Of a stretch of DNA of 64,000 nt, positions 1 through 64,000 are shown in pieces. A program made the position numbers and the translations under genes. Source of the stretch: Streptomyces sp. YIM 121038 (GTDB taxonomy: Bacteria; Actinomycetota; Actinomycetes; Streptomycetales; Streptomycetaceae); assembly GCF_006088715.1 (NCBI RefSeq), contig NZ_CP030771.1, positions 2,232,001 through 2,296,000 of the forward strand. The letters are read 5' to 3'. The notes under the pieces are model-generated. The model was not told where the DNA came from. It searched no databases and saw only the letters and a program-made list of their open reading frames with translations. Positions within the stretch are counted from its first letter, which is position 1; every line of letters begins with the position of its first letter.

Positions 1-80
1 GCAGCGGGCTTCGGAGCCGACGGGGGCCGTATCAGCCCGTCCGCGTATCGGACCGCTTCGATCCGGGCCTTGCGGCATTC

Positions 81-380
81 GTGAACTCCGCCCTCAACGG
101 GCTCCATCAGCAGGTGGAGCAGCGGGCCAGGACCATCGCCGCCGAGGCGGAGAGATCGGTACGCACACGCTCCCGCGTCGACACCGGCTACATGAAGACG
201 CATGTGGAGAAGACCGTTGAGGCCGGGCGTCAGCACATCGCCATCGAATTCGGCTGGCTCAACGATGACCCCGAGTACGCGAAGTATCAGGAGTTCGGCA
301 CCCGGCGGGGCATCGCCCCGATGTTCGCGGTGAAGGGCGCCTTCGATGAGGCGCTGGCGAAGCTCAACCGGTTGATCTGA
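81..380 (+). CDS. HK97 gp10-like phage head-tail protein, possibly 5' partial
   Basis: The protein has the pattern of the HK97 gp10 family: an amphipathic N-terminal helix, an RVDTGYMK-like motif (residues about 33-40) and a KYQEFGTRRGIAPMF-like block near residues 66-80. Family members sit at the head-tail interface of siphophages. GTG at 81 is the first start in this frame, but the frame is open back to base 3 with plausible coding sequence (about 26 more residues), so the true start may lie upstream of the window. Its stop overlaps the next start, so the two are translationally coupled. No other tail gene follows, which suggests a remnant. Confidence 0.7.
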   Translation: MNSALNGLHQQVEQRARTIAAEAERSVRTRSRVDTGYMKTHVEKTVEAGRQHIAIEFGWLNDDPEYAKYQEFGTRRGIAPMFAVKGAFDEALAKLNRLI

Positions 381-607
381 TGGCGGAGCGCGAGGCCAAA
401 TCGCTACGCGCGGCCCGGGACACCAAGCTGTGCAGGCGCTGCAACCACGCGCGCAAGCGGCATACCGAGGGCGGGTGCGGCTCGGTTCCCGGCGCCCTGG
501 AGCCCTGCCTGTGCACCGGCTTCACCGACGCGATCCGCGCGAGCCTGTCCGCCTTCATCCCCCCGGAGATCGCGGCCTGGATCAACGAGCAGTCCAGGAA
601 CCTCTAA
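380..607 (+). CDS. Cys/His-rich mini-protein, copy A
   Basis: The product is 75 residues, starts inside the stop of the preceding gene, and is hypothetical. It carries a compact set of likely metal ligands: C18, C21, H23, H28, C33, C43 and C45, followed by a short helical tail. The spacing CxxCxH(4)H, then GG-C, a PGA turn and CxC, is repeated almost exactly in the product of the gene at 5341-5526 on the other strand. A zinc-binding role is inferred from the ligands. Partner and function are unknown. Confidence 0.6.
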   Translation: MAEREAKSLRAARDTKLCRRCNHARKRHTEGGCGSVPGALEPCLCTGFTDAIRASLSAFIPPEIAAWINEQSRNL

Positions 608-675
608 ACACGCTACGTAATCATCCTGCTACTCTCCGCGTCATACAGGAACGTATCCCTGGAGAGGGCACCCAC

Positions 676-957
676 ATGGCAGCACCCCCCGCAGTGCGGT
701 ACAGCAGCACACCGCAGTACGGCACCCGTAGCGCCATCGCCGAAGCCGTACTGGCGCACATGCAGCTGAGGGGCGAGACACAAGAGCAGGTAGCACGGGC
801 CATCGGCGTCACCCAGCCGAGCATCCACCGGTACGTGACCGGACAGACCGGCGTGAGGGCCGAGCACCTGATGCCGCTCGCCGAGCACTGGGGAGTGCCG
901 GTCACCAGTCTGCTGGGCCTCGACCGCATCGAGGCGGAGACGATCACCGGCCGCTGA
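676..957 (+). CDS. XRE/Cro-CI-type helix-turn-helix regulator
   Basis: The protein has 93 residues. A helix-turn-helix occupies roughly residues 24-75, with the XRE pattern TQEQVARAIGVTQPSIHRYVTG and a VPVTSLLG ending typical of phage and plasmid repressors. ATG 676 is chosen because a GGAGAGGG ribosome site lies about nine bases upstream; longer versions of the frame overlap the previous gene. It precedes the replication-type gene and is a candidate control protein for the element. A G+C-rich hairpin follows the stop closely. Confidence 0.75.
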   Translation: MAAPPAVRYSSTPQYGTRSAIAEAVLAHMQLRGETQEQVARAIGVTQPSIHRYVTGQTGVRAEHLMPLAEHWGVPVTSLLGLDRIEAETITGR

Positions 958-966
958 CACGCGAAA

Positions 967-992
967 GCCCCCCGGAGAGCAATCCAGGGGGC
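967..992 (+). terminator. Hairpin after the XRE gene
   Basis: GCCCCC (967-972) pairs with GGGGGC (987-992) about ten bases after the stop codon and is preceded by AAA. A very similar AAAGCCCCC...GGGGGC structure occurs at 3338-3365, which suggests a terminator type used repeatedly in this element. There is no clear U-run. Confidence 0.5.
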
Positions 993-1079
993 CATTAGCA
1001 GAGCGAGCAGCGGGCCCGCCCACGGGCCACTCCCTCAAACCTCACCGGCCATCGGCCAGCCCCTACACCAGGAGCCATT

Positions 1080-1325
1080 ATGTACGACCCGACCCCCACA
1101 TGGACCTTCCAAGACGCCCATGCCGAACTGCATGCCCACCGCGCGTGGGTGTCCGGATGGGGCGTGACCTGCGACTGCCACATCGGCACGGATCTACTGA
1201 TCCATCAGGGCCCTGACTGCGCACACCTGGTGGAGCACGTCCTGCCCACCGGGGACGCCGACGAGGGCGAGGTGCCACCCGCGTGGGCCCGGAAGATCAT
1301 GAGCGCACTCGGAGTCGCCGCGTGA
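1080..1325 (+). CDS. Hypothetical protein, 81 aa
   Basis: The family is not recognised. The protein is acidic, has a CDCH motif near residues 31-34 and a helical N-terminus rich in His. It begins at ATG 1080 after a GGAG site, and its TGA overlaps the GTG start of the replication-type gene by four bases, so it is probably co-translated with it. The C-terminal part (PAWARKIMSALG) looks amphipathic. The position directly before a replication-type gene suggests an accessory role, but this is inference. Confidence 0.55.
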   Translation: MYDPTPTWTFQDAHAELHAHRAWVSGWGVTCDCHIGTDLLIHQGPDCAHLVEHVLPTGDADEGEVPPAWARKIMSALGVAA

Positions 1326-2509
1326 GCATCCAGCACATCACGCTCGTCCTGGACGCCGGAGACCTCTGCGCCCAGGAGAAGGCGGTGCTCACGGCCTTCT
1401 GCAACTACACCAATCCCGCCGGACAGACCTTTGCCGGAGAAGCGCGTCTCGCCGCGACGGCGGGAATGCCTGAGCGCACGTTCCGCACCTGGCGGGCAAG
1501 GCTCGTCGAACGGGGCCTTCTGGTGTGCCGCCGGAAGGGGCGGCACGTCAAAACCGGAGGGCAGCTCACTTCTCGTACACGGGTCAATCTCGAACTGCTG
1601 GCGAAGATGCGCAACCCGGTCTTTGACCGGAAGTTCACCGACGATGACGAGCTGATTCCACTGCCCGAGGAGGGTTACAGGCCGTCAGTGGCCTCAAAGG
1701 GGGTTACAGGCCGTCAGCAGCCTCAACGTCAGGCCGTGGGCAGCCTCAACGTCAGGCCGTGGGCAGCCTCAACGTCAGGCCGTGGGCGGCCTGTCATTAA
1801 CCGTCAGGGAGCCGTTAGCGGAGCCTCAAGCGAAGCTAACGGCTCCCTCCGGGCGCCGACCACTCCAGCCGAGCCTCCGTTGGAGGCTCCGGCACGGCCG
1901 GAGCGGAATCAGGAAGAAATGAAGATGATCAGTGATGTTGAACCGCCTGCGGCGGATGAACACAGCAACGGCGCGAAGGAGTCCAGGACCCTCAAGAGCC
2001 TGCGCTCCCCGGTGACGAAGATCGACGTGTTCTCGTACTGCCCGCACGACTGGACCAGTCAGGCGGGCCAGGCGTGGCTGCACGGGGCGAAGAAGGACCT
2101 GGAGGAGCTGGCGGCCCCGATCAACTGGGCGAGGCCGCAAGGGGAGGCGGCCATGGATGACTCACTGTTCATCGAGTGGCAGGAGGACGCGCACCGGCAG
2201 GAGCGCGGCCTGTTGGAGATGCTGGCCACGCTGAGCGATCCGCAGGGACTGGACACCACGAAGCGGCGGGTCAGGGGTGACCGGCACTCGCGGGAGCGGG
2301 AGCAGGCTGCGGGAGAGCGGGAGCGGCGGGCCGAGGAGCGGGAGGCCGCACGGATGGCGAAGAAGGCGGAGGAGGACCGGAAGTACGTGCGATGGCTGGA
2401 GGGCAAGCAGCGGGCGGCACAGGAGCGGGGAGTTCCGTGTGAGTGCGCCGAGGTGATGCGGCGGACGCACCGGGAGTGCGAAGCCTGCACGAAGGTCCTG
2501 GTGGCATAA
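1322..2509 (+). CDS. Winged-helix replication-initiator-like protein of phage/plasmid type
   Basis: GTG 1322 overlaps the preceding stop and has GGAG eight bases upstream, giving 395 residues. Residues about 1-75 form a winged helix like those of phage replisome organisers (two helices, then ERTFRTWRARLVERGLL as recognition part). Residues about 130-190 are low-complexity and encoded by DNA repeats. Residues about 320-370 are a highly charged coiled coil. The C-terminus has a Cys cluster (CEC...CEAC). The central part of the gene contains five iterons and a perfect 13-bp hairpin, reminiscent of lambda O, where the origin lies inside the initiator gene. Initiator function is inferred from this layout and the fold. 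A role as regulator is the alternative. Confidence 0.6.
   Translation: MSIQHITLVLDAGDLCAQEKAVLTAFCNYTNPAGQTFAGEARLAATAGMPERTFRTWRARLVERGLLVCRRKGRHVKTGGQLTSRTRVNLELLAKMRNPVFDRKFTDDDELIPLPEEGYRPSVASKGVTGRQQPQRQAVGSLNVRPWAASTSGRGRPVINRQGAVSGASSEANGSLRAPTTPAEPPLEAPARPERNQEEMKMISDVEPPAADEHSNGAKESRTLKSLRSPVTKIDVFSYCPHDWTSQAGQAWLHGAKKDLEELAAPINWARPQGEAAMDDSLFIEWQEDAHRQERGLLEMLATLSDPQGLDTTKRRVRGDRHSREREQAAGERERRAEEREAARMAKKAEEDRKYVRWLEGKQRAAQERGVPCECAEVMRRTHRECEACTKVLVA
1679..1889. repeat. Five-iteron array plus hairpins: candidate replication origin inside the gene
   Basis: Five copies of AGGCCGTSRGYRGCCT start at 1679, 1708, 1731, 1754 and 1777. The last steps are exact 23-bp tandem repeats (1718-1786), a period not divisible by three, so selection on the DNA is more likely than on the protein. 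Then follow a perfect 13-bp inverted repeat (GGGAGCCGTTAGC at 1807-1819 with its complement at 1835-1847) and an 8-bp hairpin (GAGCCTCC at 1871-1878 with 1882-1889). A comparatively A/T-rich, purine-rich strip lies at about 1907-1950. Iterons plus dyads plus an A/T-rich strip within an initiator-like gene is the arrangement expected of an origin. Confidence 0.55.
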
Positions 2510-2575
2510 GCGACAAATGTGGCGTTTGTGCGCTGAGTAACGTTAGATCGGGCCCAGAAAGACCGGAGGTCGCCC

Positions 2576-2929
2576 ATGGGGTACGGCACGCCGACCATGT
2601 CCAACCTGCTCGGCATCGGCGTTGACGACGTCATCGAGTGGATCGGCTGCCAGCCGGAGCGGCAGGCGCTGCGCCAGGCGATCAACGCCGAGTTCGGCCA
2701 CCGGGGACTGACCGGCCGCCAGGTCTCGTACCTGCTCTGGAAGGCCAGCGGTCGGGGCCTGCTACATGCCCGCCGCCCGGAGCCGCAGCTGATGGAGACC
2801 CCGTACGGCCTGATGAAGGTCTTCCCGGAGAAGCAGGCGATCTGGTCGACGTGGGATCCGCGGGCGCCGGAGTACCGCTTCCAGGGACCGAGGACAGAGC
2901 AGGGCGCTCCTCGGCGAGGCTGGTACTGA
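2576..2929 (+). CDS. Hypothetical protein, 117 aa
   Basis: The family is not recognised. ATG 2576 is preceded by GGAGG at ideal spacing. The sequence reads like a small folded domain: a helical segment (IEWIGCQPERQALRQAI), then LTGRQVSYLLWKASGRGL, then a beta-rich C-terminal half (GLMKVFPEKQAIWSTW). The N-terminal half could be a DNA-binding helical domain, but no diagnostic motif is present. It lies downstream of the replication-type gene and is followed by a long non-coding stretch. Confidence 0.55.
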   Translation: MGYGTPTMSNLLGIGVDDVIEWIGCQPERQALRQAINAEFGHRGLTGRQVSYLLWKASGRGLLHARRPEPQLMETPYGLMKVFPEKQAIWSTWDPRAPEYRFQGPRTEQGAPRRGWY

Positions 2930-3337
2930 CGCCCGGAGATGGGCCGCATGCCCGCGTAAGGGCTTCGGGATCCCCCTCCGCCCGCTTCCTCGTCCGGCAT
3001 CCTGAGCGGCCCTCAGATCGCCGCACAGCAAAGCTCGGCGACTCGTGGGGCGCATGGTGGTCAGCGTGGCGTCACGGAGCCCTCGGCCACCCAGAAGAGG
3101 CCACGGCCGCGCCTTGCGGCAGGCAAGAAGGCCCTGCATGGCCTCGTGAGCGCCTTTCGTCCCCTCGAAGGTCTCATCCGTCACGGACTCCCCTGAGAGG
3201 CCGCCAGGCGGCCGTCTGTGGCCTTGAGTTGAGAGCAGCGTGGGGCGCATGTGACGACGGAGGCACCGAGGGACGTGAGGAGCAGGCGAGGCGGCCCCTT
3301 CAAGCTCAGGCCGGAGCACCCGCCCGGGGACACGACA

Positions 3338-3365
3338 AAGCCCCCGGAGGGAGGCCCAGGGGCTT
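3338..3365 (+). terminator. Terminator-like hairpin
   Basis: AAGCCCC (3338-3344) pairs with GGGGCTT (3359-3365). It resembles the hairpin at 967-992 in both stem and flanks and probably ends transcripts coming from the 2576 gene. Confidence 0.45.
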
Positions 3366-3403
3366 GGTCGCTATCCGTAGCGTCGTCTGTCCCAGTTTCG
3401 CAC

Positions 3404-3436
3404 ACCACCAGGGATTTCAGGTAATTATCTGGTGGT
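3404..3436 (+). promoter_or_regulatory. Palindrome upstream of the Phd-type gene (candidate autoregulatory operator)
   Basis: ACCACCAG (3404-3411) and CTGGTGGT (3429-3436) form a perfect inverted repeat ending 23 bases before the AAGGAGG site of the antitoxin-like gene. The spacer is A/T-rich. Phd/YefM proteins commonly repress their own promoters by binding palindromes, so this is the natural candidate operator. Confidence 0.5.
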
Positions 3437-3469
3437 TGCGAGCGAGTTGACCACCCGTAAGGAGGGCGT

Positions 3470-3727
3470 ATGCCGACGCTGCCGGTATCTCAGGCCGCGA
3501 AGATCTTGACTTCTGTGTGCGAGGCGGAGGTGATGGGGCAGGGGCTGACGGTGACGATCACCAAGAACGGCAAGCCGATCGCGGACTTGGTCCCGCACAC
3601 CGGCACGTCCTCCGTGTCGGAGACGCCCGAGAAGACGCACCCCACGATCGCGTGCAAGAGCTGCGGGCGCCCGTTGGCCGTGTCGCTGGATCCGGAGCCC
3701 TGCTGTTCCTCGCCCCGCTTCGAGTGA
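3470..3727 (+). CDS. Phd/YefM-type antitoxin-like protein with C-terminal Cys motif
   Basis: Residues 4-42 match the Phd/YefM fold: VSQAAKILTSVCEAE helix, a turn, TVTITKNGKPIADLVP strand-turn-strand. Such proteins neutralise a toxin and repress their own operon. An excellent AAGGAGG site precedes the start. Two things are odd. No toxin gene follows; instead there is a strong terminator and a convergent recombinase gene. The C-terminal 30 residues, normally the toxin-binding tail, carry C62xxC65 and C78C79, a possible small zinc site. It may be an orphan antitoxin or a re-purposed regulator. Confidence 0.65.
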   Translation: MPTLPVSQAAKILTSVCEAEVMGQGLTVTITKNGKPIADLVPHTGTSSVSETPEKTHPTIACKSCGRPLAVSLDPEPCCSSPRFE

Positions 3728-3742
3728 GGGGCCCGGACAGGG

Positions 3743-3788
3743 CGATGCCCCCGGTCCGTCACTCCCTTACGGGGAACCGGGGGCATCG
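3743..3788. terminator. Bidirectional terminator between antitoxin-like and recombinase genes
   Basis: A perfect 13-bp stem is formed by CGATGCCCCCGGT (3743-3755) and its complement (3776-3788) with a 20-base loop. It lies between two convergent genes and can serve both. There is no U-run. Confidence 0.65.
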
Positions 3789-3833
3789 ATGACGCGGTTA
3801 CGCGATCAAGGCTACGGCCTGCGAGGCTGGCGC

Positions 3834-4703
3834 CTATGCCATCGCCTCCCCCTCCTGGAGGAGCCGGTACACCGTCGCCCGGGACGGGTTCTTCAGCTTG
3901 CCCTTGGCGTCCTTGAAGGTGACGGCGTCACAGATCTCCGGAACGCTCATGCCGCCATCCTTGAGCGCCCTCACCTGCGCAGCCATGGCCGTGGTGCCCA
4001 CGACGGGGCGCCCGACGGTCTTGCCGTTCTTGCGGGCGGTCCCCTGTCCGCGCAGCACCTTCTCCCGGATGCTCTCGCGCTTCCGCTCCGCCAGTACCGC
4101 GAAGATCTTGAACAACGTGTTGTCCCCGTCGGGGCGGTGCTCTCCAGCCAGGGGCCCGGACAGGATCCGCAGGGTGATGCCGTTGGTGCGCAGTGTCTCG
4201 GCGTCCTTCACCATCTCGTCGGCGTCACGGCCGATGCGCTCTTCGTCGGTGACGACCAGGGTGACGGCCAGCCCGAACCGGCGAGCCTGTACCGCTTCAT
4301 CGAGAACGTGTTGCCAGGCGTGGCGCTTGTCGCGCTCACGGGTTGACTCGTTCTCGGCATGGATGTGCTCGGGTGATACCCCGTAGTCGGTAAGCGCGTC
4401 CACCTGGGATGCGGTGCTCTGCTTGGACGTGGACACCCGGGCGTACCCCAGAAGCAACAGCGCGGTCGCGGTGGCCACGGTGGTGCGGGGGGTGCGGTAG
4501 TCGGTGCCCCGGCCGCGAGGGACGACCACACGCTTCGCCTTGGCCAGCTCCGGCACCAGAGACGTACGGGACGTGTGGTAGCTGGCAGCAGGGGCGCCGG
4601 ATGCAGTGCGGCAGGGGTGGCCCTGCTCGGCGGTGCAGGTGGAGCACGCCTCGGACTCAGCAAGCGCGATGGTCTCTTCGTCGGTGCGTGTGGTGTTCGC
4701 CAT
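3834..4703 (-). CDS. Small serine recombinase (resolvase/invertase type) with N-terminal zinc-finger extension
   Basis: This is a 289-residue site-specific recombinase. The catalytic domain begins near residue 83: LGYARVST gives the nucleophile Ser91 with R89, ERIGRD supplies an active-site Arg, and AERKRESIREKV near 205-216 is the E-helix region. A GRPVV linker and a Hin-like helix-turn-helix occupy about 225-289. It is unusual in having about 80 extra residues at the front with C20, C23, C31 and H43 in the pattern CxxC...PCRT.SG.....H, a small zinc finger common in actinophage and mobile-element proteins. No clear ribosome site precedes ATG 4703. The promoter region is packed with GTCTCACAAG repeats. 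It probably moves or resolves the element. Confidence 0.85.
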   Translation of the reverse strand: MANTTRTDEETIALAESEACSTCTAEQGHPCRTASGAPAASYHTSRTSLVPELAKAKRVVVPRGRGTDYRTPRTTVATATALLLLGYARVSTSKQSTASQVDALTDYGVSPEHIHAENESTRERDKRHAWQHVLDEAVQARRFGLAVTLVVTDEERIGRDADEMVKDAETLRTNGITLRILSGPLAGEHRPDGDNTLFKIFAVLAERKRESIREKVLRGQGTARKNGKTVGRPVVGTTAMAAQVRALKDGGMSVPEICDAVTFKDAKGKLKNPSRATVYRLLQEGEAMA

Positions 4704-4710
4704 GCCAACA

Positions 4711-4823
4711 GTCTCACAAGACTGTCTCTAAAAGTCAAGATTGGGAGACGGCTTGTGAGACTGACGTAGTGGAGATTCCAGGTCGCGAGCCACCTGTCTC
4801 ACAAACAAGTGCTTGTGAGACAG
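4711..4823. promoter_or_regulatory. Four GTCTCACAAG-type repeats upstream of the recombinase
   Basis: GTCTCACAAG at 4711-4720 faces its complement at 4752-4761. A second, tighter pair is CTGTCTCACAA at 4794-4804 facing TTGTGAGACAG at 4813-4823 (perfect 11-bp arms, 8-base spacer). On the minus strand a TTGACT hexamer (4738-4733) lies between the first pair, where a recombinase promoter would be. The arrangement suits either operators for autoregulation or the paired half-sites of a resolvase recombination site. Confidence 0.6.
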
Positions 4824-5340
4824 AGACCACAGGACGGAGAGACACAGGAGCAGGGACGCCTACGCCCACTCGGGCCATCGGGTCACCCGCTCCTCGCCAC
4901 CCGACCCACCATCCTCCGCTACGTACGTCGGTGAGTGGCACAGCAGGCAGGGGCGGCAAGCAGGGCCGAGGCGAGCGGCACGAAGACGGCGAAGACCACC
5001 ACGCCAGACCAGCACCACCCCCGGTCGCACACCTCGCTGCCCAAGTCGGAGAGGAGGAGGGACACACAATGCACTGCGCATGTACATCACTCATACACAT
5101 ACATGCATACATGTAACTAACAAGACACATCAGACACAGAGCACAGCACACAGCAGGGAACAGGAAACAGACCGGAACAGAAAACCTGCTGGCCCGGCAG
5201 GCGAGGCGCGCGAGCTAGGAGTTGTCGAAACAGAAAATCAAATACGTTTTCGAACTGCCTGATTGGGACCCGATTCAGGGCCATGCATCCGTCTCCGCGT
5301 GGGCTCCGTGGGCTGGCCTCGCGTGGGCTCCGTGGACCGG
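4824..5340. other. Intergenic region, unusual base composition, no convincing gene
   Basis: About 5080-5260 is A/C-rich on the plus strand and lower in GC than anything else in the window. It includes the near-palindromic ACATGCATACATGT area around 5100-5115. A 16-bp direct repeat (CGCGTGGGCTCCGTGG) occurs at 5296-5311 and 5320-5335. A TTG-initiated frame from 5222 was considered and rejected as a gene because it runs antisense into the 5341-5526 gene. Confidence 0.45.
5178..5201 (-). terminator. Rho-independent terminator for the 5822-5341 operon
   Basis: On the minus strand CCTGC (5201-5197) pairs with GCAGG (5189-5185) and is followed directly by TTTTCTGTT, a proper U-rich tail. It lies 140 bases after the last stop of the two-gene operon. 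Confidence 0.6.
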
Positions 5341-5526
5341 CTACGCGGAGGCTGGCTCGGCGGTCCGCCCGGGGTTCATCCGGAAGCGGTGGCACTGGCA
5401 CGGCGTCATCGCCCCGGGGATCCCCTCGCACGCTCCGCCGTCCTTGTGCCGCTTCTCGACGTGCTGACACACCGCGCAGATCCTCGCGATCCGGCCGGGC
5501 TCAAGCCCCCCGATCGCCTTCGTCAC
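5341..5526 (-). CDS. Cys/His-rich mini-protein, copy B
   Basis: The product has 61 residues with the ligand set C17, C20, H22, H27, C33, C43 and C45, matching copy A at 380-607 in order and spacing, including the KRH and PGA elements. Its ATG overlaps the stop of the upstream gene (5523-5822), so the pair is translationally coupled. It is probably zinc-binding. The two copies sit on opposite sides and strands of the replication/recombination block, which suggests either duplication or independent phage modules. Confidence 0.55.
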   Translation of the reverse strand: MTKAIGGLEPGRIARICAVCQHVEKRHKDGGACEGIPGAMTPCQCHRFRMNPGRTAEPASA

Positions 5527-5822
5527 GGCCCGCCCTCCACCATCACGGCTCGGGCCTTCTCCAGCTCCTCAATCGCCACCTGCATCGCCGTCAGCCCCGG
5601 CGAGGCGCCCTGCTCCTCCAGGCCGCCCACCATGATGTGCAGCACCACCAGGGCCGCATCCGTCAGGGCCGCAGCGTCCGGCATCCGCTCCAGGAAGCCC
5701 CTCGTCCACGCGGAGGCGTATTCGTCCCCCGTGACCCTCGCCCCCTCGGCGGCGGCCTGGAGTGCATGTGCCGCCCGCCTGCCTGCCGCCTCGCCCGCTG
5801 CTGGTGTGTGCCGGATGTCCAT
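5523..5822 (-). CDS. Hypothetical protein, 99 aa, mostly helical
   Basis: This is the first gene of a two-gene operon, with GGAGG upstream of ATG 5822. The product is Ala- and Glu-rich and predicted helical: AAGRRAAHALQAAAEG, LTDAALVVLHIMVGGLEEQG and AMQVAIEELEKARAVM. No family is recognised; small helical phage accessory proteins look like this. The last codons overlap the start of the Cys/His mini-protein. Confidence 0.55.
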   Translation of the reverse strand: MDIRHTPAAGEAAGRRAAHALQAAAEGARVTGDEYASAWTRGFLERMPDAAALTDAALVVLHIMVGGLEEQGASPGLTAMQVAIEELEKARAVMVEGGP

Positions 5823-5850
5823 ACGAAGGCCCCTCCTTGGGTGCCGGAAA

Positions 5851-5887
5851 CAGAAAACGACCCGGATCTCTCCAGGGTCGTTTTCTG
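5851..5887. terminator. Strong bidirectional terminator
   Basis: A perfect 13-bp stem (CAGAAAACGACCC at 5851-5863 with its complement at 5875-5887) has an 11-base loop. Both ends carry TTTTCTG, so U-rich tails exist on either strand. It closes the transcript of the capsid-protease gene. Confidence 0.8.
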
Positions 5888-5933
5888 GATCGCAGAAAAA
5901 TTTCGCTGGGATTTTCTACGGGGGGGCGGCCCC

Positions 5934-6989
5934 TCAGTAGAGAGGTCCAGTCATCTCGCCGGACGTGCCACCGGACGCATCCCCGTACGGCTTCATGGAG
6001 AGAAGGTCATCGATCTCGCGAATGGTGTCCGCCGAGGGATAGCCGTTGCCGTGTGCCGACTCGCTCAGACGCCGGGGGCCCTGCAAATCGCGCATCGTCA
6101 CGCCGCCGCCCTTCATCTCGCGGCGAAGCGTCGTCAGGTGGTACCGCTCCATATGGATGGCCTCGGTCAGGTTCTGCCCCGGGGCGTAGTCTTCGGCCAG
6201 CCGGACCATGGAGGACACCGGAAGACCGGATTGGATGATCTGGGCAATGATCTGACCCAGGCTCAGAGCCTTTCGGGCCTTCTCGTACTCTGCGGCGGTC
6301 CGCTCCTCAAGGGCGCTGATCGCTTCGAGAGTCTTCCGCTGCTCTGCGGACGCCTCCTTCAGTAGCTTGTGCTCTTCGCTCAGTGCCGCACAAGCACTCT
6401 TCTTCGCGATGCTCATCGACTTGATGTTCCGGGAAACCGATGCCCCGATGGACTTGAGTTCTTCCATCGGGTCACTCTTCACTGCGGACTCGGTCATGGT
6501 GACGAGCCTTCCTCCCGCGCATGCGCGGGTGACGACATCTGCGGAAAGCCCCTGGGTGATGGACGTGATGGTCCGCCGCCCGGATGGGGCCTCTTCGACT
6601 TCTCCGGCCGCCCGGATGGACAGGCCGATGACGGGGGCGAGCGTGGCGAGGCGCGTCCGGAATTCCGGGATGAACTGGATCCGGGCGAACAGTCCCCGCC
6701 CGTCCGCGGATTCCTCGAACCGGGCTGCGTCCACGAGATAGCCGATGAGGTCCTTCACGCTCCGCTCGGGGCGCTCTGAGTCCTCGTCGGGCGTCGGGTG
6801 GTCGGAGTAGACGTGTGTGCCCGCCGGGAACGCGGTAGGGCCATCCCTGCGCAGCACCTCGGCAGGGTAGTAGCCGCTGGCGCCCTGCACATCGGCCTCG
6901 ATGAGCCGGGCCCGCCAGATGCCTTTGCCCCCGGCCTCCGGACCGGATGGCACCAGCGGGGAGGCTTCGGTCAGGACCGCGTGGACCAC
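5934..6989 (-). CDS. Phage capsid maturation protease with scaffold-like C-terminus; 5' end probably frameshifted
   Basis: The protein is 351 residues from GTG 6989. Residues about 22-165 resemble actinophage prohead proteases: the GYYPAEVLRRDGP block, HVYSDHP with the likely catalytic His64, GLSIRA with the likely nucleophile Ser124, and TRACAGG. Residues about 190-255 form a coiled coil rich in Glu and Lys, as in protease-scaffold fusions that build the procapsid. GTG 6989 is only the best start left in this frame. An ATG at 7030 with GGAGG eight bases upstream lies in another frame and would join this one if the G-run at 6995-6999 had one more base. No capsid or portal gene is nearby. Confidence 0.75.
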   Translation of the reverse strand: MVHAVLTEASPLVPSGPEAGGKGIWRARLIEADVQGASGYYPAEVLRRDGPTAFPAGTHVYSDHPTPDEDSERPERSVKDLIGYLVDAARFEESADGRGLFARIQFIPEFRTRLATLAPVIGLSIRAAGEVEEAPSGRRTITSITQGLSADVVTRACAGGRLVTMTESAVKSDPMEELKSIGASVSRNIKSMSIAKKSACAALSEEHKLLKEASAEQRKTLEAISALEERTAAEYEKARKALSLGQIIAQIIQSGLPVSSMVRLAEDYAPGQNLTEAIHMERYHLTTLRREMKGGGVTMRDLQGPRRLSESAHGNGYPSADTIREIDDLLSMKPYGDASGGTSGEMTGPLY

Positions 6990-7030
6990 CGGATCCCCCT
7001 CGTAACGATGAGTAGTTGTTCGTCACTCAT

Positions 7031-7540
7031 CGTATCTGCCTCCGGTTTGCCCAGGTCGGTACCGGCGGGGGTGCCGGAGCCCTGGCCATCGAGTCGGATT
7101 CGGACTCGATGGGGCCCCCAAGATCCACATCCCCTCCCCCGCGACCATGAGGCACCTCTCTCAAATGCGTCCCCGCAGGTCAGCGGACCGGGGATTCGGG
7201 ACCATGATCACGATGGAGGGGGCAAGCTGAGCTTGTGGCGCTGAGCGCCTGACGCCAAGTCGGATCCGGACTCGGCAGGGGAACCGGCACGAAGAGGCCA
7301 CCGAGGCGCGGGGTGGCCTCTTCCCCTCACTCCTGAGCCGTCACCGGGAACACGAACGGCCCCCGCTCGCCATCGAGTCGGGAGCCTTTCGCGGTACGGA
7401 TGCCGTACACGTCCTGCCGGGACGCCCCGGTACCTGGAGGGACTTTACGGGACGCCCGGAGCGGCATGTCCGCAGGTCACGGCGCACATTGCGGCCATAG
7501 CCGCAGGTCGGCTCTTGACACCTTCAGCACAATAGATGCG
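7031..7540. other. Intergenic junction between element and core chromosome; repeats, no gene
   Basis: No convincing coding sequence. A perfect 10-bp hairpin (CCATCGAGTC at 7086-7095 with 7103-7112) overlaps a 17-bp direct repeat (AGTCGGATYCGGACTCG at 7092-7108 and 7258-7274, one mismatch). GCCATCGAGTCGG occurs at 7085-7097 and again at 7369-7381. The region also holds the hairpin at 7291-7323. The cluster lies where element-type genes stop and core genes begin. Confidence 0.5.
7291..7323. terminator. Terminator-like hairpin in the junction region
   Basis: GAAGAGGCCACC (7291-7302) pairs perfectly with 7312-7323 across a nine-base loop. There is no gene directly beside it, so it may be left over from a deleted neighbour. 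Confidence 0.5.
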
Positions 7541-7729
7541 ATGCCGGAATACGAATTTGTCGACGTGTACGTTCCCCGCGGGGTCTCCCGCAAGGAAGCC
7601 ACACGTCTCCTGACGGACCACGCAGAGTACGGACACTGGGAGTTGGACCGCCTCAGCCTGCACGCCGACGGCAGTCGGCGGGTGCGGCTGCGACGGCGCA
7701 TCATCCGCCAGGCGAGGGCCACTTGGTGA
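7541..7729 (+). CDS. DUF5703 family protein
   Basis: This is a 62-residue protein I recognise as the actinobacterial DUF5703 family (EYEFVDVYVPRGVSRKEATRLL, then GHWELDRL, then a run of Arg-rich RVRLRRRIIRQ). The function is unknown. ATG 7541 is chosen because conservation in the family begins there; a longer frame from 7400 has no support. A TTGACA hexamer lies at 7515-7520. The gene is convergent with the long chaplin gene, and the two share a 25-bp palindromic terminator. Confidence 0.75.
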   Translation: MPEYEFVDVYVPRGVSRKEATRLLTDHAEYGHWELDRLSLHADGSRRVRLRRRIIRQARATW

Positions 7730-7745
7730 GCCGTCACGGGCGAGT

Positions 7746-7799
7746 GGTGTGAGCAGGGAGAGGGCCCCGCGATTGCGGGGCCCTCTCCCTGCTCACACC
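7746..7799. terminator. Very strong bidirectional terminator
   Basis: A perfect 25-bp stem (7746-7770 with 7775-7799) closes on a four-base GATT loop. It occupies almost the entire space between the DUF5703 gene and chpC and serves both convergent transcripts. Confidence 0.85.
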
Positions 7800-7802
7800 G
7801 CC

Positions 7803-8837
7803 TCAGGCCCGTGCCTTGCGGTACAGGACCGAGCCGGCGAGCAGCATGCCCGCGCCCATCGGCAGGGCGACGCCCGCCGACAAGGGGCTGCCGGTCTCGG
7901 CCAGCTGGTCCTTGCCCTCGGGCGGGGTGAGGACCTGGGCGTCCGGCAGGTTCGGGGTGTCGACGGAGTGCGGGGTGCCGGGGTGGGCCGGGGCGTCCGC
8001 GCCGGGGTGACCGGGTCCGCCGGGGTGACCGGGCTTGACGGGTCCTCCCGGCTGCCCGGGGTGACCGGGCTTTCCAGGCTGCCCGGGCTTTCCGGGGTGA
8101 CTGGGCTGTCCGGGGTGACTGGGCTGTCCGGGGTGGTCGGGCTTCACCGGCCCCCCTGGCTGACCGGGCTTTCCGGGCTGGTCCGGAGTGCCGGGCTTCC
8201 CGGGGTGACCGGGCTTCCCGGGCTGATCCGGCTTCCCCGGGTGGCCGGGCTTTCCGGGTCCCCCGGGCTGGTCGGGGTTGCCGGGCTGGCCGGGCTGGGT
8301 CGGGTTGCCGGGGTGGCTCGGCCGCGTGGTACCGCCGCCCCCCTCGTTCGCGCAGTCGTTGCCCGTGACGGCGTTGCCCGCGCCGCCGATGGTGACGCTG
8401 TTGCCGCAGACGTTCACCGGGGCGTACACCGGCGCCTGCACGGTGTTGCCGGAGCCGATGCCGGGCGAGTCGTGCGTACCGCCGTGGGCCGACGAGCCGC
8501 CCCCCGAGGGCTGCTCCCCGTAGCCGCCGCCGTGTCCGTCGCCGTAGCCACCTCCGTGACCGCCGCCGTGGCCGCCGCCGTGTCCTGGCGAGCCGGACGA
8601 GTTCGTACAGCTGTTGCCGATCGCGGGATTCAGCGCCCCCACCACGTTCACGGTGTTTCCGCACGCGTTCACGGGAGCGTGTACGGGCACCTGCACCGAA
8701 TTGCCCGAAAGGACCCCCGGGGAATTCGAACTGGCACCATTCGCATTCGAGTCGGCGTGGGCGTAGCCGCTGGTGACCGCGAGTACGCCACCGGCGGCCG
8801 CCGCGGTGATCAGCCCTTTGCGCGTGACCTGTCGCAT
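7803..8837 (-). CDS. chpC: Long chaplin, sortase-anchored (ChpC type)
   Basis: This is a surface amyloid-forming protein of aerial hyphae, 344 residues. It has a signal peptide (about 1-29) and two chaplin domains, each with a Cys pair and the pattern SPG..SGN.VQ.PV.APVN.CGN, separated by a Gly/His-rich linker (GHGGGHGGG). A roughly 130-residue collagen-like stretch of PG repeats (HPGKPGQPG and variants) follows. The end is the sortase signal LAETG at 312-316, a hydrophobic segment and the basic tail YRKARA. ATG 8837 is preferred over upstream codons because the signal peptide begins there and AGGGAAAG precedes it. Known long chaplins are attached by SrtE and present short chaplins on the wall. 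Adjacent to chpH as in S. coelicolor. The PG spacer seems unusually long. Confidence 0.9.
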   Translation of the reverse strand: MRQVTRKGLITAAAAGGVLAVTSGYAHADSNANGASSNSPGVLSGNSVQVPVHAPVNACGNTVNVVGALNPAIGNSCTNSSGSPGHGGGHGGGHGGGYGDGHGGGYGEQPSGGGSSAHGGTHDSPGIGSGNTVQAPVYAPVNVCGNSVTIGGAGNAVTGNDCANEGGGGTTRPSHPGNPTQPGQPGNPDQPGGPGKPGHPGKPDQPGKPGHPGKPGTPDQPGKPGQPGGPVKPDHPGQPSHPGQPSHPGKPGQPGKPGHPGQPGGPVKPGHPGGPGHPGADAPAHPGTPHSVDTPNLPDAQVLTPPEGKDQLAETGSPLSAGVALPMGAGMLLAGSVLYRKARA

Positions 8838-8902
8838 TGCTTTCCCTGCCTTAGCTTCCGGAAATGCGCACGGGCCTCGTCGCGCCGTGCGCTCAATGCC
8901 CG

Positions 8903-8937
8903 CGGCCCCGGAGTGCATGGCACGCACTCCGGGGCCG
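8903..8937 (-). terminator. Terminator between chpH and chpC
   Basis: A perfect 14-bp stem (8903-8916 with 8924-8937) and seven-base loop lie 60 bases after the chpH stop. It separates the abundant short chaplin message from the long chaplin gene. Confidence 0.75.
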
Positions 8938-8994
8938 ATGGACTCAGACCCTCATTGGGGTGGCGCCCCCCTCAAGGGGCGAGGCACAGCAACG

Positions 8995-9228
8995 TCACTT
9001 GTTGACGCAGTAGTTGCCGAAGGCGGGGTTCAGCACGCCGATCACCGAGATGGTGTTGCCGCAGGCGTTCACCGGCACGTGCACGGGGATCTGCACGACG
9101 TTGCCGGAGACGACGCCCGGGGAGTGCACGGCGGCGCCCTGCGCGCCGGCGTCGGCAGCGGCGACGCCCGCACCGGCGAGCACCAGGCCACCGGTGGCAA
9201 CCGCGGCGGCGACAACCTTCTTGATCAT
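8995..9228 (-). CDS. chpH: Short chaplin (ChpH type)
   Basis: This is a 77-residue secreted amyloid peptide. It has a signal peptide (1-25, ending AAA|D) and a single chaplin domain with HSPGVVSGNVVQIPVHVPVN and C56 and C74, which form a disulfide in known members. Short chaplins self-assemble at the air-water interface and lower surface tension for aerial growth. GGAGG precedes ATG 9228. Its neighbour, the long chaplin gene, faces the same way but is behind its own terminator. Similarity and order fit S. coelicolor chpH. Confidence 0.93.
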   Translation of the reverse strand: MIKKVVAAAVATGGLVLAGAGVAAADAGAQGAAVHSPGVVSGNVVQIPVHVPVNACGNTISVIGVLNPAFGNYCVNK

Positions 9229-9332
9229 TGTTCCTCCTAGTTGGCAATGCGGTCCCAGCCGCGGACCGCACCACCTGTAACGAGGAGGCCATAGGACGGC
9301 TACGAGCGCCGGACTGCTTTCACTCTTTTCAG

Positions 9333-9362
9333 TCCAATACGCACGCGCAGCCGATTATTGGA
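9333..9362. promoter_or_regulatory. Inverted repeat in chpH upstream region
   Basis: TCCAATA (9333-9339) faces TATTGGA (9356-9362) in the otherwise empty, A/T-richer space between the chpH start and the end of the peptidase gene. It could be a regulator site for chpH or part of the 3' end of the peptidase transcript. Confidence 0.3.
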
Positions 9363-9410
9363 GTTTCGTTTCGGCTTATTGACTGGATTATGGGCCGGTC
9401 GCCGCACCGG

Positions 9411-10748
9411 TTACGACGCGTCGATGAACCGGTCGAGCACGCGCACGCCGAACTTCAGACCGTCCACCGGTACCCGCTCGTCCACGCCGTGGAACATGCC
9501 CGCGAAGTCCAGCTCCGGCGGCAGCTTGAGCGGCGCGAAGCCGAAGCCGCGGATGCCGAGGTCGTCGAAGGACTTGGCGTCCGTACCGGCCGAGAGCATG
9601 TACGGGACGGCGCGGGCGATGGGGTCCTCGGCCTGGAGCGCCAGCTGCATGGCGTCCACGAGCGCGCCGTCGAAGGTGGTCTCCAGAGCCTTGTCCGCGT
9701 GCACGTCCTCCCGCCTGACGTTCGGCCCGAGGATCCGGTCCAGATCGGCGAGGAACTCCTCCTCGTACCCCGGCAGGAAACGTCCGTCGACGTGCGCGGT
9801 GGCCTGCCCGGGGATCACGTTGACCTTGTACCCGGCGCCGAGCTGGGTGGGGTTCGCGGTGTTCTGGAGCGAGGCGCCGATCAGCTTGGCGATGCCGCCG
9901 AGCTTGGCGAGCGTCTCGTCCATGTTCTCCGGGTCGAGCTCGGTGCCGAGGGCGTCGCCCAGCTCGTCGAGGAAGTGCCGCAGCGTCTTGGTGACGCGGA
10001 TCGGGAACTTGTGCCGCCCGAGTCGCCCGACGGCCTCGGACAGCTCCGTGATCGCGTTGTCCTTGTGGATCATCGAGCCGTGGCCCGCGGTGCCGTCCAC
10101 GGTCAGCTTCATCCAGTGCATGCCCTTCTGGGCCGTCTCCACGAGATACAGCCGCAGCTTCTCGTTGACGGTGAAGGAGAAGCCGCCGACCTCGCTGATC
10201 GCCTCGGTCACGCCCTCGAAGAGGTCCGGGTGGTTGTCCACCAGGTACCGCGCCCCGTACGTGCCGCCCGCCTCCTCGTCGGCGAGGAAGGCGAGCACGA
10301 TGTCCCGGGGCGGCTTGCGGCCGCTGCGCAGCCGGTCGCGCACGACCGCGAGGGTCATCGCGTCCATGTCCTTCATGTCGACGGCGCCGCGGCCCCACAG
10401 GCAGCCGTCGGCGATCTCCCCGGAGAAGGGGTGGTGCGTCCAGTCCTGGGCGTTGGCGGGGACGACGTCGGTGTGGCCGTGGATGAGCAGCGCGGGCCGC
10501 GACGGGTCCTCGCCCTCGATGCGGGCCACCGTGGAGGCGCGCCCCGGGTGCGACTCGAAGATCCGCGGTTCGAGCCCCACCTCCGCGAGCTTCTCCGCCA
10601 CGTACTCGGCGGCCTTGCGCTCCCCCGGCCCCGAGTGGTCGCCGTAGTTGCTGGTGTCCATGCGGATCAGGTCCCGGCAGAGGTCGACGACCTCGTCCTC
10701 ACCGGACCCGGCCCCCGCCACCCTGCCGCCCGTGGTCGGCTCGCTCAC
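9411..10748 (-). CDS. M20 family metallopeptidase (ArgE/DapE/CPG2-like)
   Basis: This is a cytoplasmic zinc exopeptidase or deacylase of 445 residues. The metal-binding pattern is complete: HGHTDVVP (H92, catalytic D94), WGRGAVDMK (bridging D124) and ADEEAGG (catalytic E158, ligand E159), with a dimerisation insert in the second half. The substrate cannot be read from sequence; this Streptomyces group is usually annotated as an M20/M25/M40 hydrolase. GTG 10748 follows GGAGG. It is a single gene upstream of the chaplins and downstream of the divergent tRNA. Confidence 0.88.
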   Translation of the reverse strand: MSEPTTGGRVAGAGSGEDEVVDLCRDLIRMDTSNYGDHSGPGERKAAEYVAEKLAEVGLEPRIFESHPGRASTVARIEGEDPSRPALLIHGHTDVVPANAQDWTHHPFSGEIADGCLWGRGAVDMKDMDAMTLAVVRDRLRSGRKPPRDIVLAFLADEEAGGTYGARYLVDNHPDLFEGVTEAISEVGGFSFTVNEKLRLYLVETAQKGMHWMKLTVDGTAGHGSMIHKDNAITELSEAVGRLGRHKFPIRVTKTLRHFLDELGDALGTELDPENMDETLAKLGGIAKLIGASLQNTANPTQLGAGYKVNVIPGQATAHVDGRFLPGYEEEFLADLDRILGPNVRREDVHADKALETTFDGALVDAMQLALQAEDPIARAVPYMLSAGTDAKSFDDLGIRGFGFAPLKLPPELDFAGMFHGVDERVPVDGLKFGVRVLDRFIDAS

Positions 10749-10926
10749 GCTGTTCCTCCCGCTGTCGCACTCTCGGTCCCCTCCATCCTCCCGCGCCGAC
10801 CGTCCGGGCCCAAGGGCGGGCGGCGCTCGTCATACGCCGTTCACGCTCATGACCTGCGTGATCAGGCACCCCCGAATGTTTGCTATGGTTTTCCACGTCG
10901 CCGCGGGAAACCGCGACAGACCACCG

Positions 10927-11014
10927 GTCCGGGTGGCGGAATGGCAGACGCGCTAGCTTGAGGTGCTAGTGCCCTTTATCGGGCGTGGGGGTTCAAGTCC
11001 CCCCTCGGACACCA
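10927..11014 (+). tRNA. tRNA-Leu (anticodon GAG)
   Basis: A class II tRNA folds cleanly. The acceptor stem GTCCGGG pairs with CTCGGAC (one G-T pair). The anticodon stem CTAGC/GCTAG encloses the loop TTGAGGT, giving GAG. There is a long variable arm (TGCCC...GGGCG), the T loop GGTTCAAGTCC, and an encoded CCA end. It reads CUC/CUU. tRNA genes are frequent integration sites, and the DNA just downstream carries a rare foreign-looking gene. Confidence 0.95.
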
Positions 11015-11018
11015 GCAG

Positions 11019-11042
11019 GAAAGCCCCTCTCGAGGGGCTTTC
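11019..11042 (+). terminator. tRNA-Leu terminator
   Basis: GAAAGCCCCT (11019-11028) pairs with AGGGGCTTTC (11033-11042), with a four-base loop followed by TTC, five bases after the CCA end. Confidence 0.85.
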
Positions 11043-11347
11043 TTCATGTCTGGGCAGGGGCGTGCCCCACGCGTGGCCGGGCAGCGGCTGGAGGATGGCT
11101 GTCAGAGGCGGCCCCTACTTCACGGAGTTCAGTGCGCCGCTCACGCGGGGGAGGACCCCCGAACCGCAACGTGAGGACATACCGCGCGCCCTGACGATAC
11201 GAGACCCCGATCGCGGGCACGCCTGTGACCACCGGGAGCTGGGTGTCCGCAACCGGGACGGCCAACCCGACCAGCGGCGGTCCAGGCCCCCGGTCCAGAC
11301 GGCCACATGAAGAGGACTTCGCCGGTGGATATCACTGGGGCGCGCTG
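11043..11347. other. Intergenic region after the tRNA, no clear gene
   Basis: Both strands show only short frames without ribosome sites. The base pattern lacks the third-position GC bias that returns at 11348. It could be decayed DNA left by an insertion at the tRNA. Confidence 0.4.
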
Positions 11348-11722
11348 ATGGAGGAGTTCCATACGGTGATGGACTCGGCGACCAGCACGTACTTCAACGT
11401 CCCCAAGAAGGCGTCCACCGAGGCGTGGGCCTTCGAAGTGGCCCGCAGACGCCTGCGGGACGGGGGCGTGGAACACGAGGCCGGTGACGACCGGCCGACG
11501 GTGTCGAGTCGTCCGTCGGCCGAGCCGGCGCAGCGGACCGGGCGCAAAGCGCCGGGCAGCGACGGCGCGCAGCGCCTGGTCGACGCCGCACGTCGGGCCG
11601 ACGTAGCGATCGAGGCGGCGGCACTCGTACGCGAGATCATCGGAAAGGCGGGGCCTCCACCGCCGAGGAGGTGCTGCGGGGCGGGACCGTCGGCCTCGGT
11701 CGTCGTGAAGTGCTGCCCCTAG
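11348..11722 (+). CDS. Hypothetical protein or remnant, 124 aa
   Basis: No family is recognised. The frame shows the strong third-position GC bias of real Streptomyces genes from ATG 11348 to about 11640, encoding MEEFHTVMDSATSTYFNVPKK and a helical C-terminal part (LVDAARRADVAIEAAALVREIIG). After that the codon pattern breaks and the last 25 residues are Pro/Cys-rich nonsense-like sequence, which suggests a truncated or frameshifted gene. There is no strong ribosome site; a start further upstream at 11225 is possible. Confidence 0.4.
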   Translation: MEEFHTVMDSATSTYFNVPKKASTEAWAFEVARRRLRDGGVEHEAGDDRPTVSSRPSAEPAQRTGRKAPGSDGAQRLVDAARRADVAIEAAALVREIIGKAGPPPPRRCCGAGPSASVVVKCCP

Positions 11723-11871
11723 GCACCCCTCGGCACTGCCCCGCGATCAACTGCAACGGCTTGTGGACCTCGGGCGAGGGTGCGAAGGCGCACTTCGGGA
11801 TCACCCGGGGGCCGCAGGCCGCGGACGAGACCGTGGTGGGGCGAGCGGCCCTGTGGAGTTCAGTGGCGGAG

Positions 11872-12282
11872 CTACTGGGGCCCGGTCCAGTACACCCCCT
11901 CCGGGTCGTACTTGGCGGACAGCTGGGACCACTCTGCGGGGCGGCTTGAGAAGGTGTACTCGATGACCGTGTTTGCGGCGTCGCGTTGTACGGGAGTGCA
12001 CTTCTCGCAGTCCGTTCGCAGGGCATCGGGGAGCAGCCGCTTCAGCTCCTTGGCGTCCGGGTCGCACTTCCCCTTGTCCATCAGGCAGTTGAAGTAGTTG
12101 TCGAAGCGGCGCTTGCTGTTCAGGATCTGGTCGACGTCGACGTTGTCGAAGCGGGCGGTGTAGGTCGCACCGGGCGGGGTCGGGTCGCTGGAGGGGTGTG
12201 CGGGAGCCGCTCCGGCGCCCGGTCCCGTGGCCAGGGCGGCCGCCAGGGCCGCGGTGAGGACGAATCCAGAGCTCAGTCGCAT
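11872..12282 (-). CDS. Secreted insect-type chemosensory protein (OS-D/CSP family) homologue
   Basis: The protein has 136 residues with a Sec signal peptide (1 to about 28). The mature part has the full arthropod CSP signature C66-x6-C73-x18-C92-x2-C95, the N-terminal motif YTARFDNVDVDQIL (41-54), NYFNCLMDKGKC, LLPDALRTDC and the ending LSAKYDPEGVY. Insect CSPs are six-helix carriers of small hydrophobic ligands with the disulfides C1-C2 and C3-C4. The bacterial gene has AAGGAG before ATG 12282, no introns and mostly GC-ending codons, so it is genuine chromosomal DNA and not contamination. It stops a few residues short of the usual insect C-terminus. It lies 0.9 kb after tRNA-Leu and diverges from a ThDP enzyme gene. 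Ligand carrying is inference; an extracellular location is likely. Confidence 0.88.
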   Translation of the reverse strand: MRLSSGFVLTAALAAALATGPGAGAAPAHPSSDPTPPGATYTARFDNVDVDQILNSKRRFDNYFNCLMDKGKCDPDAKELKRLLPDALRTDCEKCTPVQRDAANTVIEYTFSSRPAEWSQLSAKYDPEGVYWTGPQ

Positions 12283-12450
12283 GACTCTCCTTCGGGCGGG
12301 GGCCTTCGAGGGGGCGACTCCAGGACATCCGACGGGCCTGCGGGCTGCACCTCGGCCTGCTCCAGGCGTGTGCCTGAAGCGGTCCGGGCCCGTCGGTCGC
12401 CGGGTGCGGGGCCTGGCTGGAATGCGGCTGACGCTGGAGGGGTGTCTCAG

Positions 12451-14028
12451 ATGAGACTTGCGGCCATGCCGAACGGAGCCCAGTCCCTCATCAGCGGCCT
12501 TGTGGAGGCCGGAGTCCAGGTGTGCTTCGCCAATCCGGGCACGTCCGAGCTGCACATCGTGACCGCGCTCGACGACGTGCCACGGATGCGGCCGGTCCTG
12601 TGCCTCTTCGAAGGCGTCGCGACGGGTGCCGCCGACGGGTACGGCCGCATGACCGGCCGCCCCGCCGGCACGCTGCTGCACCTCGGCCCCGGCCTCGCGG
12701 GCGGACTGCCGAACCTGCACAACGCGCGCCGGGCCGGTACGCCCGTCGTGAACGTCGTGGGCGACCACGCGCTGCGGCACAAACGCCTCGACGCGCCCCT
12801 GGAGTCGGACATCATCGCGCTCGCCCGCACGGTGTCCGCGTGGACGCGGCGCGCGTACGACGCCACGGACCTCGCGGAGGACGCCGCCGACGCCGTGGCG
12901 GCCGCGGCCGGGCCGCCCGGGGCCGTCGCCACACTCGTCGTGCCCGCCGACGTCGCCTGGGCGGACGCCGAGAAGCCCGCCGCGCCGCAGCGCCGGGCCA
13001 CCGTCCCGCACGGGTTCGTGTCCGAGCGGGGCCTGGAGGAGGCCGCCGCGGTGCTGCGGTCCGGGGAGCCCGCCGCGCTGCTCCTCGGCGGCGCGGCCAC
13101 GCACGGGGCCGGGCTGCGGGCCGCCGCGCAGGTCGCGGGGGCGACGGGCGCGCGGCTGCTGTGTGAGACGTTTCCCGCGCGGCTGGAGCGGGGTGCGGGC
13201 CTGCCGCCCGTCGAGCGCCTCGGCTACCGGGCGGCCGACGCCGCGAGGCAGCTCTCCGGCGTACGCCATCTCGTGCTCGCCGGGGCGTCGCTGCCGGTGC
13301 CGTTCTTCGCGTACCCCGGGCAGAGCGGAGTCGTCGTACCCGACGGGTGCGAGGTGCGCGAGCTCGGCGGCGCGGGGCAGGACGTGGGGGTGGCCCTGCG
13401 GGAGCTGGCCGCCGCCGTGGGCGGCGCCACCGCCGCTGCGACGGCGCAGGAAGCGGGGCGGCCCCGGGTGCCCGGCGGAGAGCTCACCGCGGAGACCGCG
13501 GCCGCCGTGGTGGGGGCGCTGCTGCCGCAGGGCGCCGTCGTCGTGGACGAGTCCAACACGTCGGGGCTCTGGCTGCCCGGCGCGACCGCCGGGGCGCCGC
13601 CGCACGACTGGCTGACGCTCACCGGCGGGGCGCTCGGACAGGGCCTTCCGCTCGCCGTGGGCGCGGCCGTGGCGCGGCCCGAGCGGCCCGTCCTCGCGCT
13701 CGTCGCCGACGGGGCCGCGATGTACACGCTGCCCGCGCTGTGGACGCAGGCGCGGGAGGGGCTCGACGTCACGACCGTCGTCTTCAGCAACCGCGCGTAC
13801 GCGATCCTGGGGCTCGAGCAGGGGATGATGGGCGCCGCCGTGGGGGCCGCGGGGCGTGAGCTGTTCGACCTCGGGCGGCCCGAGTTGGACTTCGTCGCGC
13901 TGGCGCGCGGGATGGGCGTCCCCGCGGGGCGGGCCACGACCGTGGAGGGGTTCGCCTCGCTCCTGGAGCGGGGGTTGGCGGAGCCGGGGCCGTTCCTGGT
14001 GGAGTGCGTGGTGCCGCCCATCGCGTGA
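12451..14028 (+). CDS. ThDP-dependent acetolactate synthase-like enzyme
   Basis: This is a 525-residue ThDP enzyme of the acetolactate synthase/benzoylformate decarboxylase group. The N-terminal PYR domain has CFANPGTSELH and the catalytic Glu in LCLFEGVATGAADGYGRMTG. A central domain is followed by a C-terminal PP domain with the cofactor motif DGAAMYTLPALWTQAREGLDVTTVVFSNRAYAIL (GDG-like start, closing N). There is no FAD-binding certainty and no regulatory subunit nearby, so decarboxylase activity on a 2-keto acid is as likely as acetolactate synthesis. ATG 12451 is chosen for GGAGG ten bases upstream; ATG 12466 is an alternative. Confidence 0.82.
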   Translation: MRLAAMPNGAQSLISGLVEAGVQVCFANPGTSELHIVTALDDVPRMRPVLCLFEGVATGAADGYGRMTGRPAGTLLHLGPGLAGGLPNLHNARRAGTPVVNVVGDHALRHKRLDAPLESDIIALARTVSAWTRRAYDATDLAEDAADAVAAAAGPPGAVATLVVPADVAWADAEKPAAPQRRATVPHGFVSERGLEEAAAVLRSGEPAALLLGGAATHGAGLRAAAQVAGATGARLLCETFPARLERGAGLPPVERLGYRAADAARQLSGVRHLVLAGASLPVPFFAYPGQSGVVVPDGCEVRELGGAGQDVGVALRELAAAVGGATAAATAQEAGRPRVPGGELTAETAAAVVGALLPQGAVVVDESNTSGLWLPGATAGAPPHDWLTLTGGALGQGLPLAVGAAVARPERPVLALVADGAAMYTLPALWTQAREGLDVTTVVFSNRAYAILGLEQGMMGAAVGAAGRELFDLGRPELDFVALARGMGVPAGRATTVEGFASLLERGLAEPGPFLVECVVPPIA

Positions 14029-14088
14029 CGCCCTCAGCCGGGTGGGCCCCGGCCGCTCCCCACGGCGGGGCAGGTCCCGGCCGCTCCC

Positions 14089-16947
14089 TCAGCGGGTCGG
14101 GTGGGGTGTCACCTGGCGCCACGGGGCGAAGGCGGTGGCCGTGCGCGGGAGGAGCGCGGCGAGTTCGGGGCAGTGGCGGAGGAGCACGGACTTCATGCCG
14201 CCCTTCTGGACCCAGTCGATGCCGAGCGGGGTGTAGATCTCGGGGCGGAAGTCGACGGTCAGGAAGCGGTCGCTCTGCAGGCGCCTGGTGGCCATCAGGA
14301 TGAAGACGCGGAACGCCGTGTCGCTGAAGCCGAATCCGGTGGGCGGGTTCTCGGCGAACAGGCCGATCACGGTGTCGATCTCGTCGACCGAGGCGTAGAC
14401 GTCCTTGAGGCGGGCCAGCGTCTCCGGGTCCTCGGTCAGGTCCTCGAAGCGGCGCACGCGCGGCTTGTGCAGACCCGCGAGGAAGTCGTTGTAGCGGGGC
14501 ACGCCGCGGCGCCGCGTACGGACGAGGTCGACGACGGACAGGTCGATGATCTCGCCCTCGCGTTCGAAGGCCTGGAGGGCGCGGGGGAAGTTGTGGAGCG
14601 TGATGGCGCCGGGGTGGGCGATGCCGAAGGAGTAGAGGGTGTTGGCCAGGCCCGTCTTGCGCAGTGCGCCCTCGGCGGCGGCGCCGTTGATGTCGGGGAA
14701 GCCGACGGTTTCGAGGCGCTGCCCGAACTGGTGCTCGCGCAGCTCGAAGTCGTCGGGGATCAGCGGGTGCATGCGGTAGACGGTGACGAAGTCCTCGGTG
14801 AGGGAGTACGGCGTGTGGTGGTGGTCGGGCAGCGTGCCCGGGATGCCGGTGAGCGCGTGGGCGTCGAAGAGCCACAGGCCGAGCTTGGTGAGCCAGCTGT
14901 CCGGCGGGCCGTCCCAGTTGGTGTGCAGTCCGATGTCGAGGGCCTCGGTGGCGAGGATCGCCGGGGTCCACTCCACGGTGTGGATCTTGGCGATGAGGGC
15001 GGAGACGACGAGCCGGGCCGTCTGGTAGACGGACTCCTCGCTCATGGCCGGGTAGGCCCCGCGCAGGGCGTCGCAGACGGCGTTGTGCTCGCGCGCGAAG
15101 AGGGTGTGCATGACGCTGAGGCCGAGCCACCAGCTGTCGGTGAAGCCGCTGAGCGGGACGCCGTGCCGGCCGATCGGCAGGTGCCCCTGCTCCAGGCGCA
15201 GCCGGGCGCCGCCGTCGGGGGCGCGCAGGGAGCGCGCGGTCGTCTCGTCCGCGCCGTACACCTCGGAGCCGTCCCACCAGTGCGAGGCGGTGTTGCCGAA
15301 GAGGACGGGCGGACGCCCCTCGGGCACGGGCAGGCCCTCGTTCTCGGCGAAGCGCATCACGGTCTCGGCGGGGCCGCCGGGCGTGTTGCGCCAGGACATC
15401 CCGCCGGGCAGCGGCACCTCGACGGTCTTGGTGCCCGCGGGGTGGCGCCGGTGGTTGACCCAGTCGTGCACCTGGAACTGGATCCAGGCGGCGGCGAGGA
15501 TGTTCAGCGAGGTCGCGGGCAGGAAGGTCTCGCGGTGCAGGAGCTGCCTGCTGACGGTGACGGGGTTCGGCGTGTCGAAGAGGTCGGGGCGGTAGTCGGG
15601 AGCGAGGTTGCGCCCGAAGGCCGCGCCGACGGAGCCCATGGCGGGCGCGGACAGGTCGTTGTACGTGCCGTCGTAGCTGCGCGCGGCGCGCAGCCGCTCG
15701 TCGGGCGGGCGCGGCACGGGCCCGGGCTTCGGCGGTGCCTCGTGCGCGTCGGTGTCGATGAGGTTGAAGCGGCGGAGCGCCCTGCGCAGGAAGACCAGGT
15801 TGAGCAGGCTCGCCCACGTCGGCAGGCGGTGCCAGGGCACGGAGCGGTTGAGGAGCCGGAAGGCGGCGCCCACGGGCGCTGAGAGGATCCGGTTGCGCAG
15901 GGGCTCCGGGGAGCGGAAGCGCAGGCCCGCGCGGTGGGCGGCGCTCGCTTCGTAGGCGGCCTTGCGGGCGCGGTTGAGGTTGCCGAGCGGCCGGAAGTCG
16001 TCGGTGGTGTACCAGGGGTTGAAGGCCAGTTCCTCCACGCGGCCCGCGGCGGCGCGGGCCGCGGCGGTGTCGAGGTCCTGGCTGGGGATGGTGAGCCGGG
16101 CGACGGGCAGGGCGGGCGCGACGGCCTCGCGCCAGTCGGTGGCGCCGTCCTCGATGGGGGTGCGCGTCTCGTCGACGTACCGCTGGACGCACAGGTCGAA
16201 GGAGACGTCGGCGCCCGCGAGCCGGTGTTCGAGGTCGCGGCGCAGGTGGTTGGGGTCGCGCCGGTCGGAGCGCGGCCCGGGTGCGGCGCCGCCCGCCGGG
16301 CGCAGCAGATAGCGGACGGGCCCCGCGTCGCCCCACAGGATCGCGCCGCGGCTCCAGTACGTCTCGCCCGCCAGGCTGGTGACGGCGTGCCGGGTGGCGG
16401 CTCGTACGGTGCGCCGCATGCGGGTGGCGGTGGCCGGGCCGACGGCCAGCGGCAGCTTGACGAAGAGGCCGAGGGCGGCCCGGAGCCGGCTGCGGGCGCC
16501 CGCCATGGCCCGGGCGAAGGCGACGAACTCGCGGGCGTCCTTGGCGTGGGACACCGGCCAGTTGGTGGCGAGCAGGTCGTGGCTCTCGTCGGCCGACACG
16601 TCGACGCGTACGGCGATGCCGCGCAGGTCGGCGGCGCCGTCGGCCTGCCGGATGCCGCTCGCGTTGGAGAGCCGTACGGTCGCCGGGTACTCGGCGCCGG
16701 GCCGGGCGAAGCCGCCGCGGAGCGCGTCGGGCAGGTCGTCGTGGAAGCGCAGGCGCGCGTTCTCCACGCCGAGCGCGGCCTTGGCGTGCTGGGTGCGGGC
16801 CAGGGAACCGGCGCCCGCCGCCCGCTTGTTGACGGCCTGGACCCTCATCAGCTCGCGGGCGAGCCGTTCGAAGACACGGCGCTCCGCTTCGGGGCTGCCG
16901 CCCAGATAGCGCTCGTAACTCCGCTCGTACGGTGTCGCTTGGGCCAT
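14089..16947 (-). CDS. Catalase-like / alpha-dioxygenase-type heme peroxidase fusion
   Basis: This is a 952-residue two-domain heme protein. Residues about 1-345 are catalase-related: distal His54 in RTQHAKA, VRLSNASG and the RGIAVR block, and R328-x3-Y332 in the proximal position (LNRARKAAYEAS). Residues about 420-950 resemble fatty-acid alpha-dioxygenases, linoleate diol synthases and cyclooxygenases: distal H494 in IQFQVHDWVNH, catalytic Y724 and proximal H727 in VYRMHPLIPDDF, and the HNAVCDAL helix. The expected chemistry is dioxygenation of a fatty acid by the second domain and processing of the hydroperoxide by the first. Corals fuse a catalase-like allene oxide synthase to a lipoxygenase in the same logic. 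ATG 16947 follows GAAGGGAAG. No signal peptide. Confidence 0.85.
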   Translation of the reverse strand: MAQATPYERSYERYLGGSPEAERRVFERLARELMRVQAVNKRAAGAGSLARTQHAKAALGVENARLRFHDDLPDALRGGFARPGAEYPATVRLSNASGIRQADGAADLRGIAVRVDVSADESHDLLATNWPVSHAKDAREFVAFARAMAGARSRLRAALGLFVKLPLAVGPATATRMRRTVRAATRHAVTSLAGETYWSRGAILWGDAGPVRYLLRPAGGAAPGPRSDRRDPNHLRRDLEHRLAGADVSFDLCVQRYVDETRTPIEDGATDWREAVAPALPVARLTIPSQDLDTAAARAAAGRVEELAFNPWYTTDDFRPLGNLNRARKAAYEASAAHRAGLRFRSPEPLRNRILSAPVGAAFRLLNRSVPWHRLPTWASLLNLVFLRRALRRFNLIDTDAHEAPPKPGPVPRPPDERLRAARSYDGTYNDLSAPAMGSVGAAFGRNLAPDYRPDLFDTPNPVTVSRQLLHRETFLPATSLNILAAAWIQFQVHDWVNHRRHPAGTKTVEVPLPGGMSWRNTPGGPAETVMRFAENEGLPVPEGRPPVLFGNTASHWWDGSEVYGADETTARSLRAPDGGARLRLEQGHLPIGRHGVPLSGFTDSWWLGLSVMHTLFAREHNAVCDALRGAYPAMSEESVYQTARLVVSALIAKIHTVEWTPAILATEALDIGLHTNWDGPPDSWLTKLGLWLFDAHALTGIPGTLPDHHHTPYSLTEDFVTVYRMHPLIPDDFELREHQFGQRLETVGFPDINGAAAEGALRKTGLANTLYSFGIAHPGAITLHNFPRALQAFEREGEIIDLSVVDLVRTRRRGVPRYNDFLAGLHKPRVRRFEDLTEDPETLARLKDVYASVDEIDTVIGLFAENPPTGFGFSDTAFRVFILMATRRLQSDRFLTVDFRPEIYTPLGIDWVQKGGMKSVLLRHCPELAALLPRTATAFAPWRQVTPHPTR

Positions 16948-17203
16948 CGGGCGCTTCCCTTCGCACGAGGTCGCGTACACGGCGGGAGGCGTCGACGCTA
17001 CTGGCGGCGCCGGGCGGCCGCAGCGCGCGATCCCGCCATGTGCGGGGGCCGCGCACGGGGTCGAACTGGCGGTCGGGCGGCGGTGTCCGGGCCCGTCAGC
17101 GGGGTGCGGCGGCGGCGCGGGGCGTCCCTCGCGGGCCTCGGCTCCCACGCACCCCACCGCGCCGGGTGCGGCGGTGGCCGGGTCGTGACGGGGCGCGGGC
17201 GGG

Positions 17204-17641
17204 TCAGTCGATGAAGTCGCCGTCCACGTAGACCCAGGCGCCGTCGACCCGCTCGAACCGGCTGCGCTCGTGCAGGGCGCCCGGGCTGCCGCCGTCGCGG
17301 TAGGCGGCGCGGAAGGTGACGGTGCCCGAGCTGTGGAAGGCGGTGCCGTCGGTGGTGTCCTCGATCTCCAGGCCCGTCCAGCGCAGCGCCGGGTCGAAGT
17401 CGACGCCCGGCGGGCGGGTGCGCGGATGCCACGTCCGCAGCAGATAGGCCTCGTCGCGCACGGCGAAGGCGCTGTAGCGCGACCGCATCAGCTCCTCGGG
17501 CGTGGCGGCGGCCGCCTCGCCGCGGTGCAGCCGCCCGCAGCACTTGTCGTACGGCAGGGCGGGGCCGCAGGGGCAGGCCCGGGAGCGGGGGGCACGGGGA
17601 GCACGGGGGGCGCGGGGCGCACGTGGGGACATGCGGGTCAT
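17204..17641 (-). CDS. YchJ-like SEC-C motif protein (UPF0225)
   Basis: The protein has 145 residues. The N-terminal metal-binding motif CPCGPALPYDKCCG is the SEC-C zinc signature, followed by ATPEELMRSRYSAFAVRDEAYLLRTWHP and an NTF2-like domain (FRAAYRDGG...ERSRFERVDGAWVYVDGD), which is the YchJ layout. The biochemical role is unknown. The first 18 residues are an APR repeat encoded by simple-sequence DNA. ATG 17641 and ATG 17632 are both possible starts; neither has a strong ribosome site. Confidence 0.85.
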   Translation of the reverse strand: MTRMSPRAPRAPRAPRAPRSRACPCGPALPYDKCCGRLHRGEAAAATPEELMRSRYSAFAVRDEAYLLRTWHPRTRPPGVDFDPALRWTGLEIEDTTDGTAFHSSGTVTFRAAYRDGGSPGALHERSRFERVDGAWVYVDGDFID

Positions 17642-17672
17642 TCTGCCGGGCGGGGCGGAGGCGGGGCGGGGG

Positions 17673-17752
17673 CGGGATGCGGGCGGGGCGGGATGCGGGC
17701 GGGGCGGGGAGTGGGCGGGGCGGGATGCGGGCGGGGCGGGATGCGGGCGGGG
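17673..17752. repeat. GC minisatellite, five 16-bp units
   Basis: CGGGATGCGGGCGGGG is repeated head to tail at 17673, 17689, 17705 (degenerate), 17721 and 17737, within the gap between the YchJ-like and gntR genes. Extra GGGGCGG-type sequence flanks it to 17648 and 17760. Length variation between strains is likely. Confidence 0.85.
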
Positions 17753-17783
17753 CGATGGGCGAGCCCCGAAGGGCCGCGGGCCG

Positions 17784-18485
17784 TCACGGGGCCAGGACGT
17801 CCAGTTCCTGGAGCGCGCCTTCCGCGATCTCGCGGGTCAGGGCCTCGGCGCGGGCCGGGTCGCCCTCCCGTACCGCCTCGGCGAGGCGCACGTGCAGGGT
17901 CACGGCCGCCGGGTCGGGGTCCTCGAACATCACGTCGTGGTGCGTACGGCCGGTCAGGACCTCGGCGACGACGTCGCCGAGGCGGGCGAACATCTCGTTG
18001 CCCGAGGCGTTCAGGACGGTGCGGTGGAAGGCGATGTCGTGCACCAGGTACGCGTCCAGCTGCTGGCCGCGCGAGGTGGCGACCATGCCGAGGGCGTACT
18101 CGGTCAGGGCGGCGCACTGCTCGGCCGTGGCGTGGCGCGCGGCGAGGCCCGCGGCGACCGGCTCGACCGCCGAGCGCAGGACGGTCAGGGAGCGCAGCTG
18201 GCGCGGGCGGTCGGCACCGGCCAGGCGCCAGCGGATGACCTGCGGGTCGTAGACGTTCCACTCCGCGGTGGGCAGCACGGTCACGCCGACCCGGCGCCGC
18301 GACGCGACCAGGTGCATGGACTCCAGGACCCGCACCGCCTCGCGCATCACGGAGCGGGACACCTCGAAGCGCTGCGCCAGCTCGTCCGTGCGCAGGACAC
18401 TGCCGGGCGGGTACTCGCCCCCGGTGATGCTGGGCCCGAGGCTGTCCAGTACGCGGGCGTGCAGCCCCGGGGCCTGTGCGGTCAT
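17784..18485 (-). CDS. gntR: GntR/FadR-subfamily repressor of gluconate use
   Basis: The protein has 233 residues. The winged helix is at about 10-75 (PGSVLRTDELAQRFEVSRSVMREAVRVLESMHLV) and an all-helical FCD effector domain at about 95-225 has the metal-site residues of the family (D/H pattern in AYLVHDIAFHRTVLNASGN and later HVRLAEAVREGD). It is divergent from gntK and gntP, so it very likely represses gluconate uptake and phosphorylation and is released by gluconate or 6-phosphogluconate. GTG 18539 gives 18 more residues, but then the GTCNGAC operators would lie inside the gene, so ATG 18485 is preferred. Confidence 0.88.
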   Translation of the reverse strand: MTAQAPGLHARVLDSLGPSITGGEYPPGSVLRTDELAQRFEVSRSVMREAVRVLESMHLVASRRRVGVTVLPTAEWNVYDPQVIRWRLAGADRPRQLRSLTVLRSAVEPVAAGLAARHATAEQCAALTEYALGMVATSRGQQLDAYLVHDIAFHRTVLNASGNEMFARLGDVVAEVLTGRTHHDVMFEDPDPAAVTLHVRLAEAVREGDPARAEALTREIAEGALQELDVLAP

Positions 18486-18521
18486 GGGGTCAGCGTACGA
18501 GGAGAGCAGCACGGTGAAAAA

Positions 18522-18560
18522 GTCAGACTTTTCTGTCACAGGCTCTTGAATTTGTCTGAC
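18522..18560. promoter_or_regulatory. Pair of GntR operators between gntR and gntK
   Basis: GTCAGAC (18522-18528) and GTCTGAC (18554-18560) are small palindromes of the GT-N-AC type that FadR-subfamily GntR regulators recognise. They flank the A/T-rich stretch that probably holds the divergent promoters. Confidence 0.65.
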
Positions 18561-18669
18561 CTAATGAGTTTCAGTGGCGTGAACGGAACGGGCCCGTGTC
18601 CGAAATCCCCCTGCGGGGAGCGGGCGACGCACCCCGGCCGATGTCGATGAAGACAGCGAGGCAGCAGCG

Positions 18670-19173
18670 ATGAGCACCCCCCACGTCGTCGTAGTGATGG
18701 GCGTCGCAGGAACGGGCAAGACCACGGTCGGCCCCCTGCTCGCCGCCCGGCTCGGCGTGCCCTACGCCGAGGGCGACGACTTCCACCCGCAGGCCAACAT
18801 CGCCAAGATGTCGTCCGGCACGCCCCTGACCGACGACGACCGATGGCCCTGGCTCGACGCCATCGGCGCCTGGGCGCGACTCCGCGCCGGGCACGGCGGC
18901 GTCGTCAGCTGCTCCGCCCTCAAGCGCGGCTACCGCGACCGGCTGCGGTCCGCCGCGCCCGGCCTCGTCTTCGTCCACCTCACCGGTGACCGGGCCCTCA
19001 TCGAGGACCGGATGAGCCACCGCGAGGGCCACTTCATGCCGACCGCGCTCCTGGACTCCCAGTTCGCGACCCTGCAGCCGCTCGGCGCGGACGAGGCGGG
19101 CGTGGCCGTGGACGTCGCGGGCACGCCGGAGGACATCGCGGACCGGGCGGCGAAGGCCCTGGCAGCCCGGTAA
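18670..19173 (+). CDS. gntK: Gluconokinase
   Basis: The enzyme phosphorylates D-gluconate with ATP to 6-phosphogluconate, the entry to the pentose phosphate pathway. The protein has 167 residues with a P-loop at 11-18 (GVAGTGKT), the gluconokinase motif EGDDFHPQANIAKMSSG, LTDDDRWPWL, VVSCSALKRGYRDRLR and the C-terminal GHFMPTALLDSQFATLQ. It is divergent from gntR and 114 bp upstream of the permease gene. Confidence 0.95.
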   Translation: MSTPHVVVVMGVAGTGKTTVGPLLAARLGVPYAEGDDFHPQANIAKMSSGTPLTDDDRWPWLDAIGAWARLRAGHGGVVSCSALKRGYRDRLRSAAPGLVFVHLTGDRALIEDRMSHREGHFMPTALLDSQFATLQPLGADEAGVAVDVAGTPEDIADRAAKALAAR

Positions 19174-19240
19174 CCCCCTCCCCGCACCCCTCCCCCGCAC
19201 CCCCTTTTCCTGCCCACTCCCCTTCCCCGCCCCCTCACGT

Positions 19241-19274
19241 ACGTACGCCCACACGCCGACGTACGCCCACACGC
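19241..19274. repeat. 16-bp direct repeat in the gntK-gntP gap
   Basis: ACGTACGCCCACACGC occurs at 19241-19256 and 19259-19274. The preceding 65 bases are nearly pure pyrimidine on the plus strand. It could affect expression of gntP; no function is known. Confidence 0.6.
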
Positions 19275-19287
19275 ACAAGGAACCACC

Positions 19288-20694
19288 GTGACCAGTCTCA
19301 GCGTCGAGATGCTGGCAGCGGACCCCGTCGAACCGATCACCTCGGCGGGCCATGCCCAGCTCGGCCTCGCCGTCCTCGCGGGCATCGCCGTCATCGTCCT
19401 GCTCATCACGAAGTTCAAGGTCCACGCCTTCCTGGCGCTGACCATCGGCTCGCTGGCCCTCGGCGCCTTCGCCGGGGCCCCGCTCGACAAGGCCATCGCC
19501 AGCTTCACGACCGGGCTCGGCAACACCGTGGCGGGCGTGGGCGTGCTCATCGCGCTCGGTGCGATCCTCGGCAAGCTGCTCGCGGACTCCGGCGGCGCCG
19601 ACCAGATCGTGGACACGATCCTGGCCAGGGCCGGGGGTTCCGGCGGCCGGGCCATGCCGTGGGCCATGGTCCTGATCGCCTCGGTGATCGGGCTTCCGCT
19701 CTTCTTCGAGGTCGGCATCGTCCTGCTGATCCCGGTGGTGCTCATGGTCGCCCAGCGCGGCAACTACTCGCTGATGCGGATCGGCATCCCCGCGCTCGCC
19801 GGTCTGTCCGTGATGCACGGCCTGATCCCGCCGCACCCCGGCCCGCTCGTCGCCATCGACGCGGTACAGGCCAACCTCGGCGTGACGCTGGCCCTCGGTG
19901 TGCTCGTCGCCGTCCCCACCGTGATCATCGCGGGGCCGGTGTTCTCCAAGGTCGCCGCGCGCTGGGTGGACGTGGCACCGCCGGAGAAGATGATTCCGCA
20001 GCGGGCCTCGGAGGAACTGGAGAAGCGGCCCGGGTTCGGCGTCACGGTCGCCACCGTGCTGCTGCCCGTCGTCCTCATGCTCTCCAAGGCGCTGGTCGAC
20101 ATCGTCGTGGACGACCCCGACGCGACCGTGCAGCGCGTCTTCGACGTCGTCGGGTCGCCGCTGATCGCGCTGCTCGCGGCCGTGCTCGTGGGCATGTTCA
20201 CGCTGGGACGGGCCGCGGGCTTCACCAAGGAGCGGCTCTCCACGACCGTCGAGAAGTCGCTCGCGCCCATCGCGGGCGTCCTGATGATCGTCGGCGCGGG
20301 CGGCGGCTTCAAGCAGACGCTCATCGACGTCGGGGTCGGGCAGATGATCCTCGACTTCTCCGAGGACTGGTCCATCCCCGCGCTGCTGCTCGCCTGGCTG
20401 ATCGCCGTCGCGATCCGGCTCGCGACGGGCTCCGCGACCGTGGCGACGATCTCGGCGGCGGGGCTCGTGGCGCCGCTCGCGGCGGACATGTCCACCTCGC
20501 ACACGGCCCTGCTCGTCCTGGCGATCGGTGCGGGCTCGCTCTTCTTCAGCCATGTGAACGACGCCGGGTTCTGGCTGGTGAAGGAGTACTTCGGCCTGGA
20601 CGTCGGCCAGACGATCAAGACGTGGTCGGTGATGGAGACGATCATCTCGGTGGTGGCGCTCGGGTTCGTGCTGCTGCTTTCGCTCGTGCTGTGA
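19288..20694 (+). CDS. gntP: Gluconate:H+ symporter, GntP family
   Basis: This is an inner-membrane gluconate importer of 468 residues with about 12-14 hydrophobic segments, within the usual 440-470 range. GntP hallmarks include the GVGVLIALGAILGKLLADSGGA region, LFFEVGIVLLIPV, SVMHGLIPPHPGPLVA and the C-terminal ATGSATVATISAAGLV plus SLFFSHVNDAGFWLVKEYF. GTG 19288 follows AAGGAA. It forms the gluconate module with gntK and gntR. A long hairpin ends the transcript. Confidence 0.95.
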   Translation: MTSLSVEMLAADPVEPITSAGHAQLGLAVLAGIAVIVLLITKFKVHAFLALTIGSLALGAFAGAPLDKAIASFTTGLGNTVAGVGVLIALGAILGKLLADSGGADQIVDTILARAGGSGGRAMPWAMVLIASVIGLPLFFEVGIVLLIPVVLMVAQRGNYSLMRIGIPALAGLSVMHGLIPPHPGPLVAIDAVQANLGVTLALGVLVAVPTVIIAGPVFSKVAARWVDVAPPEKMIPQRASEELEKRPGFGVTVATVLLPVVLMLSKALVDIVVDDPDATVQRVFDVVGSPLIALLAAVLVGMFTLGRAAGFTKERLSTTVEKSLAPIAGVLMIVGAGGGFKQTLIDVGVGQMILDFSEDWSIPALLLAWLIAVAIRLATGSATVATISAAGLVAPLAADMSTSHTALLVLAIGAGSLFFSHVNDAGFWLVKEYFGLDVGQTIKTWSVMETIISVVALGFVLLLSLVL

Positions 20695-20720
20695 CTCCGG
20701 CCGCGCCGTACCGGAACCGA

Positions 20721-20772
20721 GGCCGCCGCCCGTCCGCCCCCCCCTTCCCGGGGCGGGTGGGCGGCGGCCTTT
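20721..20772. terminator. Terminator after gntP
   Basis: GGCCGCCGCCC (20721-20731) pairs with 20759-20769, the inner part extends the pairing imperfectly, and TTTC follows. It lies between the convergent gntP and APC permease genes. Confidence 0.75.
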
Positions 20773-20792
20773 CGGCACGCCCCGGACCGGCC

Positions 20793-22397
20793 CTAGGCCC
20801 CCGGAGGCGGCGTCGTCGCGGCCTTCTCCAGTTGGAAGGCCTCGTTGCCCAGGCCGATGCGGGCGTGGGCCGCGGGCCTGCGGGCGCGGAGGTAGGCGCC
20901 GTGGGCGAGGCCGATGACCGCCGCCGCCGCGATGACGCCGGGCAGCAGCCAGGGCAGGGCGGAGCCGGGCCCCGCGGAGACGAGGATGTCGAAGTCCTTG
21001 ACGGTGTAGCCCGCGATGACCAGCAGGGCGACGGCCGCGAGCCCGGAGGCCACCAGGCGCCAGAGCTGGGCGCGCGCGGCCCCGCGGCGCACGAAGAAGA
21101 CGATGACCGCCACGGACGCGGTGGCCATGAGCAGCAGCACGCCGAGCGCGCCGACGTTGCCGCCCCAGGTGAACAGGTGCAGGACGGGCGCGGTGGGATC
21201 GCCCGCGGGCTTGTCGTCGGCGACGGCGAAGCCCACCACCACGGCGGCGGCCACCACGGTCTGCAGCAGCGAGCCGGTGCCGGGCGCGCCGCTCGCGCTG
21301 CTGGTCCGGCCGAAGGCGGCCGGGAGCAGGCCCTCGCGGCCCATCGCGAACGCGTACCGCGCGACCACGTTGTGGAAGCTGAGGACCGCCGCGAACATGC
21401 CGGTCACGAACAGGACGTGCAGGACGTCGGTGAAGGTGCCGCCGAGCCGGGACTCGGTGAGGCCGAAGAGCAGGCCCGCGCTCTGTTCGCGCGCGGCGGG
21501 CACGATGCCCGAGGGCCCCGCGGCCACCGTGAGCGCCCAGGAGCTGAGCGCGAAGAAGACGGCGACGAACCCCACGGCGAAGAACATCACGCGGGCCACG
21601 ACGACCTGGGGGCGGCTGGTCTCCTCCGCGTACACGGGCGCCTGCTCGAAGCCGGTGAACGCGGCGATGCAGAAGCACAGGGAGGTGGCGACGCCCGCGC
21701 CGGTGAGCGTGTCGGGGTTGAAGGCGTGCAGGGACACGCCCTCGGCGGCGGGGTCGGCCAGGGCGGCGACGTCGAAGATGACGACGAGGGCGACCTCCAC
21801 GAGCAGCAGCACACCCAGCACGCGCGCGTTGAGGTCGATCTTCAGCCAGCCGAGCACGGCGACGAGGGCCACGGTCACGAGCGCCGGGATCCACCAGGCG
21901 ACGGTGGTGTCCGCGTACTCGGCGAGCAGCCCGGACACCTCGAAGCCCAGCAGGCCGTACAGGCCCGCCTGGAGCGCGCTGTAGGCGACGAGCGCGACGG
22001 CGGAGGCGCCCGCGCCCGCGGTGCCGCCGAGCCCGCGCGATATGTAGGCGTAGAAGGCCCCGGCGTTGTGCACGTGCCTGCTCATCTCCGCGTAGCCGAA
22101 GCTGAACAGGGCGAGGACGACGCCGAGCGCGAGGAAGAGCAGGGGCTGGCCGACCACGCCCATCACGCCGTACGTGGTGGGCATGACGCCCGCGACCACC
22201 ATCAGCGGCCCGGTGGCGGCGAGCACGGAGAGCAGGAGCCCCGCCGTGCCGAGGCGGCCCGCGCGCAGCGCCCGCTCCTGGCCCATGTACGTGTTGATGT
22301 CCCCCTGGCCCGCGGCGGGCCTGCCGTGCGCCCCGGTTCCCGGTCCCGTGGGGTGCCCCGCTCTGCTTGCACTCGCGTTCGAACTGCCCGTCGCCAT
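20793..22397 (-). CDS. APC-superfamily amino acid permease
   Basis: This is an integral membrane transporter of 534 residues with about 12 hydrophobic helices. The N-terminal motif GLLLSVLAATGPLMVVAGVMP and FGYAEMSRHVHNAGAFYAYISRGLGG are APC hallmarks (unwound first helix, consensus amphipathic region), and CIAAFTGFEQAPVYAEET is the conserved loop after helix 6. The substrate is probably an amino acid or amine and is not identifiable here. Convergent with gntP. ATG 22397 follows AAAGGA. Confidence 0.85.
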   Translation of the reverse strand: MATGSSNASASRAGHPTGPGTGAHGRPAAGQGDINTYMGQERALRAGRLGTAGLLLSVLAATGPLMVVAGVMPTTYGVMGVVGQPLLFLALGVVLALFSFGYAEMSRHVHNAGAFYAYISRGLGGTAGAGASAVALVAYSALQAGLYGLLGFEVSGLLAEYADTTVAWWIPALVTVALVAVLGWLKIDLNARVLGVLLLVEVALVVIFDVAALADPAAEGVSLHAFNPDTLTGAGVATSLCFCIAAFTGFEQAPVYAEETSRPQVVVARVMFFAVGFVAVFFALSSWALTVAAGPSGIVPAAREQSAGLLFGLTESRLGGTFTDVLHVLFVTGMFAAVLSFHNVVARYAFAMGREGLLPAAFGRTSSASGAPGTGSLLQTVVAAAVVVGFAVADDKPAGDPTAPVLHLFTWGGNVGALGVLLLMATASVAVIVFFVRRGAARAQLWRLVASGLAAVALLVIAGYTVKDFDILVSAGPGSALPWLLPGVIAAAAVIGLAHGAYLRARRPAAHARIGLGNEAFQLEKAATTPPPGA

Positions 22398-22458
22398 GGC
22401 GCGGTCGTCCTTTCCGCTGGTCGTGGGTCGATCGGTCTGGGGTGGTGCCGCCTACGCG

Positions 22459-23427
22459 TCACGCGGTGCCGAGCGCGGCGGCCCGCGCGGCGGTGTAGGC
22501 CTCGTGCGGGTCCCGGTCGGGGTACGACCAGGGCGCTTCGGTCGCGTGCCGGCCGATGCGGTGGAACAGCGCGGCGGCCTCGGCCGACCGGCCCTCGCAG
22601 AACGTGGCGTGGGCGAGGAAGTTGAGGTCGACGAAGGCGCGCGGGTGGGCGGTGCCCGCCGGGGCGCCGCCCGGGGTCTCCCATTCGAGCCACCAGTCGA
22701 AGGAGGCCTTCATCACCTGCCGGGCGCGGCGGCTCGACCAGTGCCCGGAGGCGACCGGGTCGTGGCTCTCGCTGCCCGCGGCGGCGAGCACCCGGTAGCG
22801 CTCGGCGTGCGCGACGACCGGGAGCACCGCGAGCGGCGAGTGGGCGGGCACCTGCTCGGCCGCCCAGGTGGCGAAGTCGTACACCTCGTGCAGCGGGTCC
22901 TGGCCCGCGCCGGGCCGGCGCTCGGCGAGCCGCGCGAGCATCAGGTAGTGCGCGTGGTGGTGCTCGGGGTGGCGGTGCCTGACCTCGTCGAAGAGCCGTA
23001 CGACGTCCTCCTCGTGGCCGAGCGAGCGCTCCAGGAGCAGCAGCGCGAGCCAGGGCGTCGGGTCGGCGGGGACGCGTGCCGCCGCCTCCCGGCAGGCGCT
23101 GCGGGCCTTCTCGGAGCGCTCCTTGCCGCGCAGCGCGCGGTGCACGGCGGCGTGGGCGAGCAGCACGGCGGCGTCGGCGCTCTCCGGTTCGGCGAGGCGC
23201 CAGTCGCGGATCCACGCCGTGGTGCTCTGCTCGCGGGCGAGCACGTCGCAGCGGTGGCCGCGGCGGTCCCAGTCGTCGCCGGTGGCGGCGAGCAACTCCC
23301 GCACCTCGGTCCAGCGGCCCTGCGCCAACGCGGCGCGCGCGGCGACGAGTTCGGCGTCGTCGAGTGCGGCGTCGAAGACGTGGCTCGCACGTTTGCGAGA
23401 GCGACCGAGTGGTGGGGGTGGGGACAC
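22459..23427 (-). CDS. Hypothetical protein with TPR-like helical repeats
   Basis: The product is 322 residues from GTG 23427, which has GGGAGG nine bases upstream; an in-frame ATG at 23541 adds a low-complexity Pro/Arg segment and is less likely. The sequence is a series of Ala/Arg-rich helix pairs (LVAARAALAQGRWTEVRELLAATGDDW, DAAVLLAHAAVHRAL, TPWLALLLLERSLGHEEDVVRLF), the look of tetratricopeptide repeats, with WW-rich motifs near residues 230-260. No enzyme motif is present. It could be a scaffold protein. Same strand as the permease gene and 60 bp upstream of it. Confidence 0.65.
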   Translation of the reverse strand: MSPPPPLGRSRKRASHVFDAALDDAELVAARAALAQGRWTEVRELLAATGDDWDRRGHRCDVLAREQSTTAWIRDWRLAEPESADAAVLLAHAAVHRALRGKERSEKARSACREAAARVPADPTPWLALLLLERSLGHEEDVVRLFDEVRHRHPEHHHAHYLMLARLAERRPGAGQDPLHEVYDFATWAAEQVPAHSPLAVLPVVAHAERYRVLAAAGSESHDPVASGHWSSRRARQVMKASFDWWLEWETPGGAPAGTAHPRAFVDLNFLAHATFCEGRSAEAAALFHRIGRHATEAPWSYPDRDPHEAYTAARAAALGTA

Positions 23428-23634
23428 CGCGGGCGTCCTCCCGAGACGCGGTAGGCGGGCAGGCGATCTCGCACAGCCAACCGGTAGGCGGCGCTCCGCG
23501 TCAAGGCCCAGGCGCCCCAAGCATCTTGACACGTCTCCCACGCACCCTGACGAACTCCTTCACGGGTTCGGGCGGCGCGCGGCGGCTCCCTCGGGGCGGC
23601 GGCCGCCCGGCGCGGCGCCGCCGCCAACGCCCCG

Positions 23635-25290
23635 CTAGTCGACGGCCTTTGCAGCCGCACGCCCCGCGGCGCGCCCCGAGAAGAGGCAGCCGCCGAGGAA
23701 GGTGCCCTCCAGGGAGCGGTAGCCGTGCACTCCGCCGCCGCCGAACCCGGCGGCCTCGCCCGCGGCGTACACGCCCGGCAGCGGTTCCCCGCCCTCCCGC
23801 AGGACGCGCGCGGACAGATTGGTCTCCAGGCCGCCGAGCGTCTTGCGCGTGAGGATGTTCAGACGCACCGCGATCAGCGGCCCCGCGCCGGGGTCGAGGA
23901 GGCGGTGCGGCGCGGCGGAGCGGATCAGCCGGTCGCCGAGGAATTTGCGCGCGCCACGGATGGCCATGACCTGGAGGTCCTTGGTGAAGGGGTTGATGAC
24001 CTCGCGGTCACGGGCGGCGATCGTGCGGTGCAGGGCCGCCTCGTCGATGAGGGGTTCCTTGGTGAGCGCGTTCATGCCGCGCACCAGGGATCCGAGGTCC
24101 TTCTCCACGACGAAGTCGACGCCGTGGTCCATGAACGCCCGCACCGGTCCGGGTACGTCGGCCCGCGCCCGCTCGATGACCCCGCGTACGGACTTGCCGG
24201 TCAGGTCGGGGTTCTGCTCGGAGCCCGACAGGGTGAACTCCTTGCCGATGACGCGCTGGTTGAGCACGAACCACGTGTGGTCGTACCCGGTGCCCATGAT
24301 GTGGCCGAGCGTGCCCAGGGTGTCGAAGCCGGGGAACAGCGGCACGGGCAGCCGGTCGCCGCGCGCGTCCAGCCACAGTGAGGACGGGCCCGGCAGGATG
24401 CGGATGCCGTGCCCGGCCCAGATGGGGTTCCAGTTCTCGATGCCCTCGGTGTAGTGCCACATGCGGTCGCGGTTGATCAGGCGCGCGCCCGCCCGCTCGG
24501 CGATGCCGAGCATCAGGCCGTCGACGTGCGCGGGCACCCCGGAGAGCATCTTCGCGGGCGGGCTGCCGAGCCGCTCGGGCCAGTTGGCGCGGACCAGGTC
24601 GTGGTTGCCGCCGATGCCGCCGGAGGTGACGATCACCGCTTGGGCGCGGAACTCGAAGGACCCGGTGACCTCGCGGCTGCTGGCCGTGCCGCGCTCGGCC
24701 GTCGAGGGCTCGAGGACCTCGCCGGTCACGGTGTCGACCACGCCCGCGCTGCGGCCGAGGCCGGTGACGCGGTGGCGGAACCTCAGCTGGACGAGGCCGC
24801 GCTCGACGCCCTCGCGCACGCGGCGCACGAACGGGGCGAGCAGTCCGGGGCCCGTCCCCCACGTGATGTGGAAGCGCGGCACGGAGTTGCCGTGCCCCTG
24901 GGCGTCGTAGCCGCCGCGCTCGGCCCAGCCGACGACCGGGAAGAACCGCACGCCGAGGCCGTGCAGCCAGGCCCGCTTCTCGCCGCACGCGAAGTCCACG
25001 TACGCCTTGGCCCACTCGCGCGGCCAGTGGTCCTCCTCGCGGTCGAAGGCGGCCGTGCCCATCCAGTCCTGGAGGGCGAGTTCGCGGTGGTCCTTGATCC
25101 GCATGCGCCGCTGCTCGGGGGAGCCGACGAAGAAGAGCCCGCCGAAGGACCAGTGGGCCTGCCCGCCCAGGGACTGCTCCGGCTCCTGGTCGACCAGGAT
25201 CACCCTGCGCCCCGCGTCGACGAGCTCGGCGGTGGCCGTGAGCCCGGCGAGCCCCGCGCCGATCACGATGACGTCCGCGTCGTAGGCCAT
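23635..25290 (-). CDS. FAD-binding dehydrogenase (fumarate reductase/KstD-like)
   Basis: This is a flavoprotein of 551 residues. The N-terminal Rossmann motif VIVIGAGLAGLTATAELVDAG (about 7-27) and an acidic strand end (ILVDQEPE) bind FAD; GGQAHWSFGGLFFVG and the C-terminal PGVYAAGEAAGFGGGGVHGYRSLEGTFLGGCLFSGRAAGR complete the family pattern shared with 3-ketosteroid dehydrogenases and fumarate reductases. The steroid-type catalytic residues cannot be assigned, so the substrate is open. The start ATG 25290 is well supported by the Rossmann motif position. It is transcribed alone. Confidence 0.85.
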   Translation of the reverse strand: MAYDADVIVIGAGLAGLTATAELVDAGRRVILVDQEPEQSLGGQAHWSFGGLFFVGSPEQRRMRIKDHRELALQDWMGTAAFDREEDHWPREWAKAYVDFACGEKRAWLHGLGVRFFPVVGWAERGGYDAQGHGNSVPRFHITWGTGPGLLAPFVRRVREGVERGLVQLRFRHRVTGLGRSAGVVDTVTGEVLEPSTAERGTASSREVTGSFEFRAQAVIVTSGGIGGNHDLVRANWPERLGSPPAKMLSGVPAHVDGLMLGIAERAGARLINRDRMWHYTEGIENWNPIWAGHGIRILPGPSSLWLDARGDRLPVPLFPGFDTLGTLGHIMGTGYDHTWFVLNQRVIGKEFTLSGSEQNPDLTGKSVRGVIERARADVPGPVRAFMDHGVDFVVEKDLGSLVRGMNALTKEPLIDEAALHRTIAARDREVINPFTKDLQVMAIRGARKFLGDRLIRSAAPHRLLDPGAGPLIAVRLNILTRKTLGGLETNLSARVLREGGEPLPGVYAAGEAAGFGGGGVHGYRSLEGTFLGGCLFSGRAAGRAAAKAVD

Positions 25291-25485
25291 GACGGCTCCT
25301 TCTCGACATCCGGCTCGGCCCTCGGTCGGGCGCGCCGAGCAGTGGCGGGGCGGTGCGTCCGCCGGCGGTGGCGCGTGCGCGCGGACGCGTGTTACCCGTG
25401 GGTCAGATCCTGGATAGCGCCGGGCCGGACGTCAACAGTCCGGTACGGGATACCCGTGCCTGGCCCGCCACGGCACGGCCCAGGA

Positions 25486-25529
25486 CCGGGCGGGGGCCGG
25501 GCGGGGGCCGGGCGGGGGCCGGGCGGGGG
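25486..25529. repeat. Four perfect 11-bp GC repeats upstream of the DMT gene
   Basis: CCGGGCGGGGG is repeated exactly four times (25486, 25497, 25508, 25519) in the 297-bp space between the divergent flavoprotein and exporter genes. The rest of that space shows no gene. The repeats lie 60-100 bases before the exporter start and could influence its promoter. Confidence 0.85.
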
Positions 25530-25587
25530 CCGCTATCGTCGGCCGGGTACCGCTTGCCCGACCGCCGCCGAGTCCGAGGTACCTCAC

Positions 25588-26484
25588 GTGTCGGTTCTGG
25601 TCCTGCTTCTGTCCGTCGCCGCGGCCTGCTGCCTCGGCGTCGGCTTCGTGCTCCAGCAGAACGCCGCCCAGCGGGCCCCGCTCGGCGACTTCCTCTCGCC
25701 GCGCCTCCTGCTCGACCTGGTGCGGGTGCCGCGCTGGCTGGGCGGCATCGGCCTGATGGTGTGCGGCATGGTGCTCGGCGCCCTCGCGCTCGGGGAGGGC
25801 GAGGTCACCCTGGTGGAGCCGCTGCTCGCCACGAACCTGCTGTTCGCCCTCGCGCTCTCGCGGCACCAGACCAAGCAGCCGCTCGGCCGCCAGGGCTGGG
25901 CCGGGCTCGCGCTGCTCGCGGGCGGTGTGACGGCCTTCATCGTGGCGGGCGAACCGCGCGGCGGCGCCGCCGACCCCGATCCGCTGCGGCACTGGCTGGT
26001 CCTCGGCGTGATGACCGGCGGGGCCCTGGCCCTGGCCGCACTGGCGAAGAAGTCCCCCCTCGGCTCCGGGCCCGCGCTGCTCGGCGTCGCGGCCGGGCTG
26101 CTCTACGGCGTGCAGGACGCGCTGACGCGGGTCAGCGAGGAGCGGTTCGTCGCGGGCGGCTGGGCCGAGCTCCTCGGCGGCTGGCAGCCGTACGCGGTCC
26201 TGGTGCTCGGCGTCACCGGGCTCGTCCTCGTGCAGAGCGCGTTCGAGATGGCGCCGCTGCGGATGTCCCTGCCCGCGCTCACCGCCGCCCAGCCCCTCGC
26301 GGGCATCGCCTGCGGCGTCGGCTTCCTCGGCGACCGGCTGCGGACGGACACCGCGGCCCTGGCGTGGGAGGCGGCGGGCCTCGCCGGGATCGTGACCGGC
26401 ATCGTCCTGCTCGGCCTGCATCCGGCGATGCCCGCGGGCACGGGCGGCGGGAGCAGCGGGGCGCGGGCCTCTGCCCTGCGCTGA
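25588..26484 (+). CDS. DMT-superfamily (EamA-like) exporter
   Basis: The protein has 298 residues with nine to ten hydrophobic helices in two repeated halves, typical of drug/metabolite transporters. Motifs seen include LSVAAACCLGVGFVLQQNAA, LALGEGEVTLVEPLLATNLLFALALS and the second-half equivalent ALTAAQPLAGIACGVGFLGDRLR. GTG 25588 is used, with GAGG upstream. Its substrate is unknown. The Nudix gene starts 17 bases after its stop, so they are probably cotranscribed. Confidence 0.8.
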   Translation: MSVLVLLLSVAAACCLGVGFVLQQNAAQRAPLGDFLSPRLLLDLVRVPRWLGGIGLMVCGMVLGALALGEGEVTLVEPLLATNLLFALALSRHQTKQPLGRQGWAGLALLAGGVTAFIVAGEPRGGAADPDPLRHWLVLGVMTGGALALAALAKKSPLGSGPALLGVAAGLLYGVQDALTRVSEERFVAGGWAELLGGWQPYAVLVLGVTGLVLVQSAFEMAPLRMSLPALTAAQPLAGIACGVGFLGDRLRTDTAALAWEAAGLAGIVTGIVLLGLHPAMPAGTGGGSSGARASALR

Positions 26485-26501
26485 CCTGTCAGGATGGCCG
26501 T

Positions 26502-27032
26502 ATGAGTGCTGACGCCACGCATCCGGCGGACGAGATCCTGGCCATCGTCGACGAGCACGACCGCGTGATCGGCGAGGCCCCGCGCGGCGAGGTGTACGCC
26601 CGCGGCCTGCGCCACCGCTGCGTCTTCATCGAGGCCCGCGACGCGGAGGGCCGCGTCTTCGTGCACCGCCGCACCGCCACGAAGCTCGTCTTCCCCTCCC
26701 TGTACGACATGTTCGTCGGCGGCGTCGTCGGCGCGGGCGAGTCCTACGACGACGCGGCCCTGCGCGAGGCCCAGGAGGAGCTCGGCGTCCGCGGACTCCC
26801 CCGCCCCACCCCGCTGTTCAAGTTCCTGTACGACGACGGGGCGGGCCGCACCTGGTGGTCGTACCTCTACGAGGTCCGCTGCGCGGGCCCGGTGGATCCA
26901 CAGGTGGAGGAGGTCGCCTGGCACGACTTCCTGACCGACGGGGAACTCGCGCGCCGCGCCGAGGAGTGGGCGTGGGTGCCGGACGGCCTGGACGCGTACC
27001 GGCGCCTGCGCGACTTCCGGGCGACACGATGA
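26502..27032 (+). CDS. Nudix hydrolase, isopentenyl-diphosphate-isomerase-like subgroup
   Basis: The protein has 176 residues. The Nudix box is complete: G-x5-E-x7-REAQEELGV within GGVVGAGESYDDAALREAQEELGVRG. The sequence EILAIVDEHDRVIGEAPRGEVYARGLRHRCVFI before it is the start typical of the YfcD/IDI-like group. It hydrolyses a nucleoside-diphosphate-type substrate that cannot be named from sequence. Its stop overlaps the start of the first DUF202 gene by four bases, giving tight coupling. Confidence 0.88.
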   Translation: MSADATHPADEILAIVDEHDRVIGEAPRGEVYARGLRHRCVFIEARDAEGRVFVHRRTATKLVFPSLYDMFVGGVVGAGESYDDAALREAQEELGVRGLPRPTPLFKFLYDDGAGRTWWSYLYEVRCAGPVDPQVEEVAWHDFLTDGELARRAEEWAWVPDGLDAYRRLRDFRATR

Positions 27033-27469
27033 CGAGCGGACACAGAGAGGAACAGGCCCCGGCGGGGCCCGGGAAGGGGGGCGGCGGTCGGCAGGGGCTG
27101 CGGCTGTGGTTCAGCCCCGCCGGGCTGCGGAACGAGGGCGACACTCCGGACTACCGCTTCTCCCTGGCCAACGAGCGCACCTTCCTGGCCTGGCTGCGCA
27201 CCGCGCTGGCGCTGGTCGGCGGCGGCTTCGCCGTGGACCAGTTCCTGCCCGACCTGCGCTGGGGCGCCCGCGTCGGGCTCGCGCTCGCGCTGCTCGGCGC
27301 CGGGGTGCTGTGCGCGCTGCGGGCGGTCGACCACTGGGTGCGGTGCGAGCGGGCCATGCGGCGCGGCGAGGACCTCCCGGTCTCGCGCTTCCCCGCGCTG
27401 CTCGGCCTCGCGGTGGCGGTGGTCGCCCTCGCGATGGTGGCGGTCGTGCTGTTCGGCTGGGAAGGGTGA
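27029..27469 (+). CDS. DUF202 (YidH-like) membrane protein, first copy
   Basis: The product is 146 residues with three predicted membrane helices after a Gly-rich N-terminus. The family motif DYRFSLANERTFLAWLRTALALVGGGFAVDQF is intact. The function of DUF202 proteins is not established. The start is translationally coupled to the Nudix gene and the end to the second DUF202 gene (GTGA overlap), so all three should be expressed together. Confidence 0.88.
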   Translation: MTSGHREEQAPAGPGKGGGGRQGLRLWFSPAGLRNEGDTPDYRFSLANERTFLAWLRTALALVGGGFAVDQFLPDLRWGARVGLALALLGAGVLCALRAVDHWVRCERAMRRGEDLPVSRFPALLGLAVAVVALAMVAVVLFGWEG

Positions 27470-27798
27470 CGGGGGCGGTGCCGGAGGGCTCCTTCGCGGT
27501 CCGGGACCCGGGCCTCCAGCCCGAGCGCACCCGGCTCGCGTGGCGGCGTACGACGCTGACCTGCACGGTCGTCGCGGTGCTCGCGGCGCGGACGGCCCTG
27601 CACCACGGCCCGTCGGCGGCGGGCGTCGCGGCGTGCGCGCTGACCCTGCTGCTCTGGCTCGGCTTCCTCGCGGTGGCGCACCGCAGGATCACGGAGCTCG
27701 CGGTGGCGCGCCCGCGCGCGCTGGACGCGCGGGCGGCGACGGCGGCGGCCCTGTGCGCGGGGGCGCTCGTGCTGTGCGCGCTGGTGGCGCTGTTCTGA
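27466..27798 (+). CDS. DUF202-like small membrane protein, second copy
   Basis: The product is 110 residues from GTG 27466, overlapping the previous stop. RDPGLQPERTRLAWRRTTLTCTVVAVLAARTAL is the shorter actinobacterial version of the DUF202 motif, followed by two more hydrophobic helices. Adjacent long and short DUF202 genes recur in actinobacteria and probably form one hetero-complex, an inference from coupling only. Confidence 0.83.
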   Translation: MTGAVPEGSFAVRDPGLQPERTRLAWRRTTLTCTVVAVLAARTALHHGPSAAGVAACALTLLLWLGFLAVAHRRITELAVARPRALDARAATAAALCAGALVLCALVALF

Positions 27799-27823
27799 GG
27801 ACGCGGCGGCGGGGCGCCGGGGG

Positions 27824-28768
27824 CTAGTCCCCTTCGGCCGCCCAGTCCACGGTGACCACGATCTTCCCTCGGGTGCGCCCCTGTTCGCTCAGGCGGTGCG
27901 CGTCCGCGGCCCGCTCCAGCGGGAACGTCGCGTCGACGTGGACGGTGAGCACGTCCTGCTCCGCGAGTTCGGTGAGGTGCCGCAGGTCGTCCGCGTCGGG
28001 GCGGACGAAGCAGTACTGCCCGCCCAGGCCGATCACGGAGCCGTCGGCGACGGAGGCGAGGCGGCCGCCGGGCGCGAGCAGCTCGGCGGAGACCCTCAGC
28101 GTGTCGCCGCCGATGGTGTCGAAGGCGGCGTCGACGCCCTCGGGGGCGAGGGCGCGCACCCGCTCGGCGAGGCCCTCGCCGTAGGTGACGGGCTCGGCGC
28201 CCAGCTCCCGCAGATAGGCGTGGTTGCGCTCGCTCGCGGTGCCGATGACGCGGGCGCCCGCGTGCCGGGACAGCTGGACGGCGAAGGAGCCGACGCCGCC
28301 CGCGGCCGCGTGCACCAGGACGACGTCGCCCTCGCCCACGGTGAGCGCCCTGTGCACCACCTGGTAGGCGGTGAGCCCGGCCAGCGGCAGGCCCGCGGCC
28401 TCCTCGAAGGTGAGGTTGCGGGGCTTGCGGGCCAGGGTGCGCACGGGCGCGGCCACGTACTCGGCGAGCGTGCCCCGGGACAGGAAGTCCTCGCGCACGT
28501 AGCCGATGACCTCGTCGCCGACGGCGAACTCCGGGACGGCGACGCCGGGCTGGACCACCACGCCCGCCACGTCCCAGCCGGGGATCACCGGGAAGACCGG
28601 GTCCAGGACGGCGTCCAGGTAGCCCTCGCGGCACTTGTGGTCGACCGGGTTGACGGCCGCGGCCCGGACCTTGACCAGGACGGAGTCCGGGCCGACCTTC
28701 GGGTCGCGCACGTCGCCGTACTCCAGGACCTCGGCACCGCCGTACGCGCGGTAGCTGATCGCTTTCAT
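27824..28768 (-). CDS. NADP-dependent quinone oxidoreductase-like (MDR superfamily)
   Basis: The protein has 314 residues. It has a GroES-like N-terminal half (VKVRAAAVNPVDHKCREG, VIPGWDVAGVV) and a Rossmann half with the AAAGGVGSFAVQLSRHAGARVIGTAS cofactor motif. Zinc-binding Cys residues of true alcohol dehydrogenases are absent, which places it with zeta-crystallin/quinone reductases. It closely resembles the product of the gene at 59353 in arrangement. Convergent with the DUF202 operon. Electron acceptor unknown. Confidence 0.85.
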   Translation of the reverse strand: MKAISYRAYGGAEVLEYGDVRDPKVGPDSVLVKVRAAAVNPVDHKCREGYLDAVLDPVFPVIPGWDVAGVVVQPGVAVPEFAVGDEVIGYVREDFLSRGTLAEYVAAPVRTLARKPRNLTFEEAAGLPLAGLTAYQVVHRALTVGEGDVVLVHAAAGGVGSFAVQLSRHAGARVIGTASERNHAYLRELGAEPVTYGEGLAERVRALAPEGVDAAFDTIGGDTLRVSAELLAPGGRLASVADGSVIGLGGQYCFVRPDADDLRHLTELAEQDVLTVHVDATFPLERAADAHRLSEQGRTRGKIVVTVDWAAEGD

Positions 28769-28882
28769 CGAGTCGCCTCACGCAGTCATGACACTACGCA
28801 GCACGCTGACACAACGGGACCAAAGGGGCATCGAGGACTAGCCTGAGAGGGTCATCAGGCCCCTCTCCGGGAGGCACATCCC

Positions 28883-29179
28883 ATGACCGTCGCCCATCAG
28901 GAACACACCGCCCACGACCACGCGCACGGCCCCGCCTGCGGCCACCCAGAGGTCCCGCACGGCGACCACGTCGACTACGCGCACGACGGCCATCTGCACC
29001 GCGCGCACGGCGGCCACTACGACGAGTGCGAGCCGGGCGGCCACGTCGCGCACGAGGGGCACGACCACCAGCACGGCACGGACTGCGGGCACGCCTCCGT
29101 GCCGCACGGCGACCACGTGGACTACGTGCACGACGGACACCGGCACGCGGCCCACGACGGCCACTGGGACGACCACTGA
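28883..29179 (+). CDS. His-rich metal-binding protein with two tandem modules
   Basis: The product is 98 residues of which about 27 are His. Two modules, about 13-48 and 62-97, share the core CGH...VPHGDHVDY.HDGH.H.AH.GH. Such composition points to binding or buffering of Zn, Ni or Co in the cytoplasm, because no signal peptide is present. GGGAGG precedes ATG 28883. No zinc-uptake gene is adjacent and I see no clear Zur palindrome upstream. The exact family is not named here. Confidence 0.75.
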   Translation: MTVAHQEHTAHDHAHGPACGHPEVPHGDHVDYAHDGHLHRAHGGHYDECEPGGHVAHEGHDHQHGTDCGHASVPHGDHVDYVHDGHRHAAHDGHWDDH

Positions 29180-29309
29180 CCGCCTGAGCCCGCCCCGCCG
29201 CACCCCGGCGCGCACTCGCCGGGCCCGCCCCCCACACACGCCTCCGCCGAGCCCGCGCCCGTGGCGGCGGCCGCGATCCTGATCACGTTCGAGCACCCCC
29301 TCTGGACGA

Positions 29310-29328
29310 CATACCGACTGGTCGGCAT
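29310..29328. promoter_or_regulatory. CATACCGACYGGT operator, copy 1 (kinase/ACAD operon)
   Basis: CATACCGACTGGT (29310-29322) belongs to a palindrome with arms CCGAC (29314-29318) and GTCGG (29321-29325). It lies 80 bases before the kinase gene. The same 13-mer (Y = C) occurs before the SDR gene and the molybdopterin gene. A TetR-type site is likely. Confidence 0.65.
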
Positions 29329-29407
29329 CATGAACGCCAGCGCGTTTGCCACCGGTTCGACGCCCGTCCGTCCGCACGTGCCCGTCCACGATCAGGAGCG
29401 ACCGCCC

Positions 29408-30442
29408 ATGAGCGCAGACCACCCGCCCGGCCTCGACCTCGACCGGCTCCGCGGCCACCTCGACCGCGCGCGCCCGGGACTGCTCGGCGGCGGCCCGCTC
29501 ACGGCCCGCCTCGTCGAAGGCGGCCGGTCCAACCTCACGTACGCCGTCACGGACGGGGCCGCCCGCTGGGTGGTGCGCCGCCCGCCGCTCGGCCACGTCC
29601 TGGCCACCGCGCACGACATGCGGCGCGAGCACCGGGTGATCAGCGCGCTGCACCCGACCGCCGTACCGGTGCCACGCCCCGTGCTGCTGTGCGAGGACGA
29701 GTCGGTCGTCGGGGCGCCCTTCTACGTCATGGAGTTCGTCGAGGGCACGCCGTACCGCACGGCGGAGCAGCTCGCTCCGCTCGGGCCCGAGCGCACCCGG
29801 GCCACGGTGCTCGGCCTGGTCGACGCGCTCGTGGACCTGCACGCCGTGGACCCGGAGGCGGTGGGGCTCGCCGACTTCGGGCGGCCCGAGGGCTTCCTCG
29901 ACCGGCAGCTGCGCCGCTGGGGCAAGCAGCTCGCGGCCTCGCGCGGCCGCGAGCTCGCCGGCATCGACGAGCTGCACGCGGCGCTCGGGCGGGCGCTGCC
30001 CGCGTCGCCCGCGCCCGCCGTCGTCCACGGCGACTACCGCCTGGACAACGTCCTGATCGACTCCACGTCCGGGACGGACCGGATCGCGGCCGTCCTCGAC
30101 TGGGAGATGTCGACCCTCGGCGACCCGCTGACGGACCTGGGGCTCCTGGTGATGTACAGCGTGCGCCTGGAGGTGCCCGACTCCCCCGTCAGCACCGCGG
30201 CGGGCGCTCCGGGACACCCGGATCCGGCCGAGCTGATCGAGCGGTACGCGGCCCGCTCCGGGCGCGACGTCTCCGCGGTCTCCTGGTACACCGCGTTCGC
30301 CTGGTTCAAGCTCGCCGTGATCCTGGAGGGCATCCACTACCGCTACACCCAGGGCCAGACGGTCGGCCCGGGCTTCGACCGCATCGGCGAACTGGTGCCC
30401 CTGTTCATCGAGCACGGCCTGACCACCCTCCAGGAAGGCTGA
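29408..30442 (+). CDS. APH-type kinase, like the kinase half of ACAD10/ACAD11
   Basis: The protein has 344 residues. The aminoglycoside-phosphotransferase fold is shown by EGGRSNLTY (nucleotide loop), VRRPP, the catalytic HGDYRLDNVL and the metal-binding DWEMSTLGDPLTDLG. AGGAG precedes ATG 29408. It ends ten bases before an acyl-CoA dehydrogenase gene. In mammalian ACAD11 the two activities are one protein that phosphorylates a 4-hydroxyacyl-CoA and then eliminates phosphate, so a 4-hydroxy fatty acid pathway is the leading inference. Antibiotic resistance is unlikely. Confidence 0.85.
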   Translation: MSADHPPGLDLDRLRGHLDRARPGLLGGGPLTARLVEGGRSNLTYAVTDGAARWVVRRPPLGHVLATAHDMRREHRVISALHPTAVPVPRPVLLCEDESVVGAPFYVMEFVEGTPYRTAEQLAPLGPERTRATVLGLVDALVDLHAVDPEAVGLADFGRPEGFLDRQLRRWGKQLAASRGRELAGIDELHAALGRALPASPAPAVVHGDYRLDNVLIDSTSGTDRIAAVLDWEMSTLGDPLTDLGLLVMYSVRLEVPDSPVSTAAGAPGHPDPAELIERYAARSGRDVSAVSWYTAFAWFKLAVILEGIHYRYTQGQTVGPGFDRIGELVPLFIEHGLTTLQEG

Positions 30443-30451
30443 TCCGCACCC

Positions 30452-31666
30452 ATGGACTTCGCATTCGACGCCCGTACCGAAGAACTGCGCGGCAGGCTGC
30501 TCGCCTTCATGGACGCGTACGTGTACCCGGCCGAGAAGGTCGCCGACGAACAGCGCGCCCGCCTCGCCTCCCCGTGGGACACTCCCGCCGTGGTCGAGGA
30601 CCTGAAGGCCGAGGCCCGCCGCCAGGGCCTGTGGAACCTCTTCCTGCCGGACGCCGAGCACGGCGCGGGCCTGACGAACCTCCAGTACGCGCCCCTCGCG
30701 GAAATCACCGGCCGCAGCCCGCACTTGGCGCCCACCGCCCTGAACTGCGCGGCGCCGGACACCGGCAACATGGAGGTGCTCGCCCAGTTCGGCACCGGCG
30801 AGCAGCGGAAGCGCTGGCTCGCGCCGCTGCTCGCGGGCGAGATCCGCTCGGCGTTCGCGATGACGGAGCCGGAGGTGGCCTCCTCCGACGCCACGAACAT
30901 CACCACGCACATCCGGCGCGACGGCGACGCGTACGAGATCACGGGCCGCAAGTGGTACATCTCCGGGGCGATGAACCCGCGCTGCGAGGTCTTCATCGTC
31001 ATGGGCAAGACGGACCCGGAAGGCCCCGACATCCGCCGCCAGCAGTCGATGGTCCTCGTCCCCCGCGACACCCCCGGCGTCGAGGTGCGCCGCGCCATGA
31101 CGGTGTACGGGTACGAGGACCACTCCCACGGAGGGCACGCCGAGGTCGTCTTCGACCACGCGCGCGTGCCCGTGACGCACCTCGTCGGCGAGGAGGGCGG
31201 CGGCTTCGCCATCGCCCAGGCACGGCTCGGTCCTGGGCGCATCCACCACTGCATGCGGCTCATCGGCATGGCCGAGCGGGCGATCGAGCTGATGTGCCGC
31301 AGGGCCCTGGACCGCACCGCGTTCGGCAAGCCGCTGGCCCGGCAGGGCGTCGTACAGCAGTGGATCGCCGACGCGCGCGTCACGGTGGAGCAGCTGCGGC
31401 TGCTCGTGCTCAAGACGGCGTGGCTGATGGACACCGTGGGCAACAAGGGCGCGCACACGGAGATCCAGGCCATCAAGATCGCGACGCCCCGGGCGGTCGT
31501 CGACATCCTGGACAGCGCGGTGCAGCTGCACGGCGCGGGCGGGGTGAGCCAGGACTTCCCGCTGGCGGAGCTGTGGGCCGCGGCGCGGACGCTGCGGCTC
31601 GCCGACGGTCCCGACGAGGTGCATCAGCGGTCACTGGCCCGGCGGGAGCTCAAGCGGTACGCCTAG
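30452..31666 (+). CDS. Acyl-CoA dehydrogenase, ACAD11-like
   Basis: The flavoenzyme has 404 residues. ACAD motifs include AFAMTEPEVASSDATNITTHI, the WYISGAMNP strand, GPGRIHHCMRLIGMAERAIELM, RTAFGKPLARQG and the C-terminal QLHGAGGVSQDFPLAELWAAARTLRLADGPDEVH. The sequence type (GPGRIHHCMR) is the subgroup that partners with APH-type kinases. It is cotranscribed with the kinase gene, and a convergent TetR gene follows. Confidence 0.9.
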   Translation: MDFAFDARTEELRGRLLAFMDAYVYPAEKVADEQRARLASPWDTPAVVEDLKAEARRQGLWNLFLPDAEHGAGLTNLQYAPLAEITGRSPHLAPTALNCAAPDTGNMEVLAQFGTGEQRKRWLAPLLAGEIRSAFAMTEPEVASSDATNITTHIRRDGDAYEITGRKWYISGAMNPRCEVFIVMGKTDPEGPDIRRQQSMVLVPRDTPGVEVRRAMTVYGYEDHSHGGHAEVVFDHARVPVTHLVGEEGGGFAIAQARLGPGRIHHCMRLIGMAERAIELMCRRALDRTAFGKPLARQGVVQQWIADARVTVEQLRLLVLKTAWLMDTVGNKGAHTEIQAIKIATPRAVVDILDSAVQLHGAGGVSQDFPLAELWAAARTLRLADGPDEVHQRSLARRELKRYA

Positions 31667-31732
31667 CGGCGGGCGGGGCCCGGGGCCGCGTCCTCCCGTC
31701 CTGCCCGACGGGACGATCACGCACGGCTGGGG

Positions 31733-32335
31733 CTACGGGCGCAGGGCCCTCAGCAGCAGGTCCGCCAGGTGGTCCGCGACCTGTTGCGGGGACAGCGGGC
31801 CGTCGGGGCGGTACCACGTGGACAGGTGGTGGACCGAGCCGAAGTGGTAGTCCACCACCAGGTCCGCGGGGGTCGCCGAGGAGAAGACGCCCGCCTCCTG
31901 GCCCTCCTCGACCAGCGCGCGGAAGCGTTCGTGGTAGCGGCGGCGCTCGGCCCGCACCTGCTTGTGCTTCTCGGGGCTGAGGTGGTGCATGGACCGGAAG
32001 AAGATCGCGGCGTCGTCGAGGTTGGCGATGGTGGTCACCACGACGTCGGCCGCCGCGTCCCGCAGCCGCCGCTCCACCGGCGCGTCCGCGTCCGCGAAGG
32101 CGTCGAGCCGCTCCTGCTGGACCCGCAGCATGCGGGCGTACACCTCGTGCAGCAGGTCGTCCTTGGAGCCGAAGTAGTGGTACAGCGCGCCCTTGGTGAC
32201 GCCGGCCGCTTCCACGATCTCCTGCACGGACGTGCGGTCGTAGCCGCGGTCGGCGAAGAGCCGGGTGGCGGCGGCGAGCAGCCGCTGCGGGACGGGCGTG
32301 CCGTCACCGTCCGTCGTCCTGGCCACTGCCGCCAC
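31733..32335 (-). CDS. TetR-family regulator of the lipid cluster
   Basis: The protein has 200 residues. The helix-turn-helix is at about 12-58 (VPQRLLAAATRLFADRGYDRTSVQEIVEAAGVTKGALYHYFGSKDDLL), and the C-terminal domain is the TetR_C type with HLSPEKHKQVRAERRRYH. It lies between the kinase/ACAD operon and the SDR gene, both of which carry the CATACCGACYGGT motif, so it is the best candidate for that regulator. GTG 32335 is the start; it has no strong ribosome site. Confidence 0.85.
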   Translation of the reverse strand: MAAVARTTDGDGTPVPQRLLAAATRLFADRGYDRTSVQEIVEAAGVTKGALYHYFGSKDDLLHEVYARMLRVQQERLDAFADADAPVERRLRDAAADVVVTTIANLDDAAIFFRSMHHLSPEKHKQVRAERRRYHERFRALVEEGQEAGVFSSATPADLVVDYHFGSVHHLSTWYRPDGPLSPQQVADHLADLLLRALRP

Positions 32336-32448
32336 CTGCCTTCCGTTTCCTGTGCTGCCCGCTGACGCGGGCGCCTGGATGTGTTCGGTCGTTCACACGG
32401 TCTCCGGAGACAACGCGGTTCCCGCCGGAGGATCTTCCCACTGACCGG

Positions 32449-33240
32449 CTACGGGAGCCGCGTCGCCTCCCACTTCCGCTGGATGTGGTTCATGCTGGTG
32501 AGCCACTTGTCGGGGGCGGACGCCCGCGCCTGGTAGTACTCCGCGACCTCGGGGTGCGGCAGGATCAGGAAGCGGTCCTCGGCCATCCCGGCGAACAGGG
32601 CGTCGGCGACGTCCTCCGGCTCGACGGCGGTGGGCACGAGCACGAGTTCGCCCGCGGACCCGGCGGCGGTGAGCATGTCGGTGCGCACGCCCTGCGGGCA
32701 GATCGCGTGCACCTTGAGGCCCCGGTGGCGGTAGGTGAGCGAGAGCCACTCCGCGAAGGCGTACGCGCCGTGCTTGGTGACGCTGTACGGGGCGGCGCCC
32801 ACCATGGTGAGGAGCCCGGCCGCGGACACCGTGGACACGAACCGGCCCGCGCCGCGCTCCAGCCAGGCGGGCAGCAGCGCGTGCGCGGCCCGGACGTGCG
32901 CCATGACGTTCACGTCCCAGGCGCTCGCCCACACCTGCTCGTCGGCGGCCTCGGAACCGCCGGACGCCAGGCCCGCGTTGGCGCAGTACACGTCGACGGC
33001 GCCGTCGAGGGCCGCGAGCGCGCCGGGCACGACCCCGGAGGCGTCGCCCGGCACGGCGGACCCGCCGATCTCCTCGGCGACGGCGGCGGCCTTGGCGGCG
33101 TCCAGGTCGTTGACGACGACGCGGGCCCCGGCCGCGGCGAAGCGGCGGGCCAGCGCGGCCCCGATCCCGCCCCCGGCTCCGGTGACGACGACTCCCTTGT
33201 CCCGCAAGCTCTCCACGGTCTCCCCTTCGGCCTCGAACAC
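32449..33240 (-). CDS. Short-chain dehydrogenase/reductase
   Basis: The protein has 263 residues. The Rossmann motif is TGAGGGIGAALARRF, followed by NDLD at the second strand, CANAG, and the catalytic S...Y-x3-K set in STVSAAGLL and PYSVTKHGAYAF. NAD preference is suggested by the Asp after the second strand. A GTG at 33216 directly after GGGGAG is an alternative start. The motif upstream (33274-33286) ties it to the kinase/ACAD operon, so a lipid-derived alcohol is a likely substrate. Confidence 0.88.
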   Translation of the reverse strand: MFEAEGETVESLRDKGVVVTGAGGGIGAALARRFAAAGARVVVNDLDAAKAAAVAEEIGGSAVPGDASGVVPGALAALDGAVDVYCANAGLASGGSEAADEQVWASAWDVNVMAHVRAAHALLPAWLERGAGRFVSTVSAAGLLTMVGAAPYSVTKHGAYAFAEWLSLTYRHRGLKVHAICPQGVRTDMLTAAGSAGELVLVPTAVEPEDVADALFAGMAEDRFLILPHPEVAEYYQARASAPDKWLTSMNHIQRKWEATRLP

Positions 33241-33273
33241 ACTGCCTCACTGACGCGCTGCGGCAGCAGACTA

Positions 33274-33286
33274 ACCGGTCGGTATG
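33274..33286. promoter_or_regulatory. CATACCGACYGGT operator, copy 2 (SDR gene)
   Basis: ACCGGTCGGTATG, the exact complement of CATACCGACCGGT, lies 34 bases before the SDR start in the orientation of the gene. Confidence 0.6.
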
Positions 33287-33334
33287 TTCGGCGGAAGGGG
33301 AGGTCCCGGCCGTGCACGGGCGGGAGGACGGGAG

Positions 33335-33403
33335 CCGGGGCGGGCGGAGGGCGGGGGCCGGGGCGGGCGGAGGGCGGGGGCCGGGCAGGTGTCGGGGCGG
33401 GGG
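33335..33403. repeat. GC-rich 23-bp tandem repeat
   Basis: A 23-bp unit beginning CCGGGGCGGGCGGAGG is present twice perfectly (33335-33357, 33358-33380) with a degenerate third copy to 33403, between the divergent SDR and esterase genes. Confidence 0.8.
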
Positions 33404-33562
33404 CCGGGGCGGGACCCCTACCGGTTTTCCGGTAGGCCTCAGGGTGCGCGGGCCCCCCTCCCGCCCTGGGGGCTTCCCGGCTGGTGACGGGGAGCCGGAC
33501 CCGGGATCGTGATCAGTGGCTCACGACGGGCGTACGACAGGCGAGTTGAGGAGTGGTTCGGC

Positions 33563-34894
33563 ATGACACGGACGGCACGGCGCACGGCCCCGCTGCTGGT
33601 GGTGGCGGCCGCGGTCGGCGCGGGAGCCCTGGTCGCCCCGCAGGGCGCCGGGGCGGCGGCGCGCGAGGGCGACCCGGTGCGGGCCATCGAGCGCGTCGCG
33701 CACCCGCTGCGCTCGACCGCCCCGGGCGGTCCGGACGAGGACCTGCGGCCGCTGGACGCGATGGTGGGCGGCGCCACGGTGGTGGGCCTGGGCGAGGCCA
33801 CGCACGGCTCGCACGAGTTCTTCACCATGAAGGACCGGGTCTTCCGCCACCTGGTCGAGGACAAGGGCTTCACCACCTTCGCGCAGGAGGTCAGCTGGAC
33901 GACCGGACTGCGCTTCGACGCCTATGTGCGCGGCGGCGCGGGCGACGTGCGCGCGCTCGTCCACCGCGAGCTGGCGAAGACCCCCTGGGACACCGAGGAG
34001 TATGTGGAACTGCTCTCGTGGATGCGCGCGTACAACGCCGAGCACCCGCGGCGGCAGCTCCGCTTCATGGGCAACGACCTCAACTACCCGCAGACGGGCA
34101 AGGAGCTCTACGACGGCGTGACGGACTACGTCCGGCGTCACGAACCGGACCTGCTCCCCCGGATCACCGAGCTGTACGCGCCGCTGCGGCGCCTGACGGA
34201 CGGCGACGCGCACATGGGCAGGCCCCAGGCCGAGCGCGAGCGCCTGGCGGAGAGGGCACGGACGGCCTACCGGCTCCTCGAGGCGCGCGAGCCGGAGCGG
34301 GGCGGCAAGCGGTTCGCCCTGGCCCTGCACCACGCCCGGTCCGTCCAGCAGACCGCGAGGATCTACGCCTTCGCGCTGAACACCCCGGCGGGCGACCGCG
34401 CCGCCATGCTGTACCGCGACCGCATCATGGCGGAGAACACCGCCTGGTGGCAGCGGTACACGGGCACGAAGGTCCTGCTCTCGGCGCACAACGCCCATGT
34501 CGGGTACGCCTCGTACGACCCGCGCTATCCCAAGATGCAGGGCGCCTTCCTGCGCGACCGCCTCGGCAAGAAGTACCTGAGCGTGGGCTTCACCTTCGAC
34601 CGGGGCGCTTTCATGGCGCAGCCGGACGGCGAGGCGGCCTGGAAGTCCTTCTCGGTGGGCCCGGCCACGCCGGACATGAACGAGCACACGCTCGACAAGG
34701 TCCGCCACGACGACTACTACGTCGATCTGCGCACGGCCCCCGAGGCCGCCCGGTCCTGGCTCCGGAAGGCCCGGACGACCTACAGCATCGGATCGGGCTG
34801 GCCCGACGGTCCCTACAAGATCTCGCTGGCGTCGTCCCACGACGTCCTCATACATCTGCACGACGTCACGGCGGCCCACCGGCAGCCCTCCTAG
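33563..34894 (+). CDS. Secreted erythromycin esterase-like protein
   Basis: The protein has 443 residues with a signal peptide (about 1-31, ending GAGAAA). The erythromycin-esterase fold shows as GLGEATHGSHEFFTMKDRVFRHLVEDKGF (catalytic His and Glu of the Ere family), FMGNDLNYPQ and LLSAHNAHVGY. Ere enzymes open the macrolide lactone ring, but many secreted actinobacterial relatives have unknown substrates. ATG 33563 is chosen for the signal peptide start and GAGGAG upstream. Confidence 0.85.
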   Translation: MTRTARRTAPLLVVAAAVGAGALVAPQGAGAAAREGDPVRAIERVAHPLRSTAPGGPDEDLRPLDAMVGGATVVGLGEATHGSHEFFTMKDRVFRHLVEDKGFTTFAQEVSWTTGLRFDAYVRGGAGDVRALVHRELAKTPWDTEEYVELLSWMRAYNAEHPRRQLRFMGNDLNYPQTGKELYDGVTDYVRRHEPDLLPRITELYAPLRRLTDGDAHMGRPQAERERLAERARTAYRLLEAREPERGGKRFALALHHARSVQQTARIYAFALNTPAGDRAAMLYRDRIMAENTAWWQRYTGTKVLLSAHNAHVGYASYDPRYPKMQGAFLRDRLGKKYLSVGFTFDRGAFMAQPDGEAAWKSFSVGPATPDMNEHTLDKVRHDDYYVDLRTAPEAARSWLRKARTTYSIGSGWPDGPYKISLASSHDVLIHLHDVTAAHRQPS

Positions 34895-35039
34895 GCGGGG
34901 GCCGGTGCGTCCGGGGGACGGCACCGGCCTCTCTGTCTCGTTTCCACGCCCCGTTTCCCTAGCCTCTTGTCACGTGATCATGGGAAACATCCGGTATGTC
35001 ATGCCGCAGATCTGGCCAGCGACCCCGTGCGGCGGGACG

Positions 35040-36347
35040 ATGGTGGACGTGGAGCCCTACTGGGAGTTGACCTTCGACGCCGACGGGGACGTCGACGCCG
35101 CGCAGCGCGACCGGCTCCTGTCCGGCGCGGAGGACAAGCGCGTCACCGACCTCTTGGTGTTCGCGCACGGCTGGAACAACGACCAGCGGCGTGCCCGCGC
35201 GTTGTACCAGCGCTTCTTCACCCCCTTCGCCTCACTCACAGGCCCGGACGTCCGCCTCGGTTACGTCGGCGTGCTGTGGCCCTCGATGCGCTTCCCCGAC
35301 GAGCGCATCCCTGACTTCGAGCCGTCCGCGACCGCCGGGGCCCCCGGCGTCACCGGCGTCACCGGCGTCACCGGGACCGCCGCGCCGCCCACGCTCGACG
35401 AGCCGACGCGGCGGCTGCTCGCCCAGGTGTTCCCGGGCCCCGCGCAGGCGGCCCGGCTGGACCGCATGGCCCGGTTGCTGGAGGAGCGCTCCGAGGTCCG
35501 CTCCCGGCTCGACGAGTTCGCACGGCACGTGCGCGACCTGGTGGCGGTGCCCGAGACCGGCCCCGCGCACGAGTTCGCCGACGACACGGGCGCGGGCGAG
35601 CCCGCGATGCTCACCGACGACGCCGTCGAGGTCTGCGAGGTCCTGACCGCCGCCCTGGAGAGCGCGGGCTGCCCCGAACTCCTCGGCGGGCTGCGCAAAC
35701 GGCTCTGGCACGGCGCCCGCGAGCTGCTGCGCCAGGGCTCCTACTACGCGATGAAGCGCCGCGCGGGAGCCGTCGGCCAGCTCGGCCTCGGGCCCGCGCT
35801 CGGACTGCTCTGCGCCCGTGTGCCCCGCCTGCGGGTGCATCTGATCGGGCACAGCTTCGGCGCCCGCCTGGTGTCGTACGGGCTGCGCGGCATGCCCGCC
35901 GGGGCGGGCGGTGTGAAGTCGGCGACGCTGCTGCAAGGGGCCTTCTCGCACTACGCGTTCAGCGAGCGGCTGCCGCACGACCGGTCGCGCGGCGGCGCCC
36001 TGCACGGGGTGCAGCAGCGGGTCGACGGGCCGCTGGTCGCCTGCTACTCGTCGCACGACGACGCCCTCGGCAAGCTCTATCCGCTCGCCTCCAAGCTCGC
36101 CGGGGACTCCGCGAGCTTCCTCGCCCTGTGGGAGCGGTGGGGCGCCGTCGGGTTCGACGGAATCCAAGCCACGGACGGCGCCCGGCGCGTGCGGCTGGGC
36201 GCCGCCCTGCCCCGGCGGGGGTGCGTGAGCGTGGACGCCGCCGCGGTGGTGCGGCGGGGTGGCCCTCCTTCCGGGGCGCACAGTGACATCTGCCATGAGG
36301 AGTTGGCTCGGGTCGTGTGTGCGGCTGGGCGGATCGGCGTCGTGTGA
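35040..36347 (+). CDS. Alpha/beta-hydrolase-like protein
   Basis: The protein has 435 residues. An alpha/beta-hydrolase core is visible: VTDLLVFAHGWNND (oxyanion loop, about 40-53) and RVHLIGHSFGARLVSYGLRG with the GHSFGA nucleophile elbow; a His in HSDICHEEL near the end may complete the triad. A long insert (about 95-240) separates the first strands from the nucleophile. Three 9-bp repeats encode a GVTGVTGVTG stretch. The start is uncertain: ATG 35040 is preferred, and frames upstream to 34905 lack a ribosome site. Confidence 0.65.
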   Translation: MVDVEPYWELTFDADGDVDAAQRDRLLSGAEDKRVTDLLVFAHGWNNDQRRARALYQRFFTPFASLTGPDVRLGYVGVLWPSMRFPDERIPDFEPSATAGAPGVTGVTGVTGTAAPPTLDEPTRRLLAQVFPGPAQAARLDRMARLLEERSEVRSRLDEFARHVRDLVAVPETGPAHEFADDTGAGEPAMLTDDAVEVCEVLTAALESAGCPELLGGLRKRLWHGARELLRQGSYYAMKRRAGAVGQLGLGPALGLLCARVPRLRVHLIGHSFGARLVSYGLRGMPAGAGGVKSATLLQGAFSHYAFSERLPHDRSRGGALHGVQQRVDGPLVACYSSHDDALGKLYPLASKLAGDSASFLALWERWGAVGFDGIQATDGARRVRLGAALPRRGCVSVDAAAVVRRGGPPSGAHSDICHEELARVVCAAGRIGVV

Positions 36348-36390
36348 GCGCCGTTGGGGTGTGGTGGGTGGGGAAGCTGCGCGTCCGTCG

Positions 36391-36427
36391 TGGCTGGTCG
36401 CGCAGTTCCCCACGCCCCTTCGGGGCC
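36391..36427. terminator. Terminator-like repeat between convergent genes
   Basis: TGGTCGCGCAGTTCCCC, followed by a GCCCC/GGGGC hairpin, lies between the hydrolase and penicillin acylase stops. I recognise this sequence as a repeat found at many Streptomyces gene ends. The hairpin is short (36414-36418 with 36422-36426). Confidence 0.5.
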
Positions 36428-36430
36428 CGG

Positions 36431-39250
36431 CTAGCGGTGCCGGGGGAACTCCACCACCTGCTGGTACGTCGGGCGGTTCTGCCACTGGATCGCGCGGTGG
36501 GTGATGCCGCCGAGGGGGCGGTGGATCACCGCGTCCGCGCACCACTGGTCGCCCGCCTTGCAGGCGGCGTCACCGGGGTAGACCGCTGACGCCGGTACGG
36601 CGAGGGCCTGCTTGAGGGTGGCGAGGAGCGTCTCGCGGCAGGCGTCGAGCGTGCCGCCGCCGCAGTGGGCGGTGCGGCTCCAGCCCTCGACGGGCCGCCC
36701 GAGGACGGTCCGCAGGTCCTTGTCGACATAGCCCCACCAGCCGTACTGGAAGGCGGATCCCGCGTGCGCGCCGGTCGGCCCGTGGCCCGCCGAGGGCGCC
36801 TCGTCGACGCCGAGCTGCGCGGTCAGCGCGTCGTAGAGGTCCTTGCCGAGCCCCGGTGCGAAGACGGCCTCGACGAGCCTCGGCCACCAGGCGTCCATGG
36901 CGCGCACGGCGTCGGGATGCGCGTAGGTGTGCGAGCCGCGCGCGGTCTCCTTGCGCTGGGCGCCCGCCTTGCGCCAGGCCTCCAGCTGCCGCACGGCCCC
37001 GGCCAGGTCGGGGTCGTCGACGGCCTTGGTGCCGATGACGTCGAGCAGCTCCGGCAGGACCTGTTCGCCGCGCAGATCGGTGACGGCCGCGTCGGCCATG
37101 GCCCGGGTGAGCGCGGCCCGGGTGACGCCGCCGTCCCTGACGAGCGCCTTGACCCGGTCGTCGAGCAGGTCGCCGCGGTGCACGGCGCCCATGCCGAAGC
37201 CGCCGGAGGTGTAGTCGGTGGCCTGTTTGTTGTTCCAGGAGATGTAGTAGTCCTGGTTGACGGACTGCGGGTGCGCGGCGGGCGGCGTCTGCGCGGAGGT
37301 GTTGTCCCGGGGGTCGAAGTCCCGCCACTCGTAGGCCTCCTGGGCCTGGACGGGGAAGGCCGGGTCGACGCCGTCGGCACGCTCGGGGTTGGCGCCGCTG
37401 TTGTAGTACGCGGTGTCGCGGGAGTCGGCGTAGAACCAGTTGAAGGCGTAGGAGATGCGCTGGGCCGCCTCCTTGAAGGACGCGGCGTCCTTGACGTGGC
37501 CGGGGTCGTTCAGCATCTGGAAGCCGATGATCGAGTCGGCCTCGTGGCGGTAGGTGGAGCGCAGCGAAACGTACGCGACGGGTTTGCCGCCGATCGTGGC
37601 GCGGTGCGTGACGACGCCGAGCCGCGTGCGGAACACCTGCATGCGGTAGGAGCCCGCGGCGGTGGAGTCGGCGACGGTCGGCTTCCAGGCGTTCTTGCGC
37701 TCCAGCTTCTCCATGGGCGTGCAGGTGCCCCGGAAGCGGTAGTGCGCCGACTGTTTGGTGGGGCTGCCCCCGCCCGGTTCGCACAGCTCGACGGCGTAGG
37801 TGTCGGTGATGTCCTGCGTCGCGGAGGTCGCCGACCACGCGTAGTCCTGCCCCCGGCCGAGCTGCACGTACATGCCGACACCGGCGAAGGACACGCCGCG
37901 CGCGCTGATGCCGGGCCCCTGGAGCTCCTGCTGCATGAGGAGCTGCGGGGCGAAGTAGCCGGTCTGCGGGCCGAAGACCGCGACGGGGTGGCCGCTCGCG
38001 GTGTGCTTGCCGGAGACGAGCAGGGCGTTCGACATGCCCTTGCGCTGCCCGGCCCTGCCGAACAGATCGGCGGGCAGCACCCCGTCGTCGTACATCCCCT
38101 GGAGGGGTGTGAGCTTCTTCGGGGCCGCGACGGGGTCCTTGGCCGGTGTCCGCGCGCCGCCCTCGCGGTCGAAGACGAGCTGCTCGCGCTGGACCGAGCC
38201 CGGGTCGGGCAGGGCGGTGCCGCGCGGCTCGTCGGGCTTGCCCGCGTACGGGAAGCGGGTGCCGTCGTGGACGGTCCGTACGGTCTCCGGGTCGTTGCGG
38301 GCGCGGAAGTCCTCCCAGATCCGGCTGCCCTTCTCGACGCCGTACTTGTTCTGCGCGGCGAGCAGCGAGAGCGCGGACTCGACCTCTCCGCCGCCGCCGT
38401 TGCCGAACAGGCCGCCGACCACGGACGCCAGGGCGATCATGTCGGTGACCTTGAAGGGCTCGATCTCGCCGACGTTCGTGATCGCGTCGATCTTGCCGGT
38501 CAGGACGTACTCGCCGGGGAAGTAGCGGCCGTTCTTGGACTGCTCGCGGTAGGCGTTGAGGCCGTCGATGTAGGCCTGTGCGTCCGCCATGGCCTGCCGG
38601 CCGCGCTCGCCCTGGGTGTTCCTGATGTACTCGACCTGCCGCTCCAGGTCCTGCTCGGTGTACGGGGCCTGCGGCCAGAACTGCTGCTCAAGGCCCTGGT
38701 TGGCGGGCGCGCCGCCGGCGAACGGGGTGAGCTGGCCGCGGCCGATGTGCCGGAACAGGTCGATGAGCCAGAGGCGGTCCTGGCCCGCGGCGTAGCCCGC
38801 GCCGAACTCGGTGCCGTAGCGGGTGCTGCCCTGGATGTGCGGGACGCCGTACTTCTTGTCGCGCGTGATGGTCACGTCGTCGCGCGGCCTGCTGACGGAG
38901 GCGACCTGGTCCGGCTCGACGCCGAAGGAGGCGTCGTCGAAGAACTCGCCGAGCTTGTCGTCGGTCAGCGACGGGTAGCCGGTGGCCAGCGCGTCGTACG
39001 GGCCGAGCTGGTCCTCGGCGTGGGCGGGCCGGGTGCCGAGGAGGCGGTGGCTGAGGATCTCCGCGAGCGTGGCGTTGCCGCTGGCGCCCGGCGGCAGGAC
39101 GTCCGCGCACCGGTCGTCGCAGAAGTCGGGGGCGGCGGGCGGCGGCCCGGCGGCGGCCGCGCCGGGGCCGGGCGCGAGCAGCAGGGAGGCGCCGAGGGCC
39201 AGGGCCGCCGTGGTGGTGAGGGTTCTGAGCCGTGCGCTGCGTGGTCGCAT
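36431..39250 (-). CDS. Secreted penicillin acylase family Ntn-hydrolase
   Basis: The protein has 939 residues. A signal peptide (about 1-34) is followed by the small-subunit part with DVTITRDKKYGVPHIQGSTRYGTEFGAGYAAGQDRLWLIDLFRHIGRG. An autoprocessing site precedes the nucleophile Ser of SNALLVSGKHTASG, which becomes the N-terminus of the large subunit; FGPQTGYFAPQLLMQQELQGPG supports the assignment. Such enzymes hydrolyse amide bonds of penicillins or of acyl-homoserine lactones and related lipids, and the substrate cannot be chosen here. GGAGGAG precedes ATG 39250. Convergent with the hydrolase gene. Confidence 0.92.
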   Translation of the reverse strand: MRPRSARLRTLTTTAALALGASLLLAPGPGAAAAGPPPAAPDFCDDRCADVLPPGASGNATLAEILSHRLLGTRPAHAEDQLGPYDALATGYPSLTDDKLGEFFDDASFGVEPDQVASVSRPRDDVTITRDKKYGVPHIQGSTRYGTEFGAGYAAGQDRLWLIDLFRHIGRGQLTPFAGGAPANQGLEQQFWPQAPYTEQDLERQVEYIRNTQGERGRQAMADAQAYIDGLNAYREQSKNGRYFPGEYVLTGKIDAITNVGEIEPFKVTDMIALASVVGGLFGNGGGGEVESALSLLAAQNKYGVEKGSRIWEDFRARNDPETVRTVHDGTRFPYAGKPDEPRGTALPDPGSVQREQLVFDREGGARTPAKDPVAAPKKLTPLQGMYDDGVLPADLFGRAGQRKGMSNALLVSGKHTASGHPVAVFGPQTGYFAPQLLMQQELQGPGISARGVSFAGVGMYVQLGRGQDYAWSATSATQDITDTYAVELCEPGGGSPTKQSAHYRFRGTCTPMEKLERKNAWKPTVADSTAAGSYRMQVFRTRLGVVTHRATIGGKPVAYVSLRSTYRHEADSIIGFQMLNDPGHVKDAASFKEAAQRISYAFNWFYADSRDTAYYNSGANPERADGVDPAFPVQAQEAYEWRDFDPRDNTSAQTPPAAHPQSVNQDYYISWNNKQATDYTSGGFGMGAVHRGDLLDDRVKALVRDGGVTRAALTRAMADAAVTDLRGEQVLPELLDVIGTKAVDDPDLAGAVRQLEAWRKAGAQRKETARGSHTYAHPDAVRAMDAWWPRLVEAVFAPGLGKDLYDALTAQLGVDEAPSAGHGPTGAHAGSAFQYGWWGYVDKDLRTVLGRPVEGWSRTAHCGGGTLDACRETLLATLKQALAVPASAVYPGDAACKAGDQWCADAVIHRPLGGITHRAIQWQNRPTYQQVVEFPRHR

Positions 39251-39607
39251 GGATGCTCCTCCGGATGGCCGTCGCGGCGGAGGTTACTGCTGGGTTGTCG
39301 AACCTGAAAGATGAACAACCGTCGCCTTTTCACAACCACCACAAGGCGCCGTTCCGGTACGGCCGCACGCGCGGTCCGCGGGGTGCGCGGGGGCTCGCTC
39401 CGGACCTGTGCCACAGCTGTGCGTGACCTGTGCGCGCCGTCCCGCACGGCACCTCCACATTCCTCACGCATTGACGCTGACCTGCGGGGAACGCGCTGAT
39501 GAGTAGCCATCGGAAATCGGATGGCACCAAATCGCGTGTCGATACGTCTACTCGATGTCCGCCGGGTCACTGGCGACGTCCGAGAAGTGTGACGGAGGTG
39601 CAGGGCG
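39251..39607. other. Intergenic region, 357 bp, divergent promoters
   Basis: No gene is seen. The stretch separates the divergent acylase and zinc-ribbon genes. It contains GCCATC (39506-39511) facing GATGGC (39520-39525), a possible operator near the zinc-ribbon gene. Confidence 0.45.
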
Positions 39608-40207
39608 ATGGCCGGATTCCGGAGTCTCGCGAGACAGGTGCGTGACCCGCACAGCGACTTGGCGCTGCGGCGGTACTCACTGCGCAAGTGCTTGGAGAGA
39701 TTCGCCCCCTACGGCCACCGGGCGACCTGGGACCACCTGTGCTCCCGCGCGGGTTTCGGTCCCGAGGACCGGTCGCCGGACCCCGCGCGGCTCGTCGCCG
39801 CGCTCGACGAACTTCAGGCGGCCCGCACCGTGTGGCTCGCCTATGAGGAGAGCTTCGCGCGCCGCCGCCGCAGGGAGAAGCACGACGGCCTGCGGCGCCC
39901 CGGCAGTGTCGACGACTGGCACCGCTGCACGTGGGGCGGGCACGGGGTCGCCTGGTGCGACGACCCGGACGTGCACCCCTCCGCGCCGCTCGCGGACGTG
40001 CTGCGCAAGCTCATCACCGCACTGGAACGAGAGCCGGGCGCCGCCTGCCCCGTGTGCGGCGACGCGGCCCTCGAATGGCGCTACGGCCTGGCGCACGTCC
40101 CGTCGGCAGGCCCCGTCTGCACCGGCTGCGGCATCGTGGTGCCCGCGCCGGTCCTCACCCCCGAGGCGGTGCGGCGGTCGCGGTCGCGGTCGCTGGTCTC
40201 CGCCTGA
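39608..40207 (+). CDS. Hypothetical protein with C-terminal zinc ribbon
   Basis: The protein has 199 residues and no recognised family. The N-terminal two thirds are Arg-rich helices; WHRCTWGGHGVAWCDDPDVHP is a striking central motif. The C-terminus carries CPVCGDAALEWRYG...CTGCG, a treble-clef or ribbon-type zinc site (near residues 144-175). ATG 39608 follows GGAGG. It could be a nucleic-acid-binding protein. Confidence 0.65.
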   Translation: MAGFRSLARQVRDPHSDLALRRYSLRKCLERFAPYGHRATWDHLCSRAGFGPEDRSPDPARLVAALDELQAARTVWLAYEESFARRRRREKHDGLRRPGSVDDWHRCTWGGHGVAWCDDPDVHPSAPLADVLRKLITALEREPGAACPVCGDAALEWRYGLAHVPSAGPVCTGCGIVVPAPVLTPEAVRRSRSRSLVSA

Positions 40208-40220
40208 GCGACAGCCGAAC

Positions 40221-40739
40221 CTAGGGCCTGACGACGTCCGTCTGGATGGCCAGCTTGAACTCGGCCAGGACGAGCGGCGCGGTGATCTTCACGTCGCCCG
40301 GACCGCGCGCGGATATCTTCAGGCCCACCGGTGTCCCCGGGTGCACGAACATCTGCCAGTGGTGCGTGCGGTACTGACCGCCGCGGGTGGGCACGAAGTC
40401 GGCGGTGGCTGTGGAGTCGTAGCCCGTCGACAGGTCCAGCGGGTCGCGCACGAAGCGCGCGCGGTACTCCGTCGGCCTGCTGTCGGGCTCCCAGAAGACC
40501 ATCGCCGACAGCGTGCCCCACCCGTCGTGGCTGGGCCAGATCAGGCCCGAGCGCGCGTCGGGGAACTTCGACGGCTTGGTGGCGCCGTGCAGCGGATCGT
40601 GCATGCGCCAGGCGTCGTACGCCTCCTCGTCCGCGTCGTACGGAAAGCGCACCAGGTGGTACCCGTCGCCGTCGTACGTGATCCGCTGCCGTCCCGAGCG
40701 GGCGGCTTCCCATTTCAACGAGCAGATGGCGACGCTCAT
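40221..40739 (-). CDS. Hypothetical protein, 172 aa
   Basis: The family is not recognised. It is beta-rich, with many Trp, Tyr and His residues (YHLVRFPYDADEEAYDAWRMHDP, GLIWPSHDGWGTLSAMVFWEPDSRP, HHWQMFVHPGTPVGLKISARGPG). No signal peptide. ATG 40739 is clear. It is convergent with the zinc-ribbon gene with a 13-base gap. The regular strand pattern suggests a jelly-roll or similar binding fold. Confidence 0.6.
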   Translation of the reverse strand: MSVAICSLKWEAARSGRQRITYDGDGYHLVRFPYDADEEAYDAWRMHDPLHGATKPSKFPDARSGLIWPSHDGWGTLSAMVFWEPDSRPTEYRARFVRDPLDLSTGYDSTATADFVPTRGGQYRTHHWQMFVHPGTPVGLKISARGPGDVKITAPLVLAEFKLAIQTDVVRP

Positions 40740-40904
40740 CGGCTCTCCCCGTGTGTGTGGTCGTGGCGTCCTGCCCCGCGGCGGCCGAAGCGGTCGCCGC
40801 CGGAGCGCGTGACGTACATGTACACCCCCCGGCCGCGCGCGGAAAGGCCCGGACGCGCCGGGGGCCTGCGGCCGCGGGAGCCCCGGGGAGCCGCGCGGGC
40901 GGGG

Positions 40905-41372
40905 TCAGTGCCCGGCGCGGCGCTCGTTGAGGAGGCGGGAGCCGACGAGGCGGTCGCCGAAGACGTCGTCCGGGTTGGACAGGACGCAGGTCTCCAGGGA
41001 CAGACAGCCGCAGCCGATGCAGTCCGTGAGGTGGTCCCTCAGGCGGCCCAGCTGCTTGATGCGCTCGTCGAGTTCGGACCGCCAGGTCTGGGAGAGCCGG
41101 GACCAGTCCGCCCGTGTCGGCGTCCGCCCCTCCGGCAGCTCCGCGAGGGCGTCGCGGATCGTCGCGAGCGGGATGCCCACCCGCTGCGCGGCCCGGATGA
41201 AGGCGACGCGGCGCAGTGTGTCCCGGCTGTAGCGGCGCTGGTTGCCCGAGGTGCGGCGGCTGCTGATGAGCCCTTTGGTCTCGTAGAAGTGCAGCGCGGA
41301 GACGGCGGCGCCGCTGCGCGCGGACACCTGGCCGACGGTGAGTTCGTGGATCTTCTCTGGGATCTGGGGCAC
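40905..41372 (-). CDS. soxR: Redox-sensing transcription factor SoxR
   Basis: This MerR-family regulator has 155 residues from GTG 41372. The winged helix is at 11-75 ([38 protein letters not shown]), then a dimerisation helix, then the [2Fe-2S] cluster motif C118-x2-C121-x-C123-x5-C129. In Streptomyces SoxR responds to redox-active antibiotics and works without SoxS; no soxS is seen here either. The start codon immediately follows GAGG with almost no spacer, so translation may be leaderless. Divergent from the MaoC gene. Confidence 0.92.
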
Positions 41373-41397
41373 CCCTCGAAGCCTACTGGTCGGTGCG

Positions 41398-41440
41398 TTG
41401 ACACCGGTCGGCACACCCAGCATGCTGAGCAAGCGCTTAG
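41398..41440 (+). promoter_or_regulatory. MaoC gene promoter with TetR operator copy 1
   Basis: TTGACA (41398-41403), 17 bases, then CATGCT (41421-41426) make a plausible sigma-70-type promoter. TGAGCAAGCGCTTAG (41426-41440) overlaps its start region. The identical 15-mer lies before the TetR gene at 42646-42660. Confidence 0.65.
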
Positions 41441-41466
41441 TCTCACCCGTCCCTGGGAGGTCGCAC

Positions 41467-41931
41467 ATGGCAGAGCCGAGGATCTTCACGTCAGCCGAGG
41501 AGCTGCGCGCCGCGGTCGGCGAGCCGCTGGGGCACAGCGACTGGCTGGAGGTCGACCAGAAGCGGATCGACCTGTTCGCGGAGGCCACCGGCGATCACCA
41601 GTGGATCCACGTGGATCCGGAGCGGGCGGCCTCGGGCCCGTTCGGCGCGACGATCGCGCACGGGTATCTGACGCTCGCGCTGCTGCCCGCGCTCGTCCCG
41701 CAGGTGCTGCGCGTGGAGGGCATGCGGATGGGCCTCAACTACGGCACGAACAAGGTGCGGTTCCCCTCCCCCGTGCCCGTCGGCTCGCGGCTGCGCGCGA
41801 CCGTCGCGCTGACGGAGGTGGAGCCGACGAAGGACGGCGGCGTCCAGGTGACGGCGGCGGTCACGGTGGAGCGCGAGGACGGCGACAAGCCCGCCTGCGT
41901 GGCGGAGTCGGTGTCGCGCTACTACTTCTGA
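41467..41931 (+). CDS. MaoC-like (R)-specific enoyl-CoA hydratase
   Basis: The single-hotdog protein has 154 residues and the hydratase-2 motif [20 protein letters not shown] (catalytic Asp and His) and [17 protein letters not shown]. It hydrates trans-2-enoyl-CoA to the (R)-3-hydroxy form. GGGAGG precedes ATG 41467. The shared operator indicates repression by the TetR protein encoded next door, in a fatty-acid context. Confidence 0.9.
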
Positions 41932-41974
41932 GCGGCCGCTTCCGACCTGTCGCTGAGCGGCTGTTGCCGGGCGG

Positions 41975-42601
41975 CTACTTCTGGGCCGCCCCCACCATCC
42001 GCAGCACGAGGTCGGCGTAGAGCGCGCCGACCTCGTCCGGCGTCCGGTGCCCCGCGGCGTTGAACCAGCGGGCCACGTCGATGCACAGGGAGAGCACGGC
42101 GAGGGTGGTGCCGGGGACGTCGGGGACGTCGAACTCGCCCGCGCGCACGCCGTCGTTGATGATCTCGCGCACGGCGGCGTCGGACTTGCGGCGCAGCGCC
42201 ACGATCTCGGTGCGGTGCTCGGGTCCGAGCGCGTCGAGTTCGTACTGCACGACGCGCGCGGTCATGTGGTGCCCGGCGTGCCAGCGCACGAAGGAGCGCA
42301 CGGCGTCGGAGAGGCGCTCGGCGGCGCTGCCCCCGCCGTCGGCCGCGGTGCGCAGGATGGCCAGGGCCTTGTCGTGGCCGAGCCTGCTGATGCGGTGGAG
42401 GAGCTCTTCCTTGGTCTTGTAGTGGATGTAGAGCGCGGCCGGGCTCATCCCGGCGCGGCCCGCGATGTCCCGGGTGGTCGTGGCGTGGTAGCCGCGCTCG
42501 GCGAAGGCCTCGACGGCGGCGATCAGCAGCCGCCTCGCCGCGTCGGGACTGACCTCGACCCACGGCTGATCCTCGCCGAGGGTCTCCTTCGCCGCACCCA
42601 T
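41975..42601 (-). CDS. TetR-family regulator (AAGCGCTT-type operator)
   Basis: The protein has 208 residues. The helix-turn-helix is at about 20-65 (SPDAARRLLIAAVEAFAERGYHATTTRDIAGRAGMSPAALYIHYKTKEELL). ATG 42601 is preferred over the upstream GTG because GGAAGGAG lies five to six bases before it. It is convergent with the MaoC gene. Matching 15-bp palindromes upstream of its own gene and of the MaoC gene point to autoregulation plus control of fatty-acid genes. Confidence 0.88.
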   Translation of the reverse strand: MGAAKETLGEDQPWVEVSPDAARRLLIAAVEAFAERGYHATTTRDIAGRAGMSPAALYIHYKTKEELLHRISRLGHDKALAILRTAADGGGSAAERLSDAVRSFVRWHAGHHMTARVVQYELDALGPEHRTEIVALRRKSDAAVREIINDGVRAGEFDVPDVPGTTLAVLSLCIDVARWFNAAGHRTPDEVGALYADLVLRMVGAAQK

Positions 42602-42645
42602 GCGCACTCCTTCCACCGCTCCGGACCGTCACCCTACCCTGAGGG

Positions 42646-42660
42646 TGAGCAAGCGCTTAG
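42646..42660. promoter_or_regulatory. TetR operator copy 2
   Basis: TGAGCAAGCGCTTAG, identical to 41426-41440 and centred on the palindrome AAGCGCTT, lies 45 bases before the TetR start. Confidence 0.7.
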
Positions 42661-42699
42661 GCAAGTGTGCCGGGCGCATCCGGAGCGCGGAGCGGCCGG

Positions 42700-43854
42700 T
42701 CAGAAGGCGGAGACCCCGGTCAGCGCGCGCCCGATCACCAGCTTCTGGATCTGGCTCGTGCCCTCGTAGAGGGTCATCACGCGGGCGTCGCGCACGAGCT
42801 TGCCGACGGGGTACTCGTCGATGTAGCCGTAGCCGCCGAAGACCTGGAGCGCCTGGTTCGCGGCGCGCACGGCGGCCTCCGACGCGAACAGCTTGGCCTT
42901 GGACGACTCGGTGGCGAACGGCAGGCCCCGGTCGACGAGGTCGGCGACCCGCCAGGTCAGCAGCCGGGCCGCGTCCACGTCCACGGCGATGTCGCTGAGC
43001 AGCTCCTGGACGAGCTGGTGGTGGGCGATGCTCCGGCCGAACTGCTCGCGCTCGGTCGCGTACGCCACCGCCGCGTCGAGGGCGGCCTGGGCGATGCCCA
43101 CACAGCCCGCCGCCACCGACATCCGGCCCTTGGCGAGGGCCGCCATGGCCACCGAGAACCCCTTGCCCTCGGGCCCGAGCAGCGCGCTCGCGGGCACCTT
43201 GACGCCCTGGAGGACCAGTTCGGCGGTGGCCTGGCCGCGCAGGCCGAGCTTGCCGTGCACGGCGCGGCGGGTCAGGCCGGGGGTGTCGGTGGGCACGAGG
43301 AAGGCGGAGACGCCCTTGTGCCCCGGGGCGTCGTTCGTCCGCGCGAACAGCAGGACCACGTCGGCCCAGGTGCCGTTCGTGATGAACATCTTGGTGCCGT
43401 CGACGACGTACGAGCCGTCGCTGTCGCGCACGGCCCTGGTGGTGAGGTTGCCCGCGTCCGAGCCCGTCCCCGGCTCGGTGAGCCCGAAGCAGCCCACGGC
43501 CGTGCCGGCGGTGAGGCCGGGCAGCCAGCGCCGCTTCTGCTCCTCGTCGCCCCAGGCGGCGATGGACTTGGCGACGAGCCCGAGGGAGACCGAGACGATG
43601 CCGCGCACGGAGGAGTCGCCCCGGCCCAGCTCCTCGGTCACCAGGCAGTACGCGAGGTGGTCGCCGCCGCTGCCGCCGTACTCCTCGTCGATGGTGAGGC
43701 CGAGGAAGCCGACGTCGCCGAGCTTGCGCACGATGGCCGCGTCCACGCTCTCGGCCCGGTCCCAGGCGGCCGCGTGCGGGGCGATCTCGCGCTCGACGAA
43801 GTCCTTGGCGAGCCGCCTGACGGCGTCCTGCTCCTCGCTGAGCTCCAGGTTCAT
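42700..43854 (-). CDS. Acyl-CoA dehydrogenase
   Basis: The flavoenzyme has 384 residues. ACAD signatures are GCFGLTEPGTGSDAGNLTTRAVRD, TKMFITNGTWADVVLLFAR, GRMSVAAGCVGIAQAALDAAVAYATEREQFGRSIAHHQ and the catalytic-base region QVFGGYGYIDEYPVGKLVRDARVMTLYEGTSQIQKLVI with Glu in YEGTS. Likely a short- or branched-chain type. ATG 43854 follows GGGGAGG. Divergent from the next TetR gene over a shared palindrome. Confidence 0.92.
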   Translation of the reverse strand: MNLELSEEQDAVRRLAKDFVEREIAPHAAAWDRAESVDAAIVRKLGDVGFLGLTIDEEYGGSGGDHLAYCLVTEELGRGDSSVRGIVSVSLGLVAKSIAAWGDEEQKRRWLPGLTAGTAVGCFGLTEPGTGSDAGNLTTRAVRDSDGSYVVDGTKMFITNGTWADVVLLFARTNDAPGHKGVSAFLVPTDTPGLTRRAVHGKLGLRGQATAELVLQGVKVPASALLGPEGKGFSVAMAALAKGRMSVAAGCVGIAQAALDAAVAYATEREQFGRSIAHHQLVQELLSDIAVDVDAARLLTWRVADLVDRGLPFATESSKAKLFASEAAVRAANQALQVFGGYGYIDEYPVGKLVRDARVMTLYEGTSQIQKLVIGRALTGVSAF

Positions 43855-43879
43855 CGAAGCCTCCCCGCCCGACGGAGTT

Positions 43880-43900
43880 TTAATTAGCACTGCTAGTTTT
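43880..43900. promoter_or_regulatory. Shared TetR palindrome, copy 1 (acyl-CoA dehydrogenase / tetR)
   Basis: TAGCACTGCTA (43885-43895) is a perfect palindrome in an A/T-rich strip between the divergent acyl-CoA dehydrogenase and TetR genes. Read on the minus strand it has the form AACTA-N6-CTAATT, which is closely matched at 47150-47168. Confidence 0.6.
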
Positions 43901-43925
43901 TTCTCGCAGCCCTACTATGTGCCGC

Positions 43926-44570
43926 ATGGCCCGACCGCGCAAGCCCCTGCTCAGCCGCGACCGCATCGTCGACGCGGCGCGTTCCCTCGTGGACGCCGAG
44001 GGCCTCGCCGCGGTCTCCACCCGCCGCCTCGCGGCCGAACTGGGCGTCAGCGGACCGTCCCTCTACAACCACTTCGCCACCAAGGACCAGATCCTGGAGG
44101 CGGTGGCGGACTCGGTCAGCGCGCAGGTCGACCTGTCGATGTTCGAGGACGGCCGCGACTGGCGCGCCGCGCTGCACGACTGGGCCGTCTCCTACCGGGC
44201 CGCGCTCACCCGGCACCCGAACATCGTTCCCGTCCTCGCCCGCGGCCCCGGCCGCCGCCCCGCGGGCCTGCGTCTCGCGGACGCGATGTTCGGCGCCATG
44301 GTCGACGCGGGGTGGCCCCCGGCGCAGGCCACGTCGATCGGGGCGCTGATGCGGTACTTCATCATGGGCTCCGCGCTCGGCTCCTTCGCCGGCGGCTTCG
44401 TCGACGACGAGGCGGCGTACGACCCGGCCGACTACCCCCACCTCGGCCAGGCCCATCTCCTGGCGGAGCACCAGGAGCTGGTGGACGAGCGGGCCTTCGA
44501 CGCGGGGCTCGCGGCGCTCCTCGACGGGTTGGCGCTCCAGTACGAGAGGGTGACGCTGCGCGCGGGGTGA
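43926..44570 (+). CDS. TetR-family regulator
   Basis: The protein has 214 residues. The N-terminal helix-turn-helix is SRDRIVDAARSLVDAEGLAAVSTRRLAAELGVSGPSLYNHFATKDQIL (about 9-57), with a TetR_C-like C-terminal domain. The start ATG 43926 has no ribosome site and follows CTACTAT by a few bases, so a short leader or leaderless message is likely. The palindrome it shares with the acyl-CoA dehydrogenase and aldehyde dehydrogenase promoters suggests a regulon for alcohol, aldehyde and acyl-CoA oxidation. Confidence 0.88.
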   Translation: MARPRKPLLSRDRIVDAARSLVDAEGLAAVSTRRLAAELGVSGPSLYNHFATKDQILEAVADSVSAQVDLSMFEDGRDWRAALHDWAVSYRAALTRHPNIVPVLARGPGRRPAGLRLADAMFGAMVDAGWPPAQATSIGALMRYFIMGSALGSFAGGFVDDEAAYDPADYPHLGQAHLLAEHQELVDERAFDAGLAALLDGLALQYERVTLRAG

Positions 44571-44597
44571 CCGGGCCGCGGCGCTCCGGCGGGGCCC

Positions 44598-45677
44598 TCA
44601 GAACACCACAAGCGCCCGGCCGCCCCTGCCCGCCTCCATGTTCGCGAAGGCCGTCGGGATGTCCTCCAGGCCGATCCGGTCCGTCACCATCAGGCCCAGG
44701 TCGAGGCGGCCCGCGCGGACGTGGTCGGCGAGGACGGGGACGTCCCGTGCCGGGTCCGAGTTGCCGTAGACGCAGCCCGAGAGGGTGCGGCCCCAGTGGA
44801 AGATCTCCAGGGCGTTGAAGGTGACCTGCTGGTCCTTGCCGCCGATGCCGACGACCGTGGTGCGGCCGCCGCGGCGGGTGGACTCCCAGGCGGTGCGGAT
44901 CGTGACCGCGCGGCCCACGCACTCCACGGCCACGTCGACGCCGTGGCCGCCGGTGAGTTCGCGCAGGTCGCGGGCCGTCCTGTCGGAGGCGACCACATAG
45001 TCCGTGGCCCCGGCCGCGCGGGCCAGGGCCTCCTTCCCCGCGGACACGTCGACCGCGAGCACCCGCGCCGCCCCGGCGATCCGCGCCGCCTGGAGCGCGG
45101 CCAGGCCCACCCCGCCCACGCCGAGGACGGCGACCGTCTCGCCCGCGCGGACCCGCGCCGCGTGGTGCACCGCGCCGTAGCCGGTGAGGACGGCGCAGCC
45201 GAGGAGGGCGGCGTCGGCGAGGGGCACGCCCGCGGGCGCGGGCAGGACGCACCCGGCGGCCACCACCGTCTCCTGCGCGAACGCGGCCACGTTCAGGCCG
45301 GGGTGCAGGTCGGTGCCGTCGGCGCGGCGGGCGTACACGGCACCCGCGCCGGTGAGCGCGGTGCCGCACAGCCAGACCTCGCCGAGGCCGCAGGCGTGGC
45401 AGTCACCGCAGGACGGGGCCCAGTTGAGGACCACGCCGTCACCGGGCGCGACCCGGGTGACGCCCTCGCCCACGGCCACCACCGTGCCCGCGCCCTCGTG
45501 GCCGAGCACCGCGGGGACCGGCACGCGCATCGTGCCGTTCGTCAGGGACAGGTCGGAGTGGCAGACCCCGGCGGCGGCCAGGCGCACCCGCACCTGGCCG
45601 GGCCCGGGGTCGGGCAGCTCGATGTCGGTGATCTCCAGCGGGGAACCGATGGCGGGCAGTACGGCGGCGCGGACCAC
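44598..45677 (-). CDS. Zinc-dependent alcohol dehydrogenase
   Basis: This MDR enzyme has 359 residues. Catalytic zinc ligands lie in AAGVCHSDLS and GHEGAGTVVAVG; the structural zinc site is partial (CGDCHACGLGEVWLCG). The cofactor motif is VLGVGGVGLAALQAARIAGAARVLAVDVS, with Asp for NAD. It resembles mycothiol/aryl-alcohol type dehydrogenases. GGAGG precedes GTG 45677. It lies downstream of the aldehyde dehydrogenase gene on the same strand, so alcohol to aldehyde to acid can proceed within one operon. Confidence 0.9.
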   Translation of the reverse strand: MVRAAVLPAIGSPLEITDIELPDPGPGQVRVRLAAAGVCHSDLSLTNGTMRVPVPAVLGHEGAGTVVAVGEGVTRVAPGDGVVLNWAPSCGDCHACGLGEVWLCGTALTGAGAVYARRADGTDLHPGLNVAAFAQETVVAAGCVLPAPAGVPLADAALLGCAVLTGYGAVHHAARVRAGETVAVLGVGGVGLAALQAARIAGAARVLAVDVSAGKEALARAAGATDYVVASDRTARDLRELTGGHGVDVAVECVGRAVTIRTAWESTRRGGRTTVVGIGGKDQQVTFNALEIFHWGRTLSGCVYGNSDPARDVPVLADHVRAGRLDLGLMVTDRIGLEDIPTAFANMEAGRGGRALVVF

Positions 45678-45753
45678 GAGGGCGAATCCTCCAGAGGAGT
45701 GGGAAGGGCCGTCAGGAGAGGCGGCCGGAAGCTGTCGGGAGAGGCGGCCGGAA

Positions 45754-47142
45754 CTAGAACTGGAGCGACTTGGTCTGGAGGTACTCGGCCAGGCCGTGCC
45801 GCCCCAGTTCGCGGCCGACGCCCGACTGCTTGTAGCCGCCGAAGGGCGCGAGCGGGTTGAAGCCGCCGCCGTTGATGTCGACCTGGCCGGTGTCGAGGCG
45901 GCGGGCGAAGGCGGCCGCCTCCGCGTCGTCCGCCGCCCACACGGCGCCCGCGAGGCCGTACACCGTGCCGTTGGCGATCGCCTCGGCCTCGGCCTCGTCC
46001 TCGTAGCGCATGAGGGAGACGACCGGGCCGAAGATCTCCTCCTGGGCGATGGTCATGCCGGGGGTGACGTCGGCGAAGACGGTGGGGCGCACGTAGTAGC
46101 CGCGCTCGCGCGGTGCGTCGGGGCCGCCCGCCACCAGGCGCGCGCCCTCCGCCACGCCCCGGTCGATGTAGCCGCGCACGCGGTCGCGCTGCTTCTCGCT
46201 GACGACCGGGCCGATGCGCTCGGTGTACTTCTCGGCCGCCAGGGCGGCGAGCCGGACCGCCTCGTCGTACCGCGAGGCGTGCACGAGCATGCGGGTCCAG
46301 GCGCTGCACGTCTGGCCGGAGTTGGCCATGACGTTGGCGACGCCCACGTTCACGGCCCTGGCGAGGTCGGCGCTCGGCAGGATGACGTTGGCGGACTTGC
46401 CGCCGAGTTCGAGGGCGACGCGCTTGACGGCCGCGCCCGCGATCGCGCCGATCTTCCTGCCGACCGCCGTGGAGCCGGTGAACGAGACGAGGTCCACGCC
46501 GTCGTGCTCGGCGAGCGCCTGGCCCGCGACCGGGCCGACCCCCGTGACCAGGTTGAACACCCCCGCGGGCAGGCCCGCTTCGTGCACGATCCCAGCGAAC
46601 AGACGGGCCGTGAGCGGGGTGTCCTCGGCGGGCTTGAGCACCACGGTGCAGCCCGCCGCGAGGGCCGGGGCGACCTTGGCGACGATCTGATGGAGGGGGT
46701 AGTTCCAGGGGGTGATCGCGCCGACGACGCCCACGGGCTCGGAGTGGACGGTGGAGTTGCCCACCTTCTCCTCGAAGGGGTGGGTGGCCGCGAGTTCCGC
46801 GTACGAGCCCGCCACGAGGATCGGCACCCCGGCGTGCACGGCCTCCGCGAACGGCAGCGGGGCGCCCAGTTCGGCGGCGACCGTCCCGGCGATCTCGGCC
46901 TTGCGGGCGACGAGGCCGTCGCGGATCGCGGCGAGCCGCGCGGCGCGCTCCGCGGGCGGGGTCGCCCGCCAGCCGGGGAGCGCCGCGCGCGCGGCCCGGA
47001 CCGCCGCCGCGACGTCCTCGGCGGTGCCCGCGGGGACGTGGGCGATGACCTGCTCGTCGGCCGGGTTCACCACCGGGGTGGTGTCCTGGGTGGCGGCGGG
47101 GCGCCACTGCCCCGCGATGTACATGCCGGTGTGGGGCTTCAT
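45754..47142 (-). CDS. Aldehyde dehydrogenase family protein
   Basis: The enzyme has 462 residues. ALDH motifs are complete: [13 protein letters not shown] (oxyanion Asn), [10 protein letters not shown] (NADP contact), [25 protein letters not shown] (general base Glu) and [13 protein letters not shown] (catalytic Cys), with [11 protein letters not shown] near the end. ATG 47142 is preferred over TTG 47151, which falls at the edge of the operator; no ribosome site is visible, so it may be leaderless. First gene of the probable ALDH-ADH operon. Confidence 0.92.
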
Positions 47143-47149
47143 GGGGGTC

Positions 47150-47168
47150 AAACTAGCGCCGATAGTTT
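47150..47168. promoter_or_regulatory. Shared TetR palindrome, copy 2 (ALDH-ADH operon)
   Basis: AAACTA (47150-47155) and TAGTTT (47163-47168) flank seven bases. The minus-strand form ACTATCGGCGCTAGTT aligns with ACTAGCAGTGCTAATT at the 43.9-kb site. It lies just before the ALDH start. Confidence 0.6.
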
Positions 47169-47293
47169 TCTGTCGCCAGAGGCCCCTTCCGGCGGCGGGG
47201 CCCGGGGCCCCCGGAGCTCGGGCGGCCGGAGCGGAACGGCTCGCTCCCTCGCAGCACCGCGTTGACCTGGAGTTTTGCGCTTATTGCTCACAC

Positions 47294-47332
47294 GTCAACA
47301 TCTTGTTAACGCTGGAAAGCGGGTCCTACGGT
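47294..47332 (+). promoter_or_regulatory. Promoter and inverted repeat of the citrate-type transporter gene
   Basis: GTCAACA (47294-47300) and TGTTAAC (47304-47310) form a near-perfect dyad overlapping a TTGTTA hexamer (47303-47308). TACGGT (47327-47332) follows at 18 bases. A repressor bound at the dyad would block the promoter. Confidence 0.5.
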
Positions 47333-47386
47333 CATCCGAACCGCCAGACCTGGTGGCAGTTCGATGGTGAACGATAGGTAGCTCCC

Positions 47387-48871
47387 ATGCTGACAATCCT
47401 CGGATTCGTCATGATCGCCACCTTCCTGGTGCTGATCATGATGAAGAAGATGTCGCCCATCGCGGCACTGGTGCTCATCCCCGCGCTGTTCTGCGTCTTC
47501 GTAGGCAAGGCCGCCCACCTCGGGGACTACGTCCTCGAAGGCGTGGGCAACCTCGCGCCCACCGCCGCGATGCTCATGTTCGCCATCGTGTACTTCGGCG
47601 TCATGATCGATGTCGGCCTCTTCGACCCGATCGTCCGGGGCATCCTGCGGTTCTGCAAGGCGGACCCGATGCGGATCGTCGTCGGCACCGCCGTGCTCGC
47701 CGCGATCGTCTCGCTCGACGGCGACGGCTCCACCACGTTCATGATCACCGTGTCGGCGATGTACCCGCTGTACAAGCGTCTGAAGATGAGCCTCGTCGTC
47801 ATGACGGGTGTCGCGGCCACCGCCAACGGCGTGATGAACACGCTGCCTTGGGGCGGCCCCACGGCCCGCGCGGCCACCGCCCTCAAGGTCGACGCCAGCG
47901 ACATCTTCGTACCGATGATCCCCGCGCTCGCGGTCGGCCTCGTGGCCGTCTTCGTCCTCGCGTACGCCCTCGGCCTGCGCGAGCGCAAGCGCCTCGGGGT
48001 GCTCTCGCTCGACGAGGTCCTGGAGAGCGGGACGGTCGCGGGCGAGCCGGTGCTGGTCGGCGCGGGGGGCGACGGGGACGGGGCGGAGCGGGTCAGCTTC
48101 GTGAAGGGCGGCGGGTCTGCGGGCGGCCCCTCCGCAGGTGACCTCGTTGCGGGCGGCTCCCCCGCGGACGGCTCCCCCGCGGGCGGCCTCGCCGCGGACG
48201 ACCCCTCCGCGGATGACCCCGACGACGGCTTCCAGGGCCTCGACCCGAACCGTCCCACCCTGCGGCCCAAGCTCTACTGGTTCAACGCGGGCCTGACCGT
48301 CCTGCTGCTCACCGCCATGATCATGGAGTGGCTGCCGATCCCGGTCCTGTTCCTGCTCGGCGCGGCCCTGGCCCTCACCGTCAACTTCCCGCACATGCCC
48401 GACCAGAAGGCCCGCATCGCCGCGCACGCCGAGAACGTCCTCAACGTCACCGGCATGGTCTTCGCCGCCGCCGTCTTCACCGGCGTGCTCACCGGCACCG
48501 GCATGGTCGACCACATGGCCGACTGGCTCGTGAACGCCATCCCCGACGGCATGGGCGGCCAGATGGGCCTGGTCACCGGTCTGCTCTCGATCCCCCTCAC
48601 GTACTTCATGTCCAACGACGGCTTCTACTTCGGCGTCCTGCCGGTGCTCGCCGAGGCGGGCAACGCGCACGGCGTCTCCACCATCGAGATCGCCCGCGCC
48701 TCCATCGCGGGGCAGGCCCTGCACATGTCGAGCCCGCTCGTGCCCGCCGTGTACGTCCTCGTCGGCATGGCCAAGGTCGAGTTCGGCGACCACACCCGGT
48801 TCACGGTGAAGTGGGCGGTGCTCACCTCGCTCGTGGTGCTCGGGTCCGGGATCCTGTTCGGCATCATCTGA
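47387..48871 (+). CDS. Citrate-Mg2+:H+ / citrate-Ca2+:H+ symporter (CitMHS family)
   Basis: This membrane transporter has 494 residues with about 12 helices. Family traits include MLTILGFVMIATFLVLIMMKKMSPI at the start, IVSLDGDGSTTFMITVSAMYPLYK, NTLPWGGPTARAATAL and TYFMSNDGFYFGVLPVLAEAG. It imports citrate or a similar tricarboxylate as a metal complex. A cytoplasmic loop (about 220-285) is a Gly/Ala/Asp/Pro low-complexity insert with GGSPADGSPAGG repeats, probably variable. Transcribed alone, with an MFS gene four bases downstream. Confidence 0.92.
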   Translation: MLTILGFVMIATFLVLIMMKKMSPIAALVLIPALFCVFVGKAAHLGDYVLEGVGNLAPTAAMLMFAIVYFGVMIDVGLFDPIVRGILRFCKADPMRIVVGTAVLAAIVSLDGDGSTTFMITVSAMYPLYKRLKMSLVVMTGVAATANGVMNTLPWGGPTARAATALKVDASDIFVPMIPALAVGLVAVFVLAYALGLRERKRLGVLSLDEVLESGTVAGEPVLVGAGGDGDGAERVSFVKGGGSAGGPSAGDLVAGGSPADGSPAGGLAADDPSADDPDDGFQGLDPNRPTLRPKLYWFNAGLTVLLLTAMIMEWLPIPVLFLLGAALALTVNFPHMPDQKARIAAHAENVLNVTGMVFAAAVFTGVLTGTGMVDHMADWLVNAIPDGMGGQMGLVTGLLSIPLTYFMSNDGFYFGVLPVLAEAGNAHGVSTIEIARASIAGQALHMSSPLVPAVYVLVGMAKVEFGDHTRFTVKWAVLTSLVVLGSGILFGII

Positions 48872-48874
48872 GCA

Positions 48875-50143
48875 GTGATGCCTCGGATACGTCGCCCGCG
48901 CGCAGCCCGGAAGGACCCGGCCGGGGAGAAACCGGCCGGGCAGGAGAAGGCCCAACGGCGCGGGGACAGGGGCTGGCTGCTGCGGCTCGTCATCTCCTTC
49001 AGCTGTGCGCAGGCCGCGGTCTCGATGGCGCGGCCCGCCGTCTCCTACCGGGCGCTCGCACTGGGCGCCGACGAGCGGGCCGTCGGTGTGATCGCGGGCG
49101 TGTACGCGCTGCTCCCGCTGTTCGTGGCGGTGCCGCTCGGCCGCCGTACCGACCACGGCCGGTGCGCGCCGCTGCTGCTCCTCGGCGTCGCCCTGATCGC
49201 GGGCGGCTGCGCGCTCGGCGGCACCTCGGGGTCGCTCGGCGCCCTCGCCGCCTGGAGCGGGGTGATGGGCCTCGGCCACCTCTGCTTCGTCATCGGCGCG
49301 CAGTCCATCGTCGCCCGCCGGTCGGCCCCGGCCGAACGGGACCGGAACTTCGGGCACTTCACCATCGGCGCCTCCCTCGGCCAGCTCGTCGGCCCGCTGG
49401 CGGCCGGTGCGCTGATCGGCGGCGACACCGGCGGCACCAGCGCCCTCGCCCTGGTGGTGGCGGCGGGCGTCGCGGCGGTGTCCTGCACGTCGCTGTGGCG
49501 CCTGGAGCAGCCTCGGGGCGGGGCCGGGGCGTCCGGGGGCGGGGCCTCGGCGGCACCGGGGGCCGGGGCGTCCGCGGGGCCGAAGGTCCCCGTGCTGCGC
49601 ATCCTGGGCGCCCGTGGTGTGCCCGCGGGGATGTTCATCAGTCTCGCCGTGCTGTCCGCCACCGACATCCTCACCGCGTATCTGCCCGTCATCGGCGAGG
49701 ACCGGGGCATCGCGCCCGCGACCGTCGGGGTCCTGCTCGGCCTGCGTGCGGGCGCGACGATCGCCTGCCGCCTCGTGATGACGCCCCTCATCCGGCTGCT
49801 CGGCCGCCGCGCGCTCATCGCCGGCACCTGCGCCGCCGCCGGACTCCTGTGCGCCGGGGTCGCGTTGCCGCTGCCCGTCTGGGCGCTCGGGGCGGTCCTG
49901 ACGCTGCTCGGGTTCTGCCTCGGCGTCGGCCAGCCCCTGTCGATGACGACCGTGGTCCAGGCGGCGCCCGCCGGGGCCCGCTCCACGGCCCTCGCCCTGC
50001 GGCTGACCGGCAACCGGCTCGGCCAGGTCGCCGCGCCGGCCGGGGCGGGCCTCGTCGCCGGGGTGGCGGGGGCGGCGGCCCCCTTCGTCACGCTGGGCGT
50101 CCTGCTGTGCGTGGCCGCGGGGGCGGCGGGGCGCGCGGAGTGA
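48875..50143 (+). CDS. MFS transporter
   Basis: The protein has 422 residues with a charged N-terminus of about 30 residues followed by 12 hydrophobic segments. The loop PLGRRTDHGRCAP after helix 2 is the MFS signature, and LGFCLGVGQPLSMTTVVQAAPAGARSTALALRLTGNRLGQ is typical of the second half. GTG 48875 and the adjacent ATG 48878 are equivalent starts. The close spacing after the citrate-type transporter gene suggests cotranscription. The substrate is unknown. Confidence 0.8.
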   Translation: MMPRIRRPRAARKDPAGEKPAGQEKAQRRGDRGWLLRLVISFSCAQAAVSMARPAVSYRALALGADERAVGVIAGVYALLPLFVAVPLGRRTDHGRCAPLLLLGVALIAGGCALGGTSGSLGALAAWSGVMGLGHLCFVIGAQSIVARRSAPAERDRNFGHFTIGASLGQLVGPLAAGALIGGDTGGTSALALVVAAGVAAVSCTSLWRLEQPRGGAGASGGGASAAPGAGASAGPKVPVLRILGARGVPAGMFISLAVLSATDILTAYLPVIGEDRGIAPATVGVLLGLRAGATIACRLVMTPLIRLLGRRALIAGTCAAAGLLCAGVALPLPVWALGAVLTLLGFCLGVGQPLSMTTVVQAAPAGARSTALALRLTGNRLGQVAAPAGAGLVAGVAGAAAPFVTLGVLLCVAAGAAGRAE

Positions 50144-50165
50144 CCGCCCTTCCTCAAGCCCCCGG

Positions 50166-50207
50166 CCCCGAGCCCCGGGCCCCGAGCCCCGGGCCCCGAG
50201 CCCCCGG
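50166..50207. repeat. GC 14-bp tandem repeat at a convergent gene end
   Basis: CCCCGAGCCCCGGG is repeated at 50166-50179 and 50180-50193, with a variant copy to 50207, in the short gap between the MFS and molybdopterin genes. The units are partly self-complementary, so the array could act as terminator. Confidence 0.7.
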
Positions 50208-50227
50208 CCCCGGCTCACGGCCCCGGC

Positions 50228-52480
50228 TCACGGCGCGAGCGGAGTGACCCGCACCGCGAAGCCGTTGAGCACCGCCGTGCCGGACAGCGGGTCGAGGAGG
50301 CTGCCGTCGAGGAGCTGGTTCACGTTGGCTCCGGGGTCGGCGGCGGCGACGGTCAGCCGGGTGCCGGGGCGGTCGTGGCCCCAGCCGTGCGGCAGGCTCA
50401 CCACCCCGGGACGCATCGCGTCCGTGACCTCCACCAGGGCCTCGATCTCCCCGCCCGCGGCCGTCACGCGCGCGGGGCGGCCGTCCGCCAGGCCGAGCCG
50501 GGCCGCGTCCCCGGGGTGGACGTGCAGGGTGCAGCGGTTGGAGCCGCCGGTCAGGGCGGGGACGTTGTGCATCCAGCTGTTGTTGGAGCGCAGATGGCGG
50601 CGGCCGACGAGGACGAGCTCGGCGGGCGTCTCGCGCAGCGCGCGGGCCAGCCGCGGCAGATCCGCGGCGATCGGGCCGGGCAGCAGCTCGATTCGGCCGC
50701 TGCGGGTCTTGAGGATCTCCGGGACGCGCGGGGCGAGCGGCCCGAGGTCGATGCCGTGCGGGTGGTCGAGGAGGCGGGCCAGGCTCAGCCCGTCCGGGTC
50801 CGCGCCGAAGCCGTCGCCGTACGGGCCGAGGCGCAGCATCAGGTCCAGGCGCCGCTCGGGGCCGCTCTCGCCCGTGAGCCGGGCGGCGAGGTCCGCGGGG
50901 TCGCGGCCGTACACCCGGGTGTGCGGGGCGGCGACGGCCTCGGCGAGGGTGCGCTCGACGACCAGGGCGTCCACGGCGGCCGGGTCGGTGCCGTGCCCGC
51001 CGGTCGCGGCGAGCACCAGCCGCGCGAGGATCTCGGTCTCCGGCATCCGGCCCGCCTCCAGGGGCACGGCGGCGCGGGTGTAGCGGACCTGGTTGCGCAC
51101 GGCCAGGGCGTTGAAGGCGAACGGGAAGTGGGCGCTCTGGGCGGGTGGTGGCGGCGGGAGCACGACGTCGGCGTGGCGCGCGGTCTCGTTCAGGTACGGG
51201 TCGACGCTCACCATGAAGTCCAGGGACTCCAGGGCCTTGTCGAGGCGGTCGCCGTCGGGCGCGGACAGGACGGGGTTGGCGGCGATGGCGATGACGGCGC
51301 GGACGGGGCTCTCGCCCAGGCCGCTGTCCGGGACGCGGGGCTGGCTGTCGATCTCCTCGGCGAGCGCGGCGAGGGGCAGTTCGCCCTTGGCCTCGGGGTG
51401 CCCGCTCACGCGGCTGCGCCAGCGGCCGAGCGCGAAGCCCCGGCCCGGCCCGGCGGGGCGCGGCGCCCTGCCGGTGGCGGAGAGCGGGAACAGGACGCCG
51501 CCGGGCCGGTCGAGGTTGCCGGTCAGGACGTTCAGGACGTCGACGAGCCAGCAGGTCAGCGTCCCGTGGGCGACGGTGCTCGCGCCGATCCTGCCGTACA
51601 CGGCGGCGGTGGGCGCCGCGGCGAGTTCACGGGCGAGGGTCCGGAGGGTGGCGGCGGGCACGTCGCAGGCCGGAGCGACGGCCTCCGGGGTGAAGGCCCG
51701 TACGGCGTCGGCGAGTTCGTCGATCCCCGTGACGTGGTCTTCGAGCGCGCCGAGGCGGGTGAGGCCGTCGGCGAACAGGACCTGCGCCATCGCCGCGAGC
51801 AGCAGCGCGTCCGTGCCGGGCCGGATCGCCAGGTGCCGGTCGGCGAGCCGGGCGGTGCGGGTGCGGCGCGGGTCGACGACGGTGAGCAGGCCGCCCCGGG
51901 CGCGCAGCGCCTTGAGCCGGCCGGGGAAGTCGGGCGCGGTGCACAGGCTGCCGTTGGAGTCCAGGGGGTTGGCGCCGATGACGAGCAGGTGGTCGGTGCG
52001 GTCCAGGTCCGGTACGGGGATCGCCAGCGGGTCGCCGAAGAGGAGGCCGCAGGAGACGTGCTTGGGCATCTGGTCGACGGTGCTCGCGGTGAACAGGCTG
52101 CGGGTGCCGAGGGCGCCGAGCAGCACGGGCGGGTACAGGGCGCCCGCCATGGTGTGCACGTTCGGGTTGCCGAGCACGACGCCCACCGCGTGCGGTCCGT
52201 ACCCCTCGACGACGGGGCGCAGGCCCGCGGCGACGGCGGCGAACGCCTCGTCCCAGCTCGTCTCCGCGAGGCGTCCGCCGGTGCGGACGAGGGGCCGCCG
52301 CAGCCGGTCGGGGTCGGCGTCGGACGCGCCGAGCGCGGCGCCCTTGGGGCAGATGAAGCCGCGGCTGAAGACGTCGGCGCGGTCGCCGCGCGCGCCGGTC
52401 ACGCGCGCGCCCTCGACGGTGAGCGTGAGGCCGCAGGTGGCTTCGCAGAGCGGGCAGATGCGCGGGGCGGTGCGGGTCAT
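50228..52480 (-). CDS. Molybdopterin-dependent oxidoreductase
   Basis: The enzyme has 750 residues and a bis-MGD (DMSO reductase family) fold. The N-terminal [4Fe-4S] motif is C9-x2-C12-x3-C16-x27-C44 (CPLCEATCG...FICPKG). Cofactor-binding segments include VVLGNPNVHTMAG, LLVIGANPLDSNGS, and the C-terminal domain with RSNNSWMHNVPAL and VSLPHGWGHDRPGTRL. There is no Tat signal, so it is cytoplasmic and resembles formate-dehydrogenase-like or nitrate-reductase-like proteins of aerobic actinobacteria. Its promoter carries the CATACCGACYGGT motif shared with the lipid cluster. Confidence 0.88.
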   Translation of the reverse strand: MTRTAPRICPLCEATCGLTLTVEGARVTGARGDRADVFSRGFICPKGAALGASDADPDRLRRPLVRTGGRLAETSWDEAFAAVAAGLRPVVEGYGPHAVGVVLGNPNVHTMAGALYPPVLLGALGTRSLFTASTVDQMPKHVSCGLLFGDPLAIPVPDLDRTDHLLVIGANPLDSNGSLCTAPDFPGRLKALRARGGLLTVVDPRRTRTARLADRHLAIRPGTDALLLAAMAQVLFADGLTRLGALEDHVTGIDELADAVRAFTPEAVAPACDVPAATLRTLARELAAAPTAAVYGRIGASTVAHGTLTCWLVDVLNVLTGNLDRPGGVLFPLSATGRAPRPAGPGRGFALGRWRSRVSGHPEAKGELPLAALAEEIDSQPRVPDSGLGESPVRAVIAIAANPVLSAPDGDRLDKALESLDFMVSVDPYLNETARHADVVLPPPPPAQSAHFPFAFNALAVRNQVRYTRAAVPLEAGRMPETEILARLVLAATGGHGTDPAAVDALVVERTLAEAVAAPHTRVYGRDPADLAARLTGESGPERRLDLMLRLGPYGDGFGADPDGLSLARLLDHPHGIDLGPLAPRVPEILKTRSGRIELLPGPIAADLPRLARALRETPAELVLVGRRHLRSNNSWMHNVPALTGGSNRCTLHVHPGDAARLGLADGRPARVTAAGGEIEALVEVTDAMRPGVVSLPHGWGHDRPGTRLTVAAADPGANVNQLLDGSLLDPLSGTAVLNGFAVRVTPLAP

Positions 52481-52523
52481 GGGCCCTCCCGGGGCGGGGC
52501 GCGGAGGCGCGGTGCACCCTCAG

Positions 52524-52542
52524 CATACCGACCGGTACGTAT
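52524..52542. promoter_or_regulatory. CATACCGACYGGT operator, copy 3 (molybdopterin gene)
   Basis: CATACCGACCGGT (52524-52536) continues as ACGTATG, extending the dyad. It lies 44 bases before the oxidoreductase start and behind the stop of the TetR gene. Confidence 0.6.
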
Positions 52543-52553
52543 GGCACCAGGGT

Positions 52554-53186
52554 TCAGCCGAGCGCCCGCTCGACGTACGCGTACAGCAGGGTCCGCGTCT
52601 CGGCCACGAGCTCCGGGTCGCCCAACGGGTCGGCGCGGAAGGCGAGTTGGAGCAGGGCGTCGACGGCCTCGACGCTGACGAGCACGGCGCGGCGGAGCCG
52701 GGCGTCCAGCGGGCGGCCGAGGTGTCCGGCGAGGAGCCGGGCGACGCGGTCGGCGACGGTCCCGTTGGCGTCGGGCATCGCCTCGGGCGCCGACGGAATG
52801 CCGAAGTCGACCCGCCCGAAGCCGGGCACGGTGCGCTTCATCAGCAGATACTCGTCGAAGGCGGCCTCGACGGCGCCGCGCAGATCACCGCGGGGCACGG
52901 CCGTCATGCGCGCCGTGACCCGGCGGGCGTAGGCGTCGAGGTTGCGGTGGGCGAGGGCGTCGGCCAGGGCGCGCTTGTTGTCGAAGAAGCGGTAGACCGA
53001 GCCGATGGGCACGCCCGCGCGGACCGCGACCGCCCGGGTGGTCAGCCCCTCGTAGCCGACCTCGTCGAGGAGGGCGGCGCAGGCGTCGAGGATCCGGTCG
53101 AGGCGCTCCGCGCTGCGGCGCTGCACCGGGCTGCGGCGCAGGGCGGCGGCGGGGTTCGGGTCACGCGGTCCAGGGGAGTCACGCAC
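52554..53186 (-). CDS. TetR-family regulator
   Basis: The protein has 210 residues from GTG 53186 (GTG 53204 gives six more). The helix-turn-helix is [55 protein letters not shown] (about 23-78). The start has no ribosome site, and TACTCT lies a few bases upstream, consistent with a leaderless message. It precedes the molybdopterin gene, whose promoter has its own operator, so either this protein or the one at 31733 may act there. Confidence 0.85.
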
Positions 53187-53243
53187 CCCGGGAGAGTAGA
53201 GCACCGTTCACATTTCACGGATCCCTCTTGCGCGGGGAAATGA

Positions 53244-53271
53244 CGAATCCTACGGTGTTCCATAGGAATCG
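53244..53271. promoter_or_regulatory. Inverted repeat upstream of hmgA
   Basis: CGAATCCTA (53244-53252) faces TAGGAATCG (53263-53271) with one mismatch, 56 bases before the hmgA start. Candidate operator, perhaps for the HutC-type regulator encoded downstream. Confidence 0.45.
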
Positions 53272-53326
53272 TTGGCGAGGACGCCGGCGGCGGCCCGTCG
53301 TGGGCCAGGGAGCCGAGGGAGCTGTC

Positions 53327-54679
<1,353 letters not shown>

Positions 54680-54731
54680 CACCACCACTTCCGGCCGCTG
54701 TCCGCGTCGTCTCGGAAGTACGGAGTTCCCT

Positions 54732-55481
54732 GTGACCGCTTTCGCCCCGGACTCGATCGTCCTGAACCGAAAGCTGCCGCTCTGGTATCAGGTCTCGCAG
54801 TCGCTGCGCGCCTCGATACTCGGCCGGGCGCCGGACGCCCCGCTGCGGCTTCCCACCGAGGAGCAGCTGGCGGGGCACTACGGCGTCAGCGTGCTCACCA
54901 TGCGCCAGGCCCTCAAGGAGCTGGAGGACGAGGGCCTGATCAGCAGGCACCGGCGGCGCGGCACGTTCATCGAGCCGGACGTGCGGCGCGGCTCGCCGGT
55001 GCGGCTGCTCGGCTCGGTCGACGCCATCGTGGCGCAGCAGTCCGGCATGGACACCAAGCTCCTGTCCCACGGCCGGGAGCAGGTGCCCACCGACGTCGCC
55101 GAGCACTTCCCCGGGCTCACCGAGGTCGCCACGTACCACCGGCTGCGCAGCGACGCCAGGACCGGCGAGCCGACCAACCACGCGCGCAACCACGTGCGTC
55201 CCGACCTCGCCGAGCGCATCGACCCGACCGACCTGGAGCGCTGGCCGATGACGAAGGTCCTGCGCGACGTGGTGGGCGTGGCGATCTCGCGCATCACCGA
55301 CACCGTGGAGGCCCGGCTCGCCGACCCCGAGACGGCCCGGCTGCTCCAAGTGCCGCTGCTCAGCCCGATCCTGCACTACACGGGCATCACCTACGACACC
55401 GAGGGCCGGGCGCTCGACGTGGCCCGGATCCAGTACCGGGGCGACCGCTTCTCGTTCACCGTCACGCTCGACGCGACCTGA
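54732..55481 (+). CDS. GntR/HutC-family regulator
   Basis: The protein has 249 residues. The winged helix (LPLWYQVSQSLRASILGR...RLPTEEQLAGHYGVSVLTMRQALKELEDEGLISRHRRRGTFI, about 14-77) is followed by a UTRA effector domain (LLGSVDAIVAQQ to the end). HutC-type members often sense a catabolite. It starts 52 bases after hmgA on the same strand, so control of homogentisate use is the natural inference. Confidence 0.88.
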   Translation: MTAFAPDSIVLNRKLPLWYQVSQSLRASILGRAPDAPLRLPTEEQLAGHYGVSVLTMRQALKELEDEGLISRHRRRGTFIEPDVRRGSPVRLLGSVDAIVAQQSGMDTKLLSHGREQVPTDVAEHFPGLTEVATYHRLRSDARTGEPTNHARNHVRPDLAERIDPTDLERWPMTKVLRDVVGVAISRITDTVEARLADPETARLLQVPLLSPILHYTGITYDTEGRALDVARIQYRGDRFSFTVTLDAT

Positions 55482-55506
55482 TGGCCGCCTCCCGGCGCGT
55501 CGTACG

Positions 55507-56706
55507 ATGCCGGGCGTGACGTACGACGACGCGCCGCCGCTCGCCGATCTCATGCCGTGGTCCGTCGCGCCGCTCCGGCCGGGACGCGGGTGGCCGATGG
55601 CGCCCGACGCCGCGTCCCTCAGGGCCCGTTGGGACGCCTTCGTCCGCGCCGACGCGGCCGGGCGCGAGGCACTGTTCGGGCCGACCCGGGCGCGCACCCT
55701 GCACACCCCGGTCGCGCAGCTGCCCGGGTGCGGCGGCGGCACGGGACGCCTCGCCCGCGAGGACGGGCCCTGCGCCGAACCCGTCCGGGTGGTGCACGGG
55801 CCCTTCGACGAGCAGTGGCTGATACCCGACCACCGCCTCCTCGACGCGGCCCGCCCGGAGCTGTGGCGGGTGGCCGGTGCCGGGCAGCTCTTCCTCACCG
55901 AGCAGGGGTACGTCCCCGACGCGGACGCCGGGCCCGCGGTGCTCGCCTCCGCGGTGCTGCCGGACGGGCGCTCCCCCGCCGGGCGGCCCGGCCGCATCCG
56001 CCCGCTCTACCGACGTCCCGGTGGCACTGAAACGAACGTTCCATCCGGTCTGTTGGAACACCTCTCCCGGCTGTACGGGACGGGTGTCGCCCCGGAGGAC
56101 TTCCTGGCCTGGACCCTGGTCGCCGCGCGGGCCACGCCCGCGGGCCCCGTCGTGCCGCTCACGTCCGCCGCCGACGCCTGGGCGCGGGGCGTGGAGCTGG
56201 GGCGGCGCGCGCTCCGGCTCCAGCTGCGCGGGGCCTCGGGCGAGCGGCCGAAGCTGCCCGGCGGGCGGCGGCCGTACGTGCGGGCGCCGCTGCCCGCACG
56301 GCCCTCCGGGCTCGCCTACGACGCCGGGGACGAGGCCCTGCGGGTCGGCGAGGGCGGGCTCATCTCGCCCGTGCCCGCGGGCGCGTGGGACTTCCGGGTC
56401 AGCGGGGTGCGGGTCATCGAGCTGTGGTTCGAGCGGCGGACGGCCCCGGCGGAGCCCGGCACCCTGGAGGCCGTCCGGCCCTCGGCGTGGCCCCAGGCCT
56501 GGACCTCGCAGCTCCTGGAGCTGATCACGGTCCTCGCCCTCCTCGCGGAGCTTCCGGCGCTCCCGGACCCCTCCCCCGCCGACGCGCTCACGGTCGCCGA
56601 CCTGCACGCGGCGGGCGTCCTGCCCGTCCCGGCGGCGGCCCGGCGCCCGGCCTCGGTCCTCGACCACCACGAGGAGGGGCCGGAGGGGCAGTTCGCCCTG
56701 CTCTGA
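55507..56706 (+). CDS. Type ISP restriction/modification-like protein, orphan C-terminal part
   Basis: The protein has 399 residues. I recognise the sequence type (LADLMPWSVAPLRPGRGWPMAPDAASLRARWDAF, EPVRVVHGPFDEQWLIPDHRLLDAARPELWRV, IRPLYRRPGG, LWFERRT near the end) as the part annotated as type ISP restriction/modification enzyme in Streptomyces, corresponding to the methylase-associated or target-recognition region. No helicase, nuclease or complete methylase motif is present and no partner gene is near. It may have been taken over for another role. Starts 25 bases after the GntR gene. Confidence 0.6.
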   Translation: MPGVTYDDAPPLADLMPWSVAPLRPGRGWPMAPDAASLRARWDAFVRADAAGREALFGPTRARTLHTPVAQLPGCGGGTGRLAREDGPCAEPVRVVHGPFDEQWLIPDHRLLDAARPELWRVAGAGQLFLTEQGYVPDADAGPAVLASAVLPDGRSPAGRPGRIRPLYRRPGGTETNVPSGLLEHLSRLYGTGVAPEDFLAWTLVAARATPAGPVVPLTSAADAWARGVELGRRALRLQLRGASGERPKLPGGRRPYVRAPLPARPSGLAYDAGDEALRVGEGGLISPVPAGAWDFRVSGVRVIELWFERRTAPAEPGTLEAVRPSAWPQAWTSQLLELITVLALLAELPALPDPSPADALTVADLHAAGVLPVPAAARRPASVLDHHEEGPEGQFALL

Positions 56707-56709
56707 GGG

Positions 56710-58086
56710 CTAGGCGCGGCGGCGCCCCAGCAGCAGCGCGACCATGCCGAGCGCCTGGAGGACGGCGAGGAGCACGATCCCGGTGCGGAAGCCGGGCACT
56801 CCCGCGCCGCCCGTCCCGTAGGCGAGGGCGGCCACCGCGGGACCCACCGTGAACGCGAGGGTCCGGAAGGTGTTGGTGACACCACCGGCCGTGCCGACGA
56901 GCTCCGCCGGGGTCGCCTCCAGGATGCCGAGGTTCACCGGCGTGCCGAACAGCGCCTGCCCCACCCCGGTCACGGCGAGCCGCCAGCCGATGTCCCACAG
57001 GCCCGCGTCCGGTCCGAGCGTGAGCATGCTCAGCACCCCGAGCGCGGTCAGGGCGGCGCCCGCCGCGCCCACGCGCTCCTTGGGGAAGCGGTCGGCGAGC
57101 GACCCGCCGGCGGACGCGGTGAGCGCCACCGCGCCGATGAAGAACATCATCGCGAGGCCGGTCAGGGACGCCCCGGCGTCCAGGACGTCGGCGACGTAGT
57201 AGGGCAGCAGGAAGTAGGACAGGCCGGTGAAGGTGCCGCTGAGGAAGAGGGCGAGCACGGGCAGGCCCACGCCGGGCCGCCGCAGCAGGTCGAGGACGGG
57301 GCGGGCGGTGCGCAGCCGGGCCCACCCGAGGCCGCCCGCGACCGCGGCGGCCGCGGCGACGCCGGCGGCGACGGGCACGTCCGCGTCCACCCGGTCGAAG
57401 GCGACGAGCAGCGCCGTGACCGCGGCGCCGAGCACCACCCCGTCCGCGACCAGCGAACGGCTCGGCGGCGCGAGGCCCTTGTCGCCGCGCGGGATCAGCC
57501 GCGCGCCCAGCCACACCACCGCGATCAGCACGGGGACCTTCAGCAGGAACACCGGCCGCCACCCGTAGGCGTCCACGACGGCCCCGCCGAGCGACGAGCC
57601 GCCCATGGAGCCGAGCGGCATGATCGTGGCGATGAGGCCCATGGCGCGGCCCCGGCGCTCGGGCGGCACGCTCAGGGCGACCACCGGCAGGTACAGCGCG
57701 CCGACGACCGCGCCCGCCACGCCTTGCAGCACGCGGGCGGCGACCAGGACCGGCAGGTTCGGGGCCAGGGCCGCGAGCACGCTGGTCAGGCCGATCGCGG
57801 GCGTCGCGAGCAGGAAGACCGCGCGCAGGTCCACGCGGTCGCTCCAGCGCCCGGCGGGCAGGGCCAGGGCGGCGGTGGGCAACGCGTAGGCGAGCAGCAC
57901 CCACTGGGTGGCGGAGGAGCCGACGCCCAGGTCGTCGCCGATCGCGGGCAGCGTCACGGCGGACAGGCTGAGCTCCAGGGTGACCATGAGCATGGCGAGG
58001 GCCATCACGACGACGGGCGCCCAGCGCGTCCGCCCACCGTCGTCGGCGGAGGGGGCACCGGTGGCCGCGGATATCTGCTGAGTCAT
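56710..58086 (-). CDS. MFS multidrug exporter (EmrB/QacA, 14-helix type)
   Basis: The protein has 458 residues. The first helix MVTLELSLSAVTLPAIGDDLGVGSSATQWVLLAYALPTAALALPAGRWSDR carries the QacA-type TM1 and loop motif; ERRGRAMGLIATIMPLGSMGGSSLGGAVVDAYGWRPVFLLKVPV contains motif C of exporters (antiporter signature). It is convergent with the ISP-like gene and divergent from the quinone reductases across two mirrored 21-bp elements. It could export a quinone-like or electrophilic compound that the reductases also handle. Confidence 0.85.
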   Translation of the reverse strand: MTQQISAATGAPSADDGGRTRWAPVVVMALAMLMVTLELSLSAVTLPAIGDDLGVGSSATQWVLLAYALPTAALALPAGRWSDRVDLRAVFLLATPAIGLTSVLAALAPNLPVLVAARVLQGVAGAVVGALYLPVVALSVPPERRGRAMGLIATIMPLGSMGGSSLGGAVVDAYGWRPVFLLKVPVLIAVVWLGARLIPRGDKGLAPPSRSLVADGVVLGAAVTALLVAFDRVDADVPVAAGVAAAAAVAGGLGWARLRTARPVLDLLRRPGVGLPVLALFLSGTFTGLSYFLLPYYVADVLDAGASLTGLAMMFFIGAVALTASAGGSLADRFPKERVGAAGAALTALGVLSMLTLGPDAGLWDIGWRLAVTGVGQALFGTPVNLGILEATPAELVGTAGGVTNTFRTLAFTVGPAVAALAYGTGGAGVPGFRTGIVLLAVLQALGMVALLLGRRRA

Positions 58087-58118
58087 GCCGCCGACGCTAG
58101 GAACGGCCCCGGCCGCGC

Positions 58119-58236
58119 CGCCTCTGTCACGTGACTGGGTTCCCCCGGCCGGGCTCCGGCGGGGGCGATCCCGGTCGCCGCCCCGGTCACCCGGCCCGGT
58201 CACCGGTCGCCCGACCCCAGTCACCCGACAGAGGCG
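58119..58236. promoter_or_regulatory. Two mirrored 21-bp elements between MFS and quinone-reductase genes
   Basis: The element at 58119-58139 (CGCCTCTGTCACGTGACTGG and one G) recurs as the reverse complement at 58216-58236 with two mismatches. Each copy sits upstream of one of the divergent genes, 33 and 68 bases from the start codons. This is what a single regulator or sigma factor serving both promoters would need. Confidence 0.65.
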
Positions 58237-58303
58237 ACCCCGTGCCGCCCCCGCCTAGCGTCGGGAGCGTCATCGCCCCCTCACCGTCCGGGAGGAACCC
58301 TCC

Positions 58304-59356
58304 ATGCACGCCATCCGACTGCACGCCTTCGGCGGGCCCGAGGAACTGCGCTACGAAGAGGTCGGCGACCCCGAGCCCGGCCCCGGCCAGGTCCGGATCG
58401 CCGTACGGGCGGCGGGCGTCCATCTGCTCGACACCGCCCTGCAGCGCGGCGCGGACGACGCCCTGCCCTTCCCGCTGCCCGACCTGCCCGTGACGCCCGG
58501 CCGCGAGGTCGCGGGGGTCGTCGACCGGCTCGGCGACGGGGTGGCGAAGGAGTGGCTCGGACGCCGCGTCGTCACGCATCTCGGCCTGGTCAACGCCGGG
58601 TACGCCGAGCTGGCCGTGCGCGAGACGGAGGCGCTCTTCCCGCTGCCGGACTCCGTGTCGTACGAGGCCGCGATCGCGATGGTCGGCACCGGCCGGATGG
58701 CGCTCGGCGTCCTGGAGGTGGCCGCGCCCGCGGCCGACGACGTGGTCCTGGTGACCGCGGCGGCGGGCGGCATCGGCACGCTGCTCGTGCAGGCGGCGCG
58801 GAACCTCGGCGCGACCGTGGTGGGCGCGGCGGGCGGCCCGGACAAGGCCGCCCGGGTCCGGGCTCTCGGCGCGGACGTCGCCGTCGACTACGACCGCCCG
58901 GACTGGGCGGACGAGGTGCGCGCCGCGCTCGGCGGCCGCGAGGTCGACGTCGTCTTCGACAGCGTCGGCGGGGCCGCGGGCCGGGCGGCGTTCGACCTCC
59001 TGGGCTACGGCGGGCAGTTCGTGATGTACGGCTGGTCGGCGGGGACGCCGACGGAGTTCACCTCCGAGGACCTGCACGCGCGCCTGCTCACGGCGACGTA
59101 CGCGCTCGGCCCGCGTATCCTGCGGGTGCCCGGGGGGCTGCGCGCGCTCCAGGAGCGCGCCCTCGCCGAGGCCGCGAGCGGCACCCTCGTACCGGCCGTC
59201 ACGACGTTCCCGCTGCGTGACGCGGCCGCCGCGCACACGGCGCTGCTCGGCCGCGCCACGGTCGGCAAGGTCGTCCTGCTGGCCGCCGCCGAGGACACGT
59301 CCGGCGGCAGCACCGGCAGCACCCACGACAACACGAAGGAGACGGTGGCGTCATGA
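58304..59356 (+). CDS. Zinc-less MDR quinone oxidoreductase, first copy
   Basis: The protein has 350 residues. N-terminal GroES-like half (RYEEVGDPEPGPGQVRIAVRAAGVHLLDTALQRG, TPGREVAGVV) and Rossmann half with VLVTAAAGGIGTLLVQAARNLGATVVGAAGG. It lacks catalytic zinc ligands and is likely an NADPH:quinone reductase. GGGAGG precedes ATG 58304. The C-terminal 20 residues are Ser/Thr/Gly-rich. The stop overlaps the start of the next reductase gene by four bases. Confidence 0.87.
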   Translation: MHAIRLHAFGGPEELRYEEVGDPEPGPGQVRIAVRAAGVHLLDTALQRGADDALPFPLPDLPVTPGREVAGVVDRLGDGVAKEWLGRRVVTHLGLVNAGYAELAVRETEALFPLPDSVSYEAAIAMVGTGRMALGVLEVAAPAADDVVLVTAAAGGIGTLLVQAARNLGATVVGAAGGPDKAARVRALGADVAVDYDRPDWADEVRAALGGREVDVVFDSVGGAAGRAAFDLLGYGGQFVMYGWSAGTPTEFTSEDLHARLLTATYALGPRILRVPGGLRALQERALAEAASGTLVPAVTTFPLRDAAAAHTALLGRATVGKVVLLAAAEDTSGGSTGSTHDNTKETVAS

Positions 59357-60270
59357 CCATGCGCGCGATGGCTTTCACGGAGTACGGCGGTCCCGACGTG
59401 CTCAGGCTCATGGACCTCGACGTCCCGGAGCCGGGGCCCGGGCAGGTGCGGGTGCGGGTCCGGGCCGCGGGTGTCATGCCCTTCGACACGGGCGTCCGGC
59501 AGGGGGCGATACGCCCGCCCGCTGCCGCCTTCCCGGTCGTGCCCGGCAACGAGTTCGCGGGCACCGTGGACGCGGTGGGCCCCGAGGTCACGGCGTTCGC
59601 GCCCGGCGCGGACGTGCTCGGCTTCTCGCTGCTCGGCGCGTACGCGCAGTACGTCGTCGTCGGCGCGGACCAGCTGGTCACCAAGCCGGACGCGATGGAC
59701 TTCGTCAGCGCGGGCGGCTTCTCCGGCAACGCGCAGGGCGCGCACATGGCGCTCAGCGCGGTCGGCGTGCGCCCCGGCGACACGGTCCTGGTCAACGGCG
59801 CCGCGGGCGGATTCGGCACCTTGGCCGTGCAGTTGGCGCGGGCGTGGGGCGCCGCCACGGTCATCGGCACCGCGAGTCCGCGCAACCACGACCATCTGCG
59901 CGCCCTCGGCGCCGTTCCCGTCACGTACGGGGAAGGGCTCGAAGACCGGGTGCGCGCCCTCGCCCCGGGCGGCGTCGACGCGGCCGTCGACGCCGCGGGC
60001 GCCCAGGCCCTGCGCGCGTCGGTGGCCGTGGCCAAGGACCGCCACCGGGTGGCGACGATGCTCGCGGACGAGGAGGCGGAGCGCCTGGGCGTGCCCCCGC
60101 TGCGCGGCACGCGCACGGCGGAGCGCCTGGCCGAGGTCACCGCCCTGTACGCGAAGGGCCTGTTGCGGGTCCACCTCCGGGCGACGTACCCCCTTCAGGA
60201 AGCGGCGGCCGCCCACCACGCCGTGGAGTCGGGCCACGGCCGGGGCAAGGTCGTCCTGACGGTCGACTGA
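59353..60270 (+). CDS. Zinc-less MDR quinone oxidoreductase, second copy
   Basis: The protein has 305 residues, translationally coupled to the preceding gene. It has VRVRAAGVMPFDTGVRQG, VVPGNEFAGTVDAVG and the cofactor motif VNGAAGGFGTLAVQLARAWGAATVIGTASPRN. It is closer to the 27824 gene product than to its neighbour (shared ATVIGTAS..NH..LR.LGA.PVTYGEGL pattern). The tandem suggests two substrates or a heterodimer. Confidence 0.87.
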   Translation: MTMRAMAFTEYGGPDVLRLMDLDVPEPGPGQVRVRVRAAGVMPFDTGVRQGAIRPPAAAFPVVPGNEFAGTVDAVGPEVTAFAPGADVLGFSLLGAYAQYVVVGADQLVTKPDAMDFVSAGGFSGNAQGAHMALSAVGVRPGDTVLVNGAAGGFGTLAVQLARAWGAATVIGTASPRNHDHLRALGAVPVTYGEGLEDRVRALAPGGVDAAVDAAGAQALRASVAVAKDRHRVATMLADEEAERLGVPPLRGTRTAERLAEVTALYAKGLLRVHLRATYPLQEAAAAHHAVESGHGRGKVVLTVD

Positions 60271-60341
60271 GACCGCCCGGCCCGGGGCGGCCCGAGCGCG
60301 GCCGGGGAATATCCACCGCCCCGGGACAGCTGACGTGAACC

Positions 60342-63185
60342 ATGCTCGAAGGCCGCACCGAAGAACTGCACCAGCTGACGTCCCTGCTCGCCCTGGCCCG
60401 CACGGGACACAGCGCGGCCCTCGTCCTGCGCGGCGAGGCCGGAATCGGCAAGTCCGCTCTGCTCGGGGCGGTGGCGGCGGACGGCGCGGGGGCGGACGGC
60501 ACGCCGTCGGCCGCCCCGTGGGGACGGGTGCTGCGCACCACCGGTGTGGAGGCCGAGAGCGAACTCCCCTTCGCGGGCCTGCACATGCTCCTGCACCAGG
60601 TGACCGACCGCGTCGACGCGCTGCCCGCCCCGCAGGCCGCGGCCCTGCGCACCGCGCTCGGCCTCGCGGGCGGGACGCACGGCGGCCCTGGCGACCGGTT
60701 CCTGACGGGCGTCGCCCTGCTGACCCTGCTGTCCGAACTCGCCGACGACGGGCCGCTGCTGTGCGTCGTGGACGACGCGCACTGGCTCGACCACGCGTCG
60801 GCGGACGCGCTGCTGTTCGCCGCGCGACGGCTCACGGCCGAGGGCGTGGTCATGCTGTTCGCGGCCCGCGAGCCGCACGCGCCGCCGTTCCCCGCCGCGG
60901 GCCTGCCCGAGCTGCGCCTGACCGGGATCGACGACGACGCCGCGGACCGGATCCTCGCCGCGCACGCCGCGGACCTGCCGCCGTACGTACGCCGTCAGCT
61001 GCTCGCCGAGGCGGGCGGCAACCCCCTGGCCCTGCGCGAGCTGCCCGCCGCCCAGCGCGAGGGGCAGCTCGTGGCGTCCGGGCCGCCGTCCGCGCCGGTG
61101 CCGGGCCCCTCCCGCGTGCAGCAGGCGTTCGCCGACCGCATCGCCGCGCTGCCGGAGGCCACCCGCACCCTGCTGCTCGTCGCGGCGGCCGAGGGCACCG
61201 GCGACCTGGAGACCACCGCGGCCGCCGCCGCCCGGCTCGGGGCCGCCGTCGCCGACCTGGAGCCCGCCGAGCGCAAGCAGCTCCTTCGGGCCGAGGCCGG
61301 GCGGCTCGTCTTCCGGCACCCCCTGATCCGTACCGCCGCCTACCGCGGCGCCCCGCTCGGCGCCCGCCTCGCCGCCCACGCCGCCCTCGCCGAGGCCCTG
61401 CCGTGCGTCGGCCAGGTCGACCGCCGCGCCTGGCACCTGGCCGCGGCCACCACCGAGCCCGACGAGCACGTCGCGTCCGTCCTGGAGCGGACCGCCGAGC
61501 ACGCCCGGGCGCGCGGCGGCTACGCGGCCGAGGCCGCCGCCTTCGAACGGGCCGCGCAGCTCACCCCGGACAGCGCGGAGCGCGCCCGGCGCCTGGCGCT
61601 CGCGGCCTCGGCGGCGGCCGACGCGGGCCACGGCGACCACGCCGCCCGGCTCGCGGGCAGCGCGACCCCGCATCTGACGGACCCGGCGCTGCTCGCCCGC
61701 CTCGCACGGGTCCGCGCGGGCGTGGCCCGCGAGCGCGACCAGCTGGAGGCCGCGCACACGGTCCTCGTGGACACCGCGTCGGCCCTCGCCGAACGGGCCC
61801 CGGAGACGGCGGCGCGCCTGCTGTACGAGGCGATGACGGCGGCCTGGACGTCCGGCCACCGCACGGCGGTCGACGCCGTCGTGGAGCGGGCGGCCGCACT
61901 CGGCGTCGAGCCGTCGCCCTCGGCGCCGCCCTATCTGCCCGCCGTCACGGGCCTCGCGCGGCTCGCCGCGGGCGACACCGGCGCGGCCCTGCCCCCGCTG
62001 CGGCGCCTCTTCGACGCCGCGCGGAGCCGGGAACACGGCCTCGACCTGCGCGAGCGGGCCTCCGTCGCCGGGTGGTTCGCGCCGCTCGGCGACCTTCAGG
62101 GCGGCGTCGAGCTGGCCGCGGACCTGGAGCACGAGTGCCGCGAGCAGGGCGCGGTGGGGCCGCTGCCGCTGGTGCTGCTCCAGCGGGCCAGGGCGCGCGT
62201 GCTGCTCGGCCGCCACGGCTGCGCCCTCGCGGGCGCGGAGGACGGCGTCCGCATCGCCCGCGACAGCGGCCAGCACCACTACGCGCACCAGCTGACGGGC
62301 GTCCTCGCCCATCTCGCGGCGCTGGACGGGGACGAGGCCCGCGTCCGGGAGCTCGCCGGGCACCTCGACCCGCGGCAGGCACCGCCGGGGCGGGTGTGGG
62401 GCGCGGCCGCCCTGCCCCTGCTCGAACTGGGCCTCGGCCGCTACGAGGCGGCGCTGCGCGGCTACGAGGACCTGGCGGCGGGCCCCGCGGGCCACACGGT
62501 GGTGGCGCTGCACTGTCTGCCGGACCACGTCGAGGCGGCGGTGCGGGCCGGGCGGCCCGACGCGGCGCACGAGGCGGCACGGCGGTACGCGGACTGGGCG
62601 GAGCACACGGGCGCGGCATGGGCGCGCGCCATCGCGGCGCGCTGCCGCGCCCTGCTAGCCGACGAGGCGACGGCGCAGACGGCCCCGACGGCGACCTCGG
62701 CACCCTCCGCGCACTCCGCGTACTCCGCGTACTCCGCCTACGAGGAGGCCCTGACGCTGCACACCGGCGACGGCAGGCCCTTCGAGCAGGCCCGTACGCG
62801 ACTGCTGTTCGGGGAGTGGCTGCGCCGGGCGGGCCGCAGGAGCGAGGCCCGTGCCCCGCTGCGCGCGGCCCTGGACGCGTTCGAGCAGATCGGGGCGGCG
62901 CCGTGGGCGGGCCGGGCCCGCGCGGAGCTGCGGGCCACGGGCGAGAGCCGGGCGCGGCAGGGCGGCGGGCGGGTGCCGCTGGAGCGGCTCACGCCGCAGG
63001 AGCGTCAGGTGGTGCGGCTCGCGGCGGCGGGGATGACCAACCGCGACATCGGCGCCCAGCTGTTCCTGTCCCCGCGCACGGTGGGCTACCACCTGTACAA
63101 CGCGTATCCGAAGCTGGGGGTGTCCTCACGGGGCGAGCTGACCCGCCTCGGCTTCGGGGCGGAGGAGGAAGAGCTGAGCGCCTGA
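60342..63185 (+). CDS. Large ATP-binding LuxR-family regulator (LAL/MalT-like)
   Basis: The protein has 947 residues. The P-loop GEAGIGKS is at 31-38 and the Walker B-like LLCVVDDAHWLDH near 140-152. A long helical (TPR-like) middle is followed by a C-terminal LuxR helix-turn-helix with LTPQERQVVRLAAAGMTNRDIGAQLFLSPRTVGYHLYNAYPKLGVSSR (about 885-932). Such proteins are often cluster-specific activators that sense a small molecule. It lies 71 bases after the reductase pair. A short in-frame repeat at about 62705-62740 encodes SAYSAYSAY. Possibly a regulator of the MFS/reductase genes. Confidence 0.9.
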   Translation: MLEGRTEELHQLTSLLALARTGHSAALVLRGEAGIGKSALLGAVAADGAGADGTPSAAPWGRVLRTTGVEAESELPFAGLHMLLHQVTDRVDALPAPQAAALRTALGLAGGTHGGPGDRFLTGVALLTLLSELADDGPLLCVVDDAHWLDHASADALLFAARRLTAEGVVMLFAAREPHAPPFPAAGLPELRLTGIDDDAADRILAAHAADLPPYVRRQLLAEAGGNPLALRELPAAQREGQLVASGPPSAPVPGPSRVQQAFADRIAALPEATRTLLLVAAAEGTGDLETTAAAAARLGAAVADLEPAERKQLLRAEAGRLVFRHPLIRTAAYRGAPLGARLAAHAALAEALPCVGQVDRRAWHLAAATTEPDEHVASVLERTAEHARARGGYAAEAAAFERAAQLTPDSAERARRLALAASAAADAGHGDHAARLAGSATPHLTDPALLARLARVRAGVARERDQLEAAHTVLVDTASALAERAPETAARLLYEAMTAAWTSGHRTAVDAVVERAAALGVEPSPSAPPYLPAVTGLARLAAGDTGAALPPLRRLFDAARSREHGLDLRERASVAGWFAPLGDLQGGVELAADLEHECREQGAVGPLPLVLLQRARARVLLGRHGCALAGAEDGVRIARDSGQHHYAHQLTGVLAHLAALDGDEARVRELAGHLDPRQAPPGRVWGAAALPLLELGLGRYEAALRGYEDLAAGPAGHTVVALHCLPDHVEAAVRAGRPDAAHEAARRYADWAEHTGAAWARAIAARCRALLADEATAQTAPTATSAPSAHSAYSAYSAYEEALTLHTGDGRPFEQARTRLLFGEWLRRAGRRSEARAPLRAALDAFEQIGAAPWAGRARAELRATGESRARQGGGRVPLERLTPQERQVVRLAAAGMTNRDIGAQLFLSPRTVGYHLYNAYPKLGVSSRGELTRLGFGAEEEELSA

Positions 63186-63186
63186 G

Positions 63187-63201
63187 CGCCCCGGAGGGGC
63201 G
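63187..63201 (+). terminator. Short hairpin after the LuxR gene
   Basis: CGCCCC (63187-63192) pairs with GGGGCG (63196-63201) right after the stop. It is weak and has no U-run. Confidence 0.35.
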
Positions 63202-63296
63202 GAGTTGCCGGTACCCGCCGCGTGCCGGGAGTGACGGCGGGGAGAGGGGGAAGCGCGGGCACCCCAGGGCGAGGCCAGAGGCACCCGCGCCCGAGG

Positions 63297-63566
63297 TCAG
63301 TGGCCGCCGAAAAGCGAGCGGCGCAGTCTGCGCAGCGGTGCGAACAGCGAGACACGGCGCACCTGCGCGCGCTTGCCGCCCCGGTCGTGCGCGGCGCCAC
63401 GCGAGGTGAGCTCACGCATCAGCAGGGTCGCCTCGGCCGCCTCGCGCTGCGGGACGGCGGGGCCGCCCAGCACCGAGAGATGGCGGTCGAGACGCGAACT
63501 GCTCGCGCCGCTCCCACATGTGATCGCAGGGACCCTCGCCCTGCTGCGCACTGTTATCTGTTCCAT
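63297..63566 (-). CDS. Hypothetical protein, 89 aa, basic
   Basis: The family is not recognised. ATG 63566 follows GGGGAGTGAC. The middle (SSSRLDRHLSVLGGPAVPQREAAEATLLMRELTSRG) looks helical, and the C-terminus is very basic (KRAQVRRVSLFAPLRRLRRSLFG), which could bind nucleic acid or a membrane. It is convergent with the LuxR gene. A longer frame to 63668 lacks a ribosome site. Confidence 0.55.
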   Translation of the reverse strand: MEQITVRSRARVPAITCGSGASSSRLDRHLSVLGGPAVPQREAAEATLLMRELTSRGAAHDRGGKRAQVRRVSLFAPLRRLRRSLFGGH

Positions 63567-63682
63567 GTCACTCCCCACCCGTACGAGGGCACCCGGCCCA
63601 GGGCAGGTTAACCCTATCGCCCCACCATGACACTCGTGTATCCCGGTGGCGGGATTCACCTTCTCCACAAGGACGTTGACGG

Positions 63683-64000
63683 TTACTCTCCGAATCCAAC
63701 TGATTCCAGGGTGAGTTGGACGAGGGGCTTACTTGTGGGCCGCGCGGAGCCGCCGTCGCGTTCGACGGTGACAGCGAGTGATTTCGCTCGCGTGCTGAGA
63801 TCCTTCGCGACCACCGGCGTTTCGCCATCGAGCAGCCCGAGCGAACGGGGCGCGGCACCGGCGCGCATCACCCACAGTTGATGCGCGCGCCCGTCCGGAG
63901 GCCGGCCCAGGCCGGTGACGCTCACCACGGCCCGCCGCTCCGCACGGGACGCGATCACACCGATCCCCCGTCCCCGCGCGTCCCGGCCGGTGCTCGCGCG
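63683..64000 (-). CDS. Anti-sigma-K factor RskA-like, C-terminal part, runs off the window
   Basis: The visible residues match the extracytoplasmic RskA domain: VVSVTGLGRPPDGRAHQLWVMRAGAAPRSLGLLDGETPVV, LAVTVERDGGSA and PLVQLTLESVGFGE at the end. RskA holds a SigK-type ECF sigma factor at the membrane until released by proteolysis. The frame stays open to base 64000, so the N-terminal anti-sigma and membrane segments and probably the sigma gene lie beyond the window. GTG 63958 is only an internal codon. Confidence 0.82.
   Translation of the reverse strand, partial: RASTGRDARGRGIGVIASRAERRAVVSVTGLGRPPDGRAHQLWVMRAGAAPRSLGLLDGETPVVAKDLSTRAKSLAVTVERDGGSARPTSKPLVQLTLESVGFGE

Follow-up and report, generated by a model that had tools for sequence, protein, structure and literature searches.

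A rare arthropod-type chemosensory protein in Streptomyces, most likely acquired horizontally and encoded beside a tRNA-Leu gene

Introduction

Can a Streptomyces chromosome hold a genuine gene for an arthropod-type chemosensory protein (CSP), and if so, where did the gene come from and what could its product do? The question is raised by an open reading frame (ORF) in a 64,000-nucleotide stretch of the chromosome of Streptomyces sp. YIM 121038, hereafter the window, which had been predicted from the sequence to encode a CSP of the OS-D family. The product is a true, rare CSP in Streptomyces that was most likely acquired horizontally. To our knowledge, animal-to-bacterium transfers have rarely been documented in near-complete chromosomes. 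The window CSP is also relevant to the contested view that CSPs passed from bacteria to insects, and it offers a clean test protein for what bacterial CSPs do. New here are its genomic setting and a partner gene located directly upstream of both Kitasatospora-type CSPs. A likewise reported insect-to-Streptomyces transfer, described in PMC6406012, is that of a Hymenoptera-derived putative antimicrobial peptide gene of Streptomyces clavuligerus. Unlike the window CSP, it encodes a different protein and resides on a megaplasmid, pSCL4.

Results

The window protein belongs to the OS-D family

The ORF was recovered exactly as predicted, and it lies on the minus strand, which the original prediction did not give. 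The gene and its parts are the following.

11872..12282, minus strand: CSP (OS-D) gene, 136 aa, ATG start, TAG stop, assigned from ORF, Pfam and PDB matches
12287..12293, minus strand: ribosome-binding site GAAGGAG, with 4 nt between it and the CSP ATG
12208..12282, minus strand: probable Sec signal peptide, residues 1-25, read by eye from the sequence
11887..12162, minus strand: OS-D domain, residues 41-132, with four cysteines and helices A-E, without helix F (Pfam and model)

The proposed check against Pfam OS-D (PF03392) gave a significant match (E 5e-35, 119.9 bits; the curated cut-off is 25 bits), which covers model positions 1-92 of 93. A PDB sequence search returned 7 distinct sequences, each named as a chemosensory protein, with E values of 5e-31 to 4e-22. 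A chance match to the OS-D/CSP family is excluded. The four cysteines are located at C66, C73, C92, and C95 with the predicted x6/x18/x2 spacing, and the motifs DNVDVDQIL, NYFNCLMDKG, LPDALRTDC, and AKYDPEG are all present. With a whole-model Pfam match and insect CSPs as its best solved relatives, the product is an OS-D/CSP protein, in agreement with the prediction. The Anopheles culicifacies CSPs, or sensory appendage proteins, 9iw4 and 9iw7 share 51% and 48% domain identity with it, respectively, and have the core fold in common; they differ in being animal proteins with a longer C terminus.

The core fold and the pocket are conserved

A template-free model built from two bacterial sequences has insect CSPs as its best matches (Foldseek/VIA). 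At a pLDDT of only 60, the model contains the helical core A-E, which forms a pocket and matches that of insect CSPs. An earlier model of the mature protein, built from two rows, had a pLDDT of 44.8 and was set aside. Helices A-E of the predicted six-helix fold are present in the model, and helix F is absent. The absence of helix F is read from the chain end, which lies 5 residues past Y131; the 7 matched PDB chains extend at least 12 residues beyond the match, tags possibly included. Helix F is usual in insect CSPs and lies past the last position of the Pfam model, and we did not count it as family-defining. According to PMC3485014, it packs outside the CSP core.

We then compared the window protein and the CSPs of two Kitasatospora-type genomes, K. 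purpeofusca NRRL B-1817 and G404, with six insect rows. Twenty-four columns are hydrophobic in all six insect rows, and 22 of them are hydrophobic in the window protein, 24 in K. purpeofusca, and 18 in G404. The 23 columns invariant in the insect rows are kept at 17, 18, and 13 positions, respectively. In a leave-one-out control, each insect row keeps 23 of the 24-28 columns that are invariant in the remaining rows, and the window protein keeps 17-20 of the same columns. The window protein is hence more diverged than these insects are among themselves. The ligand contacts of BodoCSP4 correspond to V48, V50, I53, L54, L80, L83, L84, A87, and V106, in a mapping made by hand that applies one fixed offset of 20, derived from the published helix limits and Cys75. 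All nine positions are hydrophobic in the window protein, and eight have identical residues. Tyr24, described as the "door" of a Spodoptera CSP, falls on Y63 when mapped by hand via Cys53/Cys56, and the tyrosine is kept. The Mamestra brassicae protein CSPMbraA6 (1n8u, 1n8v, 1kx9), whose C terminus is longer than that of the window protein, is reported to take up three bromo-dodecanol molecules (PMC3485014), and the 1n8u structure contains a fatty-chain ligand.

The gene bears bacterial coding signals

The predicted ribosome site is present as GAAGGAG at 12287-12293, the ORF is uninterrupted by introns, and the N terminus is signal-like when read by eye. The claim of GC-adapted codons holds in part. 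The third-position GC content of the CSP gene is 0.883, compared with 0.95-0.98 in 18 nearby genes. Its CAI-like score, trained on the same 18 genes that serve as comparison, is 0.60. The two wrong frames score 0.20 and 0.16, and the 18 genes themselves 0.71-0.87; four nearby ORFs of poor adaptation, of which three are phage-like, score 0.40-0.54. The codon use of the gene suits a high-GC host, though less completely than in most neighbours, and this partial adaptation would be better explained by transfer from another actinomycete than by one straight from an animal. A consensus scan of 11600-12500 found no sigma-70-like promoter, and the sole terminator-like site in that interval is on the strand opposite to the CSP gene.

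These signals bear on whether the gene is insect DNA that contaminated the sequencing. The CSP family is best known from arthropods, which would suit such a source. On the other hand, the gene is inside a contig of 10130554 bases (10.13 Mb), combines a third-position GC of 0.883 and a bacterial ribosome site with an uninterrupted ORF, and has relatives in other actinomycetes. The bacterial gene signals and the mapped location leave contamination with a negligible probability.

CSP genes are rare in the sampled genomes

In two overlapping draws from the genus, PF03392 matched 1 of 392 and 1 of 363 genomes, the window genome both times. In the family, 3 of 394 genomes have a match, namely the window genome and two Kitasatospora-type genomes; the 70 genomes of the Kitasatospora-type genus yielded the latter two (K. 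purpeofusca NRRL B-1817 and G404). Across the phylum, the window genome was the sole match among 396 genomes drawn. None of 14 genomes from another family of the same order has PF03392, and 14 control genomes gave no match in any OS-D search, for which the window itself was the positive control.

A plasmid source and a phage source were considered and rejected: tblastn detected no CSP in 72,556 plasmid records with the window and K. purpeofusca proteins, and none in 50,697 phage records with the window protein. The DNA of 11015-12456 has no match in plasmids, and a pattern scan of viral contigs retrieved no CSP. A pattern scan of genome contigs with the window protein alone gave no CSP match, and a second one with a three-row alignment gave K. 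purpeofusca as the sole match. The pattern scans are narrow, missing G404 if it is in the collection, so that absence from them means little.

The statement in the original prediction that a few bacteria have CSP-like sequences is correct, as Kitasatospora and other bacterial CSPs appear in PMC7230875 and PMC12940638. The former includes K. purpeofusca among CSP-bearing bacteria, and according to the latter, no bacterial CSP has so far been studied functionally. Within the accessible main text of this literature, Kitasatospora, Actinoallomurus, and others are named, and a Streptomyces CSP in the strict sense is not. As the Kitasatospora CSPs are already in print, the window CSP is a rare further member of a known group.

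An arthropod origin is favoured

A tree was calculated from nine rows and 92 columns with 200 bootstrap trees. In it, the two Anopheles CSPs are joined by the window and K. purpeofusca rows (85/93), and no branch earns the strict mark. G404 forms a very long branch. The three bacterial rows fail to form one group in the best tree and do so in 5% of the 200 bootstrap trees, a result still compatible with a single origin. The domain identity between the window and K. purpeofusca proteins is 58%; to 9iw4 they share 51% and 53%, respectively, and the G404 domain is 36% identical to that of the window.

PMC7230875 and PMC12940638 argue for a bacterial or pre-animal origin of CSPs, which would make them an ancient bacterial family and the source of arthropod CSPs. 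The CSPs listed there in several bacterial orders agree with this view, as do the strong divergence of the G404 protein (36% to the window domain) and the lack of a single bacterial group in the best tree. Against it, a CSP is present only in the window genome among the 396 phylum genomes and in 2 of the 70 Kitasatospora-type genomes, and the window and K. purpeofusca rows stand beside dipteran CSPs (85/93, not strict). Moreover, the case relies partly on bacterial entries identical to silkworm CSPs. We suspect these of being contaminants, which PMC7230875 denies. We regard an ancient bacterial family as quite improbable. The tree grouping and the sparse bacterial spread favour the arthropod-to-actinomycete direction short of proof, and an arthropod origin, which the original prediction had raised conditionally, is the best reading. 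Most likely, an arthropod CSP gene entered actinomycetes long ago and then moved among them.

The CSP gene lies in a variable block beside tRNA-Leu

The block and its edges comprise the following features.

10927..11014, plus strand: tRNA-Leu (gag), left edge of the variable block
11109..11682, plus strand: pieces matching a 530-aa ORF of relative G014, with internal and 3' parts lost here
17204..17641, minus strand: YchJ-M-like gene, near the right edge
17784..20694, no single strand: GntR regulator (Pfam), then gluconokinase-like and gluconate-permease-like ORFs (by eye), right edge

Among the same-genus matches listed that begin in the M20 peptidase gene, most lose DNA similarity at about the end of the tRNA-Leu gene. 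Relative G005 has the same two edges, including the order of the GntR, gluconokinase-like, and gluconate-permease-like genes, and encloses RluA-like, metallo-hydrolase-like, and dehydrogenase-like ORFs (named by eye). In relative G014, similarity continues past the tRNA to window position 11682, inside its 530-aa ORF, which is located at the same tRNA and has weak, below-cut-off matches to HNH endonucleases. The CSP stop codon is about 190 bases beyond 11682. A second copy of the tRNA 3' end, as would mark an integrated element, was looked for and rejected: with up to 3 mismatches allowed, the window contains the 21-base end a single time. Since no att pair was found, "variable block" denotes only content that differs between relatives.

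Because the block varies between relatives, the CSP gene is probably recent there, whatever its mode of entry. A transfer from an arthropod, if it took place, had been predicted to be old. That may hold for the entry into actinomycetes, but the presence in the window genome looks recent, as this genome is the sole sampled genus member with a CSP, the block is variable, and the codons are partly adapted.

Elsewhere in the window, a 16-base GC-rich unit is repeated in tandem at 17653-17764, between the YchJ-like and GntR genes, and two chaplin-domain genes (ChpA-C) are located at 7803-9228 beside the M20 peptidase gene. The stretch 81-6989 is phage-like, with tail-completion-, replication-initiation-, DNA-invertase-, and head-maturation-protease-like ORFs; three of its ORFs were scored, and all have poorly adapted codons.

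The neighbouring enzymes do not form a cassette with the CSP

Two enzyme genes lie to the right of the CSP gene within the block.

12451..14028, plus strand: thiamine-pyrophosphate (TPP) enzyme, acetolactate synthase large subunit by NCBIfam NF005760, start approximate
14089..16950, minus strand: weak catalase match fused to a haem peroxidase, start approximate

The TPP enzyme gene is divergent from the CSP gene (NF005760 score 711.6 bits). The nearest solved relatives of the haem peroxidase part of the fusion are fatty-acid alpha-dioxygenases (E 6e-102). Among 61 genomes drawn from the genus, 8 besides the window genome have the fusion at nearly full length and a ninth has it in pieces, and PF03392 matches only in the window genome. 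The TPP gene (E 1e-50) is in none of these nine fusion-bearing genomes; 1 of 10 genomes tested has it, namely G014, which bears only the catalase-like part of the fusion. As the fusion occurs elsewhere without the TPP gene, these genes are not a travelling unit. A functional cassette of CSP, alpha-dioxygenase-like, and TPP genes is unsupported, the distributions of the fusion and the TPP gene not coinciding. Proteins similar to the fusion also occur on Rhizobium plasmids.

The CSP could nevertheless carry products of the alpha-dioxygenase-like enzyme in a local oxylipin system, given that the fusion is only about 1.8 kb away and closest to fatty-acid alpha-dioxygenases, and that the solved structure of a moth CSP (1n8u) contains a fatty-chain ligand. 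We find this highly doubtful: the TPP gene stands between the two on the other strand, the fusion is in nine other genomes (one in pieces) none of which has a CSP, and with the TPP gene in none of those nine, the three do not make up a linked cassette.

A secreted carrier is the probable function

We consider it likely that the window CSP is a genuine OS-D protein serving as a secreted carrier of hydrophobic molecules, encoded by an arthropod gene that spread horizontally and now resides beside tRNA-Leu. The protein would be exported via its signal peptide and held by two disulfides. Helices A-E would form a cup, as in the insect counterpart that holds fatty alcohols and similar oily molecules, and the protein would bind hydrophobic small molecules outside the hyphae, carrying or sequestering them. 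Its gene would have entered actinomycetes from an arthropod long ago, spread sparsely by horizontal transfer, with relatives in Kitasatospora, and reached the window genome within the variable block next to tRNA-Leu.

Alternatively, the CSP gene is a transferred passenger whose frame is kept and which has no selected role in this strain. Its rarity among sampled genomes, its position next to a decayed gene within a variable block, the lack of helix F, the partly adapted codons, the failure to find a promoter-like site in 11600-12500, and the lack of a partner gene beside it all point that way. The intact frame, strong ribosome site, and signal-like N terminus argue against it, as do the four cysteines and the kept pocket positions; furthermore, two Kitasatospora-type genomes keep CSPs, both beside the same kind of partner gene. 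We judge a passenger gene to be rather unlikely.

For the secreted carrier, signalling, pheromone capture, or lipid shuttling, as originally predicted, are possible. Streptomyces meet arthropods through volatiles, 2-methylisoborneol being a fly attractant (PMC7490686), and a role of the putative carrier at the bacterium-arthropod interface is plausible. Our more specific and speculative proposal, which we hold to be unlikely as it stands, is that CSPs captured from arthropods serve some Streptomycetaceae as secreted proteins that bind oily signals, made by arthropods or by the bacteria themselves, such as cuticular lipids, pheromones, and terpenoid volatiles; in Kitasatospora, they would do so as a two-protein secreted system with a dedicated partner. 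If true, an animal carrier would have been borrowed at the bacterium-arthropod interface.

Kitasatospora-type CSPs adjoin a partner gene

The CSP of K. purpeofusca NRRL B-1817 (L006, the same as L002) has an OS-D domain scoring 126 bits, and like the window protein, to which the domain is 58% identical, it has a signal-like N terminus and four cysteines. It differs in its longer C terminus, in being 22 bp behind a secreted-looking partner gene, and in having no tRNA in the 20 kb read. Both Kitasatospora-type CSPs have such a small partner gene upstream on the same strand, 22 and 39 bases apart.

L004:9934-10879 (approximate): partner and CSP, Kitasatospora-type
L005:9727-10635 (approximate): partner and CSP, Kitasatospora-type

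The two partner proteins are 46% identical over 127 residues. Neither matches a Pfam family, and the one tested matches no NCBIfam family. At E 1e-6, the 70 Kitasatospora-type genomes have 6 partner copies in 5 genomes; both CSPs adjoin a copy, and 4 of the 6 copies are not beside a CSP. The partner gene is the best indication that bacterial CSPs have a selected function and, found twice beside them, a second handle on their role. This indication is not applicable to the window copy, which has no partner gene beside it. Contig C2 of the window genome has two equal-score weak partner matches (38% identity, E 3.4e-8), located at 210022-210513 and 936232-936723.
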